A stretch of DNA of 64,000 nt from Burkholderia pyrrocinia. GTDB lineage: Bacteria; Pseudomonadota; Gammaproteobacteria; Burkholderiales; Burkholderiaceae. Shown one piece after another: positions 1-64,000 of the stretch; within the stretch, counting starts at the first letter, position 1; each line of letters begins with the position of its first letter. The DNA lies in NCBI RefSeq assembly GCF_018417535.1, contig NZ_CP070977.1:744001-808000 (forward strand), read 5' to 3'. The notes below the pieces were generated by a model. It had not been told where the DNA came from and searched no databases. It worked only from the letters and a program-made list of their open reading frames with translations. The position numbers were made by a program, and so were the translations under genes.

Positions 1-331
1 CGCGTTCGTCGCGGCCGTGTTCGCGAACCGGTTGCGCATCGGGATGCCGCTGCAGACCGATCCGTCGGTGATCTACGGGCTCGGCGACGCGTACGACGGC
101 CGCCTGCGCAAGCGCGACCTGCAGGCCGACACTCCTTACAATACCTATACGCGACGCGGCCTGCCGCCGACACCGATCGCGTTGCCGGGCGTCGCCGCGC
201 TGCAGGCGGCAATCAATCCGGCGCAGACGAGCGCACTCTATTTCGTCGCGAAGGGCGACGGCACGAGCGTGTTCTCGGAAACGCTCGGTGACCACAACAA
301 GGCCGTGGACAAGTACATACGAGGTCAATAA
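1..331 (+). CDS. mltG: Endolytic transglycosylase MltG, C-terminal part
   Basis: The reading frame is open from the left edge, so only the last ~110 residues are present and the catalytic Glu lies outside the window. The sequence has the conserved MltG tail: [44 protein letters not shown] and a final H-N-K-A-V segment. MltG is an inner-membrane enzyme that cuts nascent peptidoglycan glycan strands and limits their length. The TAA stop at 329-331 overlaps the ATG of tmk by one base, so the two are translationally coupled; mltG-tmk-holB is a common proteobacterial order. Confidence 0.93.
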
Positions 332-951
332 TGGCGAGCGGTAAATTCATCACGTTCGAAGGCATCGACGGGGCGGGGAAGACCACCCACCTGCAATGGT
401 TCTGCGAACGCCTCCAGGGCAAGCTGGCCGCGGCCGGCCGGCAGGTCGTCGTCACCCGCGAGCCGGGCGGCACGCAGCTCGGCGAGAAACTGCGCGAGAT
501 CCTGCTGAACCAGCCGATGGATCTCGAGACGGAAGCGCTGCTGATGTTCGCCGCGCGCCGCGAGCATCTCGCGCTCGTGATCGAGCCGGCGCTCGCGCGC
601 GGCGACTGGGTCGTGTCCGATCGCTTCACCGACGCGACGTTCGCGTACCAGGGCGGCGGCCGCGGGCTGCCGCGCGACAAGCTCGAGACGCTCGAGCGCT
701 GGGTGCAGGGCGGTTTCCAGCCCGATCTCACGGTGCTGTTCGACGTCGCGCCGCAGGTCGCGAGCGAGCGCCGCGGCGCCGTGCGGATGCCCGACAAGTT
801 CGAAAGCGAGTCCGACGCGTTCTTCGCGCGTACGCGTGGCGAATACCTGCGGCGAGCGGAAGAGGCGCCGCACCGCTTCGCGATCGTCGACGCGACGCAG
901 TCGATTCCCGAGATCCGCCAGCAGCTCGAACGCGTGCTCGCCGCGCTGTAA
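331..951 (+). CDS. tmk: Thymidylate kinase
   Basis: 206 residues, normal length for dTMP kinase, which phosphorylates dTMP to dTDP in the cytoplasm for dTTP synthesis. The P-loop GIDGAGKTT is near residue 11. The DRF motif ([17 protein letters not shown]) is near residues 94-110, and an Arg-containing LID segment ([14 protein letters not shown]) is near residue 147. The start is the ATG overlapping the mltG stop. The gene is followed after 19 bases by holB, placing a nucleotide kinase next to a replication clamp-loader subunit in one operon. Confidence 0.97.
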
Positions 952-970
952 CCCGCAAGGAACGCACCAC

Positions 971-1999
971 ATGATCTATCCGTGGCAGACCGACGACTGG
1001 AACCGCCTGCAGCAACTGCGAGCGCAATGGCCGCATGCGCTGCTGCTGCACGGCCAGGCCGGGATCGGCAAGCTGCAGTTCGCGCAGCATCTCGCGCAGG
1101 GCTTCCTGTGCGAATCGCCGCGGCCGAACGGCGAGCCGTGCGGCACCTGCGCGGCCTGCACCTGGTTCTCGCAGGGCAACCACCCGGACTACCGGATCGT
1201 GCTGCCCGAGGCGCTGGCCGGCGAAGCACCCGGCGCCGCGGACGACGCGAAGCCGGCCGACGCGGATGAAGGCGGCAAGAAGACGCGCGCGCCGAGCAAG
1301 GAAATCAAGATCGAGCAGGTGCGCGCGCTGCTCGATTTCTGCGGGGTCGGTTCGCACCGCGGCGGCGCGCGCGTCGTCGTGCTGTATCCGGCCGAGGCGC
1401 TCAACGTCGCCGCGTCGAACGCGCTGCTGAAAACGCTGGAGGAACCGCCGTCCGGCGTCGTGTTCCTGCTCGTGTCGGCACGCATCGACCGCCTGTTGCC
1501 GACGATCATCAGCCGCTGCCGGCAATGGCCGATGACCGTGCCGGCGCCCGACGCGGCTGCGGCCTGGCTCGCGGCGCAGGGCGTCGACCATGCGAGCGCG
1601 CTGCTCGCCGAAGTCGGAGGCGCGCCGCTCGCCGCGCTGGCGCTCGCGAGCGACGAGAACCGCCCGCTGCGCGACTACACGCTCGGGCAACTCGCGGCCG
1701 GTGCGGCGTGCGACCCGTTCGCATGCGGCGAGACGCTGCAGAAGTTGCCGGTGCCGCTGGTGCTGGGCTGGCTGCAGCGCTGGCTGTACGATCTGCTCGC
1801 GCAGCGGATGGCGGGCACGCCGCGCTACTTCCCGACGCACGCGGCGGCGCTCGCGCGCTGCGCGGAGTCGGTCGACGCGAACGCGTTCGCGCGCTTCATG
1901 AAAGCCGTGACGCGGCAGCGGACGGTCGAGAACCATCCGCTGAACGCGCGGCTCGTATTCGAGGAATTGTTTCTCGGATATCGGGAAATGTTCGCGTGA
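971..1999 (+). CDS. holB: DNA polymerase III delta-prime subunit
   Basis: 342 residues. This clamp-loader subunit works with delta and tau/gamma to load the beta clamp. The start chosen is the ATG at 971, behind AAGGAACG, giving MIYPWQTDDW. An upstream in-frame ATG at 836 lies inside tmk and is unlikely. The AAA+ module begins LLLHGQAGIGKLQ, with zinc-binding cysteines in the segment CGTCAACTW and a preceding Cys. The segment NALLKTLEEPP is the conserved delta-prime/gamma motif, and TIISRCR is sensor-like. An acidic-lysine insert near residues 80-110 is typical of burkholderial sequences. Confidence 0.95.
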   Translation: MIYPWQTDDWNRLQQLRAQWPHALLLHGQAGIGKLQFAQHLAQGFLCESPRPNGEPCGTCAACTWFSQGNHPDYRIVLPEALAGEAPGAADDAKPADADEGGKKTRAPSKEIKIEQVRALLDFCGVGSHRGGARVVVLYPAEALNVAASNALLKTLEEPPSGVVFLLVSARIDRLLPTIISRCRQWPMTVPAPDAAAAWLAAQGVDHASALLAEVGGAPLAALALASDENRPLRDYTLGQLAAGAACDPFACGETLQKLPVPLVLGWLQRWLYDLLAQRMAGTPRYFPTHAAALARCAESVDANAFARFMKAVTRQRTVENHPLNARLVFEELFLGYREMFA

Positions 2000-2140
2000 T
2001 CCGCCATTGTTTCCCGGGGGTTTGGAAACGATGAACGGCTCACGCAGCGACGCGACCGTGGCCGGCCGGCCCGCGAACGCCGCCCGTTGCCGCACGCCGG
2101 CGAGCGCATGAGCGCCCGCCTTACGAATTCAGGAAACACG

Positions 2141-2920
2141 ATGTTCGTCGACTCTCACTGCCACATCAATTTCAAGGGCCTGGCCGATCGCCTGCCGGCT
2201 GTTCTCGAGAACATGCGCGAGCACGACGTCACGCACGCGCTGTGCGTGTCCGTCGATTTCGAGACGCTGCCCGAGGTCCTCGCGATCGCCGACGCATACG
2301 ACAACGTCTACGCGTCGGTCGGCGTGCATCCCGATCACGAGGACGCGCGCGAGCCGACGCTCGCGGAGCTCGTCGAGCTGGCCGCGCACCCGAAGGTCGT
2401 CGCGATCGGCGAATCGGGCCTCGACTATTACCGTCTCGAAGGCCGTTCGATCGCCGACATGGAATGGCAGCGCGAACGCTTTCGCACGCACATCCGCGCG
2501 GCGACCGCGACGATGAAGCCGCTGATCGTCCACACGCGGTCGTCGTCGGAGGACACGCTGCGGATCATGGCCGAGGAGCGCGCGGACGTGCCGGGCGGCG
2601 TGATGCACTGCTTCACCGAGCCGTGGCCCGTCGCCGAGCAGGCACTCGCGCAGAACTTCCATATCTCGCTGTCGGGCATCGTCACGTTCAAGAACGCGAC
2701 CGACGTGCAGGACGTCGCGCGGCGCGTGCCGCTCGACCGGCTGCTGATCGAGACCGACTCGCCGTACCTCGCGCCGGTGCCGTATCGCGGCAAGCCGAAT
2801 GAACCTGCGTACGTCAGCCATGTCGGACGCTTTATCGCATCCGAGCGCGGGATCGCCGTCGAGGCGCTCGCCGATGCGACCACACAGAACTTTTTCCGGC
2901 TGTTCAAGATCGCCCGCTAA
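2141..2920 (+). CDS. tatD: TatD-family metal-dependent DNase
   Basis: 259 residues with the full TatD metal-site set: FVDSHCHI (HxH) at the N-terminus, IGESGLDYY, VHTRSS, MHCFTE and ETDSPYLAPVP at the C-terminal Asp. TatD enzymes are Mg-dependent 3'-5' exonucleases/amidohydrolases thought to act in DNA repair. The ATG at 2141 directly precedes the conserved start of the fold and follows AGGAAAC. An upstream in-frame ATG at 2087 would add a non-conserved leader. The gap to holB is 141 bases without a recognisable gene; a pilZ gene often found here in related genera is absent. Confidence 0.94.
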   Translation: MFVDSHCHINFKGLADRLPAVLENMREHDVTHALCVSVDFETLPEVLAIADAYDNVYASVGVHPDHEDAREPTLAELVELAAHPKVVAIGESGLDYYRLEGRSIADMEWQRERFRTHIRAATATMKPLIVHTRSSSEDTLRIMAEERADVPGGVMHCFTEPWPVAEQALAQNFHISLSGIVTFKNATDVQDVARRVPLDRLLIETDSPYLAPVPYRGKPNEPAYVSHVGRFIASERGIAVEALADATTQNFFRLFKIAR

Positions 2921-2963
2921 CGAAGCGCGCGCAGCCGACAACCCAGGGAAGGAGCCCACAACA

Positions 2964-3671
2964 ATGTCGAAGCCGACCAACCATCTGACCAAACGCGCAC
3001 TCGTCGCCGCCGCGCTGGTCGCGAGCGGCCTGTTCGCCGCCGCCGGCGCGCATGCCGAGTCGCTCGACGCGATCGTCAAGGCCGTCAAGTTCGACGACAT
3101 CGCCGATATCGGCAAGCAGCTCAAGAACGGCCTCGATCCGAACACGCTCGCGCCGAACGGCGACCCGCTGCTGGTGATCGCCGCGCGCGAGAAATCCGAC
3201 AAGGTCGCGGCGGCGATCGCCACGACGCCGAACGTCGATCTCGAGAAGGAAGACAAGGCCGGCGAGAACGCGCTGATGCTCGCGTCGCTGAACGGCGACC
3301 TCGGCCTCGTCAAGCTGCTGATCGACAAGGGTGCGGAAGTCAGCAAGAAGGGCTGGGCGCCGCTGCACTACGCGGCGACCAACGGCCAGGACGCGGTCGT
3401 CAAGGTGCTGCTCGACCACGACGCGTATATCGACACCGCGTCGCCGAACGGCACGACGCCGCTGATGATGGCCGCGCGCGGCAACCATGCGTCGACGGTC
3501 ACGCTGCTGCTCGACCAGGGTGCCGATCCGCAGGTGAAGAACCAGCTCGGCATCACCGCGCTCGAGTTCGCGAAGCATTACAAGGCGCCGGATGCGATCG
3601 ACATCCTGAGCAAGCGCACGGTGCGTATCGGCGGGTCGGCGCCGGCTGATGCGCAAAAGAGTGCAAAATGA
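2964..3671 (+). CDS. Ankyrin-repeat protein with signal peptide
   Basis: 235 residues. The N-terminus (MSKPTNHLTKRALVAAALVA, then a small-residue stretch ending AHAE) is a clear Sec signal peptide, so the protein is probably periplasmic. About four ankyrin repeats follow (for example ENALMLASLNGDLGLVKLLIDKGA and the segments around APLHYAATNGQ and TPLMMAARGNH), covering roughly residues 55-210. The function is unknown; ankyrin repeats are protein-interaction scaffolds. The start follows GGAAGGAG. It lies 43 bases behind tatD in the same direction and may share its transcript. Confidence 0.88.
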   Translation: MSKPTNHLTKRALVAAALVASGLFAAAGAHAESLDAIVKAVKFDDIADIGKQLKNGLDPNTLAPNGDPLLVIAAREKSDKVAAAIATTPNVDLEKEDKAGENALMLASLNGDLGLVKLLIDKGAEVSKKGWAPLHYAATNGQDAVVKVLLDHDAYIDTASPNGTTPLMMAARGNHASTVTLLLDQGADPQVKNQLGITALEFAKHYKAPDAIDILSKRTVRIGGSAPADAQKSAK

Positions 3672-3802
3672 CGGTTTTCGGTGCGACCGGCCAGGGCGGC
3701 GGCGCGCACCCGGCCGGCCGGATTCCGGCCGGAGCAGGGTGTCCGGCGCCGCGCCGGCCAAGGCAGCAGGCGGTCTCGGGCCGCATTGACATAAGGAACA
3801 CC

Positions 3803-4159
3803 ATGTTGCGCGCAATGTTTTGTGCCGCGGCGTTTGCCGTGCCGTTGTCGGCGGCGGCTTTCACGGGCGCGGATCTCGACCGGCTGTGCGCGAAGACGGA
3901 CGTCAAGTCGCGGGCGTCGTGCGCGGCCTATATCGAAGGCGCCGCCGACGGCGTCTACAACACCATCGACGCGATCGGCGGCACCACGGGGCCGCGTGTC
4001 GGCCAGTATTTCTGCCTGCCGCCCGACATCCGGGCGCAGCAGATGACCGATGCGGTGCGCAAGTACATCGCGGAAAATCCGAAGCTGGCCGACTACAACG
4101 CGAGCACCGCGGTGTCGCTCGGTCTCGGCAAGGCGTTTCCCTGCAGGGGCGGCAACTGA
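3803..4159 (+). CDS. Rap1a/Tai-family secreted protein
   Basis: 118 residues beginning with a short signal peptide (MLRAMFCAAAFAVPLSAAA) followed by a mature domain with four Cys (RLCAKTD, ASCAAYIEGAAD, YFCLPPD, AFPCRGG). This matches the Rap1a/Tai immunity-protein fold, whose founding members neutralise type VI amidase toxins in the periplasm. No toxin or type VI gene is nearby, so it is either an orphan immunity protein or a family member with another role. The start ATG at 3803 follows ATAAGGAAC. Family assignment is from motif pattern only. Confidence 0.8.
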   Translation: MLRAMFCAAAFAVPLSAAAFTGADLDRLCAKTDVKSRASCAAYIEGAADGVYNTIDAIGGTTGPRVGQYFCLPPDIRAQQMTDAVRKYIAENPKLADYNASTAVSLGLGKAFPCRGGN

Positions 4160-4255
4160 TCTGACGCCGTGTCCGGGCGCGTGCATTGCCCGGATGTCGC
4201 CGACGCATCCAGGACGAGGCGTGCGCGCCTCATAACCGAAGCATCCCGGGCGCCG

Positions 4256-5428
4256 ATGATTTCAATCGAGGAACTGCCGCGCATCGCCGATGCGCCGCTG
4301 CATTCGTGGCTCGGCACGCTGGCCGTGTCGGTCATCGTCGTACTGGTCGTCGCGATCGCGCACCGTCTTGGCGCACGGATCGTCAAGCGTATCGCGCAGC
4401 CGTATCCGCTGATGAGCGCAATCCTGCGCTACATCGACAAGTCGTCGCTCGTCGTACTCGCGCTGCTGACGCTCGAATTCCTGTGGGTCCAGGCCGACGA
4501 CGGCATGTCGTTCGTGGGTGGCATGCGCACCGCGGCGGCGGTCGGCTCCATCGTGTCGCTCACGTGGCTGCTGGTGCGGCTCGCGGCCGGCGTCGGCGAC
4601 GCGATCATCAAGGCGCATCCGATCGATACGGCCGACAACCTCCAGGCGCGGCGCATCCATACGCAGGCCCGGGTGCTCGTGCGGACCGTGATGGTGCTGG
4701 TCGTGATCATCGGCACCGGCGCCGCGCTGATGACGTTCCCGAATGTGCGCCAGGTCGGCGCGAGCTTGCTGGCGTCGGCCGGCGTCGCGGGCCTGGTCGC
4801 CGGTATCGCCGCGCGGCCGGTGCTCGGCAACCTGATTGCCGGGCTGCAGATCGCGCTCACGCAGCCGATCCGGCTCGACGATGTAGTCGTGATCCAGGGC
4901 GAGTGGGGGCGCATCGAGGAAATCACCGGTTCGTTCGTGTCGGTGCGGCTGTGGGACCAGCGGCGCCTCGTCGTGCCGCTGCAGTGGATCATCGAGAACC
5001 CGTTCACGAACTGGACGCGCAACAGCGCGGAAATCATCGGCACGGTCTACCTGTCGGTCGACTACCGCACGCCGCTCGCGCCGCTGCGCGAGGAACTCGC
5101 GCGGCTCGTCCACGCGGCGCCCGAGTGGGACGGCCGCGTGCAGGTGCTGCAGGTGACCGACGCGACGGAGCGTGCGATGCAGTTGCGCGCGCTCGTCAGC
5201 GCGGCCGATTCGCCGTCGTGCTGGGATCTGCGCTGCCGCGTGCGCGAAGGGTTGATCGCGTACCTGCAGGATCGCTATCCGCAATGCCTGCCGCGCAGCC
5301 GGACGGAGCTGTATCCGCATGAGTCCGCGCCGGACGCACCGAACCCCGAACGGCCGCACGCGCGGCCGCCTGCCGCCAGCACGGCGGCCAACACCGCAGC
5401 CGATCCGCAGGCCACCGACGGCCGCTGA
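4256..5428 (+). CDS. MscS-family mechanosensitive ion channel
   Basis: About 390 residues from the ATG at 4256; a GTG at 4169 in the same frame would add 29 residues without obvious conservation. Four hydrophobic helices occupy the first ~200 residues. The MscS pore helix is clear (GVAGLVAGIAARPVLGNL), followed by the beta domain (PIRLDDVVVIQGEWGRIEEI, then IENPFTNWTRN). Such channels open on membrane tension and release solutes on hypo-osmotic shock. The last ~50 residues are Pro/Ala-rich and non-conserved. The gene is followed 30 bases later by an ATPase gene. Confidence 0.9.
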   Translation: MISIEELPRIADAPLHSWLGTLAVSVIVVLVVAIAHRLGARIVKRIAQPYPLMSAILRYIDKSSLVVLALLTLEFLWVQADDGMSFVGGMRTAAAVGSIVSLTWLLVRLAAGVGDAIIKAHPIDTADNLQARRIHTQARVLVRTVMVLVVIIGTGAALMTFPNVRQVGASLLASAGVAGLVAGIAARPVLGNLIAGLQIALTQPIRLDDVVVIQGEWGRIEEITGSFVSVRLWDQRRLVVPLQWIIENPFTNWTRNSAEIIGTVYLSVDYRTPLAPLREELARLVHAAPEWDGRVQVLQVTDATERAMQLRALVSAADSPSCWDLRCRVREGLIAYLQDRYPQCLPRSRTELYPHESAPDAPNPERPHARPPAASTAANTAADPQATDGR

Positions 5429-5458
5429 ACGCGGCCCGCGTGCCCGCCATCCATCGCC

Positions 5459-6637
5459 ATGACCGCGCTGAACACGCTCGCCATCGCCAATTACCGCTCG
5501 CTGCGCGAGCTGATCGTGCCGCTCGCGGCGCTCAACGTCGTCACGGGGCCGAACGGCAGCGGCAAGTCGAGCGTGTACCGCGCGCTGCGGCTGCTCGCCG
5601 ACACCGCGCAGGGCCGCGTGATTCCGTCGCTCGCCCGCGAGGGCGGCTTGCCGTCGACGCTGTGGGCCGGCCCCGAGCGCTTCTCGCGCGCGATGCTGGC
5701 CGGCGATGCGCCGGTGACCGGCACGGTGCGCAACGGGCCCGTGAGCCTGAAGCTCGGCTTCGCGTGCGACGATTTCGGCTATTCGATCGATCTCGGCCTG
5801 CCGGTGAAGAACGACGCGTCGATGTTCCGGCTCGATCCGGTGGTCAAGCGCGAGTGCATCTGGGGCGGTGCGCTGCCGCGCCCGTCGACGCTGCTGGTCG
5901 ACCGGCAGGGCGCGCAGATCCGCGCGCGTACCGCGTCGGGCGACTGGCAGACGATTCCGCAGCCGGTCGCGAGCTTCGACAGCATGATGACCGAGTTCGC
6001 CGATCCGACCGGCGCGCCCGAGATGATCGCGGTGCGCGAGCGGATCCGCTCGTGGCGCTTCTACGACCATTTCCGGACCGATGCGCAGGCGCCGGCACGG
6101 CAGTCGCATATCGGCACCCACACGCCGGTGCTGGCGGACGACGGCGCCGACCTGGCCGCCGCGCTGCAGACGATCCGCGAAATCGGCGACGGCGCGGCGC
6201 TCGATGCGGCGCTCGACGACGCGTTTCCCGGCGCGTCGGTCGAGATCGACAATCCGGGCGGCCGCGGCCGCTTCGACGTGCTGATGCGCCAGCCGGGGCT
6301 GTTGCGGCCGCTCGCGGCGGCCGAGCTGTCCGACGGCACGCTGCGCTACCTGCTGCTCGCGGCCGCGCTGCTGACACCGCGGCCGCCGGCGCTGATGGTG
6401 CTGAACGAACCGGAGACGAGCCTGCATCCCGATCTGCTGCCGGCGCTCGGCCGCCTGATCGCGCAGGCCGCGCAGCGTTCGCAGGTGCTGGTCGTGTCGC
6501 ATGCGGCGCGGCTCATCGCGACGCTCGAGCGCGAGGCCGGCTGCGAATCGCTGGTGCTCGACAAGCAGCTCGGCGCGACCGCACTCGTCGATGCCGACTC
6601 GCGCGACCTGCCGGCATGGAAGTGGCCGTCGCGCTGA
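5459..6637 (+). CDS. AAA-family (SMC/RecF-like) ATPase
   Basis: 392 residues. It starts with the RecF/SMC-like N-terminus (LNTLAIANYRSLRELIVPL), Walker A GPNGSGKSS near residue 32, a signature-like SDGTLRYLLLAAAL near 285, Walker B LMVLNEPETSLHPDLL near 315, and a His-switch VVSHAARL. No TOPRIM domain is visible, so it is not an OLD nuclease. Its target is unknown; the fold suggests DNA- or complex-bound ATPase activity. The 284 bases after it (6638-6920) hold no gene I can recognise, only the upstream region of the glycosyltransferase. Confidence 0.88.
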   Translation: MTALNTLAIANYRSLRELIVPLAALNVVTGPNGSGKSSVYRALRLLADTAQGRVIPSLAREGGLPSTLWAGPERFSRAMLAGDAPVTGTVRNGPVSLKLGFACDDFGYSIDLGLPVKNDASMFRLDPVVKRECIWGGALPRPSTLLVDRQGAQIRARTASGDWQTIPQPVASFDSMMTEFADPTGAPEMIAVRERIRSWRFYDHFRTDAQAPARQSHIGTHTPVLADDGADLAAALQTIREIGDGAALDAALDDAFPGASVEIDNPGGRGRFDVLMRQPGLLRPLAAAELSDGTLRYLLLAAALLTPRPPALMVLNEPETSLHPDLLPALGRLIAQAAQRSQVLVVSHAARLIATLEREAGCESLVLDKQLGATALVDADSRDLPAWKWPSR

Positions 6638-6920
6638 CGGGCACGGCGGCGTGGGTTCGGCCGCGCGCGTCGCCCAAGGGCCCGAACCGGCCCGGCTGTA
6701 CCCGATGCGGTGCGATCGGGCCCGACGGGCGGAATGTATCCGGTCTGTAACAACGCCCATAAAATGAAAGACGGGCGGTTCCGCGCGTCGGGATCGCGAA
6801 TAATAATGAGATATCCGGCTGGCGCCAGGCCGGTCGGCGCTGCACGGGAGCGGGACGGGCGCGAAAGCGCAAACGCCCGCCGGCCGTGCGGCAACGGACA
6901 GGACACAGGAGACGTGGACC

Positions 6921-7985
6921 ATGAGAATCGCCCAGATCGCCCCGCTGACCGAATCGGTGCCGCCGAAGCTGTACGGTGGCACGGAGCGCGTCGTGTCCTA
7001 TATCACCGAGGCGCTCGTCGATCTCGGCCATGATGTGACGCTGTTCGCCAGCGGCGATTCGACGACACGGGCGAAGCTCGAACCCGTCTGGCCGCGCGCG
7101 CTGCGCCTCGATTCGTCGATCCGCGACCGAGTCGCCCCGCACATGCTGCTGATGGAGACGGTTGCGCGCCGCGCGCAGGACTTCGACGTGCTCCATTTCC
7201 ACATGGACTACTACTCGTTCTCGGTCTTCAACCGGCAGGAAACGCCTTACGTGACGACGCTGCACGGCCGGCTCGACCTGCCCGAGCAGCAGCCGGTGTT
7301 CGACACGTTCAACACGGCGCCGGTGATCTCGATTTCGAACTCCCAGCGCCAGCCGCTGCCGCAGGCGAAATGGCTGACGACCGTCTACCACGGGCTGCCC
7401 GATACGCTGTACATGCCGCAGCCCGTCGAGCCGCGCTATCTCGCGTTCCTCGGCCGCATCTCGCCGGAGAAGCGCGTCGACACCGCGATCGGCATCGCCC
7501 GCCAGTGCGGGCTGCCGATCCGGATCGCCGCGAAGATCGATGCGGCCGACCAGGAATACTTCGACCGCGAGATCAAGCCGCTCTTCGCGTTGCCGCACGT
7601 CGAATACATCGGCGAGATCGCCGATCACGAGAAGGCCGAATTCCTGTCGGGCGCGCATGCGCTGCTGTTCCCGATCGACTGGCCGGAGCCGTTCGGCCTC
7701 GTGATGATCGAGGCGATGTCGTGCGGCACGCCGGTGATCGCGTTCAATCGCGGCGCGGTGCCCGAAGTGGTGGACGAGGGCGTGTCGGGTTTCATCGTCG
7801 AGGACGAAATCAGCGCGGTGGCCGCCGTGAACCGGCTGCACCTGCTGCCGCGCGCGCGCGTGCGGCGGCGCTTCGAGGAGCGCTTCACGTCGCGCCGGAT
7901 GGCACAGCAGTACGTCGACGTCTACCAGTCGGTGATCCGCGCGCAGAAGCGCTCGCGCTTCAAGGTGATCGATTCGACGACCTGA
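6921..7985 (+). CDS. Glycosyltransferase family 4 protein
   Basis: 354 residues with the GT-B layout. The N-terminal acceptor domain contains LYGGTERVVSYITEALVDLG and the donor domain contains LGRISPEKRVDTAI. The retaining GT4 signature EPFGLVMIEAMSCGTPVIAF comes next, with NRGAVPEVV after it. It probably transfers a nucleotide-activated sugar to a surface or storage polysaccharide; the acceptor cannot be told from sequence. It is a single gene with its own upstream region, ending at a strong bidirectional hairpin. Confidence 0.88.
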   Translation: MRIAQIAPLTESVPPKLYGGTERVVSYITEALVDLGHDVTLFASGDSTTRAKLEPVWPRALRLDSSIRDRVAPHMLLMETVARRAQDFDVLHFHMDYYSFSVFNRQETPYVTTLHGRLDLPEQQPVFDTFNTAPVISISNSQRQPLPQAKWLTTVYHGLPDTLYMPQPVEPRYLAFLGRISPEKRVDTAIGIARQCGLPIRIAAKIDAADQEYFDREIKPLFALPHVEYIGEIADHEKAEFLSGAHALLFPIDWPEPFGLVMIEAMSCGTPVIAFNRGAVPEVVDEGVSGFIVEDEISAVAAVNRLHLLPRARVRRRFEERFTSRRMAQQYVDVYQSVIRAQKRSRFKVIDSTT

Positions 7986-8007
7986 CGCGGCGCGCGAGCG
8001 AATAAAA

Positions 8008-8039
8008 AAACGGCGATGCCCGCAAGGACATCGCCGTTT
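8008..8039. terminator. Bidirectional intrinsic terminator
   Basis: Arms AAACGGCGATG (8008-8018) and CATCGCCGTTT (8029-8039) form an 11-bp perfect stem around a 10-base loop. An A-run lies on the left and T on the right. It sits between two convergent genes (glycosyltransferase and SYLF lipoprotein) and can serve both. Confidence 0.88.
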
Positions 8040-8081
8040 GCGCATGGCCCGCGCGCGTTGCGCACGGGCGGTGCGTGAGCG

Positions 8082-8669
8082 TCAGATCTTGAGCTTCGTG
8101 ACCTTCGTGCCGTTGATCGACACGTCGCCCATCAGGCCCGCGTTTGTCAGCACGACGACCTGGACCGGCGCGGTGGCCGTGGTCGTGTCGACCGCGCCGT
8201 TCGCGCCCATTTTCACGAGCGCGACCGATGCGCCGGCGCCGGCGGCCCAGCCGTCCGAGCCGCGGAATTCGTCGAGCGCTTCCTGCGTCATGAACAGGAA
8301 CACGATCGCCTTCGACTGTGCACCGGCCTGCAGGCCGACCGACAGCGACGACGTGTTGTAGTAGCCGACCGTCGCGCCACCGACGCGCAGCGCGCCGTTG
8401 CCGCTCTGGCCGCCGACGATGAAGCCGGCCTGGAGCACGTCCGGGAACACCAGCACGCCGCGCGACTTCGCGACGAGTTCACGCGAACCCTTGACCGTGG
8501 AATACAGGCGCGACAGCGTCCCATCGACACTCGCGTCGATCGCCTGGCGCTTCGACGCGTTGGTCGCCGCGTTGTCCGGCTTGTCCGGGGTGGTGGTGCA
8601 ACCGGTAAGCGCGAGGCTACCGACGATGAGCGCAGCGGCGGCTTTCAGCACAAGATTCCGTTTTTGCAT
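8082..8669 (-). CDS. SYLF-domain lipoprotein (Ysc84-like)
   Basis: 195 residues. The signal ends in a lipobox (SLALTGC), so it is a lipoprotein. The mature part is a SYLF/Ysc84 lipid-binding domain: ANASKRQAIDASVDGTLSRLY, AKSRGVLVFPDVLQAGFIVG, GYYNTSSLSVGLQAGAQSKA, and a C-terminal beta segment. Homologues in B. pseudomallei are known as BPSL1445-type lipoproteins. It probably associates with membranes in the periplasm; the exact role is unknown. It is transcribed alone, converging on the terminator at 8008-8039. Confidence 0.88.
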   Translation of the reverse strand: MQKRNLVLKAAAALIVGSLALTGCTTTPDKPDNAATNASKRQAIDASVDGTLSRLYSTVKGSRELVAKSRGVLVFPDVLQAGFIVGGQSGNGALRVGGATVGYYNTSSLSVGLQAGAQSKAIVFLFMTQEALDEFRGSDGWAAGAGASVALVKMGANGAVDTTTATAPVQVVVLTNAGLMGDVSINGTKVTKLKI

Positions 8670-8902
8670 CGTTCTTCTCCATCGGATGACGTTCGGAGTG
8701 AGTCTCGCTCAAGGAGCGGATCACGTCGGCAGTTATATCACAGCGGATTACAACCCCTTTTCGATCGCGCATGAAAGAGCGTCAAATCGCGTTGGGTGTC
8801 GCGGCGCACCAACGGACGGACCGGCGCCCGCACGCCGACGCGGCATGCGGGGAGTGCAATGGTCAATCGGGCGGCGACGGCGCTTGCCGGCGTGTCAGTG
8901 CG

Positions 8903-9352
8903 TCAGTGCGTGACCGGCGGGACGGGCGGCTTGATCGGCGGGCGGCGCAGCGCGCGGCGGATCAGCGCGATCACGACGCCGCAGGCGAACAGGAACGCGG
9001 CCGGTACGACCCAGTAGCCGACGAACGCATGCCACAGATAGCCCGCGAGCGTATTGCGGCGCACCATATATTCGTCGCGGGCCGCCTGCTGGCGCGGCGC
9101 GTTGGCGGCGAGCACGTCGGCCGGGCAGCCGGCCGCGCGCGCCTCGTCAGGATCCCCGTGGCACTTCGCGGCGGCGCCGGCGGCCTGCTGCGCGTCGGTG
9201 AGTTGCCAGGTGGTCAGCGCGAGCTGCAGGTCTGCCTTGTTGTAGGCCATTTCCTCGCGGATCTCGCGCACGGCGACGATCGCGACGGGCACGGCCCAGA
9301 ACACGATCACGATCAGCCAGCGGCGGAACCAGCGGTGTTGTCTCCATGCCAT
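8903..9352 (-). CDS. Small membrane protein of unknown function
   Basis: 149 residues with two hydrophobic segments: near residues 10-27 (WLIVIVFWAVPVAIVAV) and near 112-132 (WVVPAAFLFACGVVIALI). A soluble loop of about 80 residues between them contains two Cys (AKCHGDPDEARAAGCPAD) that could form a disulphide. The C-terminus is Pro-rich. I do not recognise a family. The start ATG at 9350-9352 follows no strong ribosome site. Bases 9353-9629 upstream hold nothing further that I can support. Confidence 0.68.
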   Translation of the reverse strand: MAWRQHRWFRRWLIVIVFWAVPVAIVAVREIREEMAYNKADLQLALTTWQLTDAQQAAGAAAKCHGDPDEARAAGCPADVLAANAPRQQAARDEYMVRRNTLAGYLWHAFVGYWVVPAAFLFACGVVIALIRRALRRPPIKPPVPPVTH

Positions 9353-9629
9353 CCATGCCTCCGTTTGACGCGCGTGCGCGTCTGTCTCGAGGGCGGCCCG
9401 ATGGCGCTTCTTGTACTTGGGTGGGCCGCGTTGCAGCCATCATAGAAGAAAACGCGGCGAATTGCCGCACCATCTGGCGGCGCCGGTACGGCGGGCCGGG
9501 AAAGCGGGGCGGGCGGAGGCGGGCAGGCGAACGGCGGCGGCGGAACGCGCGTTTCAGGTCGAGGTGCGCGACGCGCGCGGCAGGCGCTTCAGGCGCGTAC
9601 GCATCGATGCGCATGCAACGAAAACAAAA

Positions 9630-9660
9630 ATGCCGCGCCCGCCGAAGCGGTGCGCGGCAT
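9630..9660 (-). terminator. Terminator of the PsiF-like gene
   Basis: Arms ATGCCGCGC (9630-9638) and GCGCGGCAT (9652-9660). On the minus strand the stem is followed by TTTTTGTTTT, so it ends leftward transcripts from the PsiF-like gene. Confidence 0.82.
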
Positions 9661-9681
9661 CCGAGGCGGGAGCGCCGGAGC

Positions 9682-9972
9682 TCAGGCGGCCGGCTGGCTG
9701 CTCAGGCAGCTCTTCATGAACGCCTTGCGGTCGTCGCCCTTCTTGCCGGTGGCCTGCGTGTTGCACGCCTTCATCTTTTCCTGCTGCGTCATCGCCTTCG
9801 CGGGCTTGGCAGACAGGCAGTCCTTCATGAACGCCTTGCGTTCGTCGCCCGTCTTGCCGGCTGCCTGGGTATTGCAGGCCTTCATCTTGTCCTGCTGGCT
9901 GTTCGCGGCGAACGCGGGGGAAGCCAGCATGCCGCCGAGAAGCACTGCGGCTACGAGCGATTGGATTTTCAT
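9682..9972 (-). CDS. PsiF-like protein with two PsiF repeats
   Basis: 96 residues. A signal peptide (MKIQSLVAAVLLGGMLASPA, then FAA) is followed by two nearly identical ~33-residue PsiF repeats (QQDKMKACNTQAAGKTGDER and QQEKMKACNTQATGKKGDDR), each with two Cys spaced CNTQA..FMK.CLS. E. coli psiF is phosphate-starvation inducible, but no Pho box was noticed here. It is probably periplasmic. The start at 9972 places the signal peptide correctly; an earlier in-frame ATG (10053) would add a hydrophilic leader and is rejected. Confidence 0.85.
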   Translation of the reverse strand: MKIQSLVAAVLLGGMLASPAFAANSQQDKMKACNTQAAGKTGDERKAFMKDCLSAKPAKAMTQQEKMKACNTQATGKKGDDRKAFMKSCLSSQPAA

Positions 9973-10232
9973 TTCGACACTCCCATGGGGTGAATTGCGT
10001 GTTATCGACGCCGTCACGAAGCACGTCGCGATGCGGATAGGGCCGCATCGCACCGCGCGCTGCGATTATGGCAAATCAATGTGAAAACACCAAAACGGCA
10101 CTTCCTATAACGTTGCGGACGTCACGGCCGTTGACGACGCGTGCGACCGGGCGATCGGGACAAACCATGACGCGCGGCGCCGTGCCGCCGGAACCTGCCG
10201 GCTCGCGGCCGCGAGCCATTACAATCGCGGCC

Positions 10233-11255
10233 ATGAATACTCCGAATCCCGCATCTCCTCCGTCCGCGACGGCCCTGCCGCGCATCGCCGTGCTCGCCAC
10301 CGGCGGCACGATCGCCGGCGCCGCGCCCGACGCGGCCAGCACGGCCGGTTACCAGGCCGGCGCGCTCGGCGTCAATTTTCTGGTCGACGCGGTGCCGGCG
10401 CTCGCGTCGGTCGCGCGTATCGACGCCGAGCAGATCGCCAGCATCGACAGCAAGGATCTCGCGCTGCCGCTGTGGAACACGCTTGCCGCGCGGATCGACG
10501 CGCTGATGGCCGATCCGGCGATCGACGGCATCGTGATCACGCACGGCACCGACACGCTCGAGGAAACCGCGTATGCACTGCATCTGGTCGTGAAAGGCGA
10601 CAAGCCGGTCGTGCTGACGGCCGCGATGCGGCCGGCGACCGCACTGTCGTCCGACGGCCCGCTGAACCTGCTGAACGCGGTGACGGTGGCCGCGCATCCG
10701 GCCGCGCGCGGGCAGGGCGTGCTGGTCGCGTTCAACAACCGGATCCACGGCGCGCGCGACGTCGTGAAGACGAGCACCTATGCGGTCGACGCATTCCAGT
10801 CGCCGGAACTCGGCGCGCTCGGCTGGGTGCAGGACGGCCGCGTCGAATTCGCGCGCCGCGTCACGCGTTCGCGCGACACGCAACTGGCGATTGCAGCAAC
10901 CTGGCCGCCGGTCGAAGTCGTCGCGAGCTATGCGGGCGTGACGCGCACGGCCGTCGACGCGCTCGTCGCGGCCGGCGTGCGCGGCCTCGTCGTCGCGGGC
11001 ACGGGCAACGGGTCGATCCATGCGACGCTGCAGGCGGCGCTTGCCGATGCGATGCAGGCGGGTGTTGCCGTGATCCGCGCGTCGCGCGTCGGCTCGGGGC
11101 ACGTGATGCGCAACGGCGCCGCGAACGACGATGCGCTCGGTTTCGTCAGCGCGGGCTCGCTGAATCCGTTCAAGGCGCGCGTGCTGCTGATGCTCGCGCT
11201 GGCGAACGGCATCAGCGCGCGCGACGAACTGCAGCGCCTGTTCGATACGTTCTGA
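10233..11255 (+). CDS. Type II-like L-asparaginase
   Basis: 340 residues. The nucleophile motif is LATGGTIAG near residue 25, and the second active-site motif IVITHGTDTLEETAY is near residue 103, together with SSDGPLNLLNAV. This is the bacterial asparaginase/glutaminase fold that hydrolyses L-asparagine to aspartate and ammonia. No obvious signal peptide precedes the domain, so it may be cytoplasmic despite its type II-like sequence. The start at 10233 is chosen because the sequence upstream (from an in-frame ATG at 10068) is not conserved-looking. Confidence 0.9.
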   Translation: MNTPNPASPPSATALPRIAVLATGGTIAGAAPDAASTAGYQAGALGVNFLVDAVPALASVARIDAEQIASIDSKDLALPLWNTLAARIDALMADPAIDGIVITHGTDTLEETAYALHLVVKGDKPVVLTAAMRPATALSSDGPLNLLNAVTVAAHPAARGQGVLVAFNNRIHGARDVVKTSTYAVDAFQSPELGALGWVQDGRVEFARRVTRSRDTQLAIAATWPPVEVVASYAGVTRTAVDALVAAGVRGLVVAGTGNGSIHATLQAALADAMQAGVAVIRASRVGSGHVMRNGAANDDALGFVSAGSLNPFKARVLLMLALANGISARDELQRLFDTF

Positions 11256-11299
11256 CCGATGTCCGCCCGCCGCTCCGGCGGCGCAGCGTCGCCAAAGAA

Positions 11300-11330
11300 A
11301 AAGGCAGGCCCGATGGCCTGCCTTTTTCGT
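11300..11330. terminator. Bidirectional terminator
   Basis: Arms AAAGGCAGGCC (11300-11310) and GGCCTGCCTTT (11315-11325) around a 4-base loop, flanked by A-run and T-run. It lies between the convergent asparaginase and BON-LysM genes. Confidence 0.9.
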
Positions 11331-11350
11331 TTTCAATCCTGCGCGTATGC

Positions 11351-11821
11351 TCAGGACTGCGGCGGAATCACGAGCTTCTGGCCTGGGTAGATCCGGTCCG
11401 GGCTCGACAGCATCGGCTTGTTCGCCTCGAAGATCGCCGGGTACTTGTTCGCGTCGCCATACACTTCCTTGGCGATCGCCGACAGCGTGTCGCCCGGCTT
11501 CACGTCGTGGTACTGCACTTCCGGATCGTCCGGCTGCAGATCGTCGTCGTTGACGCCTGCGACGCCTTGCACGTTGCCGGCCGCAACCTTGACCTTGGCC
11601 TTCGTGTCGAGATCGGCGACGCTGCCCGACAGCGTGACGGTGCGCGAGGCGCCGTCGAACGCGACGGTCAGGTTCGACGTGTCGAGACCTTGCGTGCTGA
11701 TGTAGTTCTTGATTGCATCGGCCGCGGTCTGGTTAGCGGCATTCGGATCTTCCGCCGCTTGCGCGTCGGCATGACCCAGCAGTTTTTCACCCGCCTCTTT
11801 GATAAACGAAAGAAGACCCAT
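11351..11821 (-). CDS. lysM: BON-LysM protein (Kbp/YgaU-like)
   Basis: 156 residues from the ATG at 11819-11821 (MGLLSFIKEAGEKLLGHADA). It has an N-terminal helix, a BON domain at about residues 35-95 and a C-terminal LysM domain (YHDVKPGDTLSAIAKEVYGD and PDRIYPGQKLVIP). The E. coli homologue YgaU/Kbp is a cytoplasmic potassium-binding protein. Length and architecture match. A longer in-frame start (11893) is rejected because the extra residues are not family-like. It is a single gene. Confidence 0.9.
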   Translation of the reverse strand: MGLLSFIKEAGEKLLGHADAQAAEDPNAANQTAADAIKNYISTQGLDTSNLTVAFDGASRTVTLSGSVADLDTKAKVKVAAGNVQGVAGVNDDDLQPDDPEVQYHDVKPGDTLSAIAKEVYGDANKYPAIFEANKPMLSSPDRIYPGQKLVIPPQS

Positions 11822-12280
11822 CGTTGCACTCCTTAGGTGGTTGAAAAGAATACGCGCCGTGAAGTGGCGAAAAAAACACCGCGCTGGGCGCATTCACCGG
11901 AGTGAACGCAAGCGCGGCGGTTTTCTCGAAAGGCGTGGCGAAAGTGTAGGCGTTCATCGCGACGATTGCATGAAAAATCGCACGCTTGAACGTAAAGAAA
12001 TGTAATACGCGAAATCCGACAGGCGGACACCCGACGACGACGTCTGACCGACCAAGGCTTCCCCGGCGCCGCCGGGTGCCGCTGCGGACCCCACCACGCC
12101 GCTCTCAGCCCAGAGCGGCGTTTTTCGCCCCGTCCCGCACGCGGTTGGCGATGCGGAGCGGGGCGCCCCACCGTGATGCGCGAGTGCGTCGCGCATCGAT
12201 GCGACCGGCCGCAGCCGGATCGCGCGTGTCTGTCGCGCGCGTCCGCCGTTGCAGCGGAACCGCGCGTTTTTGCGTCCGCG
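11822..12280 (+). other. Gene-free stretch with a rightward terminator at 12098-12125
   Basis: This 459-base stretch holds no supportable protein gene. Its left part is the upstream region of the leftward BON-LysM gene. At 12098-12106 and 12112-12120 the arms CGCCGCTCT/AGAGCGGCG form a 9-bp stem followed by five T, a rightward intrinsic terminator. No rightward gene precedes it, which suggests a short untranslated transcript starting somewhere in about 11960-12050. I could not find a convincing promoter for it. Confidence 0.4.
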
Positions 12281-13174
12281 TTACGCGGCCGGCGTCTGGC
12301 CGATCTCGAAGTTCGACATGATCTCGAGCGCGCGCACGAGTGCCGAGTGATCCCATGCCTTGCCGCCGTGCGATGCGCACACGCTGAACAGTTGCTGCGC
12401 GCTTGCGGTGTGCGGCAGCGCGAGGCCGAGCTTGCGTGCGCCGTCGAGCGCGAGGTTCAGGTCCTTCTGGTGCAGCTCGATGCGGAAGCCCGGATCGAAC
12501 GTGCGCTTCGTCATCCGCGCGCCGTGCACTTCGAGGATGCGCGAGGCGGCGAAGCCGCCCATCAGCGCCTGGCGAACGCGCTCCGGATCGGCGCCCGAGC
12601 GTGCGGCGAACAGCAGGGCTTCGCCGACGGCTTCGATGTTCAGCGCGACGATGATCTGGTTCGCGACCTTGCAGGTCTGGCCCGCGCCGTTGTCGCCGAC
12701 GAGCGTGATGTTCTTGCCCATCTTCTCGAACAGCGGCTTCGCGCGCTCGAAGGCCTGCTCCGGGCCGCCGACCATGATCGTCAGCGTCGCTTCGCGCGCG
12801 CCGACTTCGCCGCCGGACACCGGCGCGTCGAGGTAGTCGCAGCCGAGCGCGTTGATCTGCTTCGCGAAGGCCTGCGTGTCGAGCGGCGAGATCGAGCTCA
12901 TGTCGATCACGAGCTTGCCGGCCGTCAGGCCCTTCGCGACGCCGTCGTCGGCGAACAGCACGTTACGCACGTCGGGCGTGTCCGGCACCATCACGACGAT
13001 GACGTCCGCGTTCTGCGCGACTTCGGTCGAGTTCGCGACCACCTTCGCGCTGGCGCGCAGGTCGTCCGGGATCGGGAACGCACCGTTCACGACGAGCTGG
13101 TGGTCGCCCTTGAGCAGGTTGCGCGCCATGTGCGCGCCCATGATGCCGAGGCCGATGAAACCGATGGTTGCCAT
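12281..13174 (-). CDS. glxR: 2-hydroxy-3-oxopropionate (tartronate semialdehyde) reductase
   Basis: 297 residues of the beta-hydroxyacid dehydrogenase family. It has the Rossmann motif GFIGLGIMGAHMARNLL at the start, the substrate motif DAPVSGGEVGARE near residue 118, and the conserved Lys segment GAGQTCKVANQI near 165-176. It reduces tartronate semialdehyde to D-glycerate. The start is the ATG at 13172-13174. Together with hyi and gcl just upstream it forms a leftward glyoxylate-utilisation set: gcl condenses two glyoxylates, hyi isomerises the product and glxR reduces it. Confidence 0.92.
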   Translation of the reverse strand: MATIGFIGLGIMGAHMARNLLKGDHQLVVNGAFPIPDDLRASAKVVANSTEVAQNADVIVVMVPDTPDVRNVLFADDGVAKGLTAGKLVIDMSSISPLDTQAFAKQINALGCDYLDAPVSGGEVGAREATLTIMVGGPEQAFERAKPLFEKMGKNITLVGDNGAGQTCKVANQIIVALNIEAVGEALLFAARSGADPERVRQALMGGFAASRILEVHGARMTKRTFDPGFRIELHQKDLNLALDGARKLGLALPHTASAQQLFSVCASHGGKAWDHSALVRALEIMSNFEIGQTPAA

Positions 13175-13226
13175 GTGAAAGTCTCCTATAGGGGCGAAAG
13201 CGGGAAAGGCGCGGGAAGGGCGGATC

Positions 13227-14036
13227 TCAGGCGGCGCGGCGCGCCGAGCCCGGTGCGCAGCCGGCAACGCTTTGCAGCCAGCCGAGGCCTTCCGTCGTGG
13301 TGGTGCGGGGCTTGTATTCGCAGCCGACGTAACCCTGATAGCCGAGCCGGTCGAGCAGTGCGAACAGGAACGCGTAGTTGATCTCGCCCGTGCCCGGCTC
13401 GTTACGGCCCGGGTTGTCCGCGAGCTGGACGTGGCCGATCGAGGCGAGGTTGCGTTCGATCGTCGCGGCCAGTTCGCCTTCCATGCGTTGCATGTGATAG
13501 ATGTCGTACTGCAGGAACAGGTTGTCCGAGCCGACCGCGCGGATCACGTCGAGCCCTTCGGACGAGCGGTTCAGCGCGAAGCCCGGGATGTCGAAACTGT
13601 TGCACGGCTCGACGAGCAGGCGGATGCCTTCGCGCTTCAGCGCGTCGGCGGCAAAGCGCAGGTTGTCGACGATCGTGACGAACGTCTTGTCGCGCGCCGT
13701 GCTGGCCGACGGGATGCCGACGAGGCAGTTCAGTTGCGGCACCGTCAGGGCCTTCGCGTACTCGATCGCACGGCCCACACCTTCCTGGAACTCGCCGACG
13801 CGATCGGGCAGGCACGCGATGCCGCGCTCGCCCTGGTCCCAGTTGCCGGCGGGCAGGTTGTGCAGCACGAGGCGCAGACGGTGCGTCTCGAGCCGCTCGG
13901 CGAGCTCCTCTTTCGCGTACGGATACGGGAACAGGAACTCGACGGCGTCGAAGCCCGCGTCCGCGGCCGCCTTGAAGCGGTCGAGGAACGGCACTTCGTT
14001 GAACAGCATGGTCAGGTTTGCAGCAAACTTCGGCAT
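13227..14036 (-). CDS. hyi: Hydroxypyruvate isomerase
   Basis: 269 residues of the xylose-isomerase-like TIM-barrel family. Motifs include PKFAANLTMLFNE at the N-terminus, FDAVEFLFPYPYAKEEL, ILVEPCNS-like LLVEPCNSFDIPGF near residue 140, IGHVQLADNPGRNEPGTGEI near 205 and VGCEYKPR near 240; Glu/His/Asp/Glu metal ligands are present. It interconverts hydroxypyruvate and tartronate semialdehyde. It lies between gcl and glxR, 52 bases from glxR and 43 from gcl, consistent with one operon. Confidence 0.93.
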   Translation of the reverse strand: MPKFAANLTMLFNEVPFLDRFKAAADAGFDAVEFLFPYPYAKEELAERLETHRLRLVLHNLPAGNWDQGERGIACLPDRVGEFQEGVGRAIEYAKALTVPQLNCLVGIPSASTARDKTFVTIVDNLRFAADALKREGIRLLVEPCNSFDIPGFALNRSSEGLDVIRAVGSDNLFLQYDIYHMQRMEGELAATIERNLASIGHVQLADNPGRNEPGTGEINYAFLFALLDRLGYQGYVGCEYKPRTTTTEGLGWLQSVAGCAPGSARRAA

Positions 14037-14079
14037 GAGCTAAGCCTCTTCGGTCGGTCAGTCAAAAATGTCCTGCGGA

Positions 14080-15855
<1,776 letters not shown>

Positions 15856-15949
15856 GAATGTCTCCTTGAATGTGGCGGATCTTGCGAATGGGTCTGTTGG
15901 GAACACTTTAGGGACGCAGGAAAGGTTTGATAAGATCCTCCGGAGTCGC

Positions 15950-15964
15950 TTATTTCGAAACTAA
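15950..15964. promoter_or_regulatory. Candidate LysR operator in the gcl/regulator divergence
   Basis: TTATTTCGAAACTAA is a partly palindromic sequence centred on TTTCGAAA, in the 172-base gap between divergent gcl and the LysR gene, where an auto-regulating LysR site is expected. The assignment is by position and symmetry only. Confidence 0.35.
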
Positions 15965-16027
15965 AAGTATGGAATGACGGCCGGACGGGGTTTCCCGCCG
16001 GTGTCGGAACAGAGACGGAGACGGGAG

Positions 16028-16939
16028 ATGGATCGCTTCAAGCAGATCGAGACGTTCGTGCGGGTCGCCGACGCCGGCAGCCTCGCGGCGGCGGCGCTCG
16101 AGGAGGGCGTGTCGCCGGTGGTGCTCGGGCGGCGCATCGACGCGCTCGAGCAGCGCCTCGGCGTGAAGCTGATGTACCGCTCGACGCGGCGGCTGGTGGT
16201 CAGCGAGGAGGGCGCCGCGTTCCTCGAACGCTGCCGCGGGCTGCTGTCGGAATGGGACCAGGCCGAGAACGAGCTGGCCGCCGGGCGGCGCGCGGTCAGC
16301 GGGCACCTGATCGTGTCCGCGCCGGCCGCGTTCGGGCGCAAGCACGTCGCGCCGCACGCGCCCGGCTTTCTGGCCGACAAGCCCGAGATGCAGTTGTCGT
16401 TCAACCTGACCGACCGCGTCGTCGATCTCGTGCGCGAAGGCTACGACCTGTCGATCCGGATCGGCGGCGCCGTCGATCCGAACTTCGTCGCGGTGAAGCT
16501 CGCGTCGAACCGGCGCGTCGTGTGCGGCACGCCCGACTATTTCCGCCGGCACGGCCGGCCGAAGTCGCTCGACGACCTGCTGAAGCACAACTGCCTTGCC
16601 TTCAACCTGCAGGGCGGGCAGAACCGCGGCTGGTATTTCCAGCGCCACGGCAAGATCGCGACGATGCGCGTGGCGGGCAATCTCGACTGCAACGACGGCG
16701 AGCTGCTGCACCGCTGGGTGGCCGAAGGCCTCGGGCTCGGCTGGCGCTCGACGTGGGAAATCGCCGCACAGCTCGAAACGGGCGAGCTCGAGACCGTGCT
16801 CGACGAGTATGCGCTGCCCGACTACGACATCCTCGCGGTCTACCCGCAACAGCGCTACGTGCCGGCACGCGTGCGCTATTTCATCGACTACCTGCGCGCC
16901 GCGTACGCGCGCCCCGGCTACTGGAGCACCACGCCGTAA
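16028..16939 (+). CDS. LysR-family transcriptional regulator
   Basis: 303 residues. The winged-helix N-terminus reads MDRFKQIETFVRVADAGSLA and the HTH includes VLGRRIDALEQRLGVKLMYR, followed by a substrate-binding domain. It is divergent from gcl, so it probably controls the glyoxylate operon in response to a glyoxylate-pathway metabolite; that is inferred from position. The start at 16028 (after GGAGACGGGAG) gives the canonical LysR N-terminus; an upstream ATG at 15974 adds 18 non-conserved residues. Confidence 0.92.
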   Translation: MDRFKQIETFVRVADAGSLAAAALEEGVSPVVLGRRIDALEQRLGVKLMYRSTRRLVVSEEGAAFLERCRGLLSEWDQAENELAAGRRAVSGHLIVSAPAAFGRKHVAPHAPGFLADKPEMQLSFNLTDRVVDLVREGYDLSIRIGGAVDPNFVAVKLASNRRVVCGTPDYFRRHGRPKSLDDLLKHNCLAFNLQGGQNRGWYFQRHGKIATMRVAGNLDCNDGELLHRWVAEGLGLGWRSTWEIAAQLETGELETVLDEYALPDYDILAVYPQQRYVPARVRYFIDYLRAAYARPGYWSTTP

Positions 16940-17115
16940 CGGGGTCGGGCGCCCGGCCACCGGGCAGTCCGGTGTTTTTTTACGCTTCATGTGCGTTGCG
17001 CGGGAATAAACTCGACGCAACGACGGTAAGGTCATCAAGCGAGCACGTTGCCGGTCTGTCCGGGCACTGTGCGCGGAACGGGCGCGGTTTCGGCCGCCGG
17101 GACCAGGGAGGCCAT

Positions 17116-17757
17116 GTGGGGCAAGCCGGACAGGCGGTCGATGAGCGGGTGGCGGACGACGCGATAGCGCGCGGCGAGCGGTTTCGTACGCTCGTGCTGC
17201 CGCATCTCGACGCCGCTTACAACCTCGCACGCTGGCTGAGCGGCAGCGCCAGCGATGCGGACGACGTGGTCCAGGACGCGTGCATGCGCGCGTTGCGCTT
17301 CGTCGATTCGTGTCGCGGCGACAACGCGCGGCCATGGCTGCTGACGATCGTGCGCCACACCTGGTACACGGAATGGCGCCGCCGTACGCACGCGCACGAG
17401 GTCGCGCTGCCCGACACGCTCGACGACACCGACGTTCCCGACGACTGGCAACCCGCGACCGAGGATCCGCTCGCGCAACTGCTGCGCGGCGAGAACGTGC
17501 GGCTCGTGAATGCAGCGCTTGCCAAGCTGCCGCCCGAATACCGCGAGGTGCTCGTGCTGCGCGAGATGGAGGACCTGAGTTACCGCGAGATCGCGGCGAT
17601 CGCGGACGTGCCGGTCGGCACGGTGATGTCGCGACTCGCGCGCGGCCGGCGCAGGCTCGCCGCGTTGCTGGGCGGCGCGCCTGCGCCGGCGTCCGGAGGC
17701 AAGCCGGGCCGTGCGTCGGCGGGTGGAAATGCATCGGAGGCTATCGATGGACTGTAA
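17116..17757 (+). CDS. ECF-type RNA polymerase sigma factor
   Basis: About 213 residues from a GTG at 17116, preceded by GGGAGG. Region 2 (LPHLDAAYNLARWLSGSAS, DVVQDACMRALRFVDSCRG, WLLTIVRHTWYTEWRR) and region 4 (LPPEYREVLVLREMEDLSYR, then IADVPVGTVMSRLARGRRRL) are both clear. It directs core RNA polymerase to alternative promoters. The open frame extends far upstream through the LysR gene but that part is a non-coding frame. Its 3' end overlaps the anti-sigma gene by 11 bases, so the pair is translationally coupled. Confidence 0.92.
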   Translation: MGQAGQAVDERVADDAIARGERFRTLVLPHLDAAYNLARWLSGSASDADDVVQDACMRALRFVDSCRGDNARPWLLTIVRHTWYTEWRRRTHAHEVALPDTLDDTDVPDDWQPATEDPLAQLLRGENVRLVNAALAKLPPEYREVLVLREMEDLSYREIAAIADVPVGTVMSRLARGRRRLAALLGGAPAPASGGKPGRASAGGNASEAIDGL

Positions 17758-18649
17758 CGAAGCGCGAGCGTTGCTGGACGCGGACGTCGACCGCGAGCTG
17801 TCGGCGTCCGATGCGTTGCGGGTCCAGCAGCATGTCGAAGGGTGCGACCTGTGCCGCCGCGAACGCGCGCGGATCGTCACGCTGGTGCAGGCCGTGCGGC
17901 AGGCCGATTATCACCGCGCGCCGGATGCGCTGCGGGCGAGCATCCTTGCGAGCCTGCCGGCGGCGGCGGACGCACCCGCTCGCGAGCAGTCGCGGGCGGA
18001 GCCGCGGCCCGAACCTCGATCACAGGCGCAGCCGCGGCCGCGGCCGCGCGGTCGCCGCTGGTTCGCGTGGCTGACCGGTCGCGGCGAGTCGGCACGCCCG
18101 GCGCCGGCCGGCCTTGGGCCGCGCGTCGCCGCGCTGCCCGGGCTCGGCTGGGGCGTCGCGCTGCTGGTGGCGCTTGCGGCGGCGGCCGGGATGGCGCTGT
18201 CCGCGCGCCACGCCGATACCGACCGCACGGTCGACGAACTCGTCGCGAGCCACGTGCGGGCCGACCTGTCGGCGCGCGACATCGACGTGATCTCGACCGA
18301 CCGGCACACGGTCAAGCCGTGGTTCAACGGCCGGCTCGACTATGCGCCGCCGGTCGAGGATCTCGCGGCGAGCGGCTTCGCGCTGGTCGGCGGCCGGCTC
18401 GATTACGTCGGGCGGCGCCGTGTCGCGGTGCTCGTCTACCGTTACCGGCAGCACGTGATCGACGTCTACGTGCGGCCGGCCGGCGAAGGGCCGGCGGCTC
18501 CGTACGCGACCGTGTCGCAGGGTTATGCGCTCGACCGCTGGGACGCGGCCGGGATGACGTGGTGGGCCGTGACCGACGCCGAGCCGTCGGCGCTGGCGGC
18601 GTTCAGGACGGCGCTCGACGCGCGGCTCGCCGGCACGCGCAGCGAGTGA
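17747..18649 (+). CDS. Zinc-finger-type anti-sigma factor, membrane anchored
   Basis: 300 residues. The N-terminal anti-sigma zinc-binding motif has the H-x3-C-x2-C pattern (QHVEGCDLCRRER near residue 28). A long Pro/Arg-rich linker is followed by one transmembrane helix (GWGVALLVALAAAAGMAL near 142-160) and a periplasmic domain of about 130 residues. It presumably holds the upstream ECF factor at the membrane until an envelope signal arrives. It overlaps the sigma gene by 11 bases. A GC-rich hairpin without a T-run follows its stop. Confidence 0.88.
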   Translation: MDCNEARALLDADVDRELSASDALRVQQHVEGCDLCRRERARIVTLVQAVRQADYHRAPDALRASILASLPAAADAPAREQSRAEPRPEPRSQAQPRPRPRGRRWFAWLTGRGESARPAPAGLGPRVAALPGLGWGVALLVALAAAAGMALSARHADTDRTVDELVASHVRADLSARDIDVISTDRHTVKPWFNGRLDYAPPVEDLAASGFALVGGRLDYVGRRRVAVLVYRYRQHVIDVYVRPAGEGPAAPYATVSQGYALDRWDAAGMTWWAVTDAEPSALAAFRTALDARLAGTRSE

Positions 18650-18791
18650 CGGCTCGCCGGGCCGCGGGCCCGGCGAGCGCATATGTTCCGACTCCGGTCG
18701 AACAAGGGCCGAACGGCGGCCGCTCGCGCCGGCCCGGCCCTTCAAGTCTTTGAAAACACGGCCGAATCCGGCCGCGAATCGTCGATTGGCC

Positions 18792-18820
18792 TTGCATGCG
18801 CCCTGTATCCGGGTTAGAAT
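18792..18820 (+). promoter_or_regulatory. Sigma-70-type promoter of the rpsF operon
   Basis: TTGCAT (18792-18797) and TAGAAT (18815-18820) are separated by 17 bases, 66 bases before the rpsF start. This fits a strong housekeeping promoter for the ribosomal operon. Confidence 0.72.
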
Positions 18821-18886
18821 CTTCGGCTTCTCACTTGCCACACCGGTTCAGACGCCCGGGTGGCTTTTATCCACAAGGAGTGTGTA

Positions 18887-19261
18887 ATGCGTCATTACGA
18901 AATCGTATTCATCGTGCACCCCGATCAGAGCGAGCAAGTGCCCGCGATGATCGAGCGTTACAAGTCCACGATCACGTCGCACGGCGGTCAGATCCACCGT
19001 GTCGAAGACTGGGGCCGTCGCCAGCTGGCCTACATGATCGAGAAACTCGCGAAGGCTCACTACGTCTGCATGAACATCGAGTGCGACCAGACGACGCTCG
19101 ACGAACTCGAACACGCGTTCAAGTTCAACGACGCCGTGCTGCGCCACCTCATCGTCAAGATGAAGAAGGCCGAAACCGGCCCGTCGCCGATGATGAAGGA
19201 AGTTCAGCGCGAAGAAGCCAAGAAGGCGGCTGCAGCTCAGCCGACCGAAGCGCAGGCTTAA
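18887..19261 (+). CDS. rpsF: 30S ribosomal protein bS6
   Basis: 124 residues starting [20 protein letters not shown], with the conserved [14 protein letters not shown] segment. It binds 16S rRNA together with S18 in the platform of the small subunit. The start at 18887 follows AAGGAG; an earlier in-frame ATG (18860) overlaps this ribosome site and is rejected. It is the first gene of rpsF-priB-rpsR-rplI. The C-terminal tail is Lys/Ala/Glu-rich as usual. Confidence 0.98.
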
Positions 19262-19301
19262 GTTCGTCATTCATTAAGCCATCGAGGAGCGCGTCACTCA
19301 C

Positions 19302-19601
19302 GTGAACAGGTTGCAATTGACGGCGAGCGTCGTCGAACGCGCACCGGTGCGATATACGCCGGCAGGTGTTCCGATCGCAAGCGCCACATTGCATCACCGC
19401 ACGGAAGTCGTCGAAGCAGGCATTCCCCGTCAGGTCGAAATGACGATCGAGGCGGTGGCGGCCGGTGAGGCGAGCGGCAGGCTGGAAAGCCGTGAAATGG
19501 GCGTCGAAACGCTGTTCACGGGCTTCCTGGCAAAGAAAAGCCGCAACGCGAGAACCTTGGTGTTTCACATCACTGCATTGCAGGACATTGGAAAGGACTG
19601 A
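19302..19601 (+). CDS. priB: Primosomal replication protein PriB
   Basis: 99 residues, a single OB-fold protein (GTG start: [20 protein letters not shown]). PriB binds single-stranded DNA with PriA and DnaT during replication restart. Its place between rpsF and rpsR is the standard proteobacterial arrangement. The GTG follows GAGGAGCG. Confidence 0.95.
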
Positions 19602-19605
19602 AATC

Positions 19606-19881
19606 ATGGCCCGCCCGACTGGTAAAAAATTCGACAAGCGTCGTCAGCAACAAAACCCGCTCTTCAAGCGCAAGAAGTTCTGCCGTTTCACGGCCGCCGG
19701 CGTCGAGCAGATCGACTACAAGGACACGGAAACGCTGAAGGACTTCATCGGCGAAAACGGCAAGATCACGCCGGCTCGCCTGACGGGTACGAAGGCGCAC
19801 TATCAGCGTCAGCTGGATACGGCAATCAAGCGTGCGCGTTTCCTCGCGCTGATGCCGTACACCGATCAGCACAAGGCGTAA
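19606..19881 (+). CDS. rpsR: 30S ribosomal protein bS18
   Basis: 91 residues, starting [20 protein letters not shown], with the conserved [19 protein letters not shown] and [20 protein letters not shown] segments. It pairs with S6 in the small subunit. It begins four bases after priB, with a ribosome site (AAAGGAC) in the priB 3' end. Confidence 0.98.
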
Positions 19882-19908
19882 TCAGGCGACGCAATAAGGA
19901 GAATTCGA

Positions 19909-20361
19909 ATGCAAATCATTCTGTTGGAAAAAGTCGCCAATCTGGGCAACCTCGGCGACATCGTCAAGGTCAAGGACGGTTACGCTCGCAACTTCCTGAT
20001 CCCGAACCGCAAGGCTCGCCGTGCAACGAAGGAAGCGATCGCCGAATTCGAAGTGCGCCGCGCTGAACTCGAAAAGATCGCCGCTGAAAAGCTGGCGGCA
20101 TCGCAGGCAGTCGGCGAGAAGCTGAACGGCCAGGCGTTCGAAATCACGCAGAAGTCGGGCGTTGACGGCCGTCTGTTCGGCTCGGTCACGAACGGCGACG
20201 TCGCGGAACTGCTGAAGAAGGCAGGTTTCGAAGTCGAGAAGCTGCAAGTTCGCATGCCGGAAGGCCCGCTGAAGATGATCGGCGAGCACAACGTCCAGGT
20301 CGCGCTGCACACGGACGTCGTCGTCGACGTCACGATCAACGTGATTGGCGACCACGCGTAA
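19909..20361 (+). CDS. rplI: 50S ribosomal protein bL9
   Basis: 150 residues, with the L9 N-terminal motif [20 protein letters not shown] and [12 protein letters not shown], a long central helix and a C-terminal domain. It binds 23S rRNA near the L1 stalk. It follows rpsR by 27 bases behind AAGGAG, and is the last ribosomal gene before a terminator and dnaB. Confidence 0.98.
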
Positions 20362-20403
20362 GCGTACGCAAGCTTCCCGGGCGGCCTCCGCTGTCCGGAC
20401 AAG

Positions 20404-20438
20404 GGCAGGCGCCCGGGCAACCGGGGCCTGCCTTTTTT
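20404..20438 (+). terminator. Intrinsic terminator after rplI
   Basis: GGCAGGC (20404-20410) and GCCTGCC (20426-20432) form a stem with extra pairing inside, followed by six T. dnaB starts 63 bases later, so it may be read by leakage or by its own promoter. Confidence 0.85.
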
Positions 20439-20500
20439 ATTGCCGCATCACTGGCGGCCGGTATGGCGCCGACCGGTGTAATTCGCGATAATCCCAACCC

Positions 20501-22924
20501 ATGAACGCGCCGCAAGATCCCCAAATCGAATCGCTGAAAGTCCCGCCGCATTCGGTCGAAGCCGAACAGTCGGTGCTCGGCGGCCTGTTGCTCGACAACG
20601 CGGCATGGGACCGGATTGCCGACTTCCTGTCGCAGGGCGATTTCTACCGCTACGACCACCGGATCATCTACGAGCACATCGGCCGGCTGATCGCGTCGAC
20701 GCGCCCGGCCGACGTCGTGACCGTGTACGAAGCGATGACCACGTCCGGCAAGGCCGACGACGTCGGCGGGCTCGCGTACCTGAATGCACTCGCGCAGAAC
20801 ACGCCGAGCGCGGCGAACATCCGTCGTTATGCGGAAATCGTGCGCGACCGTGCGGTGCTGCGCCGGCTCGTGTCGGTCGCCGATGAAATCTCGGCCGACG
20901 CGTTCAATCCGCAGGGCAAGGAAGTCCGCCAGTTGCTCGACGAAGCCGAGTCGAAGGTGTTCTCGATCGCCGAAGAGGGCGCGCGCGGCAACCAGGGCTT
21001 CCTCGAGATCGGCCCGCTGCTCACGCAGGTCGTCGAGCGCATCGACACGCTGTACCACACGGCGAACCCGAGCGACGTCACGGGCACGCCGACGGGCTTC
21101 GTCGACCTCGACCGGATGACGTCCGGGATGCACGGCGGCGAACTGATCATCGTCGCGGGGCGGCCGTCGATGGGCAAGGCCCAGCCGCTCGACGCACGCG
21201 TCAGGACGCTGACGGGCTGGAAGCCGATGGGCGAGCTGGCGGTCGGCGATGCGCTCGCTTCGGTTGACGGCGCACCGTCGGTCGTGACCGGCATCTACCC
21301 GCAGGGCGAGCGCCAGGTGTATCGGGTCCGCTTCTCGGACGGCCGCTCGGCCGAATGCTGCGACGAGCACCTGTGGTGCGTCCATTTCCGCGGGTGGGGC
21401 AAGCCGCGCGTGCTGTCGACCGGGGAGATTCGCACGTTGCTGGCGCGCGAACGCTACCGGAACCGGTTGTGGATCGACATGCCGAGCGGCGAGTTCGGCC
21501 ATCGGGAAGCGCTGCCGGTCGACCCGTGGGTGCTCGGCGCGCTGCTGGGCGACGGCGCTATCGGCGGTACTGCCGTGCGTTTCAGCGTGAAGGCCGAGGA
21601 AACGCTGAACCGGATGCGTGCGCGCGTCGACGCGTCGCTCGAGCTCGAACACGCGGGCCAGTACGACTGGCGCATCAAGCGCCGTCCATCCGCGGCCGGC
21701 CAGGCCCGGCCGTCCGCCAACCCGCTCAAGACCGCCCTCGAGCAGCTCGGTGTGTGGGGGAGGACGAGCTACGACAAGTTCATTCCGCGCAGTTACCTCG
21801 ATTCGGACAAGGACGCGCGGCTCGATCTGCTGCGCGGGCTGCTCGACACTGACGGCTGGGTCGAATCGTGGGGCACGGTGCGCTATTCGACCGCCAGTGC
21901 GCAGCTGGCGAACGACGTGCGCGAACTGGCGCGTTCGCTCGGTGCGTGGTGCCAGATTGCCGAAAAGGCGACGAGCTTCACGGTCGACGGCGAACGCAAG
22001 ACCGGCGCGACGGCCTACGTTTGCACGATCAGTCATCCGGATCCGCAGAGCCTGTTCCTGTTCGAGGGCAAGCGCGAGCGGCTCGCGGGCGGACGGATGC
22101 GCCGCAAGATGCCGGTTATCACCGGCATCGAGCCGACGCGCCGAACGGCTACGCAATGCATTTCGGTCTCGCATCCGTCGCGGCTGTACGTGACCGACGA
22201 TTACGTCGTGACCCACAACACGGCCTTCTCGATGAACATCGGCGAATATGTCGCGGTCGAGTACGGGCTGCCGGTCGCGGTGTTCTCGATGGAAATGCCG
22301 GGCACCCAGCTCGTGATGCGTATGCTCGGCTCGATCGGCCGGCTCGACCAGCACCGGATGCGTACGGGCCGCCTGACGGACGAGGACTGGCCGAAGCTGA
22401 CCCATGCCGTGCAGAAGATGAGCGAGGCGCAAATCTTCATCGACGAGACGGGCGGCCTGAACCCTATGGAATTGCGCTCGCGCGCGCGGCGTCTCTCGCG
22501 GCAATGCGGCAAGCTCGGCCTGATCATCGTCGACTACCTGCAGCTGATGTCGGGTTCGTCGCAGGGCGAGAACCGTGCGACCGAAATCTCGGAAATTTCA
22601 CGTTCGCTGAAGAGTCTCGCGAAGGAGCTCGACGTGCCGGTGATCGCGCTGTCGCAGTTGAACCGCGGCCTCGAACAGCGCCCGAACAAGCGTCCGGTGA
22701 TGTCCGATTTGCGTGAATCGGGCGCAATCGAACAGGATGCGGACGTGATCCTGTTCATTTACCGCGACGAAGTCTACAACCCGGACAGCCCCGACAAGGG
22801 CACGGCCGAAATCATCATCGGCAAGCAGCGTAACGGCCCGATCGGCCCCGTTCGGCTCACGTTCCTGGGTCAATACACGAAGTTCGACAATTTTGCCGGA
22901 GCGCAGACCTTCTACGGCGAGTAA
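20501..22924 (+). CDS. dnaB: Replicative DNA helicase DnaB containing an intein
   Basis: 807-residue precursor. The spliced helicase would be 460 residues, the normal length. The N-terminal primase-binding domain includes PHSVEAEQSVLGGLLLDNAA. The RecA-like C-terminal domain begins with the Walker A sequence GRPSMGK, which is broken by the intein (residues 227-573) and resumes TAFSMN. Walker B is LIIVDYLQLMSG, and the C-terminus has SQLNRGLEQRPNKRP and SDLRESGAIEQDAD. Because the intein lies between the catalytic Lys and Thr of the ATP site, the helicase should be inactive until splicing. dnaB is essential, so splicing must work if no other copy exists. Confidence 0.97.
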   Translation: MNAPQDPQIESLKVPPHSVEAEQSVLGGLLLDNAAWDRIADFLSQGDFYRYDHRIIYEHIGRLIASTRPADVVTVYEAMTTSGKADDVGGLAYLNALAQNTPSAANIRRYAEIVRDRAVLRRLVSVADEISADAFNPQGKEVRQLLDEAESKVFSIAEEGARGNQGFLEIGPLLTQVVERIDTLYHTANPSDVTGTPTGFVDLDRMTSGMHGGELIIVAGRPSMGKAQPLDARVRTLTGWKPMGELAVGDALASVDGAPSVVTGIYPQGERQVYRVRFSDGRSAECCDEHLWCVHFRGWGKPRVLSTGEIRTLLARERYRNRLWIDMPSGEFGHREALPVDPWVLGALLGDGAIGGTAVRFSVKAEETLNRMRARVDASLELEHAGQYDWRIKRRPSAAGQARPSANPLKTALEQLGVWGRTSYDKFIPRSYLDSDKDARLDLLRGLLDTDGWVESWGTVRYSTASAQLANDVRELARSLGAWCQIAEKATSFTVDGERKTGATAYVCTISHPDPQSLFLFEGKRERLAGGRMRRKMPVITGIEPTRRTATQCISVSHPSRLYVTDDYVVTHNTAFSMNIGEYVAVEYGLPVAVFSMEMPGTQLVMRMLGSIGRLDQHRMRTGRLTDEDWPKLTHAVQKMSEAQIFIDETGGLNPMELRSRARRLSRQCGKLGLIIVDYLQLMSGSSQGENRATEISEISRSLKSLAKELDVPVIALSQLNRGLEQRPNKRPVMSDLRESGAIEQDADVILFIYRDEVYNPDSPDKGTAEIIIGKQRNGPIGPVRLTFLGQYTKFDNFAGAQTFYGE
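21179..22219 (+). other. Class 3-type intein with LAGLIDADG endonuclease, inside dnaB
   Basis: 347 residues in frame. It begins with Ala, not Cys/Ser, and ends His-Asn before a +1 Thr. Block B reads CDEHLWC, giving His64 and Trp66; block F reads TQCISV, placing Cys327 where standard inteins have Asp. Trp (block B), Cys (block F) and Thr+1 are the hallmark of class 3 inteins, in which the block-F Cys makes the first thioester. Two endonuclease motifs are present (LGALLGDG with Asp125; LLRGLLDTDGW with Asp223/Asp225), so the homing nuclease looks intact. Confidence 0.9.
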
Positions 22925-23030
22925 CGCCGGTTGTAAAGCCCTAAATCGCCAAACGTTGTATCCAATCCCGGCGCGCGCATGTGCGCGCGTCGCGGCGCGA
23001 CCGAAAACGGTACAATGTCGCCCGTTTTCG

Positions 23031-23046
23031 TGACAGTAGTTTGACA
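23031..23046 (-). promoter_or_regulatory. Possible Pho-box-like repeat in the displaced native DUF47 leader
   Basis: On the minus strand this reads TGTCAAACTACTGTCA, two TGTCA repeats at 11-bp period, the spacing of a PhoB half-site pair. A candidate -10 (TACAAT) lies just upstream at 23011-23016. The native leader is now cut off from the phosphate genes by the island. The reversed orientation makes this uncertain. Confidence 0.35.
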
Positions 23047-23062
23047 ATCTCTCAGGAATCCC

Positions 23063-23093
23063 ATGTTCGGTCGATTCATGCCCACCGAGGGCA
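23063..23093 (+). repeat. attL of the integrated island
   Basis: Positions 23063-23093 and 41061-41091 match in 28 of 31 bases, including a perfect 16-base core ATGCCCACCGAGGGCA (23078-23093 and 41076-41091). The three differences are all third-codon positions (TTC/TTT, CGA/CGT, TTC/TTT) of the DUF47 N-terminus. These are the two ends of the element. Confidence 0.9.
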
Positions 23094-23131
23094 GAAAATG
23101 CGGTCTGAGGGTGTCCAAGGTTGTCTGGTGA
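23063..23131 (+). pseudogene. Displaced 5' fragment of the DUF47 gene
   Basis: The fragment begins MFGRFMPTEG, identical to the start of the intact DUF47 protein at 41061, and then runs into island sequence, ending at TGA (23129-23131) after 22 codons. It keeps the native promoter region after dnaB. It is the footprint of integration, not a functional gene. Confidence 0.88.
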
Positions 23132-23197
23132 GGTACCTATAAGGTGCTGAAAATAAAGAAATTAGTGTGTGTTGATCTGATCTCGTCCGGCCTCGTC

Positions 23198-23225
23198 ATT
23201 TCGTATAAAATCCGTATACGGAAAT
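23198..23225. promoter_or_regulatory. Left arm site / integrase operator candidate
   Basis: ATTTCGTATA (23198-23207) and TATACGGAAAT (23215-23225) are imperfect inverted arms just before the integrase gene. The core TTCGTATAAAATCCGTAT (23200-23217) recurs with three mismatches at 40968-40985 near attR, as expected of integrase arm sites or a shared operator. It also overlaps a possible -10 (TATAAA). Confidence 0.45.
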
Positions 23226-23240
23226 TGGTCGGGGTCAGCG

Positions 23241-24377
23241 GTGAGAAGAGAGAGCATCCTAACGAAGACGGCGAGAGCGAAGCTGACGCCTCGTCGCGAG
23301 CCCTATTGGGAGCGCGTCAGTACTGGCGTTCACGTGGGGTATCGAAAGTTGGAATCAGGGGCCGGTACCTGGATCGGGCGTCGCATGGCCGAGAATGGGA
23401 AATACCAGTTCAGCTCATTCGGCGATGGAATTTGCGAATACGACGAGGCGCGGAAAGCCGTCGAACGATGGGCGGAAGAGCTAACGGCGGGCGTCCATCA
23501 CGACAAGAAATCTGTTGCTGACGTATGCCGCCTGTATGTCGAGAACCGGCGCAGGGAGAAAGGTGAGGCCACTGCCTATGACGCCGATGGGCGGTTTAGG
23601 CGGTTGGTGTACGACAGGCCCATCGGTGCAATCAATATTGCTAGATTGCGACCTCTCGACGTTGAGCAATGGCGGAACGCCCAACTGGACGACGATGATC
23701 CAGACGATGAAGAGAGCTATAAGCGAGCAAAGGATTCGGCGAACCGCAATCTCAAGTCGTTGAAAGCTGCACTGAACTACGCTAAGACGCGGCTCAAACT
23801 TGTTTCGAGCGATGCGGGTTGGAAGGAGGTCAATCAATTTCCTGATGTCGGCTCGCGTCGGAAAGGATGGCTGACGACCGAGCAGCGAACCGCGCTTCTC
23901 GGTGCGATGCAGGACGATTTGCGCACCCTTGCAACGGCACTGCTGCTCATAGGTGCGCGCCCAGGCGAACTCGCGAGTGCGAACGTATCTGACTTCGATC
24001 GCAATGCGGGCGTGCTCGTTCTCAATGGTAAGACCGGTCGTCGCGAAGTGCCGCTGTCCGATAAGGCTCGTGAATTCTTTGCGTTGCAAGCCAAGGACAA
24101 GATTTCCGGTGCGCCGTTGCTGACAACGGCGGATGCGCAGCGTTGGACGGCGCCAGCGTGGGGAAGGGAATTTAGGGCGGCGAGGGAGGCGGCGGGAATG
24201 TTTGATGCAGTTTTGTACTGCATGCGGCATACATACATCAGCGAGGCAATCGCGCAAGGTATCGACGTTTACACGGTGGCCGAGTTGACTGGTACGAGCG
24301 TGACAATCATCCAGTCGAATTATGGGATGCTCACAGGCAACATTGTGGAGCGGCTCAATCGGGTTTCCGTGTTGTAA
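23241..24377 (+). CDS. int: Tyrosine-type site-specific integrase
   Basis: 378 residues from a GTG. The N-terminal arm/core-binding half includes KKSVADVCRLYVENRRREKG. The catalytic half has the first Arg (LLIGARPGELASANVSD), Lys in LNGKTGRREVPL, the second box YCMRHTYISEAI, and the nucleophile Tyr in IIQSNYGML near residue 362. The box-II position usually held by His is Tyr, which occurs in some phage integrases. It should catalyse integration at the DUF47 5' end and excision with a directionality factor. It is the first gene inside attL. Confidence 0.93.
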   Translation: MRRESILTKTARAKLTPRREPYWERVSTGVHVGYRKLESGAGTWIGRRMAENGKYQFSSFGDGICEYDEARKAVERWAEELTAGVHHDKKSVADVCRLYVENRRREKGEATAYDADGRFRRLVYDRPIGAINIARLRPLDVEQWRNAQLDDDDPDDEESYKRAKDSANRNLKSLKAALNYAKTRLKLVSSDAGWKEVNQFPDVGSRRKGWLTTEQRTALLGAMQDDLRTLATALLLIGARPGELASANVSDFDRNAGVLVLNGKTGRREVPLSDKAREFFALQAKDKISGAPLLTTADAQRWTAPAWGREFRAAREAAGMFDAVLYCMRHTYISEAIAQGIDVYTVAELTGTSVTIIQSNYGMLTGNIVERLNRVSVL

Positions 24378-24463
24378 GCGATGGAATTGGATTTATAAAT
24401 TTGTGAATTAATATTTGTTTTTGATATTTTAGTTTTCGTATTTGAAAAGTCCCTCCTGGTTGT

Positions 24464-24492
24464 TTGACGTGGTGACGGGATTCCAGTAAGAT
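24464..24492 (+). promoter_or_regulatory. Tandem promoter copy 1
   Basis: TTGACG (24464-24469), 17-base spacer, TAAGAT (24487-24492), followed by AGCTACCGT and, 8 bases on, GTGCG. It is the first of three copies of one promoter-plus-leader module. No terminator separates it from copy 2. The preceding bases 24378-24463 are AT-rich and hold no gene. Confidence 0.65.
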
Positions 24493-24528
24493 TCAGCTAC
24501 CGTCCGTTTTGTGCGTCGCTTGAATTTA

Positions 24529-24557
24529 TTGACCAATCCGGTCAAGTCCACTATAGT
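24529..24557 (+). promoter_or_regulatory. Tandem promoter copy 2
   Basis: TTGACC (24529-24534), 17-base spacer, TATAGT (24552-24557), followed by TTAGCTACCGT and GTGCG with the same spacing as copies 1 and 3. It would start an RNA near 24564 that ends at the terminator at 24606-24643. Confidence 0.72.
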
Positions 24558-24562
24558 TTAGC

Positions 24563-24643
24563 TACCGTGGCAGTAGTGCGTAGACGGTGAGGCGACAAAG
24601 ATTCCAAGGGGCGAGCATTCGAAAGATGCTCGCCCTTTGTTTT
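24563..24643 (+). ncRNA. Putative small RNA from promoter copy 2
   Basis: About 80 bases from the predicted start to a strong terminator: arms GGGCGAGCAT (24609-24618) and ATGCTCGCCC (24626-24635), flanked by AAA/TTT and ending TTTGTTTT. No start codon with a ribosome site is present. Its first ~25 bases share GCTACCGT-N8-GTGCG with the next RNA. Function is unknown; a regulatory RNA is inferred from layout. Confidence 0.5.
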
Positions 24644-24651
24644 GTGCGAAA

Positions 24652-24680
24652 TTGACAGACTGGAACGACTCCACTATGAT
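24652..24680 (+). promoter_or_regulatory. Tandem promoter copy 3
   Basis: A consensus TTGACA (24652-24657), 17-base spacer and TATGAT (24675-24680), again followed by TTAGCTACCGT and GTGCG. It is the best match of the three to the sigma-70 consensus and drives a second short terminated RNA. Confidence 0.75.
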
Positions 24681-24685
24681 TTAGC

Positions 24686-24748
24686 TACCGTGACTTAGGT
24701 GCGCGGACAGAAAGCCGGCCTCTCCAATTCGGAGGGCCGGTTTTTTTT
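24686..24748 (+). ncRNA. Putative small RNA from promoter copy 3
   Basis: About 62 bases from the predicted start to an eight-T terminator with arms CCGGCC (24715-24720) and GGCCGG (24735-24740) and further pairing inside. It shares its 5' leader with the RNA from copy 2 but has an unrelated 3' half. It has no protein-coding potential. It lies just upstream of the AlpA-like regulator. Confidence 0.5.
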
Positions 24749-24866
24749 CGTCCGATGCGTCTGAGGTATTCCATATTTATCTGTATGTGGCTGTTGCTCG
24801 ACAGAGCAGCAGCCATTTTTTCGTTTACCGCCCGTGTACCGCGGGTCCTTTGCGTTGGAGATGGTC

Positions 24867-25055
24867 ATGATCGTTGATCGAGGTTTGTTGCGTATCGCAG
24901 ATGTTGTGAAACTGACGGGCATCGGGCGGGCGACGATTTATGAGTTGATTGCACGCGGTGATTTTGTGCCCCGTATTCGTTTGTCTCCTGGTCGAATCGC
25001 TTTTCGAGCTGAAGACATCGAGCGATGGGTGGAATCGCGGCGTGAGAGCATTTAA
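24867..25055 (+). CDS. AlpA-like helix-turn-helix regulator
   Basis: About 62 residues starting MIVDRGLLRIADVVKLTGIG, with the recognition helix ATIYELIARGDFV and the wing/edge DIERWVESRR: the MerR-like AlpA fold of phage regulators and excisionases. In related elements AlpA activates the integrase or acts as a directionality factor. The start at 24867 lies 6 bases after GGAG. Two in-frame ATGs just upstream are possible but badly spaced. Confidence 0.82.
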   Translation: MIVDRGLLRIADVVKLTGIGRATIYELIARGDFVPRIRLSPGRIAFRAEDIERWVESRRESI

Positions 25056-25065
25056 GGGGGGCGAT

Positions 25066-25272
25066 ATGGCGAACGACAAATGTGCTCTGCCGCTCGTGAC
25101 GCGCGAGCCGCTCTTTATCGGCGATCTTGCGAAAGAAGCCAGCATGAGCGTCGAGGCTTTTCAGCGGACGATGGCTGATCTTGAGCGCAAGGGGTGGCTC
25201 CGAGTCGAGCGAGTATCAGGCGACCTCATGCGGATTACGCCGACGATTCCTGTGGGGGCGGCTCATGAGTAA
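25066..25272 (+). CDS. Small winged-helix-like island protein
   Basis: 68 residues after AAGGGGGGCG. The segment PLFIGDLAKEASMSVEAFQR, then LERKGWLRVERVSGDLMR, looks like a single winged-helix unit. It overlaps the next gene by 8 bases, so it is probably co-translated with the replication protein. I do not recognise a named family; a role in replication or its control is inferred from coupling. Confidence 0.65.
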   Translation: MANDKCALPLVTREPLFIGDLAKEASMSVEAFQRTMADLERKGWLRVERVSGDLMRITPTIPVGAAHE

Positions 25273-26020
25273 ATCGAAGCCGCTCTACTTGCTAATGCAG
25301 GAGGCGATCCTCAGTTCCGACCTGACGATGGCCGAAAAGATGGTGTTCATCGCTCTGAAGGCGCACTACCACTTCGAGGACGAAGAGCCGTACTACGTTT
25401 CGCACAAACGGCTCGCGAAAGAATCTGGTTGTTCGGTGTCGACCGTCAAGCGCGCCATTGAGCGCCTAGAGTGTGACGGATGGGTGCGAGCTGGTGGCAG
25501 TGGGGCGCGGGACGGAAGCGCGCAGAGGTACCACGTGATGATTCCCCCCAAGTTCGAGCAGTGGACGGACGATAGCCGAGGGAAGGTAGCCCATGATGAG
25601 CTAAGGGTGGTTCACCATGAGCTAGGGGTAGCTCACAGTGAGCTAGGGGCAGCTCATGGTGAGCTACAAGTATTGAAGTCATTGAAACCATCGGATCCAT
25701 CGGAAAAACATACGCCCGCCGTCGCGGGCGAGGCGGCGGCATCCGCCGCCGCTGCATCTGTCGTCTCAACCACGAGTTCTGCCGAAACGGATGCTTCGGC
25801 AACCGGCGACGAAGTGCCCGGCTACCTCCGCGCATTCTGCCAAGCGAGCCGGATCGGTGACGTTGATGGCACGTTTGACGCCTTCCGTAGGTACGCGGTG
25901 CGGGAGCGCTACCGATTCACGGGGGCGGCATGGGGAAAGCCTGCTGCCGAGCAACTGTTCAGCAAGTTTGTGCGTATTGGCATGGCGCAGGCGCTTGGAA
26001 CTGCGGAAGAGGCCGCGTAG
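25265..26020 (+). CDS. Phage/plasmid-type replication protein with N-terminal HTH
   Basis: 251 residues. The N-terminal ~100 residues are a helix-turn-helix domain of the replication-initiator type (LTMAEKMVFIALKAHYHFED, RLAKESGCSVSTVKRAIERL, RYHVMIPPKF). A repetitive segment of four 7-residue units (pattern AHxELxV) near residues 107-135 is encoded by four 21-bp DNA repeats. The Ala/Ser-rich linker is followed by a C-terminal domain of about 70 residues. Lambda O has the same plan, with the origin iterons inside its own gene. Initiator function is inferred. Confidence 0.72.
   Translation: MSKSKPLYLLMQEAILSSDLTMAEKMVFIALKAHYHFEDEEPYYVSHKRLAKESGCSVSTVKRAIERLECDGWVRAGGSGARDGSAQRYHVMIPPKFEQWTDDSRGKVAHDELRVVHHELGVAHSELGAAHGELQVLKSLKPSDPSEKHTPAVAGEAAASAAAASVVSTTSSAETDASATGDEVPGYLRAFCQASRIGDVDGTFDAFRRYAVRERYRFTGAAWGKPAAEQLFSKFVRIGMAQALGTAEEAA
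25586..25669 (+). repeat. Four 21-bp iterons: candidate replication origin
   Basis: Consecutive units start at 25586, 25607, 25628 and 25649. Unit 3 contains the palindrome TAGCTCAC-A-GTGAGCTA; the others carry the same half-sites with differences (for example CCATGATGAGCTA, TCACCATGAGCTA, CTCATGGTGAGCTA). The bases just downstream (25670-25715) are richer in A/T than the gene around them. The layout resembles lambda ori within gene O. Confidence 0.7.
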
Positions 26021-26234
26021 TCGACGCCCCTCTACAAGCCGTTTTTCCTGGGCGTCTACCTCGACGCCGATCAATCGGGGGTGTCCGACCGTGAAAAACG
26101 CCCGGATTCGACATATCCTCGCCCGCTGCGCCGTTCGCGTGGCGCGGGTAATGGGGTGGTTGGGGCGGGCGCTGCCGACGGCTCGTAGAGGGCGCGAACA
26201 GCAGAATCCAAAACCGACTGTTAAAGGAGTCGAA

Positions 26235-26408
26235 ATGCGGAAAAGGCCAATTGCCAATGATCGACGCATCGCCGATCGGGTAACCGGGATCGTTGAGCGA
26301 CTCGTTCGAGCCGCGTTTGCGTGCATGCCCGCTGATGAGGCGAGCAGGTTCGCGAAGCAACTCATCTTCAAGATGCACCGGCTGCGCGACGAGGTTCGCG
26401 CGTCCTAA
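26235..26408 (+). CDS. Small basic island protein
   Basis: 57 residues (MRKRPIANDRRIADRVTGIV...) behind AAAGGAG, with helices rich in Arg. A longer in-frame form from a GTG at 26091 (105 residues) is possible but has no ribosome site. I do not recognise a family; it may bind nucleic acid given its charge. Bases 26021-26234 hold no other gene that I can support. Confidence 0.55.
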   Translation: MRKRPIANDRRIADRVTGIVERLVRAAFACMPADEASRFAKQLIFKMHRLRDEVRAS

Positions 26409-26419
26409 TCGCTGCGGCA

Positions 26420-26521
26420 GTGAACGAAACTGCCGCACGAAAGTTTGTGTCGTCCGAAATGTGATTTGGCTAGATTTCGTTCATGCCTGGAAGGCGTGAT
26501 CGAATCCGTCCGATTTCGTGC
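26420..26521. repeat. Motif cluster A (four TTTCGTKC / GMACGAAA sites)
   Basis: GAACGAAA (26422), GCACGAAA (26435), TTTCGTTC (26475) and TTTCGTGC (26514) lie within 100 bases of intergenic DNA, two on each strand. The same four 8-mers recur at 36917-37017 upstream of the serine recombinase. They could be recombination sub-sites or operators. Confidence 0.55.
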
Positions 26522-26547
26522 AGCCCGGACGCCACGAACTGACCAGT

Positions 26548-26584
26548 AGCGCCCACACGCTAGACGTGCTGGGCGCTTTTTTTT
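26548..26584 (+). terminator. Intrinsic terminator
   Basis: AGCGCCCACACG pairs with CGTG-C-TGGGCGCT (one bulged C) and is followed by eight T. It lies directly before the ribosome site of the next gene at 26607. Confidence 0.85.
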
Positions 26585-26606
26585 GTTCAATCGAAAGGAG
26601 CATTGA

Positions 26607-27122
26607 ATGTCGCAGGAAACCGCAACTGAGTCGAGCGTTGCAGACCGAGTAGCGAGCGCTTGGAACGAAGTGATTCGCGCTCGCAGCCACCATCAAGCCG
26701 TGCTGGACGAAATCAGATCGACGACCCGGGATCTCCACGAAGCCCAACGTGCCGCACATCGTGCGCGAGAACGATCGGCCGGATCCGAAGAGCTTCGGCA
26801 TGTCGACGCCAGTGTAGCGGCCTCGTCTCAGAAACTCACGTCGTTGCAAGCTGAGCAACGAAATGCCGAGATCGCGGTGACGACTGCTGAAATCGCGTAC
26901 TCGAAGGCGGCCGATATGGTCACAGAAGCGGAACGAGCGCGCGCGTCTGCTGAATATAGAGATCTGCTCGCGGAGTGGGCGGCGGTCATTGACGCAAACC
27001 GTGACCTACTGACCAACGTTATCGGTGCCGTGCGGGGTGAACGCCACTGCCGAAGCGGCAAGGCGCATGACGTGCTGACCCTGGTCGAGGTCGAAAGCCT
27101 TGTCCGCAATGGTCTTCTCTGA
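26607..27122 (+). CDS. Coiled-coil island protein of unknown function
   Basis: 171 residues, almost entirely helical and rich in Ala/Glu/Arg, with a long coiled coil near residues 35-120 (for example LDEIRSTTRDLHEAQRAAHR). No enzymatic motif or signal peptide is visible. The start follows AAAGGAGCATTG. It heads a rightward row of small genes leading to the tail fibre. The family is not recognised. Confidence 0.65.
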   Translation: MSQETATESSVADRVASAWNEVIRARSHHQAVLDEIRSTTRDLHEAQRAAHRARERSAGSEELRHVDASVAASSQKLTSLQAEQRNAEIAVTTAEIAYSKAADMVTEAERARASAEYRDLLAEWAAVIDANRDLLTNVIGAVRGERHCRSGKAHDVLTLVEVESLVRNGLL

Positions 27123-27136
27123 TTCGGGGTTGTGAC

Positions 27137-27448
27137 ATGAAAACGATGGTTTCGCCCAATACCGCATCAGTGGTCGTAAACGGTCGCACGTATTCGGCGC
27201 CGGTTGCTGGTTTGACCGTTGCGAATGTTCCAGACGCCGACGTGGCGGGGCTCATGGCGCACGGCTGGCGGGATGCAGCTCATTTCCAGGGCCTAAGTAA
27301 GCCGACTCAGACCGCACGTCAGACGCAAATCGACGATGTGGCTGGCAACTTCTCGCCGAACAGTACTTACGGGAGAGTGTTCCCGTCGCTGAACGTCGAA
27401 GACGCGCTCGCGCAACTCGCAGCCCGACTGACCAAGATCGGTGCGTAA
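27137..27448 (+). CDS. Small phage-type protein of unknown function
   Basis: 103 residues (MKTMVSPNTASVVVNGRTYS...). The short beta-rich start and an extended C-terminal helix (NVEDALAQLAARLTKIG) resemble small structural proteins found before tail fibres in Burkholderia phages, but no specific function can be given. It begins 14 bases after the coiled-coil gene. Confidence 0.62.
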   Translation: MKTMVSPNTASVVVNGRTYSAPVAGLTVANVPDADVAGLMAHGWRDAAHFQGLSKPTQTARQTQIDDVAGNFSPNSTYGRVFPSLNVEDALAQLAARLTKIGA

Positions 27449-27467
27449 CGAACAGTTTGGAGGATAG

Positions 27468-27728
27468 ATGAAGGATAACGAAACGCTCGACGAATTCGAG
27501 ACGCGCCTTAAGCGCGAATTCGACGAGCGTCAGGAGGCGGCTCGCCGCGAGAGTGGAAACGTGCGCGGTGTGTCGAGCGGTGATTACGAGTCGCGCAAGG
27601 CGGCGATGCTGTCGGGGACGAAAGCTGCGTTGATGCGTCGACCGGTGATCGAATATCCCGACGTGCGCGGTATGACGGATGCTGAGTATCGAGCAGAGCG
27701 GGCGAGGTTTGTGCGAGGCGGACGCTGA
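27468..27728 (+). CDS. Small charged island protein of unknown function
   Basis: 86 residues, rich in Arg/Glu, starting MKDNETLDEFETRLKREFDE, with a C-terminal EYRAERARFVRGG. The ribosome site TTGGAGGATAG is strong. It is probably a helical protein expressed with its upstream neighbours. No family is recognised. Confidence 0.6.
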   Translation: MKDNETLDEFETRLKREFDERQEAARRESGNVRGVSSGDYESRKAAMLSGTKAALMRRPVIEYPDVRGMTDAEYRAERARFVRGGR

Positions 27729-27761
27729 TCGTGTAGCTAACGCAGTGGCGAGACATGGAGA

Positions 27762-27787
27762 ACGGAGCGCGTGACGCTCCGTTTTTG
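27762..27787 (+). terminator. Intrinsic terminator
   Basis: ACGGAGCG (27762-27769) and CGCTCCGT (27774-27781), then five T and GCTTTTT. It sits just before the ribosome site of the next small gene. A very similar hairpin occurs at 30862-30888. Confidence 0.82.
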
Positions 27788-27805
27788 CTTTTTAAGGGGA
27801 TCCAA

Positions 27806-28018
27806 ATGGATAGCGCTAGAAGAATTGACGGTGTAATTGAACCAAACGGAATCGGCGATGCCGTGCCGCTCGATCAGCACGAATCGGTAGTTGCGAACGT
27901 TCCTGAAGTTTGCTGGCCGCCAAATTTGGTTTCGAACCGCGGTTACGGATGCATGGGTGCCGGATACGGGCAGGGTGTATCGACAGGCGATCAGCCGTTG
28001 CAAGGGGCGAAAGCCTAA
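27806..28018 (+). CDS. Small protein before the tail fibre, frame uncertain
   Basis: 70 residues from an ATG behind AAGGGGATCC (MDSARRIDGVIEPNGIGDAV...). The first ~30 residues look coding. The second half overlaps a different-frame reading (27891-28082) that looks more protein-like, so a frameshift may have split one gene. No family is recognised. Confidence 0.45.
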   Translation: MDSARRIDGVIEPNGIGDAVPLDQHESVVANVPEVCWPPNLVSNRGYGCMGAGYGQGVSTGDQPLQGAKA

Positions 28019-28082
28019 TCTCGAAAGATTACTTCGGAGGGCGAAGGAAATGCCGCTACCGCTCTCTAAGATTGGAGAATGA
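27891..28082 (+). CDS. Overlapping small frame ending at the fibre start
   Basis: 63 residues from a TTG directly after an in-frame TAG (27888-27890). The sequence is basic with aromatic positions (KFAGRQIWFRTAVTDAWVP, then LERLLRRAKEMPLPLSKIGE). Its stop sits against the ATG of the fibre gene, as in a coupled phage operon. It may be the true C-terminal half of the gene starting at 27806. Confidence 0.42.
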   Translation: MRTFLKFAGRQIWFRTAVTDAWVPDTGRVYRQAISRCKGRKPNLERLLRRAKEMPLPLSKIGE

Positions 28083-30620
28083 ATGGATCGACAAATAATT
28101 TACCCAGGTCAGACACCGCTCGAAACGGACCTGCTCAACACGAACCGGAATGCGTACACCGCTCTCGGCATGCTCATTCAAGATATGCTTGGAACGAACA
28201 CAGTTTTCTCTGGGCTCGGATGCGTTCCGACTTCGCCCGCTGGAATGACGGTCAACGTGAATCCGGGGCGCGTGTACTCCCTTCAGCAGCGCGATCCGAC
28301 CGCGTATTCGTCGCTCGGCCAGGACACGACGAACCAGATCATGAAGCAAGGGATCTTGCTGGCTGCGGCGAACTTCTCGTGTCCCGCGCCTGCAACGTCC
28401 GGCTACTCGATCAACTACCTGATTTCGGCGTCGTTCCTCGAACAAGACACGAACGCCGTTGTTCTGCCGTATTACAACTCGAATAATCCTGCGCAGGCAT
28501 TCAGCGGGCCGCCGGTCAACGGACAGTCGAGCGGAACCGCGCAGAACACCACGCGACAAGACACGATCCAGCTCACGCTTACGCCGGGCGTTGCAGCGGC
28601 GACCGGATCGCAACAGACGCCCGCGACGCCGACCGGGCAAACCGCGCTGTGGGTCGTGACGGTCGCATATGGTCAGTCAACCATTACCGCATCCAGTATC
28701 GCCCCTGTAGCGAATTCGCCAACCACGCCGTTAGGCGGCTTCCTGAATGCGATCGGCGAGGGCTTCTCGACTATTCAAGTGGCAAGCGTGTCGGCAACAC
28801 TGACGCTCGCATCGCTCGGCGCGTTGGTGAACATCGTCGCGACGGGCACAACGCAGACGCTCCCATCCGCGAGCCTCGTGCCGAAAGGCAAGGGAATTGC
28901 GTTCTCGTATGCGCAAGCGTCAGGTAGCGCGACGATTCAGCGCTCTGGCGCGGATACGATCACTTACGGGCAAGGAAACAACAGCTCGACGTTCACGCTT
29001 AACCCTGGTGAAGGCGCACTGTTTGTATCGGATGGCGTGAGCTACTGGACGGTCACCAGTCAAACACTGACGACGGGTGCAACGCCGGCGCAATTCGACA
29101 GTAGCAGTAAGCTTGCGACGACAGCATTCGTTCAGCGTGCGCTTGGCACGTTCAGCAGCGCGGCGTCTGCAATTAACGCCAACGTTACTCTGACGGCCGC
29201 CCAGTCCGGTACGTTCTTCGAGGTAGGGAATAGCTCGACGATTACGCTGCCAGCAGCACAGGGCGCATTGTCGTACATGTTTGGGTCGACAGCGAACTTC
29301 ACCGTCAAGAGCCCGGGTCCGTCGATCTTCTTCGACAATATTTCTGCCACTAGCTGGGATTTCCCGGCCGGCGCGGCCGTCACGCTGTTCTGCGACGGCG
29401 CTAGCTGGTGGGTTGTCGCCTTTTCTGGTGTCGCAAACACGCCGGCGCAGTTCGACAATTCATCGAGACTGGCAACGACGGCATTCGTGCAAAACGCGCT
29501 TGGCAACTTCCAGTCGCGCCAAGTCGTTTATGGCGCTACAACATTCGCAAGCTCAGCGAGCGGATCATGGATCGAGTGTTCTGGTGGGGGGGGTTATTCG
29601 GTCACGCTGCCCTCGCCAACTACCCCAAATCTGACGTTCACGTTTTCAAACGTTGGTAGTGGTGTAGTTACGATTGCCACGCCGTCGGCAAATATCTATA
29701 ACCAGGGCAACCCGGCGACGACGCTTGCGATCGATATTAGCGGGGCAGTGGAACTGGTAAGTGACGGTGCGAACTGGACAGTGCTCGGCTATTACTCGCC
29801 TACCCCTAAGGCGACGACTGCGACGCCACTCGACAACAGCACCAAGATTGCGACGACAGCATTCGTCAATTCCGTGGGTGGCGTGGTCGGCGCCGTGCGC
29901 AACGCGCAAATGTCCGTTACCGCAGCGAGCGCGAGTGCAACGTTCACCGCCGACGAGATCATTGTCGAGACTGCGCTCGGCGGTGCGCCGCGACGCCTGG
30001 GAGGCTTCAGCAAGGCGATCAACCTCGCGACGACTGGCGCGGGAGGCATGGACACGGGCAGCGCACCGGCAAGCGGCTACGTGGCCCTGTACGCGATCTA
30101 CAACCCGACGACGCAGGCATCGGCGCTGCTCGCAACGAACGCAACTTCGTCGGTGGCGCCGAACGTGTACGGTGGCGCGAACATGCCGAGCGGCTATACA
30201 GCGTCCGCCCTCGTCAGCGTTTGGCCGACGAACGGCAGCGGGCAGTTCGTGGTCGGCGACCAAATTGATCGGCTCGTTTTGCTTCCGTATGCCTCGATCG
30301 CGAGCACATCGTCGCAGATTTCCACGCTCACTTCGCTGAGCATTTCGACGTTCGCGCCGCCGAATGCGAAAACTGTGAGCGGCTTCGTGAACATCGCAAG
30401 TTCGAACTCCAGCAACTCGTCGATCAACCTCGCTTCACGGGCATCGGGAATCGGGCAGCAGCAAAGCTCGTGCAGTGGCACGTCGGCCGGCGGCCTTTTG
30501 GCGGGTTCGTCGTTCAATAATCTGGCGGTTCTCACGCCTCAGACAATCTATTGGTCGGCAAGCGCCGCCTCCGGTACGTTCTCTTCGGCAGCCATCTTCC
30601 TGTCTTCATATAGCATCTAA
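28083..30620 (+). CDS. Phage tail fibre protein
   Basis: 845 residues. The N-terminal part (MDRQIIYPGQTPLETDLLNT) resembles fibre attachment domains. The middle holds three copies of a fibre repeat, TPAQFDSSSKLATTAFVQRA, TPAQFDNSSRLATTAFVQNA and ATPLDNSTKIATTAFVNSV (near residues 336, 450 and 578), typical of trimeric fibres. The C-terminal ~250 residues are Ser/Ala/Thr-rich and probably receptor-binding. A ribosome site GGAG lies five bases before the ATG. It is followed by a small companion gene, as fibres often are. Confidence 0.88.
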   Translation: MDRQIIYPGQTPLETDLLNTNRNAYTALGMLIQDMLGTNTVFSGLGCVPTSPAGMTVNVNPGRVYSLQQRDPTAYSSLGQDTTNQIMKQGILLAAANFSCPAPATSGYSINYLISASFLEQDTNAVVLPYYNSNNPAQAFSGPPVNGQSSGTAQNTTRQDTIQLTLTPGVAAATGSQQTPATPTGQTALWVVTVAYGQSTITASSIAPVANSPTTPLGGFLNAIGEGFSTIQVASVSATLTLASLGALVNIVATGTTQTLPSASLVPKGKGIAFSYAQASGSATIQRSGADTITYGQGNNSSTFTLNPGEGALFVSDGVSYWTVTSQTLTTGATPAQFDSSSKLATTAFVQRALGTFSSAASAINANVTLTAAQSGTFFEVGNSSTITLPAAQGALSYMFGSTANFTVKSPGPSIFFDNISATSWDFPAGAAVTLFCDGASWWVVAFSGVANTPAQFDNSSRLATTAFVQNALGNFQSRQVVYGATTFASSASGSWIECSGGGGYSVTLPSPTTPNLTFTFSNVGSGVVTIATPSANIYNQGNPATTLAIDISGAVELVSDGANWTVLGYYSPTPKATTATPLDNSTKIATTAFVNSVGGVVGAVRNAQMSVTAASASATFTADEIIVETALGGAPRRLGGFSKAINLATTGAGGMDTGSAPASGYVALYAIYNPTTQASALLATNATSSVAPNVYGGANMPSGYTASALVSVWPTNGSGQFVVGDQIDRLVLLPYASIASTSSQISTLTSLSISTFAPPNAKTVSGFVNIASSNSSNSSINLASRASGIGQQQSSCSGTSAGGLLAGSSFNNLAVLTPQTIYWSASAASGTFSSAAIFLSSYSI

Positions 30621-30628
30621 GGAAAAAT

Positions 30629-30823
30629 ATGACGACTCTCAACGTTCAATTTTCAAGCCCGGCGCAATCCGAAATCGTCGCGTACTTCGCCGGTCCGCAA
30701 GACCCATCGGTCTATGAAAATCTCGGTACTGTCGAACGGAGTGATATGCGTTGGTCGACGTTCTATAACAACGTCGCCAGTTCTGGTGCGGGGTTTCCTT
30801 CGCCAGTATCAACGACATCGTAG
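30629..30823 (+). CDS. Small tail-fibre companion protein
   Basis: 64 residues behind AAGGAAAA. The pattern AYFAGPQDPSVYENLGTVER followed by W-STFY is common in short proteins directly after fibre genes of proteobacterial phages. It may assist fibre assembly, but that is not established. An inverted repeat GTGCCGA-TAG-TCGGCAC lies just after it (30831-30847). Confidence 0.7.
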   Translation: MTTLNVQFSSPAQSEIVAYFAGPQDPSVYENLGTVERSDMRWSTFYNNVASSGAGFPSPVSTTS

Positions 30824-30861
30824 CGCTTACGTGCCGATAGTCGGCACAGTCAGTCAACTTG

Positions 30862-30894
30862 AAAGCGGAGCGCATGACGCTCCGCTTTGTTTTT
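30862..30894 (+). terminator. Intrinsic terminator before the hub gene
   Basis: AAAGCGGAGCG (30862-30872) and CGCTCCGCTTT (30878-30888), followed by GTTTTTT. The stem core is the same as at 27762, suggesting duplicated or co-selected terminators. Confidence 0.85.
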
Positions 30895-30909
30895 TGGAAG
30901 GGAGTATCG

Positions 30910-32031
30910 ATGTCTGATTCGAATGCGAGTTCGGTTCGCGGTCTGGTCAAGGTGAACGACGAACGAATCGACGGATGGATCGATTTCGAGGTCGAGAACA
31001 ATACATATGCATCGTCCGACTCGTTTAGAGTTCGGTTCGCAGCGAACGCATTACCGTCGGATAGGGCGGCCACATGGTTCTCGCAGCAACAAGACATGTA
31101 CGTTGAACTGTTCGCGGGCGCGCCCGCTTATCCGACGAACTGGACCACGGCGGACATTTCGAGTTGGATCTACGGACAGGTCGATAACATCAACCATGAC
31201 CCCGTGTCGGGCACCGTTGAGGTTTCCGGGCGTGATTTGGCGCGCATGCTCATCGACGCAAAGACGACTGAGAAATTCCAGAATAAAACGTCGTCGCAGA
31301 TCGCCACAATCCTGGCAGCGCGCCACGGCCTCACCCCGCAAGTAACGAAAACTTCGACCCTCGTCGGCAAGTATTACGCGATTGACCATGATGCGATGAA
31401 CAACGCTCGAACCGAGTGGGATTTGCTCTGCTACCTCGCTCGCATCGAGCAATTCGTTGTGTACGTGCGTGGGAAGACGCTGTACTACCAACCGAGGCCG
31501 GATCCGACGAAGACGACGCCGTATCGAATTAGGTGGACGCCTCCCGACGCGCACAACGGGTCTCCGACCTGCAACGTTGAGGGTCTGAAATTCTCGCGAA
31601 CGCTGACGGTATCCCGTGGCGTCTACGTTCAAGTTCGATCGTTCAACGATGTCGACCAGCGCGCGTACACCGCGACTTATCCAACGTCTGCGAGCAAGAA
31701 GTCTACCGCGCCGGGTACGGTTGGAAGCTCCGGTGACGCTCAAACGTACTTTTACAGCATCCCGAATCTGACACAACAGCAGTGTGTACAAATGGCGCAA
31801 GCCAAGTATCAGGAAATCGTGAAGCATGAAGTGCGCGCTGAATTCGAGTTGCCCGCAGCAGGTAACGACGGGCTTGGCACGACATCCATCATCGAGATTT
31901 TGGGTACTGGCACGGCACACGACCAACTTTATTACCCGGAGTCGATCACGCGAGAACTCAGCTTTCTTAATGGTTACCGGATGACCGTGTGCGCGAAAAA
32001 TCACGCGCCGGACTCGTTAGCGCAAGGCTAA
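30910..32031 (+). CDS. Phage baseplate hub / late-control gpD-like protein
   Basis: 373 residues. It begins with a beta-rich hub domain (VNDERIDGWIDFEVENNTYA), continues with SWIYGQVDNINHDPVSGTVE and SGRDLARMLIDAKTTEKF, then LAARHGLTP, a pattern shared by Mu gp44 / P2 gpD-type hubs at the tail tip. The start at 30910 follows GGAAGGGAG. In a complete phage it would join the tube to the spike. Here it lies before, not after, the tape-measure gene. Confidence 0.8.
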   Translation: MSDSNASSVRGLVKVNDERIDGWIDFEVENNTYASSDSFRVRFAANALPSDRAATWFSQQQDMYVELFAGAPAYPTNWTTADISSWIYGQVDNINHDPVSGTVEVSGRDLARMLIDAKTTEKFQNKTSSQIATILAARHGLTPQVTKTSTLVGKYYAIDHDAMNNARTEWDLLCYLARIEQFVVYVRGKTLYYQPRPDPTKTTPYRIRWTPPDAHNGSPTCNVEGLKFSRTLTVSRGVYVQVRSFNDVDQRAYTATYPTSASKKSTAPGTVGSSGDAQTYFYSIPNLTQQQCVQMAQAKYQEIVKHEVRAEFELPAAGNDGLGTTSIIEILGTGTAHDQLYYPESITRELSFLNGYRMTVCAKNHAPDSLAQG

Positions 32032-32090
32032 CGTGATGCCCGTCTTGTCGGGCACAGGAGAAGATCATATTTGAGGCATTCAAAATCGGT

Positions 32091-34211
32091 GTGCGGATCA
32101 GCCTCATCAACAGCGCGTCTCTCGGGCTGGCCGCACTATCGAAAGACTTCCTGAAAACGGAAGGGGCTGCGAACCGACTTCAACGACAAATTGCCAGTAT
32201 CCAAAAGCAGGCCGCGAAGGGTGCTTTGATGCTGGGTATGTCCGCGGGTATTGCCGGAGCGCTCAAGGTTCCATACGAAGAAGCCAAGAAACTTCGCATG
32301 GAGCAAGAAAAGTTTCAAACGCTTAACCTCTCGTCTGCCGATAACGCGAAGGTATTCGCGACCGCGCAGACGCTCGCGCACAAGAACCTCGGCGCGACGA
32401 TCGCGGACAACATCGCGCTCATCACCGACCTGCACACGGCGACCGGCGACCTCGGAAAAGCGCTGTCGCTGTCCGACGCATACAACCGGTTTGCGATCGC
32501 CGCGAAGATTCAGAACGACGGAAAGAATGTCGACGGTCTGGTGTACAACTCGGTCAAGGCGCTTGAGCATCGCGGCGACAAGGTGATGCAGAACCCGACC
32601 GAGTTAGCGAAGGAACTCGCGATGCAATCGCAGGTGTACTTCGCGACTCGCGGGCGCGTTTCGGCGAACGATTATTTCCATGCGTCGCAGACCGGCAAGA
32701 TCGCCTATCAGCTCGCGTCGCCCGAATACCTGTATGGCGCATTTGCCGCGCTCATCAGCGCGAAGACGGGCTCGACCGCTGGCACAACGCTGATGACGTT
32801 CAATAGCTCGCTGATCGGCGGGCACATGGACAAGAAGGCGAAAGGATTCCTTTCTGGCCTGGGCCTATGGGATACGAAGATTTCTCCCGAGGCGCTCGCA
32901 ATTCAGCGCGCCATCAACAAGACCGCCGACCCGGCAATGCGGGCGGCGCTTCGAGCGCAACACGTCGAAACGCCGGTAACGGGCGGCCTGTCAGGGGAGA
33001 ACGCCAAGCTCGCGTCTCAGCGCCCGGATCTGTTCATTCACGACGTGCTCGTGCCAGCGATGCGACGCAAGTACGGAAATCTTGATGAAGAACAGCTCGC
33101 GATTCTCGTCGCGCAGCACTTCAACCGGGCGACTGGCGATTTCATCGGCTCGAACATCACGAGCGCGCAGAAGAACGCGAAGGACACGGCGATCTTCCGG
33201 AAGGCGGACGATTTTTCGGGAGCATATCGGCAGTACATCAAATCGCCGGAAGGCGCGGAAGTTGCCGCCGATGCCGCGTGGAAAAATTTCCTCGCCGTGT
33301 TCGGTTCGGTCTACCTGCCGACGATCACAAACGGGCTTTTGAAGATTGCGGGCGGCCTGGATCGATTCGGTCAGTTTGTCGAGCGGCACCAAACGCTGTT
33401 CAAGGTCATAGCGGACGGGTTCATTCTACTCGCTGGTGGCCTCGCTATAAACGGTGCCGTTCTGCTCGTTACGGCGGCGCTCCGCGGCTTCGGTTTGGCG
33501 CTTGCCATGCGCGCCATTGGCGGCCCGGCCGGATTGATGCGGCTCGGTCGCACTGCGGCCGGACTCGGAATGTCGATTTTCCGAATGGGCGGTATTGCGT
33601 TCCGGGCGCTGCGTATCACGGGCAACGGGATCGCGTTTCTGCGGGGCATGGCATTTATCGTGACGGGGCCGATCAGCGCCATCGCGCGCGGCCTTCTCTT
33701 CCTCGGCCGCGCTCTCGCGATGCAGGCGGTCGGCGGCGCCGCGGGGATTGTCCGCCTCGCAGGCGCGATCGCCGGAAGCGCATCGACGGCGTTCACTGGC
33801 GCGCTCGCCGCGCTCGTGAGTCCGCTCGGGATTGCCGTGCTCGCGCTCGGCACGCTGGCCGCCGCCGCTTACGCCTTCCGGCCGTTCACGCAGTCGGAAA
33901 TCGATAGTTACAAGACGGACGGGGGCGTGAAGCTCTCGGCGGGTGCGCAGAAGCGCGTCGACGCAGGCGAACTCAAAGGCGCCACGGCGCCGACATTCTC
34001 GAGCGTCAATCAGCCGACGACAACGCAATCGCGATTCGTTCGCCCCGGACCTCCTGCTGTTCATGTAACAACCTACGCAGACTTCGGAAACGGATTCGAG
34101 AAGGGCGTTACGAAGGTCGTCGGCGGGATCGTTTCTAAGTCTTCGGCGCCGCTCGGATCGGGTTTCTACGACTCCGGTCTGAGCCAGCCGATTCCAGGAC
34201 AGGGGTATTGA
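32091..34211 (+). CDS. Phage tail tape-measure protein
   Basis: 706 residues from a GTG at 32091. The frame is open further left, and the best-placed ribosome site (AGGAG, 32056-32060) points to 32067, an ATA codon reading IFEAFKIGVRISL, so the real start may be non-standard. The N-terminal third is helical; residues ~440-620 hold several hydrophobic helices (GGLAINGAVLLVTAALRGFG, MAFIVTGPISAIARGLLFLG), typical of tape-measure proteins that set tail length. It is short for a long tail. It overlaps the next gene by one base. Confidence 0.82.
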   Translation: MRISLINSASLGLAALSKDFLKTEGAANRLQRQIASIQKQAAKGALMLGMSAGIAGALKVPYEEAKKLRMEQEKFQTLNLSSADNAKVFATAQTLAHKNLGATIADNIALITDLHTATGDLGKALSLSDAYNRFAIAAKIQNDGKNVDGLVYNSVKALEHRGDKVMQNPTELAKELAMQSQVYFATRGRVSANDYFHASQTGKIAYQLASPEYLYGAFAALISAKTGSTAGTTLMTFNSSLIGGHMDKKAKGFLSGLGLWDTKISPEALAIQRAINKTADPAMRAALRAQHVETPVTGGLSGENAKLASQRPDLFIHDVLVPAMRRKYGNLDEEQLAILVAQHFNRATGDFIGSNITSAQKNAKDTAIFRKADDFSGAYRQYIKSPEGAEVAADAAWKNFLAVFGSVYLPTITNGLLKIAGGLDRFGQFVERHQTLFKVIADGFILLAGGLAINGAVLLVTAALRGFGLALAMRAIGGPAGLMRLGRTAAGLGMSIFRMGGIAFRALRITGNGIAFLRGMAFIVTGPISAIARGLLFLGRALAMQAVGGAAGIVRLAGAIAGSASTAFTGALAALVSPLGIAVLALGTLAAAAYAFRPFTQSEIDSYKTDGGVKLSAGAQKRVDAGELKGATAPTFSSVNQPTTTQSRFVRPGPPAVHVTTYADFGNGFEKGVTKVVGGIVSKSSAPLGSGFYDSGLSQPIPGQGY

Positions 34212-34489
34212 TGCTGGCCGAAAACCAAGTGTTGAAGGCGCGCGATTACTTCGTTGGTGAGGTGATTCGATCCGGCGGTGACGATGCCGTAACGGCGGAT
34301 GCGTTGAGGTGGGTGACGGGTGCGGCGACGGTGGCCGTCGATGAGCGCGAGGCTCTGGCGCGACGGTATCTCAGTGACAACGGGCTGAAGCCGAATCCAG
34401 GCGAAAGCGCGGTCGAGGCTCTTGACCGGTTTAGCGCGATGAGTGACGCCGAGCTTGTCGCGCACTTGATCGCGTGCGGAAGGCTGTAA
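34211..34489 (+). CDS. Small phage protein after the tape measure
   Basis: 92 residues, ATG overlapping the tape-measure TGA. It is an acidic helical protein (MLAENQVLKARDYFVGEVIR...AELVAHLIACGRL). Its position suggests a tail assembly or morphogenesis partner, but no family is recognised. Confidence 0.65.
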   Translation: MLAENQVLKARDYFVGEVIRSGGDDAVTADALRWVTGAATVAVDEREALARRYLSDNGLKPNPGESAVEALDRFSAMSDAELVAHLIACGRL

Positions 34490-34513
34490 CGATCGAGTGG
34501 CCGGTAGAGATCG

Positions 34514-34547
34514 ACGGGGTGCCGAGGTACGGCACCCCGTTTTCATT
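34514..34547 (+). terminator. Intrinsic terminator
   Basis: ACGGGGTGCC (34514-34523) and GGCACCCCGT (34531-34540), followed by TTTCATTT. It separates the tail genes from the terminase-small-like pair. Confidence 0.78.
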
Positions 34548-34573
34548 TGGTGACCAGGGTACAGGAAGCGAGT

Positions 34574-34978
34574 ATGGGCAAGATGGAAGTAGGAGGCGTT
34601 CGAGGGCTGCGCGCCGAGGTTGATCGGTTGCGCACGGACATCGAAGCATTGGGGCGCGAGATTGCGACGGCGCCGCGGCCCGGCCTGCGTGCGGCGCTCG
34701 CGGCGAGACGGGAGACGTACGGAAGGCGGCTGCGGAGACTGGCCGAAATCATGCTCGCTGCGCCGATGCCGCGGCGCGAACTGACTCCGCTGCTCCGGAG
34801 GCAGCTCGACGCGATGGGGGCGACGGAACGCGATCGCGAGTGGATGTCAGGGCGTGCGCCATGCCCGACGTTCGACGGACGGGATGGCGAACTGACGGCG
34901 ATCCGGGCGGAATGGTACGGGGGCGCGACGGAAGAGGCGGCCGACGATCGCGAAGGGGGCGCGCATGGCAAAGCGTGA
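34574..34978 (+). CDS. Hypothetical island protein, Arg-rich
   Basis: 134 residues (MGKMEVGGVRGLRAEVDRLR...). The N-terminal coiled-coil-like part is followed by an Arg-rich helix pair and an acidic tail. The start at 34574 follows AGGAAGCG. It overlaps the next gene by 14 bases, so the two are co-translated; a DNA-packaging or morphogenesis partner is possible, but no family is recognised. Confidence 0.6.
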   Translation: MGKMEVGGVRGLRAEVDRLRTDIEALGREIATAPRPGLRAALAARRETYGRRLRRLAEIMLAAPMPRRELTPLLRRQLDAMGATERDREWMSGRAPCPTFDGRDGELTAIRAEWYGGATEEAADDREGGAHGKA

Positions 34979-35588
34979 GAATGATGTCTCGGTCGCTCCT
35001 GGAGGCGATCGGCGAAACAATGCCATGACGCCCGCGCGCGCACCCGCGCGTGGTCGTGCCAAATGTGGCGCCAAGACTCGATCCGGAACGCCATGTCAGG
35101 CGCCTGCGGTGAAGGGCAAGACACGATGCCGTCAGCACGGGGGATCGCTTCCTGGTGCCCCGGCGACCAATCAGCGGGCGAAGAAACACGGCATCTACGG
35201 AACCCACTTCACGCCCGACGAAATCGCCGAGCTTGATGACATCCGGGCACGGGTCGGCAGTCTCGATGCCGAAATCGAGTTGATGCGCATGCGCATTCGG
35301 CGCGCACTCAATGCTGAGGCCCGTGCGGCAGTGAACGAGCACAACGGCCTTGAACTGCAAAAGTTCGTGGACAAGCAAGCGACCGAGTTCACGGCAGGCC
35401 CCGAGCACGTCTACGAGCGGGTTGATTACAACGCGCATATCGAGCGCTTGGTGCGACGCATTGAATCGTTGGAGCGGACGCGGGCGGAACTGCTCGAAGC
35501 CGAGGCGAAGCGACGCGAGAACGAAGACCCGGACGGCGACGAAGCGCCGAGGTGGGAAATCACGATCGTTTCAGGGAAGGAGCGGTAA
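34965..35588 (+). CDS. HGGXTXXG-type, terminase-small-like protein
   Basis: 207 residues. The N-terminal cysteine/histidine motif CGAKTRSGTPCQAPAVKGKT, then CRQHGG, is the signature of a phage protein family that usually sits next to large terminases and is thought to be a small terminase or DNA-recognition subunit. A central coiled coil (LDDIRARVGSLDAEIELMRM) follows, then an acidic tail. No large terminase follows here; the next gene is an HNH nuclease. If it recognises packaging sites it would act with a helper's motor. Confidence 0.68.
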   Translation: MAKRENDVSVAPGGDRRNNAMTPARAPARGRAKCGAKTRSGTPCQAPAVKGKTRCRQHGGSLPGAPATNQRAKKHGIYGTHFTPDEIAELDDIRARVGSLDAEIELMRMRIRRALNAEARAAVNEHNGLELQKFVDKQATEFTAGPEHVYERVDYNAHIERLVRRIESLERTRAELLEAEAKRRENEDPDGDEAPRWEITIVSGKER

Positions 35589-36160
35589 TGGCGCAACCTG
35601 AAATCAACGCCGCGACCGATCCTCAACGGCTGGCGCTGCTGCATACCGACGAGCGAGTCGAGATACCGAACCGCGCGTCTATCCGCCCCATTGACGCGCC
35701 GTTCATCGACTTCGCGTCACCGTGCCAGATATGGATGAGGGCCACGGTCAAGGGTGGCTATCCGCTCGCCTTGGTCCGAGGGCGGATGACGATCGTAACG
35801 CGTTTCGCCTGGGCGCTGTCGCGGCGCGTGAGTCTTTCGGACATCGACGGGCTTGTCGTGCGGCACATAGTTTGCGATACGCCGGGATGCATCAACCCGT
35901 TTCACCTTGCGATCGGAACGCAGAAAGACAATGTCGGTGATTGCAAGCGGCAAGGTCGAACCAGGAAGGCGGGAGGAAGGTGCCCCGGCAACGCGGGCGA
36001 ACGGAGCGCGCACGCGAAGCTGACGACGGCCGATGTTGTGGAGATTCGAAGCCTATTCGCTGAGGGGTGTCGGCAGCGCGTGCTCGCGCAACGGTTCGGC
36101 GTAAGTGAGACGCAAATTTCGCGCGTCGCCCGGCGTGTTTCGTGGGCGCACGTCGAATAA
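35588..36160 (+). CDS. HNH endonuclease with C-terminal HTH
   Basis: 190 residues, ATG overlapping the previous stop. The HNH core reads VVRHIVCDTPGCINPFHLAI followed by GTQKDNVGD, with His, two Cys and Asn in the expected spacing. The C-terminal helix-turn-helix (LTTADVVEIRSLFAEG, then LAQRFGVSETQISRVARR) is typical of free-standing homing-type HNH enzymes. It may be a homing nuclease or a packaging nickase next to the terminase-small-like gene. Confidence 0.82.
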   Translation: MAQPEINAATDPQRLALLHTDERVEIPNRASIRPIDAPFIDFASPCQIWMRATVKGGYPLALVRGRMTIVTRFAWALSRRVSLSDIDGLVVRHIVCDTPGCINPFHLAIGTQKDNVGDCKRQGRTRKAGGRCPGNAGERSAHAKLTTADVVEIRSLFAEGCRQRVLAQRFGVSETQISRVARRVSWAHVE

Positions 36161-36201
36161 ATCGGGATGCTCGAAAAAATGGCACGCAGCAAGCGGACGG
36201 C

Positions 36202-36846
36202 TTACTTTGCGCCGTCCCGCTTCTCAATGGCAGCTAGCGCACCGGCTGGCAAAGACGCGTATATGTCATCAACCATGCGCGGTCGGGTGATGCGATCTTC
36301 GACGATCATGTTGACGAGGGTGAACAGCGTTGTGCTTACACCCGAGATGTCTTCGTCGTCCATTTGTCCGGGGTGAACGGCATTGTTTCCTGTAACTCGG
36401 ACGACATCCATTGCCTGAGCAATCTTCGGCGGCAGACCCTGACGAACCAAGTACGCAATTTGGGCGTTGATGTTTGCGCCTTCGGCGTTCAGGGTGACAC
36501 AGAGTTTTTCGATGCACAGGCGAAGCAGCGCCGCTGCGGCGCGAGGCGAGACAGAAACAACCTGCCTCGCTTCTTCATAGTCTTGGAGCGCGATGTCGGG
36601 CATATCATCATGCGGCGGGGGCGCCGACGTTGTGCGCGGATATACCATCACGCCGTCCGCGTCGGTTGTGCTTTTCGACCACCAAACGCTTTCGCCATTA
36701 CACCGGGTGCAGTGTGCCAGTGATACCCGAGTATGCGCGATGCCACTGCCTACAACGCACAACTGAGACCACATCATCTGCGCATAAGCTTCGCAATGCG
36801 GGCAGGTGAAAGCGGTCGCTCGAAATGAAGGTGCCTCATGTTTCAT
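36202..36846 (-). CDS. DUF4145-domain protein
   Basis: 214 residues. The N-terminal zinc-ribbon (FTCPHCEAYAQ and LAHCTRCNGES) is followed by the DUF4145 helical core (DYEEARQVVSVSPRAAAALL, RLCIEKLCVTLNAEG, NNAVHPGQMDDEDI). DUF4145 domains occur in restriction-like and other defence proteins and in accessory genes of mobile elements. It is alone on the minus strand, so it is probably a cargo gene. No catalytic residues are evident. Confidence 0.8.
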   Translation of the reverse strand: MKHEAPSFRATAFTCPHCEAYAQMMWSQLCVVGSGIAHTRVSLAHCTRCNGESVWWSKSTTDADGVMVYPRTTSAPPPHDDMPDIALQDYEEARQVVSVSPRAAAALLRLCIEKLCVTLNAEGANINAQIAYLVRQGLPPKIAQAMDVVRVTGNNAVHPGQMDDEDISGVSTTLFTLVNMIVEDRITRPRMVDDIYASLPAGALAAIEKRDGAK

Positions 36847-36916
36847 CGCGTACCCCGTGGCTCGTGTTTGCAGAGAAGCCTACCATTTTTTGCATGCGGG
36901 ACAGCGCACGGGGGCT

Positions 36917-37017
36917 GCACGAAACCGAGCGGTTGCGTGCACGATCGTTCGTGGTGAACGAAAAATAGCTTTTACATGTTTCGTGCGGGATGTATGATTC
37001 GTTCGTCCATTTCGTTC
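36917..37017. repeat. Motif cluster B (four TTTCGTKC / GMACGAAA sites)
   Basis: GCACGAAA (36917), GAACGAAA (36956), TTTCGTGC (36979) and TTTCGTTC (37010) fill the 188-base region upstream of the serine recombinase. GTGAACGAAA (36954-36963) and TTTCGTTCAC (37010-37019) are a perfect 10-base inverted repeat. The position is that of a res site or of an operator for the recombinase gene. Confidence 0.55.
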
Positions 37018-37034
37018 ACCCAAAGAGGCAGAAC

Positions 37035-37622
37035 ATGTCGCGCACGTTCATCTACGCCCGTGTTTCCACCGCAGAGCAGACGCCGGAAAACCAAATCCGT
37101 GAGATTGAGGCGGCGGGCTTCGCCGTTGACCAGGACAAACGGAAGCAGCGCATCGTCGCTGAGTGCATCAGCGGTAGCGTCGCGGCCAGCGAGCGGCCCG
37201 GCTTCTCGAAGCTCTTGGACAGGATGGAGTCGGGTGACGTGCTGATTGTGACTAAGCTCGATCGCCTAGGCCGAAACGCGATAGATGTGCGTGCCACTGT
37301 CGAGCGATTGGCGGCCGATGGCGTGCGGGTGCATTGTCTGGCACTAGGCGGCGTTGACCTGACCAGTAGCGCGGGAAAGATGACGATGCAGGTTTTGTGC
37401 GCCGTCGCCGAGTTTGAGCGCGATCTACTAATCGAGCGCACGCAAGCCGGGTTGGCCCGCGCGAAGGCGGAAGGTAAGGTGATGGGGCGCCCGTCAGCAT
37501 TGTCCGCGGAGCAGCAAGAAGACGCACGCAGTAGGCTTGCGCAGGGTGCTACCGTATCGGAGCTTGCTCGCGCTTACAAGACGAGCCGCACTACGATTCA
37601 GCGTATCCGCGATCGTGGATGA
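37035..37622 (+). CDS. Serine recombinase (resolvase/invertase)
   Basis: 195 residues. The catalytic N-terminus [20 protein letters not shown] carries the nucleophile Ser near residue 10; [11 protein letters not shown] and [20 protein letters not shown] complete the catalytic domain; the C-terminal HTH is [20 protein letters not shown]. The length fits the Hin/Tn3-resolvase group. It could resolve or invert DNA between sites such as motif clusters A and B. The start at 37035 follows AGAGGCAG. The gene is lower in G+C than the core genome. Confidence 0.92.
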
Positions 37623-37682
37623 GGCCGGAATAATCGTCATACAATAGTGCGGTAACACTGACCGACACAAGGAGTCATTGCA

Positions 37683-38609
37683 GTGGATACCGCACGCGAC
37701 AAAAATACCCTCGAATTAGTTGAGGCCGAAGAGCTGTGGAATATGGCCACCGTCGATCAAGACGGGTACATATGCCCAGGATGCGAGACGAGCGTATTCC
37801 CCGCGTCATACGACAAGGAGAAGAACAAGAAGCGCCCGTATTTCACATTAGGGCCGACCAATAAGCACGTGCCCGGTTGCGACGTGGATGGCGAAGAGAA
37901 AGTTGTTAAGCGCGCAAAGAAAGAACGCGTAGGCACGCCCGAAGGGTTTCCACTTCCGTTTCCGAACAGATTGACGCTGACTGACGAGCGTCCGGTTGTT
38001 CCTAGCGGTGGAGGGAATCTGCCGACAGAGCAAGGTCCGGTGCGGACTGGTAGTCGGGCGCGGGCGGGAAGCGTGGGGGCCGGGCACCACGGACACACGG
38101 TAAAAACTATTCGCCCAGCCTGCCGAGCATTCATCAACTACCCGCACGATCGCGGACACCTGCCGTTTTCGATTGATGGTGTTCCGGGGAAAACTTACGC
38201 CGAGGTATTCTGGTACTTGCGCTCCAAAAAGCCGGAACATTTTAACACTCCAAGACATCTTTACTACGCGACGATACGCTGGAAATCTGAGCCTGTCGTA
38301 GCAGACTCACATTGTGAGTTGACGCTCAACGTCGGGGAGTGGGACGCAGCAAAGAAAGCGCACAAGAGTCTCTCGCGAGTCCGGGTGGATTGGTCGAATT
38401 GGAGTCAAACGCGCCGCGATTCGCTCATCAGAGAGTTTGAGGCGACTCGAAATGAAGCTGCGGAGCAAGCCAAGACAAGTAGCGACGTAAAAGGCTGGTT
38501 GTTTTTTGTTGGTACACAGGACACCGAGGATCCGGAGGTGTTTCACGTCAACAATCATCGACTGATCTGTTGTCTGTCCGCCGAAATAGTGTGGCCCGCA
38601 AGGTCGTGA
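37683..38609 (+). CDS. Cargo protein with N-terminal zinc-binding motif
   Basis: 308 residues from a GTG behind AAGGAG. The N-terminus has a CxxC pair (YICPGCETSVFPASY) and a later Cys (HVPGCDVDG), with KRPYFTLGPTNKH between, a putative zinc ribbon also seen in CoiA-like and accessory proteins. The middle is low-complexity, and the C-terminal ~170 residues form an alpha/beta domain (TYAEVFWYLRSKKPEHFN). No known catalytic motif. Codon use is AT-richer than its neighbours. The function is unknown; a defence or moron role is possible from context. Confidence 0.7.
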   Translation: MDTARDKNTLELVEAEELWNMATVDQDGYICPGCETSVFPASYDKEKNKKRPYFTLGPTNKHVPGCDVDGEEKVVKRAKKERVGTPEGFPLPFPNRLTLTDERPVVPSGGGNLPTEQGPVRTGSRARAGSVGAGHHGHTVKTIRPACRAFINYPHDRGHLPFSIDGVPGKTYAEVFWYLRSKKPEHFNTPRHLYYATIRWKSEPVVADSHCELTLNVGEWDAAKKAHKSLSRVRVDWSNWSQTRRDSLIREFEATRNEAAEQAKTSSDVKGWLFFVGTQDTEDPEVFHVNNHRLICCLSAEIVWPARS

Positions 38610-38636
38610 GATAAGCGTTCCGGCCGGGCTGTCGGC

Positions 38637-38915
38637 TCATGGGCGGGATTGGCGTAGTCCGCAAAGCTGGTCCCGCTCCTTTACTGCCACGGCGCGCCGT
38701 TTGTCTATGTAATCCGCCAAGTCCTGCACATACACGCCGCGCATTGACTTTTGGCTCGACTCGATCTTGACCACTGGAATAGAGATTTCACCGAGCGCAA
38801 TCTTTCTGAGCATTATATTGAATTCCAGGTGTGGAAAATATTCTCTGCGAACGTCGTCCAATGGAATGATTGCGCGTGCCCCAAATTGAGCTAAGAGTAA
38901 AAATACAGTGTTCAT
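38637..38915 (-). CDS. PrtN-like pyocin-activator family protein, copy 1
   Basis: 92 residues: MNTVFLLLAQFGARAIIPLD, REYFPHLEFNIMLRKIALGE and VQDLADYIDKRRA. This is the small PrtN family, whose Pseudomonas member activates pyocin genes. Here it probably activates island genes. It is 31 bases downstream of a diverged second copy on the same strand. Confidence 0.8.
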   Translation of the reverse strand: MNTVFLLLAQFGARAIIPLDDVRREYFPHLEFNIMLRKIALGEISIPVVKIESSQKSMRGVYVQDLADYIDKRRAVAVKERDQLCGLRQSRP

Positions 38916-38945
38916 GTCGATTTCGGTCGGGGTTGCTTCGGCTGG

Positions 38946-39215
38946 TCAGAATATTTTGGCGAGCCGCTGCCGCTCTTTTTCGGCCTCTTCGCGTCGTGAA
39001 TCGATGTATATGGCTAAATCGATCATATAAATTCCTTTCGTTGATTTTTGACTTGCCTCGATTCTCAAGAGCGGTAGTGGAATTTCACCGTGCGCGAGCT
39101 TTCTGATGAACACATGGGGTTCGAGGTGGCTGAAGTATTCCTTGCGCACCTCGTCGAGTGGGATCACTGCGCGCGGGCCGAACTGAGCCATAAGGAAAAA
39201 GAGTGTGTCAGTCAT
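38946..39215 (-). CDS. PrtN-like pyocin-activator family protein, copy 2
   Basis: 89 residues from the ATG at 39213-39215 (MTDTLFFLMAQFGPRAVIPL). It is clearly paralogous to copy 1: VRKEYFSHLEPHVFIRKLAH and MIDLAIYIDSRREEA align without gaps. A longer frame to 39272 adds 19 unrelated residues. The tandem pair suggests a duplication, with possible division of labour or heterodimers. Confidence 0.78.
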   Translation of the reverse strand: MTDTLFFLMAQFGPRAVIPLDEVRKEYFSHLEPHVFIRKLAHGEIPLPLLRIEASQKSTKGIYMIDLAIYIDSRREEAEKERQRLAKIF

Positions 39216-39436
39216 TTTCTGATTGCATGAAGGTAGGATGCCTATGATGCCATCAGTGGCGTTATATTTCATATTTTCTACCTAATTGGTTGCTGATCGT
39301 GAGCTATTGTGTGGATTTTGCTACCGAATTGGGATTAATGCGACGCTGAGAAAATATCGCTTGTAAACGCGGCCAATGATGATTAAACTGAATTCATCGC
39401 TGAAACAACAGCGATCAGGTTTGGCGACCTGAACTT

Positions 39437-39472
39437 ACACACGGCGGACAGCCGCCTAAGCGCGGTTTTTTT
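39437..39472 (+). promoter_or_regulatory. seqA-like target and attenuator
   Basis: ACACACGG (39437-39444) is perfectly complementary to CCGTGTGT (39548-39555) in the loop of the C4-like RNA. It runs into GGCGG (39443-39447), which can pair with CCGCC (39452-39456); alternatively CCGC (39452-39455) pairs with GCGG (39462-39465) and is followed by seven T, a terminator. RNA pairing at the target would disrupt the first hairpin and favour termination, as in P4 immunity. Confidence 0.55.
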
Positions 39473-39504
39473 ACGTCCGCACGTCTCTGCACGCCTTCAA
39501 GATC

Positions 39505-39590
39505 AATGGGCGGGCCTGGACGGGGAGACCTTCGGGTCTGCCGGTTTCCGTGTGTGCCGGTTCGCCAACCCCGCTCAGTGCCCGCCCACC
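39505..39590 (+). ncRNA. C4 / P4-CI-like antisense immunity RNA
   Basis: The outer stem GGGCGGGC (39508-39515) with GCCCGCCC (39580-39587) encloses AGACC-TTCG-GGTCT (39526-39539) and GCCGG...CCGG (39540-39560), whose loop carries CCGTGTGT. Upstream (39437-39444) and downstream (CACACGCGG, 39622-39630) complements correspond to seqA and seqC of phage P4, with the loop as seqB. This arrangement is that of the C4/CI RNAs that repress phage P1/P4 lytic functions by antisense termination. Bases 39216-39436 hold no gene that I recognise. Confidence 0.6.
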
Positions 39591-39640
39591 CCGTTTGGCG
39601 ACGGGAGGCGGGCCTCCAACTCACACGCGGAGGTCTCATC

Positions 39641-40066
39641 ATGCGTCAGTCCCAATGCAAGCAAGCCGTCCAATCTTCCGTTCGTGATTACGACCGAGCC
39701 GCAGAATTCGACGTGAACATGTATATCGGCATCCCTGCCGAGGTTCGCTCGCTTCTCAATGTTCCCGCTGTAGATCGCGCCGAAGCGTGCAATATCGGTG
39801 CGTTGTGTGCTGCGTTGCTCGCCGAGCATTTGCGCGATGAACCCGTGCTGACCGGTAGCAACCGTGTCGGGGCCGTGATCGAGCGCATGAAGGTGTTGGG
39901 CGGCGCGGGCGGCTATGAAGCCGGGCTCTTCGCTGTGCTTGAGCACTTGATTGTGGAGGGAGCGAAGCACGTCAACCCGGACGCGCTTGCAATTCGGGTG
40001 CTTGCGACAGGGGCGCGCACGCGATCGGCAAGAAGACGCGAGGAATCGGTAGCATCAATCGTCTAA
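39641..40066 (+). CDS. Protein controlled by the C4-like RNA, function unknown
   Basis: 141 residues from the ATG at 39641 (MRQSQCKQAVQSSVRDYDRA...). The helical middle (EVRSLLNVPAVDRAEACNIG) and C-terminus have no recognised family. The ribosome site GCGGAGG overlaps the downstream (seqC-like) complement of the C4-like RNA, so translation or transcription could be controlled by it. An in-frame start at 39506 would translate through the structured RNA and is less likely. In P4/P1-type elements this place holds an anti-host or anti-repressor gene. Confidence 0.65.
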   Translation: MRQSQCKQAVQSSVRDYDRAAEFDVNMYIGIPAEVRSLLNVPAVDRAEACNIGALCAALLAEHLRDEPVLTGSNRVGAVIERMKVLGGAGGYEAGLFAVLEHLIVEGAKHVNPDALAIRVLATGARTRSARRREESVASIV

Positions 40067-40188
40067 GTCGGCTCAGGCGCCGCAGAAATCGCGGCGCGTC
40101 AGCAATAGAGCCCGTCGCGAGCGGGCTCGAACGATGGTTGCGGTTGGACGCGCTGTCGCCGGACTGCGGGTGATGCGGAGAGGGAGCG

Positions 40189-40740
40189 CTATTGCCAAGA
40201 TCCGACGAATGAATCGCTGCCGTTTCCTTGGCCGCCTCCCGTGCTGAACACATCGATTTCCCCGTGCGTACCTGGGTTGCGATATTGGTACGGCGCACCC
40301 CACGGATCCGGCGGCATACGTTCAAGGTATCCGCCTTCCTTCCAATTGGCGGGCGCCGGGGCGCCGGTAGGCTTTTGCACGAGGGCGGCTAGGCCTTGCT
40401 CCTGCGTCGGATAGGCGCCGTTGTCGAGTCGGTACAACTTCAGTGCCTGGATCACCGTGCCGATGTCTTGGCGGGCGGCGAGTCGGCGCATTTCATCCTT
40501 GCCATTGCTTGTCGTTATCTGCGTCGCTGCCGCTGCCGCGTTGATGCAATTGGGATCATCTTTGAGTTGGCCTGGATTCGAACCGCACTCAGAGAGCGCG
40601 CGGTTGAGAGCGTCGCGATTTGCCACAAACTCGTCGACCTTCATCACACGATCGAGTCCGGCGACTTGGGTTCGATTGCACGCGGTTAGCGTGACCGTGA
40701 GCAAGACGGTGAGTGACGCCGCTTTGAGAGTGGTTCTCAT
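40189..40740 (-). CDS. Lipoprotein: EexN-like domain fused to GspG pseudopilin domain
   Basis: 183 residues. The signal ends in a lipobox (LTVTLTAC). Residues ~30-75 match EexN/TrbK entry-exclusion proteins (KVDEFVANRDALNRALSECG, then NPGQLKDDPNCINAAAA). Residues ~85-183 match the soluble half of the type II major pseudopilin GspG (DIGTVIQALKLYRLDNGAYP, TQEQGLAALVQKP, MPPDPWGAPYQYRNPG, DVFSTGG). The pilin helix is missing, so it cannot enter a pseudopilus. A surface or periplasmic superinfection-exclusion role is inferred. It is single, near attR. Confidence 0.75.
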   Translation of the reverse strand: MRTTLKAASLTVLLTVTLTACNRTQVAGLDRVMKVDEFVANRDALNRALSECGSNPGQLKDDPNCINAAAAATQITTSNGKDEMRRLAARQDIGTVIQALKLYRLDNGAYPTQEQGLAALVQKPTGAPAPANWKEGGYLERMPPDPWGAPYQYRNPGTHGEIDVFSTGGGQGNGSDSFVGSWQ

Positions 40741-40926
40741 GTGGATGGCCCCGTTTGAGTTGTTTTCGTGCTGCTGCGCATAGGCACAATATCCCCATTT
40801 GGCCCCGTATACAAGCGGGGTGAGGGCCGTTCCGTGACTGTCAAGTGCAAGGAATATGCATGCAACACGCTGCGCATCGAAGCTACGCAGTTACCGGACT
40901 ATGGACGGTTTCCTATAGAATGCGGC

Positions 40927-40944
40927 CTGTCATGAATCCGTCAT
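40927..40944 (+). promoter_or_regulatory. Pho-box-like sequence upstream of DUF47-pit, brought by the island
   Basis: CTGTCATGAATCCGTCAT matches the PhoB consensus (CTGTCAT-A/T-rich-CTGTCAT) in the two TGTCA/CGTCA half-sites at 11-bp spacing. It lies 117 bases before the DUF47 start in island-derived DNA. It could place phosphate uptake under PhoB. Two TCATGA palindromes overlap it, so another regulator is possible. The rest of 40741-41060 holds no gene. Confidence 0.55.
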
Positions 40945-40967
40945 GAGCGGATGATTCGTGCGCGATA

Positions 40968-40985
40968 TTCGTACAAATTTCGTAT
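40968..40985 (+). promoter_or_regulatory. Right arm-site candidate
   Basis: TTCGTACAAATTTCGTAT differs at three positions from 23200-23217 near attL and lies 76 bases from attR. Each copy has two TTCGTA-like units 11 bases apart. It is a candidate integrase arm-binding site. Confidence 0.45.
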
Positions 40986-41060
40986 GGCCCAGTGCCTGGG
41001 TGCGCAGAAATCATCTAACGTACTGATTTAATTGCAAATTTACGCACTGGTCAAGCCCAT

Positions 41061-41091
41061 ATGTTTGGTCGTTTTATGCCCACCGAGGGCA
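41061..41091 (+). repeat. attR of the island
   Basis: Matches 23063-23093 in 28 of 31 bases with a perfect 16-base core (41076-41091). The island-side bases encode the same MFGRFMPTEG residues through synonymous codons, so the target gene is rebuilt at this end. Confidence 0.9.
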
Positions 41092-41687
41092 AGTTCTTTG
41101 AACTCTTCAATGCGCACGCGAAGTACATCGTTTCCGGTGGCCGCGAGCTCGAACTGCTGATCGACAATCTCGCCGACGCCGAGATTCACAAGCAAAACGT
41201 GCAGACCGCCGAGAAGGCCGCTGACAAGCTCACGCACGAAGCGATCGATTTGCTGCACAAGACTTTCATCACGCCGCTCGATCGCGACGAGATCCACAAG
41301 CTGATCACGACGATGGACGACATTCTCGACCTGATGGAAGACGTCGCGACGGCCGTGTCGCTGTACGACGTGCAGTCCGTCACGTCCGAGGCGAGCCAGC
41401 TCGCGCACATCGTCACGCAGTCGGCACAGCACGTGCAGCAGGCAGTCGGGATGCTGTCCGACATGAAGCAGTCGGCGCAGATCCTCAAGCAGTGCGAGGA
41501 GATCGACCGCTGGGAGTCGGAGGCCGATCGCGTGCTGCGCGCGGCGATGTCGAAGCTGTTCCGCGAAGAAGACGACGTGAAGACGCTCATCAAGCTGAAG
41601 GCGATCTACGAGCTGCTCGAAGAGATCACCGACAAGTGCGAGGACGTCGCGAACATCATCGAAGGCATCGTGCTGGAAAACGCCTGA
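41061..41687 (+). CDS. DUF47 family PhoU-like phosphate transport regulator
   Basis: 208 residues, all-helical, starting MFGRFMPTEGKFFELFNAHA with the DUF47/PhoU metal-type motifs TMDDILDLMEDVA and LEEITDKCEDVANIIEG. Such proteins are adaptor or regulatory partners of low-affinity Pit transporters. The first ten codons now come from the integrated island but encode the same peptide. The start has no strong ribosome site (TCAAGCCCAT), so translation efficiency may have changed. pit follows after 10 bases. Confidence 0.93.
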   Translation: MFGRFMPTEGKFFELFNAHAKYIVSGGRELELLIDNLADAEIHKQNVQTAEKAADKLTHEAIDLLHKTFITPLDRDEIHKLITTMDDILDLMEDVATAVSLYDVQSVTSEASQLAHIVTQSAQHVQQAVGMLSDMKQSAQILKQCEEIDRWESEADRVLRAAMSKLFREEDDVKTLIKLKAIYELLEEITDKCEDVANIIEGIVLENA

Positions 41688-41697
41688 GCGGACCACG

Positions 41698-42708
41698 ATG
41701 CATTCGATACAACTCGCCCTATGGATGGTCGCGACGCTGGTGCTCGTCGCGCTCGTATTCGACTTCATGAACGGCTTCCACGACGCAGCGAACTCGATCG
41801 CCACCGTCGTGTCCACCGGGGTGCTGAAGCCCCAGCAGGCCGTGGTGTTCGCGGCGGCGTTCAACGTCATCGCGTATTTCATCTTCCACCTGAAAGTTGC
41901 GCAGACCGTCGGTAAAGGCACGATCGATCCCGAGATCGTCGACCACTATGTCGTGTTCGGCGCGCTGATCGGTGCGATCGGCTGGAACGTGATCACCTGG
42001 TACTACGGGATCCCGTCGAGCTCGTCGCATGCGCTGATCGGCGGCCTCGTCGGCGCGGCACTCGCGAAGTCGGGATGGAGCTCGCTGAACATGGACGGGC
42101 TGATGAAGACCGTCGCGTTCATCTTCATTTCGCCGCTGCTCGGCTTCATCCTCGGTTCGCTGTTCATGCTCGGCGTGTCGTGGCTGTATTTCCGTACCGC
42201 GCCCAGCAAGGTCGACCGGCGGTTCCGGCGGCTCCAGCTGTTGTCGGCCGGCCTGTACAGCCTCGGCCACGGCGGCAACGACGCGCAGAAGACGATCGGC
42301 ATCATCTGGATGCTGCTGATCGCGTCGGGCTATGCGTCGGCGACGTCCGATGCGCCGCCCGCGTGGGTGATCGGCGCGTGCTACCTGTCGATGGGCCTCG
42401 GCACGCTGTTCGGCGGCTGGCGCATCGTGCGCACGATGGGCCAGAAGATCACGAAGCTCAAGCCGGTCGGCGGTTTCTGCGCGGAAAGCGGTGGTGCGAT
42501 CACGCTGTTCATCGCGTCGTTCCTCGGTATCCCCGTGTCGACCACGCATACGATCACCGGCGCGATCGTCGGCGTCGGCGCGACCCGGAAGCTGTCGGCC
42601 GTGCGCTGGGGCGTTGCCGGCAACATCGTGTGGGCGTGGGTGCTGACGATTCCCGCATCCGCGCTGATCGCGGCCGGCGGATGGTGGCTCGGACACCGGA
42701 TCTTCTGA
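41698..42708 (+). CDS. pit: Low-affinity inorganic phosphate transporter
   Basis: 336 residues with about ten transmembrane helices and the two PiT signature repeats: DFMNGFHDAANSIATVVSTG near residue 22, GIPSSSSHALIGGLVGAALA near 102, GHGGNDAQKTIG near 190 and GIPVSTTHTITGAIVGVGAT near 278. It imports phosphate with metal by proton symport. It is cotranscribed with the DUF47 gene, and any change of upstream promoter by the island affects it. Confidence 0.94.
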   Translation: MHSIQLALWMVATLVLVALVFDFMNGFHDAANSIATVVSTGVLKPQQAVVFAAAFNVIAYFIFHLKVAQTVGKGTIDPEIVDHYVVFGALIGAIGWNVITWYYGIPSSSSHALIGGLVGAALAKSGWSSLNMDGLMKTVAFIFISPLLGFILGSLFMLGVSWLYFRTAPSKVDRRFRRLQLLSAGLYSLGHGGNDAQKTIGIIWMLLIASGYASATSDAPPAWVIGACYLSMGLGTLFGGWRIVRTMGQKITKLKPVGGFCAESGGAITLFIASFLGIPVSTTHTITGAIVGVGATRKLSAVRWGVAGNIVWAWVLTIPASALIAAGGWWLGHRIF

Positions 42709-42734
42709 TCGCAGACGCTGCCGGACCGACATGC

Positions 42735-42770
42735 AATGCGCCGCGAGCCGAAAGGCTGCGGCGCATTTTC
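42735..42770 (+). terminator. Terminator after pit
   Basis: AATGCGCCGC (42735-42744) and GCGGCGCATT (42758-42767), a 10-bp perfect stem with TTTC tail. Confidence 0.8.
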
Positions 42771-42852
42771 CTTGTGGAGTGCGGGAGCTTGCGACGAGCG
42801 GCGGGGCTGCGGCGGATGCCGCCGAGGTTACCGTCGGGGTTTGAGCAGCGGG

Positions 42853-43947
42853 TCAGTAACTTCCGTTCGCGAACCGGGCAATCGGATCGTCTGACGTGCT
42901 GGTACGCGGGCTGACAGGCGCGGATTGCGTCGATGCACGCAACACCTGCACGGCTGTGGGCTCGGTGCTGCGCGGCGACGTCGCGGCGGGCGTCGCGGCA
43001 GGCGTCGGTTCCGCATCGAAAGCGGCAGCCTGGGCGGCGGTCAGTGCCGTCGTCGGAATCTGCGTGCCGGCCTCTGCCGGGCCGGCCGGTGCTGCATTCG
43101 CCGTCATCTCGGTCGCACCGCCATTCGCAGACGTCGCCTGTTGCTGAGCCGCCTGCACGCGCGGCGGCGGCGGTTCGTACGGATCGGCGGGCGCGGCCGC
43201 CGGTGCAACTGCAACGGCGGCGGTCGACACGGCCTGCGTGGCCGGCATGACCCGAGCGGGCGACTGGGTCGCTCCGGCTTGCGGCAAAGCATAGGCCGGC
43301 TGCCGCGGCGCGGCGGCAGTCATGACCGGGGCGGGCGCAACCGCCGGCGGGTTGCGCGGCTCGTCGCGCTTCGCCTCGTAGGTCGGCGCATCGAACGGCG
43401 TGGGCGTCGCGCGCGGCGGCGCGACGCGGCGAATGCCGTCGAAACGCTTGGCCCAGTACGGGTTCGTCAGGTAGTCGAGCCGCACGGTGCCGCCTGTCGA
43501 CGGTGCGTTGACGAAGCGCAGCTTGCCGACATAGATGCCGACGTGCGAATGCGGTCGTCCGGTCGTATTGAAGAAGATCAGGTCGCCCGGCGCGATCTGG
43601 TCGGGTTCGATCGACGCGCCGCGGCCGCTCATGTCGGCGGTCGTGCGCGGCAGGTTCACGTCGGCCGCGCGGCCGATCACGTAGCGCACGAGCCCGCTGC
43701 AGTCGAAGCCGCTCGTCGGTGTGTTGCCACCCCAGCGATACGGGACGCCGACGAGGCTCATCGCCTGGATCGAGATTTCCTCCTGGCCGACGCTGTGATC
43801 GACGAATTTCGGGAAATTGGCGGGAGCGGGGAAGGCGCGCGGCGTCGTGATCGCCATTCCGGGCGCGCGCGATGCCGACTGCGGCGGCACGCTGGAGCAG
43901 GCCGCAAGCAGGGAAACGACGGCGACGGGAACCCAGATTCGAAACAT
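42853..43947 (-). CDS. NlpC/P60 (C40) peptidoglycan hydrolase lipoprotein
   Basis: 364 residues. The signal ends with lipobox SLLAAC. The catalytic domain at about residues 55-180 has the C40 Cys in FDCSGLVRYV, the His in HSHVGIYVGK and upstream VPYRWGGNTPTSG. It would cut D-Glu/DAP peptide bonds in the cell wall. The C-terminal ~180 residues are a Pro/Ala/Thr-rich, low-complexity tail, unusual in length and probably disordered. It lies downstream of phoH on the same strand, separated by a terminator. Confidence 0.9.
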   Translation of the reverse strand: MFRIWVPVAVVSLLAACSSVPPQSASRAPGMAITTPRAFPAPANFPKFVDHSVGQEEISIQAMSLVGVPYRWGGNTPTSGFDCSGLVRYVIGRAADVNLPRTTADMSGRGASIEPDQIAPGDLIFFNTTGRPHSHVGIYVGKLRFVNAPSTGGTVRLDYLTNPYWAKRFDGIRRVAPPRATPTPFDAPTYEAKRDEPRNPPAVAPAPVMTAAAPRQPAYALPQAGATQSPARVMPATQAVSTAAVAVAPAAAPADPYEPPPPRVQAAQQQATSANGGATEMTANAAPAGPAEAGTQIPTTALTAAQAAAFDAEPTPAATPAATSPRSTEPTAVQVLRASTQSAPVSPRTSTSDDPIARFANGSY

Positions 43948-44116
43948 GGCAAGGCGGGCGAACGCAGCGCGCTCGCGAATCGTATGACAACAGACAGACC
44001 CGATGGTAGACGCTCCGGCGGGGCTTAAGCAACCATTCTTGAGAATTTACTTGAAGTTTCGCGCGTAAGTGGGGTTGTTGCGTGACGATGCGTTACCTGC
44101 GTTTTCGACCCCAAAT

Positions 44117-44145
44117 AAAAACGGCGCTCCGGAAACGGAGCGCCG
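44117..44145 (-). terminator. Terminator of phoH
   Basis: CGGCGCTCCG (44122-44131) and CGGAGCGCCG (44136-44145), followed on the minus strand by TTTTTATTT. It ends leftward phoH transcripts. Confidence 0.85.
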
Positions 44146-44185
44146 CGATGCGTCGAAAGCCGGCCGGGGCCGGCCTGCCGCGTTG

Positions 44186-45988
44186 TTACAGGATGTCCGA
44201 CGCGTAGTCGGCGAGTCGCGAGCGTTCGCCGCGCGCGAGCGTCACATGGCCGCTGTGGCCCCAGCCCTTGAAGCGGTCGACGACGTAGGTCAGGCCCGAA
44301 CTGCCTTCGGTCAGGTAAGGCGTGTCGATCTGAGCGATGTTGCCGAGGCACACGATCTTCGTGCCGGGGCCCGCGCGCGTGACGAGCGTCTTCATCTGCT
44401 TCGGCGTCAGGTTCTGCGCCTCGTCGATGATCAGGTACTTGTCGACGAACGTGCGGCCGCGCATGAAGTTCATGCTCTTCACCTTCAGGCGCGAACGGAT
44501 CAGCTCCTGCGTCGCGGCACGGCCCCATTCGCCGGCTGCGTCGTCGGTCTTCTGCAGCACTTCGAGGTTGTCGTCGAATGCGCCCATCCACGGCTGCATC
44601 TTCTCTTCCTCGGTACCGGGCAGGAAACCGATGTCCTCGCCGACGGGCACGGTCGCGCGCGTCACGATGATCTCGTTGTAGCGCTTGTCGTCGAGCACCT
44701 GCGCGAGGCCGGCCGCGAGTGCGACGAGCGTCTTGCCGGTGCCGGCCTGGCCGAGCAGCGTGACGAAGTCGATCTCGGGGTTCATCAGCAGGTTCAGCGC
44801 GAAGTTCTGCTCGCGGTTGCGCGCGGTGATGCCCCACACGTTGTTCTTGTGGTGGCTGTAGTCGCGCAGCGTCTGCAGCAGCGCCGTCTTGCCGTTCAGC
44901 TCGCGGACGATCGCGTGGAACGTCGGCTCGCCGTTCTGCGGCTCGAGATAGACGAACTCGTTGACGAGCATCGACGCGACGAGCGGGCCCGTCACGCGGT
45001 AGTACGTGGTGCCCGTCTTCGTGTCCTGCCAGCTCTCCATGCCCTTCGCGTGCTTGGTCCAGAAGTCCTGCGGCAGTTCGCGCACGCCGTTGTACAGGAG
45101 ATCCGAGTCCTCGAGCACCTGGTCGTTGAAGTAGTCTTCCGCGGGCAGGCCGAGCGCGTGCGCCTTGATCCGCATGTTGATGTCTTTCGACACCAGCACG
45201 ACCAGGCGGTCGGGCCGGTCGCGCTGCAGCGCGCGCACGACGCCGAGGATCTGGTTGTCGGCTTTGCCTGCGGGCAAGCCTTCGACGGGGGCGATGTCGG
45301 CGAGCTTCGTCTGGAAGTAGAGGCGGCCGAGCGCCTCGCGGCTGCCGAGGCGCGACAGCGGAATGCCGGACGAGATCGGGCCGCCATCGGCGACGAGCGC
45401 GTCGAGCGTACGGCTGACCTGGCGCGCGTTGCGTGCAACTTCGGACATCCCCTTCTTGTGGTTGTCGAGTTCCTCGAGCGTCATCATCGGCAGATAGACG
45501 TCGTGTTCCTCGAAGCGGAAGAGGCTGCTCGGATCGTGCATCAGCACGTTGGTGTCGAGCACGAACAGTTTCTGCAGTTCGGCTTCGGCGGGCTTGCGGT
45601 TGCGCGATTTCGTCGCTGCGCCGGCGTCGCGCGCGGGCGCAGCGGCCGGTTTGTCGGCGGCCGGTTTGTCGTTGCGCGCGACGACCGGCGCAGCGGGTTC
45701 GGCGGGCGCCGGCATCGGCTGCAACAGCGCAGCCGTCTGTTTCGTCTTGCGGCCGCGTGCGGGTGCGCTCGCGGCATCTGGCGCCGAAGACGCGACGGCA
45801 CGCAGCGGCGCGGCCGTGTTCGCGGCTTCGATCATCGGTTGGGCCACGCTGGCCGGACCATAGTCACCGGCTGTGGATGCGTCCCCTTCGGCGGATTTCT
45901 TCGCGGCTTTCGCGGGCCGCGCTTTCGCCTTGTATTCGTCGGGCGGCAGCAGGCTGCCGAGCTTGCTGGGGGGAGTAGGCAAAGGCAT
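44186..45988 (-). CDS. PhoH-family ATPase with N-terminal PIN domain
   Basis: About 600 residues. An Ala/Lys-rich start is followed by a PIN nuclease-like domain (LFVLDTNVLMHDPSSLFRF near residue 135) and a C-terminal PhoH P-loop domain (LLGQAGTGKTLVALAAGLAQ near 395; Walker B YLIIDEAQNLTPKQMKTLV near 510). PhoH/PIN proteins are RNA helicase/nuclease candidates. The start (MPLPTPPSKLGSLL) follows GAGGGACAC; an earlier in-frame ATG (46081) is rejected. The gene ends at a strong hairpin. Confidence 0.9.
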   Translation of the reverse strand: MPLPTPPSKLGSLLPPDEYKAKARPAKAAKKSAEGDASTAGDYGPASVAQPMIEAANTAAPLRAVASSAPDAASAPARGRKTKQTAALLQPMPAPAEPAAPVVARNDKPAADKPAAAPARDAGAATKSRNRKPAEAELQKLFVLDTNVLMHDPSSLFRFEEHDVYLPMMTLEELDNHKKGMSEVARNARQVSRTLDALVADGGPISSGIPLSRLGSREALGRLYFQTKLADIAPVEGLPAGKADNQILGVVRALQRDRPDRLVVLVSKDINMRIKAHALGLPAEDYFNDQVLEDSDLLYNGVRELPQDFWTKHAKGMESWQDTKTGTTYYRVTGPLVASMLVNEFVYLEPQNGEPTFHAIVRELNGKTALLQTLRDYSHHKNNVWGITARNREQNFALNLLMNPEIDFVTLLGQAGTGKTLVALAAGLAQVLDDKRYNEIIVTRATVPVGEDIGFLPGTEEEKMQPWMGAFDDNLEVLQKTDDAAGEWGRAATQELIRSRLKVKSMNFMRGRTFVDKYLIIDEAQNLTPKQMKTLVTRAGPGTKIVCLGNIAQIDTPYLTEGSSGLTYVVDRFKGWGHSGHVTLARGERSRLADYASDIL

Positions 45989-46166
45989 GGTGTCCCTCGG
46001 GAGGAATCGTGTCGCATGGCATGCGCCGCTGATCGCATCCTGCGTGACGTAGACGCATGCAGTTTGCGCGCGGTGGCGCACAGGAATTTCGTCTAGCCGG
46101 TTCGCCTAAGTGTCGATCAGCTCCTTGACGGGGTGAGGGCCGGACCGAGGGCCGGCGCGCAATCCA

Positions 46167-46205
46167 TAAAAAAAGCCGCTGCCCCGTCGACAGGGGCATG
46201 CGGCT
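46167..46205 (-). terminator. Terminator of bcp
   Basis: AGCCGC-TGCCCC (46174-46185) with GGGGCA-TGCGGCT (46193-46205); on the minus strand the stem is followed by seven T. It ends leftward transcription from bcp and lies within the phoH-bcp gap (45989-46320), where the phoH promoter should also be. Confidence 0.82.
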
Positions 46206-46320
46206 CGGCTGATACCGTCGTGATGCGCGTCAGGTGCCGGGAAGCATCGCATCGAGCACCGGCGCAGCTACGAGAAATATGGGGCGAACTGGCATTCATT
46301 GCGGCCCAATATAACGCGCC

Positions 46321-46782
46321 TCAAAGCGCTTGTACAGCACTTAGCACGTCGTCGACATGACCCGGTACCTTGATGCCGCGCCATGCCTGACGGAGCACGC
46401 CGTCGGCGTCGATCAGGAACGTCGAGCGCTCGATTCCGCGTACTTCCTTGCCATACATTTTCTTCATCTTGATGACATCGAACAGCGCGCACAGCGCTTC
46501 GTCGGCATCGGAGATCAGCGGGAACGGCAGTTCGAGCTTTGCCTTGAAATTGTCATGCGAGCGCAGGCTGTCGCGCGACACGCCGATGACTTCCGCACCG
46601 GCTTTCTTGAACTTCGGATAGAGATCACGGAACTGCAGCCCTTCGGTCGTGCAGCCCGGCGTGTTGTCCTTCGGATAGAAGTACAGCACGAGCTTCTTGC
46701 CCTTCAGGTCGGACAGCGAAATGTCGCCACCCGTGGCCGCTGCGGTGAAATCGGGAACTTGACGGTCAACTTCGACAGACAC
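46321..46782 (-). CDS. bcp: Thioredoxin-dependent peroxiredoxin (Bcp type)
   Basis: 153 residues. The peroxidatic Cys is in YPKDNTPGCTTEGLQFRDLY near residue 44, preceded by KLVLYFYPKD. The usual resolving Cys five residues later is Leu/Gln here, so it is a one-Cys-type variant; another Cys (EALCALFDV) may serve. It reduces hydroperoxides using thioredoxin-like donors. It lies 110 bases downstream of arnD, on the same strand. Confidence 0.93.
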   Translation of the reverse strand: MSVEVDRQVPDFTAAATGGDISLSDLKGKKLVLYFYPKDNTPGCTTEGLQFRDLYPKFKKAGAEVIGVSRDSLRSHDNFKAKLELPFPLISDADEALCALFDVIKMKKMYGKEVRGIERSTFLIDADGVLRQAWRGIKVPGHVDDVLSAVQAL

Positions 46783-46892
46783 GTGTTTCTCCTGTTGTTA
46801 TGGAAAGGCGCCGCTGCGGGGGCGCGGTTCGGCGGAGCATCGCGGCAGCGCGCCGCAAGGGCGCGGCGGGCGACGCCGGCTCGCGTGCGAAC

Positions 46893-47789
46893 TCAGTCGG
46901 GCTGGACGATCAGTTCGCCGGAACGGCCGGGGATTTCGCCCCACGTGACAGGGTACGATGGCAGCGAGTCGCGGTCCAGCGTCGCGTGGTAGTCGCCCAT
47001 CGTCGCAAACGTGTGGCCTTGCGCGCGCCAGCCGGCGAGCAGTTGCTCGAACACGGGCGCGAGCTTCTGGCCTTCCAGTTCCGCATGCAGCGTGAACACC
47101 TGGTCGTGCGGATTGGTTTCGGTGAACTTGAGGATGTGCGCGGCGACGTTGTGCGTGTCGACGCCGTCGATGCCGAGCACTTCGTCGAGCGTGGGCAGCG
47201 TCGTCGGCATCTGCACGTGCGACAGCGTGCGGCCGCCGACGACGGGCAGGTACGGCGAATGGCCGCGACCGTCGGATGCGTAGCGCATCCCCCATGCGTC
47301 GATCTGCTCGAAAGCCGAGTCGTTCATCTGCCAGCCGGCCGCGCCGTGCGTGACGGGCGGTGCGCCGAAGATCTCGATGAAGCGCGCGTGGCTCTTCTGC
47401 ATTTCACGCGCGGTCCAGTCGCGATCGCGCGCGCGGACGTTGTCCTGCCAGTACACGTGATCCCACGTGTGGATCCCGCATTCGAAGCCGGCCTCGTGGA
47501 TCGCGCGCATGTCGGCGATCGCACGGCGGCCGATGTCGGGGCCCGGCAGCAGCACGCCGTACATCAGCTGCTTCACGCCGTAGTGCTCGACTACCGACGT
47601 GCGCGACACCTTCTTCAGGAAGCCGGGGCGGAACACGCGCCGCAGCGCCCAGCCCGTGTGATCGGGCCCGAGGCTGAAGAGGAAGGTCGCGCGCGCACTG
47701 AAGCGGTCGAAGATGCGCGCGAGGTTCGGCACGCCTTCGCGCGTGCCGCGCAGCGTGTCGACGTCGATCTTGAGGACGATGCGAGCCAA
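46893..47789 (-). CDS. arnD: ArnD-type deformylase (polysaccharide deacetylase fold)
   Basis: 298 residues from a TTG start (ARIVLKIDVDTLRGTREGVP). The NodB-type metal motifs are KIDVDT with the first Asp, and ECGIHTWDHVYW with His-x3-His. It removes formyl from undecaprenyl-phosphate-L-Ara4FN at the inner membrane. It is the last gene of the arn cluster, 13 bases after the decarboxylase gene. No ATG fits the conserved N-terminus, so TTG is chosen. Confidence 0.9.
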   Translation of the reverse strand: MARIVLKIDVDTLRGTREGVPNLARIFDRFSARATFLFSLGPDHTGWALRRVFRPGFLKKVSRTSVVEHYGVKQLMYGVLLPGPDIGRRAIADMRAIHEAGFECGIHTWDHVYWQDNVRARDRDWTAREMQKSHARFIEIFGAPPVTHGAAGWQMNDSAFEQIDAWGMRYASDGRGHSPYLPVVGGRTLSHVQMPTTLPTLDEVLGIDGVDTHNVAAHILKFTETNPHDQVFTLHAELEGQKLAPVFEQLLAGWRAQGHTFATMGDYHATLDRDSLPSYPVTWGEIPGRSGELIVQPD

Positions 47790-47802
47790 GCGAGCGTCCC
47801 GG

Positions 47803-48858
47803 TCAGCCTTGCTGTTCGACGAGCGCGCGGGCGTCGGCGACGTGGCCGCGATACGCTTCGAAGATGTTGCGCAGCGCGTCGTCGAACGTCGCTTGCGGCG
47901 CCCAGCCGAGTTCCTGCATCGTGTTGTCGATCTTCGGCACGCGGTTCTGCACGTCCTGGTAGCCGTTGCCGTAGTAGGCGCCGGACGTCGTCTCGACGAG
48001 CTTCACCTGCTTGGCCGAATCGGCGTACTCGGGGAATTCCGCCGCCAGTTCGAGCATCTTGTGCGCGAGTTCGCGAACCGAGAAGTTGTTCTTCGGATTC
48101 CCGATGTTGTAGATCTTGCCCGACGCGACGCCGTTCTTGTTGTCGATGATCTTCATCAGTGCGCTGATGCCGTCGCCGATATCGGTGAATGCGCGCTTCT
48201 GCGAGCCGCCGTCGACGAGGCTGATGTTCTCGCCGCGCACGATGTGGCCGAGGAACTGCGTGACCACGCGCGAGCTGCCTTCCTTCGGCGTGTAGATCGA
48301 GTCGAGGCCCGGGCCGATCCAGTTGAACGGACGGAACAGCGTGAAGTTCAGGCCTTCCATCCCGTAGCCCCAGATCACGCGGTCCATCAACTGCTTCGAG
48401 CACGCGTAGATCCAGCGCGGCTTGTTGATCGGGCCGTAGGTGAGCGCCGATGCGTCCGGGTCGAACTGCTCGTCCGCGCACATGCCGTAGACCTCGGAGG
48501 TCGACGGGAACACGAGGTGCTTGCCGTACTTGACGGCCGAACGCACGATCGGCAGGTTCGCCTCGAAGTCGAGCTCGAACACGCGCAGCGGCTGCTGGAC
48601 ATAGGTGGCGGGCGTCGCGATCGCGACGAGCGGCAGGATCACGTCGCACTTCTTCACGTGATACTCGACCCACTCCTTGTTGATCGTGATGTCGCCTTCG
48701 AAGAAATGCATCCGCTCGTGGTTGACGAGGTCGCCAAGCCGATCGGTCTGCATGTCCATGCCGAACACTTCCCAATCGGTGGTTTCAAGAATGCGCTTCG
48801 ACAGGTGATGGCCGATGAAGCCGTTCACACCCAGGATCAGGACTTTTTTTGCTTTCAT
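47803..48858 (-). CDS. arnA: UDP-glucuronate decarboxylase (ArnA C-terminal activity)
   Basis: 351 residues of the short-chain dehydrogenase fold. The NAD motif ILGVNGFIGHHLSKRI is near residue 9 and the catalytic Ser is in FPSTSEVYGM with the following Tyr/Lys region YACSKQLMDRV. It oxidises and decarboxylates UDP-glucuronate to UDP-4-keto-arabinose. In E. coli this is the C-terminal half of ArnA; here it is a separate gene whose ATG overlaps the formyltransferase stop (ATGA). Confidence 0.92.
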   Translation of the reverse strand: MKAKKVLILGVNGFIGHHLSKRILETTDWEVFGMDMQTDRLGDLVNHERMHFFEGDITINKEWVEYHVKKCDVILPLVAIATPATYVQQPLRVFELDFEANLPIVRSAVKYGKHLVFPSTSEVYGMCADEQFDPDASALTYGPINKPRWIYACSKQLMDRVIWGYGMEGLNFTLFRPFNWIGPGLDSIYTPKEGSSRVVTQFLGHIVRGENISLVDGGSQKRAFTDIGDGISALMKIIDNKNGVASGKIYNIGNPKNNFSVRELAHKMLELAAEFPEYADSAKQVKLVETTSGAYYGNGYQDVQNRVPKIDNTMQELGWAPQATFDDALRNIFEAYRGHVADARALVEQQG

Positions 48859-49802
48859 GAATGACGGGAAGAATGAATGAACTGCGCGAATTCCGCGGGC
48901 GTCACGACGGTTTCGCTGCCGTCGCGCTGCTGCCACAGCTCGAGAATGGATAGGGCGCGGCTGTCGCCGCAGACGCCGAATAGCGCATTATCGCTTACGT
49001 GCAGGCCGGGCGGCAAATCTGCCGCGGCGGCGGCCGCCGCGCTGCCGGGCGCCGCGAGGCGCGCGCGCGCGATCACGAAACGCGTGCCCTCGACGTCGGT
49101 GAACGCGCCCGGATACGGGGGCGCGACCGCGCGCACCAGGTTGTAGACGTGCGCGGCCGGCTTCGACCAGTCGACGCGGCCGTCTTCGGGCTTGCGCCCG
49201 CCGAAGTAGCTGCCGGTCGAGAGATCGTTCGGCAGGTGCGCCGCTTCGCCCGCGAGCAGCGCTGGGAGCACGCGCCAGAGCGTCTGCTCGGCGGCCACCG
49301 TGACCTTGTCGAACACCTGCGTGGCCGTGTCGTCCGGCAGGATCGGCACCGCGGTCTGGCCGATGATCGCGCCCGCGTCGGGCTTCGCGGCCATTTCGTG
49401 CAGCGTCGCGCCGGTTTCGGTCTCGCCGTTCAGCACGGCCCAGTTGGTCGGTACCCGACCCCGGTATTTCGGCAGCAGCGAACCGTGCATGTTGTACGCA
49501 CCGCGCGGCGCGATCGCGAGCAGGTCCACCGGCAGCATGTGCCGGTAGTAGAACGAGAAGATGAAATCCGGCTGCGCGTCCGACACCGCGCGGCGCAGCG
49601 CCGGATCGGCGGGGTCGGACGGCGTGACGACCGGAATGCCGTGCTCGGTCGCGACCGACGCGACGCTGCCGAACCAGATGTTCTCGTTCGGGTTGTCCTC
49701 GTGCGTGACGACGAGCGCGACGTCGACGCCGCGTGCGAGCAGCACCTGCAGGCATCGCACGCCGACGTTGTGATACGCGAAGACGACCGCGCGCGGCTTC
49801 AT
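48855..49802 (-). CDS. UDP-L-Ara4N formyltransferase (ArnA N-terminal activity)
   Basis: 315 residues. It begins MKPRAVVFAYHNVGVRCLQV. The Asn-His-Asp triad is visible as YNMHGSLLPKYRG near residue 103 and KPDAGAIIGQ near 141. It formylates UDP-L-Ara4N with N10-formyl-tetrahydrofolate. It corresponds to the N-terminal half of enterobacterial ArnA. The gene overlaps both neighbours by four bases (ATGA with arnC and with the decarboxylase), so the three are translationally coupled. Confidence 0.92.
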   Translation of the reverse strand: MKPRAVVFAYHNVGVRCLQVLLARGVDVALVVTHEDNPNENIWFGSVASVATEHGIPVVTPSDPADPALRRAVSDAQPDFIFSFYYRHMLPVDLLAIAPRGAYNMHGSLLPKYRGRVPTNWAVLNGETETGATLHEMAAKPDAGAIIGQTAVPILPDDTATQVFDKVTVAAEQTLWRVLPALLAGEAAHLPNDLSTGSYFGGRKPEDGRVDWSKPAAHVYNLVRAVAPPYPGAFTDVEGTRFVIARARLAAPGSAAAAAAADLPPGLHVSDNALFGVCGDSRALSILELWQQRDGSETVVTPAEFAQFIHSSRHS

Positions 49803-50836
49803 TGCGTGGCTCCCGCGCGGTTCGCGCCGGCCGGCACCGCCGGCACGCCGTCGTGCTGCTCGAGCACGGCCTGGATCAGGTAGCGCGGCCGCGCGCGCAC
49901 CTGCTGGTAGATGCGGCCGACGTATTCGCCGAGCAGGCCGAGCGCGAAGATGATCACGCCGAGCAGGAAGAACGTGATCGCGAACAGCGTGAACACGCCT
50001 TGCACTTCCGCGCCGACGATGAAGCGCCGCACGAGCAGCAGCACGAACAGTGCGGCGGAGCCGAGCGACAGGATCACGCCGATGAACGACAGCCACTGCA
50101 GCGGCACGACCGAGAAGCCCGTCACGAGGTCGAAGTTCAGCCGGATCAGGCTGTACAGCGAGTACTTCGACTCGCCCGCGAAGCGCTCCTCGTGCGCGAC
50201 CTCGATCTCGGTCGGGTTCTGCGCGAACGTATAGGCAAGCGCGGGGATGAACGTGTTGACTTCGCCGCACACGTTGATCGTGTCGATGATGCGGCGGCTG
50301 TACGCGCGCAGCATGCAGCCCTGGTCGGTCATCTTGATGCGCGTGATGCGCTCGCGCAGCCGGTTCATCATCTGCGACGCCTTGCGTCGCCACAGGCTGT
50401 CCTGGCGCTGCTTGCGGATCGAGCCGACGTAGTCGTAGCCCTCGCGCATCTTCGTGATCAGCTTGCCGATTTCCTCGGGCGGGTTCTGCAGGTCGGCGTC
50501 GAGCGTGATGACGATCTCGCCGCGCGACTGCGCGAAGCCCGCGAGGATCGCCATGTGCTGGCCGTAGTTGCCGTTGAGCAGCACGACGCGCGTCGTGTCG
50601 GGGCGCACGCGGAACTGATCGGCGAGCATCGCGGCCGAGCGGTCGCGGCTGCCGTCGTTGATCAGGATCACTTCGTATGACGTGTCGAGTGCGTCGAGTG
50701 CCGGATACAGCCGCGCGAACAGCGCGGCGAGGCCATCTTCCTCGTTGTACACCGGAATGATGACCGATACTTCGGGCCGGCCGGCGTCCAGGTGTCCGGC
50801 GCCCGGATGCCCGGCGCGTGCTTCAAGGTGACTCAT
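49799..50836 (-). CDS. arnC: Undecaprenyl-phosphate 4-deoxy-4-formamido-L-arabinose transferase
   Basis: 345 residues. A GT2 domain (VSVIIPVYNEEDGLAALFAR, LNGNYGQHMAILAGFAQSRG, TLDADLQNPPEEI with DAD) is followed by two C-terminal transmembrane helices (LSFIGVILSLGSAALFVLLL and ITFFLLGVIIFALGLLGEYV). It moves L-Ara4FN onto undecaprenyl phosphate on the cytoplasmic face. It starts 6 bases after arnB and overlaps the formyltransferase gene. Confidence 0.93.
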   Translation of the reverse strand: MSHLEARAGHPGAGHLDAGRPEVSVIIPVYNEEDGLAALFARLYPALDALDTSYEVILINDGSRDRSAAMLADQFRVRPDTTRVVLLNGNYGQHMAILAGFAQSRGEIVITLDADLQNPPEEIGKLITKMREGYDYVGSIRKQRQDSLWRRKASQMMNRLRERITRIKMTDQGCMLRAYSRRIIDTINVCGEVNTFIPALAYTFAQNPTEIEVAHEERFAGESKYSLYSLIRLNFDLVTGFSVVPLQWLSFIGVILSLGSAALFVLLLVRRFIVGAEVQGVFTLFAITFFLLGVIIFALGLLGEYVGRIYQQVRARPRYLIQAVLEQHDGVPAVPAGANRAGATQ

Positions 50837-50842
50837 GTACGC

Positions 50843-51994
50843 TTATTTTCCGTATTGTTCGCAAATCTGGTTGACGGCGTCGACCACGCGACGCACGTCG
50901 CCTTCCGTCATCTGCGTGAAGAGCGGCAGCGTGACGGTCGACGCGCCGTACCGTTCGGCGTGGGGGAACATGCCCTCCTTGAAGCCTCGCGCGCGGTACA
51001 GCGTGAAAAGATGGATGGCCGGGTAATGGATCCCGGTGCCGATGCCGCGTTCCTTCATCTGCGCCATGAACTCGGCGCGGGTGATCGTCAGCCGGTCGAG
51101 CGGCAGCGTGACGAGGAACATGTGCCAGTTGCCGTGCTCGAATTCGGCGAGCGGCAGGCCGAGGCCGAGCTGCGCGGCCGGGCCGCTTTCGAACGCGGCG
51201 AAATACGCGCGGGCGAGCGCATGGCGCTGCGCGGTGAAGCGCTCGAGGTGCGGCAGCTGGCCGAGGCCGACGCGCGCGGCGACGTCGGTCAGGTTGTACT
51301 TGCCGCCGAGCACGTCGCAATCCATCCCGTCGAAGCCCGTGCGCGTGATGCCTTGCAGCCGGTACTTCTGCGCGAGCGTGGCCTCGTCCTCGTTGTTCAG
51401 CACGAGCGCGCCGCCTTCGATCGTCGTCAGGTTCTTGTTCGCGTGGAAGCTGAACGACACGATGTCGCCGATCGCGCCGATGCGCTTGCCGTTCCACGTC
51501 GAGCCGAGCGCCTGTGCCGCATCTTCGATCACGCGCAGGTTGTGCGCGCGCGCGATCGCGTACAGGCGATCCATGTCGACCGGCAGGCCGGCCAGGTAGA
51601 CGGGGATGATCGCCTTCGTGCGCGGCGTGATCACCTGCTCGAGCTTGTCGAGGTCGATGTTGCGCGTGACGGGATCGATGTCCGCGAACACGGGTGTCGC
51701 ACCCGTCTCGAGGATCACGTTGCTGGTCGAGACCCACGACGCCGGGCTCGTGATCACTTCGTCACCGGCGCCGACGCCCGCGATGCGCAGGCCGATTTCG
51801 AGCGTGCAGGTGCCCGAGTTGAACGCGCGGACCGGACGGGCGCCGCAGTATTCGGACAGCGCCGCTTCGAATTTCTGGCACTGCGGGCCGGTGGTGATCC
51901 AGCCCGAGCGCAGCACTTCGACGACGCCCTGGATGGTTTCCTCATCGATCTCGGGGCGGGTGAACGGCAGAAACGGAGCGGTAGTCTGGCTCAT
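50843..51994 (-). CDS. arnB: UDP-4-amino-4-deoxy-L-arabinose aminotransferase
   Basis: 383 residues of the DegT/ArnB PLP-dependent family. The PLP Lys is in SFHANKNLTTIEGGAL near residue 187; other motifs are FNSGTCTLEIGLR near 63 and VIEDAAQALGSTW near 158. It converts UDP-4-keto-arabinose to UDP-L-Ara4N with glutamate. The start (MSQTTAPFLPFTRPEIDEET) is placed at 51994. A 130-base gap to the upstream SMR gene could hold an internal promoter. Confidence 0.94.
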   Translation of the reverse strand: MSQTTAPFLPFTRPEIDEETIQGVVEVLRSGWITTGPQCQKFEAALSEYCGARPVRAFNSGTCTLEIGLRIAGVGAGDEVITSPASWVSTSNVILETGATPVFADIDPVTRNIDLDKLEQVITPRTKAIIPVYLAGLPVDMDRLYAIARAHNLRVIEDAAQALGSTWNGKRIGAIGDIVSFSFHANKNLTTIEGGALVLNNEDEATLAQKYRLQGITRTGFDGMDCDVLGGKYNLTDVAARVGLGQLPHLERFTAQRHALARAYFAAFESGPAAQLGLGLPLAEFEHGNWHMFLVTLPLDRLTITRAEFMAQMKERGIGTGIHYPAIHLFTLYRARGFKEGMFPHAERYGASTVTLPLFTQMTEGDVRRVVDAVNQICEQYGK

Positions 51995-52124
51995 GAACGC
52001 TTTGGCCTGTAATGGCGTGTAATAAAAGGGTCGGGCAATCCCGTCCGAAACCGGCATTAAACACTGGTTGGCGGATTCGTACCGTGATTTTTTGTAGGCA
52101 GACGCTTAACGCCGCGAGGCATGC

Positions 52125-52496
52125 TCAGCTTCGCGCGAGCACGAGCACCCCGATCAGGATGATGCCGATGCCGATGAGCCGCTGGACCGACAGCACCTCG
52201 CCGAACAGGTACCACGCCGCGAATGCGTTGACGACGTAGCCGAGCGACAGCATCGGGTACGCGATCGACACGTCGACCCGCGACAGCCCGAGGATCCACA
52301 CGACGACGCTCAGCACGTAGCAGCCGAGACCGCCGATGATCGGCAACTGGGTCGCGATCTTCAGGCCGACCGGGACGATGTTCGCGCGGCTGAATTCGAA
52401 GTGCCCGACGGCGTTGACGCCGGCTTTCAGCAGAAGCTGCGCACAGGCGTTGAGCATCACGCCGGTGATGATGCAGACGAACGAAACGGGATTCAT
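52125..52496 (-). CDS. SMR/EamA-like ArnE/ArnF-type flippase subunit
   Basis: 123 residues with four transmembrane helices (FVCIITGVMLNACAQLLLKA, LGCYVLSVVVWILGLSRVDV, ending RLIGIGIILIGVLVLA), the size of ArnE/ArnF. In E. coli two such proteins flip undecaprenyl-phosphate-L-Ara4N to the periplasm. Only one is encoded here, so it may work as a homodimer. It lies between arnT and arnB. Confidence 0.86.
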   Translation of the reverse strand: MNPVSFVCIITGVMLNACAQLLLKAGVNAVGHFEFSRANIVPVGLKIATQLPIIGGLGCYVLSVVVWILGLSRVDVSIAYPMLSLGYVVNAFAAWYLFGEVLSVQRLIGIGIILIGVLVLARS

Positions 52497-52509
52497 GCGG
52501 TGGGCGTCC

Positions 52510-54186
52510 TTACGATTGCGGTTTCTCGACGATCACGCGGCGGTTGTCGCGCGCGATCACGCGCATCGGCACGCCTTGTTTGACCAGCGTGTCGTACTGG
52601 CCGGGCGGCATGATCGCGAGCGCATGGGTTTCCTGTTTCCAGCGCGCGATCCATTCGTCGACGGTCGGAATCCACTTGTTCGGCTCGACCGAGATCCCGA
52701 ACGCGAGCTCGTCCTGGCGCTGGACCATGATCGTCGTGTGGCCCATATAGAACGGGAAGGTGTGATCGAGCATCTCGATCGAGTAGAACGGCGTGTCGGG
52801 CGGCAGCTTCGCGAGTTCAGCGCGCACGGCGGGCGCGAGCAGCGCGCCCGAGCTGTAGCGGCCGAACTCGTCGTGCCCGGTGCCGCCGATCGTGCCGAAC
52901 GCGAGCCATGCGGCACCGAACGCGGCGATCGCGGCGGCCACGCCCGCGCGGCGGTTCAGCCACGCGGCCGCGAGCGTCAGCGCGGCCGCGACAGCGAGGC
53001 CCGCGTACAGCCACATCTGGAACGCGCGGTACAGCGCGTTCGGCGTGCGGGCGTCGCCCAGGTACGCGAGGAAGATGATCCCGAATGCCGCGACGACGAC
53101 GAACACGAGGTAGCCGAGCAGGTGGCGGCGGAACCGGTCGGCCGACATCAGCGGCAGGTACGCGCCGATGATCAGCGCGAGCGCCGGCGCGACCGGCAGC
53201 ACGTACGAGATCAGCTTCGAATGCGACGCGCTGAAGAACAGGAAGATGAACGCGCTCCAGATCAGCAGCACGAGCATCGGCGAGAAGCCGTTCGGCTGGC
53301 GCGGCATCCGCAGTGCATGGCGGATGCTCTGCCACGCGACCGACAGCCAGGGCAGGAAGCCGACCAGCAGCACCGGTACGAAGTAGTACAGCGGGCCCGG
53401 GCGGTTCTGGTCCGGGGTCAGGTACCGGCGGAACTGCTGGACGATGAAGAAGAAGTTGAAGAACTCGGGGTTGCGCTGCTGGACGAGCACGAACCACGGC
53501 GTGACGATCGCGAAGAAGATCACGAGACCGCTGACCAGGTACAGGCGCTTCCACAGCGCCCAGTCGCGCGCGATCAGCGTATAGAGCACGAGCACGGCGC
53601 CGGGCAGGATCAGGCCGACGAGGCCCTTCGACAGCACCGCGAACGCCATCGCGGCCCAGCACGCCCACATCCAGCCGCGCACCGCGGCCGGACGCAGCCC
53701 GGGCCGCTGCGCGAGCAGCAGCGAGCAGAGCGACAGCGCCATCCAGAACGCGAGCCCCATGTCGAGCGCGTTGAAATGGCCCATCAGGTTCCAGTACGGC
53801 GAGCACGCGAGCACGACGGCCGCGAGGAAGCCCGACAGCGGGTTGAACAGGCGCGCGCCGGTGAAGCCAACGAGCAGGATGCCGGCGAAGCTCGCGATGG
53901 CCGTGTAGAGGCGCGCCTGCCATTCGCCGATGCCGAACCACGCGAACGTCAGCGCGTTCAGCCAGGTCTGCAGCGGCGGCTTCTCGAAGTACTTGTAGCC
54001 GTTGTAGCGCGGCGTGATCCAGTCGCCGGTGACGAACATCTCGCGCGCCATCTCCGCGTAGCGGCCTTCGTCGCTCGGGATCAGGTGGCGCAGCCCGAGC
54101 GGCGCGAACCAGACGATCGCGAGCGCGACGAGCAGGAGGACGAGCGTGATGCGATTGAGCGGTAGCCTCGACGGCGTATCGTTCAT
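52510..54186 (-). CDS. arnT: Lipid A 4-amino-4-deoxy-L-arabinose transferase
   Basis: 558 residues with about twelve transmembrane helices. The N-terminal PMT-type motif has LIPSDEGRYAEMAREMF and YFEKPPLQTWLNAL. It transfers L-Ara4N from undecaprenyl phosphate to lipid A/inner core, conferring polymyxin resistance; in Burkholderia this modification is reported to be needed for viability. It is the first gene of the leftward arn cluster. Confidence 0.93.
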   Translation of the reverse strand: MNDTPSRLPLNRITLVLLLVALAIVWFAPLGLRHLIPSDEGRYAEMAREMFVTGDWITPRYNGYKYFEKPPLQTWLNALTFAWFGIGEWQARLYTAIASFAGILLVGFTGARLFNPLSGFLAAVVLACSPYWNLMGHFNALDMGLAFWMALSLCSLLLAQRPGLRPAAVRGWMWACWAAMAFAVLSKGLVGLILPGAVLVLYTLIARDWALWKRLYLVSGLVIFFAIVTPWFVLVQQRNPEFFNFFFIVQQFRRYLTPDQNRPGPLYYFVPVLLVGFLPWLSVAWQSIRHALRMPRQPNGFSPMLVLLIWSAFIFLFFSASHSKLISYVLPVAPALALIIGAYLPLMSADRFRRHLLGYLVFVVVAAFGIIFLAYLGDARTPNALYRAFQMWLYAGLAVAAALTLAAAWLNRRAGVAAAIAAFGAAWLAFGTIGGTGHDEFGRYSSGALLAPAVRAELAKLPPDTPFYSIEMLDHTFPFYMGHTTIMVQRQDELAFGISVEPNKWIPTVDEWIARWKQETHALAIMPPGQYDTLVKQGVPMRVIARDNRRVIVEKPQS

Positions 54187-54309
54187 GGATTTTCAGCCTG
54201 TTGGTTGTTGTGACGGGCCGCCGGCGGGTTGCGCCGGGGGCGGGCGGCCTGGCCGGGCCGATCCGGGGATCGACCCGCTGCGCCGGCCCGAGTTTTACCG
54301 CATCGGGGA

Positions 54310-54684
54310 TTAACGTTCAATTAAGAGCGCGGCAGCGACTTTGCGGCCCTCGGCCATCAGGATGTTGTAGGTGCGGCAGGCCGCCTGGAAATCCATCGTC
54401 TCGACGCCGATCCGCCTGGCCGTGAGCGCCGCGACAAGCCGCGGGTGCGGGAAGCGCAGCCGCGCGCCGCTGCCGAAGATCACGAGTTCGGGGGGCGGGT
54501 CGAGCAGCATCGCGAAATGCTCGGGCGCGAGCGCGTCGAACGACGACACGGGCCATGCCTGGACCGGCGCGCCGGGCAGTACGATGACGCTCGTTTCATG
54601 GCGTTCGAGATTGACGTCGACATAATCGGGGCCGTAGCCGGTGACGGTGTTGAGCGCGCCGCTCGTGTCCTGGTGCAGTTTCAA
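54310..54684 (-). CDS. Mth938-like domain protein
   Basis: About 124 residues from a TTG at 54682-54684 (LKLHQDTSGALNTVTGYGPD). The sequence has the Mth938/DUF498 pattern (VIVLPGAPVQAWPV, ELVIFGSGARLRFPHPRL, TYNILMAEGRKVAAALLIE). Function is not established; a eukaryotic homologue is the NDUFAF3 assembly factor. An open frame to 54885 exists, but those residues look non-coding. Confidence 0.82.
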   Translation of the reverse strand: MKLHQDTSGALNTVTGYGPDYVDVNLERHETSVIVLPGAPVQAWPVSSFDALAPEHFAMLLDPPPELVIFGSGARLRFPHPRLVAALTARRIGVETMDFQAACRTYNILMAEGRKVAAALLIER

Positions 54685-55000
54685 ATCGGTATTCCGCGGT
54701 TCCGTAGGGGGAATGTGTCGCAGGGCCGCAGGGGCCCGGGCGGCCGGTTTCGCGCGCCTGCGCACGCGGGACGCCTGACGGCGCGGGCCCGGCGCGGCTA
54801 TGGTGCATTGCGAAAGTCGGCCAAAATCCGCTAAATTATAACTTTTTGGTCGCCCCCGGGCGGCACTTGCATCGCGCGCTGCCACAAGTCGTGCCCGATC
54901 GCCCGCTTTTTCCCAGTCTAGACAGCGCGCACAGACCGGCCGCTTTCCAGTTTTGATCCCGTCCCCCCGGCCGCAAGGCCAACCCAGGAACCGTGTCGTC
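54685..55000. other. Intergenic region with divergent promoters
   Basis: About 316 bases between the leftward Mth938-like gene and the rightward aminotransferase gene. It holds a short AT-rich patch at 54824-54848 (CTAAATTATAACTTTTTGG) that is a plausible promoter region. No further gene or repeat is seen. Confidence 0.4.
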
Positions 55001-56239
55001 GTGAAACCGATTCAGAAGTCGAACAAGCTGCTCAACGTCTGCTACGACATCCGTGGCCCGGTGCTCGAGCACGCAAAGCGCCTCGAGGAAGAAGGCCACC
55101 GCATCATCAAGCTGAACATCGGCAACCTCGCGCCGTTCGGTTTCGACGCGCCGGACGAGATCATCCAGGACATGATCCGCAACCTGCCGACGTCGTCGGG
55201 CTATTCGGATTCGAAGGGCGTGTTCTCGGCCCGCAAGGCCGTGATGCACTACACGCAGGAAAAGGGTGTCGTGGGCGTCGGCCTCGACGACATCTACATC
55301 GGCAACGGCGCGTCCGAGCTGATCGTGATGGCGACCCAGGGGCTCCTGAACGACGGCGACGAAGTGCTGCTGCCCGCGCCCGACTACCCGCTGTGGACGG
55401 CGGCGGTGAGCCTGTCGGGCGGCACGCCCGTGCACTACGTGTGCGACGAGCAGAACGCGTGGATGCCCGATCTCGACGACATCCGCCGCAAGATCACGCC
55501 GAACACGAAGGCGATCGTCGTGATCAACCCGAACAACCCGACGGGCGCGCTTTATTCCGACGAATTGCTGCTGGAGCTGATCGAGATCGCGCGCCAGCAC
55601 GGGCTGATCGTGTTCGCCGACGAGGTCTACGACAAGATCGTCTACGACGGCCTCGAGCACACGGCGATGGGCGCGCTGTCGGAGGACGTGATCACCGTCA
55701 CGTTCAACAGCCTGTCGAAGAGCTATCGCTCGTGCGGCTACCGCGCGGGCTGGATGGCCGTGTCGGGCCTCGGCGGCGACAACCGCCGGCGCGCGAAGGA
55801 CTACCTCGAAGGGCTCGGCATCCTGTCGTCGATGCGCCTGTGCGCGAACGTGCCGGGGCAGTTCGCGATTCAGACGGCGCTCGGCGGCTACCAGAGCATC
55901 AACGAGCTGATCGTGCCGAGCGGGCGCCTGTACAAGCAGCGCGAACTCGCGTATGACATGCTTACGTCGATTCCCGGTGTGACCTGCGTGAAGCCGCAGG
56001 CTGCGCTGTACATGTTTCCGCGCCTCGATCCGAAAATCTATCCGATCCAGAACGACCAGCAGTTCATACTCGACCTGCTGCTCGAGGAGCGCGTACTGCT
56101 CGTGCAGGGCACGGGTTTCAACTGGGCGACGCCGGACCACTTCCGCGTGGTTTTCCTGCCGAACCTCGACGACCTGACCGATTCGATCAACCGGATCGCA
56201 CGCTTCCTCGACGGTTACCGCAAGCGCCATTCGGCCTGA
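55001..56239 (+). CDS. alaA: AlaA-type PLP-dependent aminotransferase
   Basis: 412 residues from a GTG at 55001 (KPIQKSNKLLNVCYDIRGPV). The fold I aminotransferase motifs are VVINPNNPTGALYS near residue 168 and the PLP Lys in FNSLSKSYRSCGYRAGWM near 240. AlaA makes alanine from pyruvate with glutamate. It lies 53 bases before hom, so the three downstream genes may share transcription. The longer form from 54953 is possible, but lacks a ribosome site. Confidence 0.88.
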   Translation: MKPIQKSNKLLNVCYDIRGPVLEHAKRLEEEGHRIIKLNIGNLAPFGFDAPDEIIQDMIRNLPTSSGYSDSKGVFSARKAVMHYTQEKGVVGVGLDDIYIGNGASELIVMATQGLLNDGDEVLLPAPDYPLWTAAVSLSGGTPVHYVCDEQNAWMPDLDDIRRKITPNTKAIVVINPNNPTGALYSDELLLELIEIARQHGLIVFADEVYDKIVYDGLEHTAMGALSEDVITVTFNSLSKSYRSCGYRAGWMAVSGLGGDNRRRAKDYLEGLGILSSMRLCANVPGQFAIQTALGGYQSINELIVPSGRLYKQRELAYDMLTSIPGVTCVKPQAALYMFPRLDPKIYPIQNDQQFILDLLLEERVLLVQGTGFNWATPDHFRVVFLPNLDDLTDSINRIARFLDGYRKRHSA

Positions 56240-56292
56240 GCGGACAGGACCACACGGAACTCACTACTTCTTACTCATCGATCACACGCAGC

Positions 56293-57621
56293 ATGGAACC
56301 GATCAAAGTTGGCCTGTTGGGCTTCGGCACGGTGGGCAGCGGCACCTTCACGGTGCTGCGCCGCAACCAGGAAGAAATCAAGCGACGCGCGGGGCGCGGC
56401 ATCGAGGTGGCGCGCATTGCCGTGCGCAACCCGGCCAAGGCGCAGGCTGCGCTCGGCGGCGACGCCGGCGCCGCGCAGATCACCGACGATTTCAATTCGG
56501 TCGTCGACGATCCGTCGATCGCGATCATTGCCGAGATGATCGGCGGCACGGGCATCGCGCGCGAGCTCGTGCTGCGCGCGATCGCGAACGGCAAGCACGT
56601 CGTGACGGCGAACAAGGCGCTGCTCGCGGTGCACGGCACCGAGATCTTCGAGGCCGCGCGCGAGCAGGGCGTGATGGTCGCGTTCGAGGCGGCCGTCGCC
56701 GGCGGCATCCCGATCATCAAGGCGCTGCGCGAAGGCCTGACCGCGAACCGCATCCAGTACATCGCGGGCATCATCAACGGCACGACCAACTACATCCTGT
56801 CGGAAATGCGCGATCGCGGGCTCGACTTCGCGACCGCGCTGAAGGCCGCGCAGGAGCTTGGTTACGCGGAAGCCGATCCGACCTTCGACATCGAAGGCGT
56901 CGACGCCGCGCACAAGGCGACGATCATGAGCGCGATCGCGTTCGGCGTGCCGGTGCAGTTCGACCGCGCGTACGTCGAGGGCATCAGCAAGCTCGACGCG
57001 ACCGACATCCGCTACGCTGAAGAACTCGGCTACCGGATCAAGCTGCTCGGCATCACGCGCCGCGCCGAAAACGGCATCGAACTGCGCGTGCACCCGACGC
57101 TGATCCCCGAGAAGCGCCTGCTCGCGAACGTCGAAGGTGCGATGAACGCGGTCGTCGTGCACGGCGACGCGGTCGGCACGACGCTGTACTACGGCAAGGG
57201 CGCGGGCGCGGAGCCGACCGCGTCGGCAGTGGTCGCGGATCTCGTCGATGTCACGCGCCTGCATACGGCCGACCCCGAGCATCGCGTGCCGCACCTCGCG
57301 TTCCAGCCCGACAGCCTGTCGAACACGCCGATTTTGCCGATCGAGGAAGTCACGAGCGGCTATTACCTGCGCCTGCGGGTGGCCGACCAGACCGGCGTGC
57401 TCGCCGCCATCACGCGCATCCTCGCGGAATCGGGCATCTCGATCGACGCGCTGCTGCAGAAGGAATCGGAGCAGATCGACGGCGCGAACGGCGAGACCGA
57501 CATCATCCTGATCACGCACGAGACGCTCGAGAAGAACGTCAACGCGGCGATCGCGCAGATCGAGAGCCTCGCGACGGTCGTGTCGAAGGTGACGAAGCTG
57601 CGCATGGAAGCGCTGAACTGA
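56293..57621 (+). CDS. hom: Homoserine dehydrogenase
   Basis: 442 residues. The NAD(P) domain starts KVGLLGFGTVGSGTFTVL, the catalytic region has AGIINGTTNYIL and GYAEADPTFDIEGVDAAHKA, and a C-terminal ACT domain (YYLRLRVADQTGVLAAITRI) suggests feedback control by threonine. It reduces aspartate semialdehyde to homoserine. thrC starts 19 bases later. Confidence 0.95.
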   Translation: MEPIKVGLLGFGTVGSGTFTVLRRNQEEIKRRAGRGIEVARIAVRNPAKAQAALGGDAGAAQITDDFNSVVDDPSIAIIAEMIGGTGIARELVLRAIANGKHVVTANKALLAVHGTEIFEAAREQGVMVAFEAAVAGGIPIIKALREGLTANRIQYIAGIINGTTNYILSEMRDRGLDFATALKAAQELGYAEADPTFDIEGVDAAHKATIMSAIAFGVPVQFDRAYVEGISKLDATDIRYAEELGYRIKLLGITRRAENGIELRVHPTLIPEKRLLANVEGAMNAVVVHGDAVGTTLYYGKGAGAEPTASAVVADLVDVTRLHTADPEHRVPHLAFQPDSLSNTPILPIEEVTSGYYLRLRVADQTGVLAAITRILAESGISIDALLQKESEQIDGANGETDIILITHETLEKNVNAAIAQIESLATVVSKVTKLRMEALN

Positions 57622-57640
57622 GCGCGCTGAGGAAGACGAC

Positions 57641-59092
57641 ATGAATTACATCTCCACGCGCGGCGCCGGGATCGGCGAGCGCCATACGTTCTCCGACATC
57701 CTGCTCGGCGGCCTCGCGAAGGACGGCGGGCTCTACCTGCCGGCCGAGTATCCGAAGGTTTCGGCCGACGAGCTCGCGCGCTGGCGCGCGCTGCCGTACG
57801 CGGATCTCGCGTTCGAGATCCTGTCGAAGTTCTGCGACGACGTGCCGGCCGACGACCTGCGCGCGATCACGCGTCGTACGTATACGGCCGACGTGTACAG
57901 CAACACGCGCCACGGCGAGAACGCGTCCGACATCACGCCGCTGAAGACGCTCGGCACCGAGAACGGCGTGCCGATCTCGCTGCTCGAACTGTCGAACGGC
58001 CCGACGCTCGCGTTCAAGGACATGGCGATGCAGTTGCTCGGCAACCTGTTCGAGTACACGCTCGCGAAGCACGGCGAAGCTCTGAACATCCTCGGCGCGA
58101 CGTCGGGCGACACGGGCAGCGCGGCCGAATATGCGATGCGCGGCAAGGCCGGCGTGCGTGTGTTCATGCTGTCGCCGCACAAGAAGATGAGCGCGTTCCA
58201 GACGGCGCAGATGTTCAGCCTGCAGGATCCGAACATCTTCAACCTCGCGGTCGAAGGCGTGTTCGACGACTGCCAGGACATCGTGAAGGCCGTGTCGAAC
58301 GATCACGCGTTCAAGGCGCAGCAGAAGATCGGCACGGTCAACTCGATCAACTGGGCGCGCGTCGTCGCGCAGGTCGTGTACTACTTCAAGGGCTACTTCG
58401 CGGCGACGCAGTCCGACGACGAGCGCGTGTCGTTCACGGTGCCGTCGGGCAACTTCGGCAACGTCTGCGCGGGCCACATCGCGCGGATGATGGGGCTGCC
58501 GATCGCGAAGCTCGTGGTCGCGACCAACGAGAACGACGTGCTCGACGAGTTCTTCCGCACGGGCGCGTATCGCGTGCGCAGCGCCGAGAACACGTATCAC
58601 ACGAGCAGCCCGAGCATGGACATCTCGAAGGCGTCGAACTTCGAGCGCTTCGTGTTCGACCTGCTCGGCCGCGATCCGGCACGCGTGATGCAACTGTTCC
58701 GCGACGTCGAGGAGAAGGGCGGCTTCGATCTCGCGGCGAGCGGCGATTTCGCGCGCGTCGCCGAGTTCGGCTTCGTGTCGGGCCGCAGCAGCCACACGGA
58801 CCGCATCGCGACGATCCGCGACGTGTTCTCGCGCTACGACACGATGATCGATACGCACACGGCCGACGGCGTGAAGGTTGCGCGCGAGCATCTCGACGCG
58901 GGCGTGCCGATGGTCGTGCTCGAAACGGCGCAGCCGATCAAGTTCGGCGAGACGATCCGTGAAGCGCTCGATCGCGAAGCCGAGCGGCCGGCCGCATTCG
59001 ACGGGCTCGAGGCGCTGCCGCAGCGCTTCGAGGTCGTGAAGGCCGACGCGCAGCAGGTGAAGGACTTCATCGCCGCGCATACGGGCGCATGA
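57641..59092 (+). CDS. thrC: Threonine synthase
   Basis: 483 residues of the long-form threonine synthase. The PLP Lys is in GPTLAFKDMAMQLLGN near residue 126, and the phosphate-binding segment is ILGATSGDTGSAAEYAM near 152. It converts O-phosphohomoserine to threonine. The homoserine kinase gene (thrB) is not adjacent, as usual in Burkholderia. It is followed by a terminator. Confidence 0.95.
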   Translation: MNYISTRGAGIGERHTFSDILLGGLAKDGGLYLPAEYPKVSADELARWRALPYADLAFEILSKFCDDVPADDLRAITRRTYTADVYSNTRHGENASDITPLKTLGTENGVPISLLELSNGPTLAFKDMAMQLLGNLFEYTLAKHGEALNILGATSGDTGSAAEYAMRGKAGVRVFMLSPHKKMSAFQTAQMFSLQDPNIFNLAVEGVFDDCQDIVKAVSNDHAFKAQQKIGTVNSINWARVVAQVVYYFKGYFAATQSDDERVSFTVPSGNFGNVCAGHIARMMGLPIAKLVVATNENDVLDEFFRTGAYRVRSAENTYHTSSPSMDISKASNFERFVFDLLGRDPARVMQLFRDVEEKGGFDLAASGDFARVAEFGFVSGRSSHTDRIATIRDVFSRYDTMIDTHTADGVKVAREHLDAGVPMVVLETAQPIKFGETIREALDREAERPAAFDGLEALPQRFEVVKADAQQVKDFIAAHTGA

Positions 59093-59126
59093 CGCACGGC
59101 CGGGCCCGCAGGCCCGGCTGCGCAGG

Positions 59127-59174
59127 ACGGCCGGAATGCCGATTCGTCGAACGGATCGGGGTTCCGGCCGTTTC
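59127..59174 (+). terminator. Terminator after thrC
   Basis: ACGGCCGGAA (59127-59136) and TTCCGGCCGT (59162-59171) form a 10-bp stem with inner CCGAT/ATCGG pairing, then TTTCGTTT. Confidence 0.75.
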
Positions 59175-59368
59175 GTTTGGTGGCGTGGTGCTGCGATGCG
59201 CAGGCGTTCGGCAGCCCGCCGCGCGCGTGCCGCCGCACTTCGCGCGAAACAGGTGCCAGACCCGCGCGTTTGCGCCGATCACAGTTTTCGCATGTCGGCC
59301 ATATCGCGCGCCCTCGCGACGGCGTCGCTACAATGACATATTGACGCCAACGATCCCCGATTCCATCG

Positions 59369-60616
59369 ATGTCGAACCCGAATCCCGCGGCGCCGCGCGC
59401 GCCGATGCTGTCGACCGCCGAGGCGCTCGCCGCGCTGCTCGAAGCCGCGAAGCCGCTGACCGGCACCGAAACCGTCGCCACGCTTGACGCGCTCGGCCGC
59501 GTGCTGGCTGCCGACGTGAGCTCGCCGCTCGACGTGCCGCCGATGCATACGAGCGCGATGGACGGCTATGCGGTGCGCGTCGGCGACCTGCTGCACGGCG
59601 AGCGGCGTTTACCGGTGTCGCAGCGGATTCCGGCCGGTCATCCGGCCGCGCCGCTCGCGGCCGGTACGGCTGCGCGGATCTTTACCGGTGCGACGGTGCC
59701 GCCTGGCGCCGACGCCGTCGTGATGCAGGAGCAGGCATCGGCCGACGGCGACGCGGTCGAGATCCTGCATACGCCGAAGGCCGGTGAATGGATCACCGCG
59801 CAGGGCGCGGACATCCGGCAGGGCGCGGTGATCCTGCCGGCCGGCACGCGGCTCACGCCGCAGGCGCTCGGCCTTGCCGCGTCGGTCGGCTGTGCGCAGC
59901 TGTCGGTCGCGCGGCGGCTTCGCGTCGCGGTGTTCTTCACCGGCGACGAGCTGACGATGCCGGGTGAGCCGCTGAAGCCCGGCGCGATCTACAACTCGAA
60001 CCGCTTCACGCTGCGCGGGCTGCTGGAGCGGCTCGGCTGCCACGTGACCGACTACGGGATCGTGCCCGACTCGCTCGCCGCGACGCGCGACACGCTGCGC
60101 GAGGCCGCGCGCGATCACGACGTGATCCTGACGAGCGGCGGCGTATCGGTCGGCGACGAGGATCACGTGAAGCCGGCCGTCGAGTCCGAAGGGCGGCTCG
60201 CGCTGTGGCAGATCGCAATGAAGCCCGGCAAGCCGCTCGCCTACGGCGCGGTGCGCCGCGGCGACGAACGCCCCGATGCGCACTTCATCGGGCTGCCCGG
60301 TAACCCCGTATCGAGCTTCGTCACGTTCCTGCTGTTCGTGCGGCCGTTCCTGCTGCGCCTGTCCGGCGTGCGCGACGTCGCGCCGCGCGCGCTGTCGCTG
60401 CGTGCCGATTTTTCGCAAGGCAAGGGCGACCGGCGCAACGAATTCCTGCGCGCGCGCGTCAATGCGGCCGGCGGCCTCGATCTGTTCCCGAACCAGAGCT
60501 CGGCGGTGCTGACGTCGACGGTCTGGGGCGACGGCCTGATCGACAATCCGCCGCAGCACGCAATCAGCGCCGGCGAGACCGTGCGTTTCATTCCGTTTTC
60601 CGAACTGCTGTCGTAA
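59369..60616 (+). CDS. moeA: Molybdopterin molybdotransferase
   Basis: 415 residues. Motifs are PPMHTSAMDGYAVR near residue 58, RIFTGATVPPGADAVVMQEQ near 103, the MPT-binding TSGGVSVGDEDHVKP near 255 and IGLPGNPVSSFVTF near 306. It inserts molybdate into adenylylated molybdopterin. It heads moeA-moaD-moaE; moaD follows after 19 bases. Confidence 0.95.
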   Translation: MSNPNPAAPRAPMLSTAEALAALLEAAKPLTGTETVATLDALGRVLAADVSSPLDVPPMHTSAMDGYAVRVGDLLHGERRLPVSQRIPAGHPAAPLAAGTAARIFTGATVPPGADAVVMQEQASADGDAVEILHTPKAGEWITAQGADIRQGAVILPAGTRLTPQALGLAASVGCAQLSVARRLRVAVFFTGDELTMPGEPLKPGAIYNSNRFTLRGLLERLGCHVTDYGIVPDSLAATRDTLREAARDHDVILTSGGVSVGDEDHVKPAVESEGRLALWQIAMKPGKPLAYGAVRRGDERPDAHFIGLPGNPVSSFVTFLLFVRPFLLRLSGVRDVAPRALSLRADFSQGKGDRRNEFLRARVNAAGGLDLFPNQSSAVLTSTVWGDGLIDNPPQHAISAGETVRFIPFSELLS

Positions 60617-60635
60617 CGCGACGGTTTCCCTAACC

Positions 60636-60893
60636 ATGAAGATTCAACTGAAATTTTTTGCAAGCGTACGAGAAGCGCTGGGCGTCGCCGACGAGCAGGC
60701 CGACGTGCCGGACAGCGTCACGACCGTCGGCGACGTGCGTGCGTGGCTGCGCGTGCGCGGCGGTGCATGGGCCGAGACGCTCGCCGAAGGGCGCGCATTG
60801 CGCATGGCATGCAACCATGAGATGACCGATCCCGACACGCGACTCACCGAAGGTTGCGAGGTCGCGTTCTTTCCGCCGGTGACGGGCGGTTGA
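60636..60893 (+). CDS. moaD: Molybdopterin synthase sulphur carrier
   Basis: 85 residues with a ubiquitin-like fold (MKIQLKFFASVREALGVADE) and the terminal Gly-Gly (FFPPVTGG) that carries the thiocarboxylate. It pairs with MoaE to make molybdopterin. The partner gene is 222 bases downstream, beyond a repeat block. Confidence 0.95.
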   Translation: MKIQLKFFASVREALGVADEQADVPDSVTTVGDVRAWLRVRGGAWAETLAEGRALRMACNHEMTDPDTRLTEGCEVAFFPPVTGG

Positions 60894-60896
60894 GCT

Positions 60897-61106
60897 TTGC
60901 ATGGGACCGGGTGTGAAGCATGGGGCTGGATAAGTGCTGAAGCGCCAACTCCGGTCGACCGCGAAGCATGGGACCAGAGTAAGCGCTGAAGCGCTAACAG
61001 CTTTGCATGGGACCGGACTAAGCGCTGAAGCGCCAAGTCCGGTCGACATCTGGTCGACCGCGAAGCATGAGACCAGAGTAAGCGCTGAAGCGCTAACTCT
61101 GGTCGA
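60897..61106 (+). repeat. Degenerate hairpin repeats between moaD and moaE
   Basis: Four related ~45-55 base units. The last two fold into near-perfect hairpins: GACCGGACT..AGTCCGGTC (61012-61045) and GACCAGAGT..ACTCTGGTC (61071-61104), each with an inner AGCGCT-GA-AGCGC(T/C). The arms change in a compensating way between units, which supports selection on the stem. The other two units (near 60925-60955 and 60973-61005) are partly decayed. The stretch encodes only repetitive peptide in one frame and is not a gene. Confidence 0.8.
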
Positions 61107-61115
61107 CAGAGGCAG

Positions 61116-61595
61116 ATGATGGCAACGATACGAATCCAGACCGACGACTTCGATCTGAACGCCGAAGTCGTAGCATTGCGCGCACGCAACCCGAAGATCG
61201 GCGCGCTCGCGTGCTTCGTCGGCACCGTACGCGACCTGAACGAAGGCGATTCGGTTGCCGCGATGGAGCTCGAGCACTATCCGGGGATGACCGAAAAGGC
61301 GCTCGAGAAGATCGCCGCCGAGGCCGGCCGGCGCTGGCCGGGCATCGACGTCGCGATCGTGCATCGCGTCGGCAAGCTCCTGCCGCTCGACCAGATCGTA
61401 ATGGTGGCGACGGTTGCCGCGCACCGCGGCGATGCGTTCGCGTCGTGCGAGTTCGTGATGGACTACCTGAAGACCGAAGCGCCGTTCTGGAAGAAGGAAA
61501 CGACGCCGGACGGCGAGCGCTGGGTCGACGCGCGCAGCACCGACGATGCCGCGCTCGCGCGCTGGGGCGTCGAATCGGGCAATACGCCGCGCTGA
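61116..61595 (+). CDS. moaE: Molybdopterin synthase catalytic subunit
   Basis: 159 residues. MoaE motifs are ALACFVGTVRDLNEGDSV near residue 30, ELEHYPGMTEKALEKIA near 55, the dimer/active segment VHRVGKLLPLDQIVMVATVA near 88, and the active Lys region EAPFWKKE near 130. It transfers sulphur from MoaD to precursor Z. The start is at 61116; an ATG three bases later is equally possible. Confidence 0.95.
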   Translation: MMATIRIQTDDFDLNAEVVALRARNPKIGALACFVGTVRDLNEGDSVAAMELEHYPGMTEKALEKIAAEAGRRWPGIDVAIVHRVGKLLPLDQIVMVATVAAHRGDAFASCEFVMDYLKTEAPFWKKETTPDGERWVDARSTDDAALARWGVESGNTPR

Positions 61596-61661
61596 GCACG
61601 GCGTCAGCACGATGCGGCGATGTGCTGCAGGTGCGCGATCGTCGCGCGTGATGTGTACGCG

Positions 61662-62222
61662 TTACGCGTCCGGATCGGCACTGCGCCCGATGATCTTCGT
61701 CGGAAACGGCTCGCCGCTGGCGCGCGACGGCAACGTGTGCGGATCGTCACCCGCATCGCGGCGGCGCGGCGCAATCGCATCGAGCAGCGCCTGCTGCTCG
61801 GGCGGAATCTGATAGTCCCAGCCGAACCGGCTCAACTGCAGGCTCTGCGCGATCCGCAGCGCGGGTTCCATGAAGCGGATCGCCGCGGGCGGCGCGTAGC
61901 GCGCGTCGACGGTCTTCAGGAACAGCGACAGCCAGCGGCTGAAATGGGCCGGCTCGATCCCGTCGAGCGGCTGGTGCGCCTGCTGCACGTTGCCGCGATA
62001 GCCCTTGGTGCCGAGCACGAGGCTCGACCAGAACGTGACCATCTTCGGCAGATGGTCGCCCCAGCGGCCGGCCAATTTCGCGTCGAACACGGGCCCGAGC
62101 AGCGGATCGGCGCGCACGCGGTCGTAGAACGCGTAGACGAGATCGCGGATGTTGTCTTCGGTCGGCTCGGCATCGCGAGGGCGGGCCGGTGCGGTTTCGG
62201 GCGAGGCGGGCAGGGCGGTCAT
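61662..62222 (-). CDS. Group III truncated haemoglobin
   Basis: 186 residues. The globin core is residues ~20-135: NIRDLVYAFYDRVRADPLLG, MVTFWSSLVLGTKGYRGN, QQAHQPLDGIEPAHFSRWLS, with the proximal His in the AHFSRW segment and Trp in WDYQIPPE, typical of group III. It probably scavenges or senses NO/O2. A C-terminal tail of ~40 residues is unusual. It is divergent from the NsrR-like regulator with an operator between. Confidence 0.88.
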   Translation of the reverse strand: MTALPASPETAPARPRDAEPTEDNIRDLVYAFYDRVRADPLLGPVFDAKLAGRWGDHLPKMVTFWSSLVLGTKGYRGNVQQAHQPLDGIEPAHFSRWLSLFLKTVDARYAPPAAIRFMEPALRIAQSLQLSRFGWDYQIPPEQQALLDAIAPRRRDAGDDPHTLPSRASGEPFPTKIIGRSADPDA

Positions 62223-62335
62223 GGCAAAAGGGCCGGAAGATCGGGGCGAAAAGCGGAGCGGCGGTGCGGGCGACAGGCAGGACGCCGGCAGGATTTTGAC
62301 GCAAAATAGCGTCCACCAACCCCTGAAAAACGTGT

Positions 62336-62350
62336 AGATGCCACGCATCT
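62336..62350. promoter_or_regulatory. NsrR-type operator between globin and regulator genes
   Basis: AGATGC-CAC-GCATCT is a perfect 6-bp inverted repeat with a 3-base centre, followed by TT; the AAGATGC half-site is the NsrR motif. It lies between the divergent genes, where it could control both. Confidence 0.65.
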
Positions 62351-62474
62351 TATTGCGCGCACGCGATCCCGGCAACCCACCGTCGCGGAACGGGGCCGCC
62401 GGCTGGCCCGGCGTGCGTTCCGGTCGGCTCGACTCACGTAATCGGGGCACGATCGATCCTTTCCGTATTCGCCC

Positions 62475-62993
62475 ATGAGACTCACCGACTACACCGACTA
62501 TTCGCTGCGCGTGATGCTGTACCTTGCCGTGCGGGGCGAGGGGCTCGCGACGATCCAGGAGATCTCGGACGCCTACGGCATCTCGAAGAACCATCTGATG
62601 AAAGTCGTGCAGCAGCTCGGCGAGCTGGGATGGGTCGACACGGTCCGAGGCCGCAATGGCGGGCTGCGGCTGTTCGCGGAATCGCTGCTGCTGACGGTCG
62701 GCCAGGTCGTGCGTGCGACCGAGAGCGACTTCGCGCTGGTCGGCTGCTTTTCGACCGACGGTAGCGAGTCGCGCGGCTGCGTGATCGAACCGCAGTGCCG
62801 CCTGAAGGGGGTGCTGGCGGCCGCGCGCGATGCGTTCTTCGCCGAGCTCGACCGCCACACGCTCGGCGAGCTGGTCGAACCCGCGTCGCCGCTCATGGCA
62901 TTGCTCGGCATCCGTCCGGTCACGCTCTCGCGCGCCGCGCCGTCACCGGACGAATCGCCTGAGCCTGTCGAGCCGCCATCGACTGCCGGCTGA
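62475..62993 (+). CDS. nsrR: Rrf2-family regulator, NsrR-like
   Basis: 172 residues. The winged helix reads MRLTDYTDYSLRVMLYLAVR, ISDAYGISKNHLMKVVQQL and VRGRNGGLRL; three Cys (VGCFSTDGSESRGCVIEPQC, near residues 91-110) fit the NsrR [Fe-S] cluster spacing. NsrR senses nitric oxide and represses detoxification genes. The divergent globin and operator support that function. A Pro/Ser-rich C-terminal tail is lineage-specific. Confidence 0.88.
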   Translation: MRLTDYTDYSLRVMLYLAVRGEGLATIQEISDAYGISKNHLMKVVQQLGELGWVDTVRGRNGGLRLFAESLLLTVGQVVRATESDFALVGCFSTDGSESRGCVIEPQCRLKGVLAAARDAFFAELDRHTLGELVEPASPLMALLGIRPVTLSRAAPSPDESPEPVEPPSTAG

Positions 62994-63071
62994 CACGCGG
63001 CGCCGCGTCCCGCCCCCCGGCTGCGGCATTGCCATCCAGCGATTTTTTGCGCTGAATCAACCCGAATTTCG

Positions 63072-63099
63072 CTTGAAAGCCGCATAACCATCCTCATCT
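63072..63099 (+). promoter_or_regulatory. Sigma-32-type heat-shock promoter of clpB
   Basis: CTTGAAA (63072-63078), 13-base spacer and CCTCATCT (63092-63099), close to the sigma-32 consensus (CTTGAAA-N13-15-CCCCATNT), 35 bases before the clpB start. Confidence 0.8.
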
Positions 63100-63133
63100 T
63101 GGTGTTAATCGAAAATTGGAGGTCTCGACTAAA

Positions 63134-64000
63134 TGAGAATCGACAAGCTCACCACCAAGTTCCAGGAAGCACTCGCGGACGCGCAAAGCCTTGCGGCAGG
63201 CCGCGACAATCAATACATCGAACCCGTTCACGTACTGGCCGCGCTGGTCGCGCAGCACGACGGTTCCGCCCGCTCGCTGATGTCGCGCGCGGGCGTTCAC
63301 ATCCAGGCGCTGCAAGGCGCGCTGAACGAAGTGATCTCGCGCCTGCCGCAAGTCACGGGCACGGGCGGCGACATCCAGATCGGCCGTGAGTTGGCCGGGC
63401 TGCTGAACCAGGCCGACAAGGAAGCGCAGAAGCTCAACGACACGTTCATCGCGAGCGAGATGTTCCTGCTCGCCGTGTCCGACGACAAGGGCGAAGCCGG
63501 CAAGCTCGCGCGCCAGCACGGCCTCACGCGCAAGGCGCTCGAAGCCGCGATCGCTGCAGTACGCGGCGGCTCGCAGGTGCATAGCCAGGACGCCGAAAGC
63601 CAGCGCGAGGCGCTGAAGAAGTACACGGTCGACCTGACCGAGCGCGCCCGTTCGGGCAAGCTCGATCCGGTGATCGGCCGCGACGATGAAATCCGCCGTT
63701 CGATCCAGATCCTGCAGCGCCGCACGAAGAACAACCCGGTGCTGATCGGCGAGCCGGGCGTCGGCAAGACCGCGATCGTCGAAGGGCTCGCGCAGCGGAT
63801 CGTCAACGGCGAAGTGCCCGAGACGCTGAAGGGCAAGCGCGTGCTGTCGCTCGACATGGCCGCACTGCTCGCGGGCGCGAAGTACCGCGGCGAGTTCGAG
63901 GAGCGCCTGAAGGCCGTGCTCAACGACATCGCGAAGGACGAAGGCCAGACGATCGTCTTCATCGACGAAATCCATACGATGGTCGGTGCGGGCAAGGCCG
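63134..64000 (+). CDS. clpB: ClpB disaggregase, N-terminal part
   Basis: The first ~289 residues; the gene runs off the right edge. The Clp N-domain repeats ([31 protein letters not shown]) are followed by the first AAA+ module with Walker [14 protein letters not shown] near residue 208 and pore/Walker [12 protein letters not shown] near 276. ClpB is a hexameric ATPase that with DnaK recovers proteins from aggregates. It is preceded by a sigma-32-type promoter. The start follows TTGGAGG. Confidence 0.96.

Follow-up and report, generated by a model that had tools for sequence, protein, structure and literature searches.

How can a mobile element insert itself into the first codons of a conserved protein gene and leave that gene readable? 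The question arises in a 64,000-nucleotide stretch of the Burkholderia pyrrocinia genome (hereafter the window), where an integrase island of ∼18 kb parts dnaB from an operon made up of a DUF47 (PhoU-like) gene and pit. The insertion lies inside the 5' coding end of the conserved DUF47 gene, whose start codon and reading frame are restored by island-borne sequence with codons that differ from the native ones. The initial annotation saw in these synonymous codons the distinguishing feature of the island and regarded a 5' coding end as an unusual target.

The repeats at the two ends of the island (Table 1) match at 28 of 31 positions, against 20 of 31 for the runner-up 31-mer of the 64-kb window; no third copy was found in the genome, which holds just attL and attR. 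Both repeats encode the peptide MFGRFMPTEG, and the three differences (TTC/TTT, CGA/CGT and TTC/TTT) are all in third codon positions, as had been claimed. The length given to the att sites stands for the imperfect 31-nt repeat and not for exact identity, which is limited to 16 bp (23078–23093 and 41076–41091). Two further claims were borne out: the frame that starts in attL continues for 22 codons in all, leaving a stub after dnaB that stops at 23131, and the DUF47 protein is kept as an intact 208-aa frame opened by attR, while its upstream region has been exchanged for sequence unrelated to the native one. The Pit gene comes after the rebuilt DUF47 gene.

Table 1. Features of the island and of its junctions in the window.
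Feature	Position	Strand	Basis or remark
Native DUF47 leader (upstream region), stranded after dnaB	22925..23062	+	Agrees with what precedes the gene in island-free genomes of the genus
attL, carrying the first ten DUF47 codons in native host form	23063..23093	+	Repeat comparison
22-codon stub, the displaced 5' end	23063..23131	+	Reading frame from attL
Core GCC-CACCGAG-GGC in attL	23080..23092	+	Covered by the identity block in the 16 islands compared
Direct-repeat element TTCGTATAAAATCCGTAT, candidate integrase arm site, integrase side	23200..23217	+	Putative role; similar in relatives
Tyrosine integrase, 378 aa	23241..24377	+	PF00589, E 1e-7; phrog_1, E 3.5e-37
AlpA-family regulator, candidate excision/regulatory protein	24867..25055	+	PF05930, E 8.2e-12; putative role
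Promoter-like element TTTCCTATAGAAT...GTCAT-N7-GTCAT, conserved, ∼150 bp before the rebuilt start	40909..40944	+	Putative function
Direct-repeat element TTCGTACAAATTTCGTAT, candidate integrase arm site, distal side	40968..40985	+	Putative role
attR, with island-borne start codon and codons 2–5	41061..41091	+	Comparison with island-free loci
Core GCC-CACCGAG-GGC in attR	41078..41090	+	Identity block
Rebuilt DUF47/PhoU_div gene	41061..41687	+	PF01865, E 2.1e-28
pit-type phosphate transporter gene, downstream of DUF47	41698..42708	+	PF01384, E 7.4e-100

The native dnaB–DUF47 junction is known from other genomes, not from the window's own. Searching the 65 genomes of the genus for the site with up to three mismatches, we found one copy in 62 of them, two copies in the window genome and G064, and none in G057, which is 82% complete. 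Codons 2–5 are of the attL type in 61 of the 64 genomes with a match (the exceptions are G015, G028 and G047), and the 28 island-free leaders that were read are all native and followed by attL-type codons. Compared base by base with six island-free loci, the left half of the window is identical at 255–273 of 281–283 positions and the right half at 291–295 of 300, so that the uninterrupted junction expected of island-free relatives is present, with both halves matching; the 250 bp before attR gave 67–102 matches in 261–363 aligned columns and are unrelated to the native leader region. Since the left half is native-like and the sequence before attR is unrelated, attL is the host's own 5' end, whereas the start codon of attR, its codons 2–5 and everything upstream belong to the island. 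The stranded native leader now reads into the stub, towards the integrase gene.

The island has a G+C content of 0.58, against 0.667 outside it, and the integrase gene stands first in it, next to the attL side. The integrase residues R240, R329, H330 and Y361 are invariant in all 13 aligned sequences. R, R, H and Y are the catalytic residues of tyrosine recombinases, and Y326 occupies a position where many recombinases carry H; the protein is a tyrosine recombinase with conserved R, R, H and Y. No tRNA or tmRNA genes were called in the window, and a tblastn search of the integrase against 50,697 phage records returned no match. The cargo at 36202–36846 (−) and 37683–38609 (+) matches models of candidate anti-phage defence systems, PD-T7-4 with E 3.4e-79 and PD-Lambda-4_B with E 5.7e-61. 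The C4 antisense RNA and isrK (Rfam) are adjacent at 38946–39593, beside a PrtN pyocin-activator gene. Because of these elements and of the further AlpA, replication-initiation-like, terminase small subunit-like, tail fibre and tail protein genes, the island looks like a phage satellite or a reduced prophage with tail genes. Its distal end carries a T2SS protein G-like gene at 40189–40740 (−) (PF08334, E 3.4e-32). Next to the island, dnaB (20501–22924) encodes 807 aa with an intein-like insertion, seen as a LAGLIDADG_3 match between the DnaB parts; the DnaB frames of two viral contigs, L109 and L176, are of 461 and 460 aa.

The integrase was matched at E ≤ 0.001 in 92 of 398 family genomes, with E below 1e-30 in 11 besides that of the window. 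Upstream regions were read for ten of these 11 strong loci (L034–L043, leaving out L044 of G255) and for seven of ten loci on viral contigs (six plus L109), the remaining three holding at most 12 bases upstream. The search for other islands with this integrase led to the same site: at least ten islands, that of the window included, occupy this position in the DUF47 gene. They include islands with integrases 82–85% identical in Paraburkholderia xenovorans LB400, P. phenazinium, Paraburkholderia sp. BL9I2N2 and P. dilworthii, ∼65% identical in the viral contig L109 and in G409, and more divergent ones in G064 (47–49%) and the viral contig L176 (43%); G477 retains a broken integrase, a fragment with 52% identity. 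The G477 island (L144, about 804–9626) is 8.8 kb long and has a point change within its attL core. Among the matches listed for the 144 genomes of the sister genus, at least 14 genomes have two matches to the site. Six of these hold islands of the set described here, namely G272 (P. dilworthii), G437, G456, G488, G409 and G477, and the coordinates in G437, G456 and G488 agree with L064, L065 and LB400. In seven genomes (G083, G296, G328, G352, G424, G462 and G484) the second match differs inside the core, and G487 has no integrase match.

Is the synonymous recoding a property of these islands? If three random substitutions are placed in codons 2–5, all are synonymous in 36 of 5940 cases (0.6%), and the peptide is thus kept above chance expectation. 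Both ends were seen for eight DUF47 islands (L109 and L176 left out), the two ends of the P. phenazinium island falling on different contigs. Codons 2–5 of attR are the same as in attL in five of the eight; they are synonymously changed in two, the window (three codons) and G477 (two codons), and in G064 two synonymous changes are accompanied by an amino-acid change, F5W. Synonymous divergence is therefore not a property of the system. The initial annotation had also tied the third-position differences to the island, which is true of the three-codon set as a whole, found only in the window genome among 398 family genomes, and not of its members: behind a native-type leader, TTT at codon 2 occurs in G047, G413, G417, G423 and G440 and CGT plus TTT in G446, all without an island. 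We regard it as improbable that synonymous codons have been selected as such, whether to stabilise the island by lowering the homology between attL and attR or to tune DUF47 translation. The changed codons of the window and G477, with the chance figure above, speak for such selection, but the two ends agree in most islands, the same third positions vary in island-free genes, and purifying selection, or a DUF47 gene acquired from another species, would yield the same pattern.

Two more relatives with integrases 47–51% identical, both interrupted, sit in G008 and G007 in the 5' end of a gene that we take, from its protein sequence, to be ribA, encoding GTP cyclohydrolase II. The start of ribA is conserved within three mismatches in 50 of the 65 genomes of the genus. 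At attL the islands leave the stub MMSSRPQSPTPGKSKVS; the rebuilt RibA begins MTDSGLPTPGN, the native one MMSSRPQSPTPGN. (The ends of the G007 island lie on different contigs.) The ribA islands swap the first residues outright, with no keeping of the N-terminus. With codons 2–5 unchanged in five of eight DUF47 islands, the F5W change of G064 and the replaced N-terminus of RibA, peptide-preserving divergence cannot serve as the defining feature, and its emphasis becomes secondary. The rule is in-frame replacement of the upstream region, the start and the first codons, not synonymous recoding.

Six further relatives (47–52%) are found in tRNA genes, tRNA-Arg(CCG) in G157, G320, G391 and G332 and tRNA-Val(CAC) in G285 and G264. 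In the G391 (L145) and G264 (L153) islands ARAGORN recognises the rebuilt gene, tRNA-Arg(CCG) and tRNA-Val(CAC) respectively, on the distal side and no tRNA on the integrase side; on the integrase side of G332 a tRNA-Arg is still called. A more distant relative, L177 (39% identity), adjoins at its upstream side what we take by eye to be a tmRNA-like 3' end, where ARAGORN calls none. The cores of the four kinds of target read GCC-CACCGAG-GGC (DUF47), GCC-CACGCCG-GGC (ribA), GCC-TTCGGAG-GGC (tRNA-Arg) and GCC-GTGTGAA-GGC (tRNA-Val), and in 16 of 16 islands the block common to attL and attR lies on GCC-N7-GGC, although the attL core is altered inside in three of them (G477, G409 and G264). Rightwards from where GCC begins, identity extends over 10–15 nt in 15 islands and is broken at 8 nt in G477 by the attL point change. 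Its left edge coincides with the start of GCC in both ribA islands, precedes it by 2 nt in the window and G064 and by 5 nt in G477, and lies 17–38 nt ahead of it in the remaining 11. The block is thus confined to 15–17 bp in four islands (the window, G064 and both ribA islands); identity alone does not place the crossover in the other 12, because their blocks are longer than the core or broken.

These junctions also bear on the view that the repeat reflects ordinary duplication or homologous recombination instead of site-specific integration. Duplication can indeed yield short direct repeats, but an integrase stands at the island end, the same junction recurs in at least ten islands, the sequence past the repeat is unrelated and the GCC-N7-GGC core is seen at four different targets, which makes this view very hard to credit. 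The meaning of the core calls for more caution: symmetry is expected of tyrosine recombinase sites in general, and the motif is short, which counts against its weight. From the alignments we infer recognition of the half-sites GCC and GGC with a free spacer. A wider reading is that this integrase family reads mainly these half-sites, accepts any 7-bp spacer common to attP and attB, and so allows islands to move back and forth between anticodon arms of tRNA genes and 5' coding ends of housekeeping genes that carry the same core; at each move the target would gain another start segment and another promoter. DUF47 would then have been entered two or more times, or abandoned twice, once for ribA and once for tRNA. 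We hold this wider reading only tentatively, and give it rather less than even weight, because no more than four of the 16 blocks are confined to about the core.

The integrase tree (15 rows, with a single G007 fragment and leaving out G477) places the tRNA integrases in one clade (100/99) and groups the DUF47 integrase of G064 with those of the ribA islands (100/100); the grouping was unchanged in an earlier tree of 17 rows that included a concatenated G007 row. A single clade of all DUF47 rows is rejected (p-AU 0.00128), in a test that was run once the first tree had been seen and with clade labels taken from the targets. At least two label changes are needed on the tree, in which G008 and G264 form long branches. 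Targets have switched, because the integrases that use DUF47 are not one clade. The sisters that insert in tRNA genes do so at anticodon arms of the same GCC-N7-GGC symmetry, which makes it probable that the protein-gene sites arose by target switching around a common symmetric core.

What would drive the rebuilt gene? No sigma-70 consensus promoter was found at 40700–41120 or near either att site. The promoter-like element of Table 1 follows the pattern TTTCC[TG][AT]TARAAT and then two GTCA(C/T)-type words, which recurs, with up to two substitutions, in seven of the eight DUF47 islands; the window's copy has two substitutions against the search pattern. Scans of G064, of the G008 ribA island and of the distal ends of two tRNA islands did not turn up the element (the rebuilt end of G007 lay outside the scan). 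Its role may be to drive DUF47–pit or, in the circular form, the integrase. That it is an integrase promoter acting across attP in the circle, with DUF47–pit reached as a by-product, strikes us as unlikely, if by no means far-fetched: on the map, its orientation would read across attP to the integrase, the first gene past the junction, but no copy was found on the distal side of the two tRNA islands scanned, whose integrases would need it equally, although it could have been lost or replaced there. A copy of the native promoter at attR was considered and rejected, since sharing with the native leader was no better than in shuffles in the eight DUF47 islands (longest common words of 7–9 nt, a length attained in 13 to 60 of 60 shuffles). 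The longest words that the two ribA islands have in common with the native leader are 11–12 nt, attained in one of 60 shuffles each. Finally, TTCGTA-type direct repeats flank the junction on both sides (23200 and 40968) and look like integrase arm sites.

Contrary to the view that a 5' coding end is an unusual target, islands in prfC and dusA do likewise. Published work reports that IMEVchUSA3 supplies dusA with a new promoter and an N-terminus that is 61% identical over 35 residues, that lacZ fusions showed expression below the pre-insertion level, and that SXT likewise brings a new promoter and N-terminus to prfC (PMC8409611, citing Hochhut and Waldor 1999 for SXT). PMC4482086 likewise describes island sequence taking the place of the dusA 5' end, and according to PMC12884075 protein-coding genes hold many att sites and the target is in many cases reconstituted by the island. 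The dusA elements resemble the window island in entering a conserved protein gene at its 5' end, bringing a new upstream region and N-terminal codons and restoring the frame, but differ from it in target (here PF01865, DUF47) and core; moreover, IMEVchUSA3 replaces the N-terminus over 35 residues with expression shown, whereas in DUF47 only the start and codons 2–5 are replaced, as known from sequence. SXT shares the targeting of a protein gene 5' end and the supply of a new N-terminus, the supply of a promoter being only predicted for the window island, but is a conjugative element (ICE) with another target. The mechanism class, 5'-end integration with a supplied promoter and N-terminus, is already known, because of these dusA and prfC precedents. 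No use of DUF47, ribA or the dnaB–pit junction as an integration site was noticed in the open-access literature searched, which weakly suggests, as this negative is limited to the listed open-access results, that DUF47 and ribA are new as targets.

For integration in tRNA genes, Williams is said to have distinguished sublocation classes in 2002, anticodon-arm integrases among them. The sisters of the window integrase are of this type, inserting in tRNA-Arg(CCG) or tRNA-Val(CAC) with GCC-N7-GGC symmetry and rebuilding the gene; the window core differs in lying in a protein-coding 5' end, so that the start and first codons are rebuilt and not a tRNA 3' half.

Taken together, we consider it highly probable that the locus reflects gene-rebuilding integration at the 5' end, with a GCC-N7-GGC core, target switches and a predicted island promoter. 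The tyrosine integrase would recombine the island's attP with the DUF47 gene at GCC-CACCGAG-GGC, a core that begins at base 18 of the gene and within which the identity boundaries would place the crossover. Host sequence would pick up again within codons 6–10; because the upstream region, the start codon and codons 2–5 would all come with the island, the reading frame would be whole at attR, and the native leader and first codons would end up as a dead stub at attL. The start segment would usually keep the DUF47 peptide, most likely because it is under purifying selection or derives from a host DUF47 gene, and would change where the first residues of the target are dispensable, as in ribA. After insertion, DUF47–pit would be expressed from an island promoter, perhaps the element at 40909–40944.

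These islands add two target genes, DUF47 (phosphate-uptake operon) and ribA (riboflavin synthesis), to the core genes with a swapped upstream region and first codons, and in ribA the common block is naturally as short as 15 bp. With their sisters in tRNA anticodon arms, the islands also form a test set for integrase moves between tRNA and protein-gene targets. The main interest lies in which genes are targeted and in the relatedness to tRNA-inserting islands, not in the mode of insertion; for the host, control of phosphate transport may shift through the insertion.
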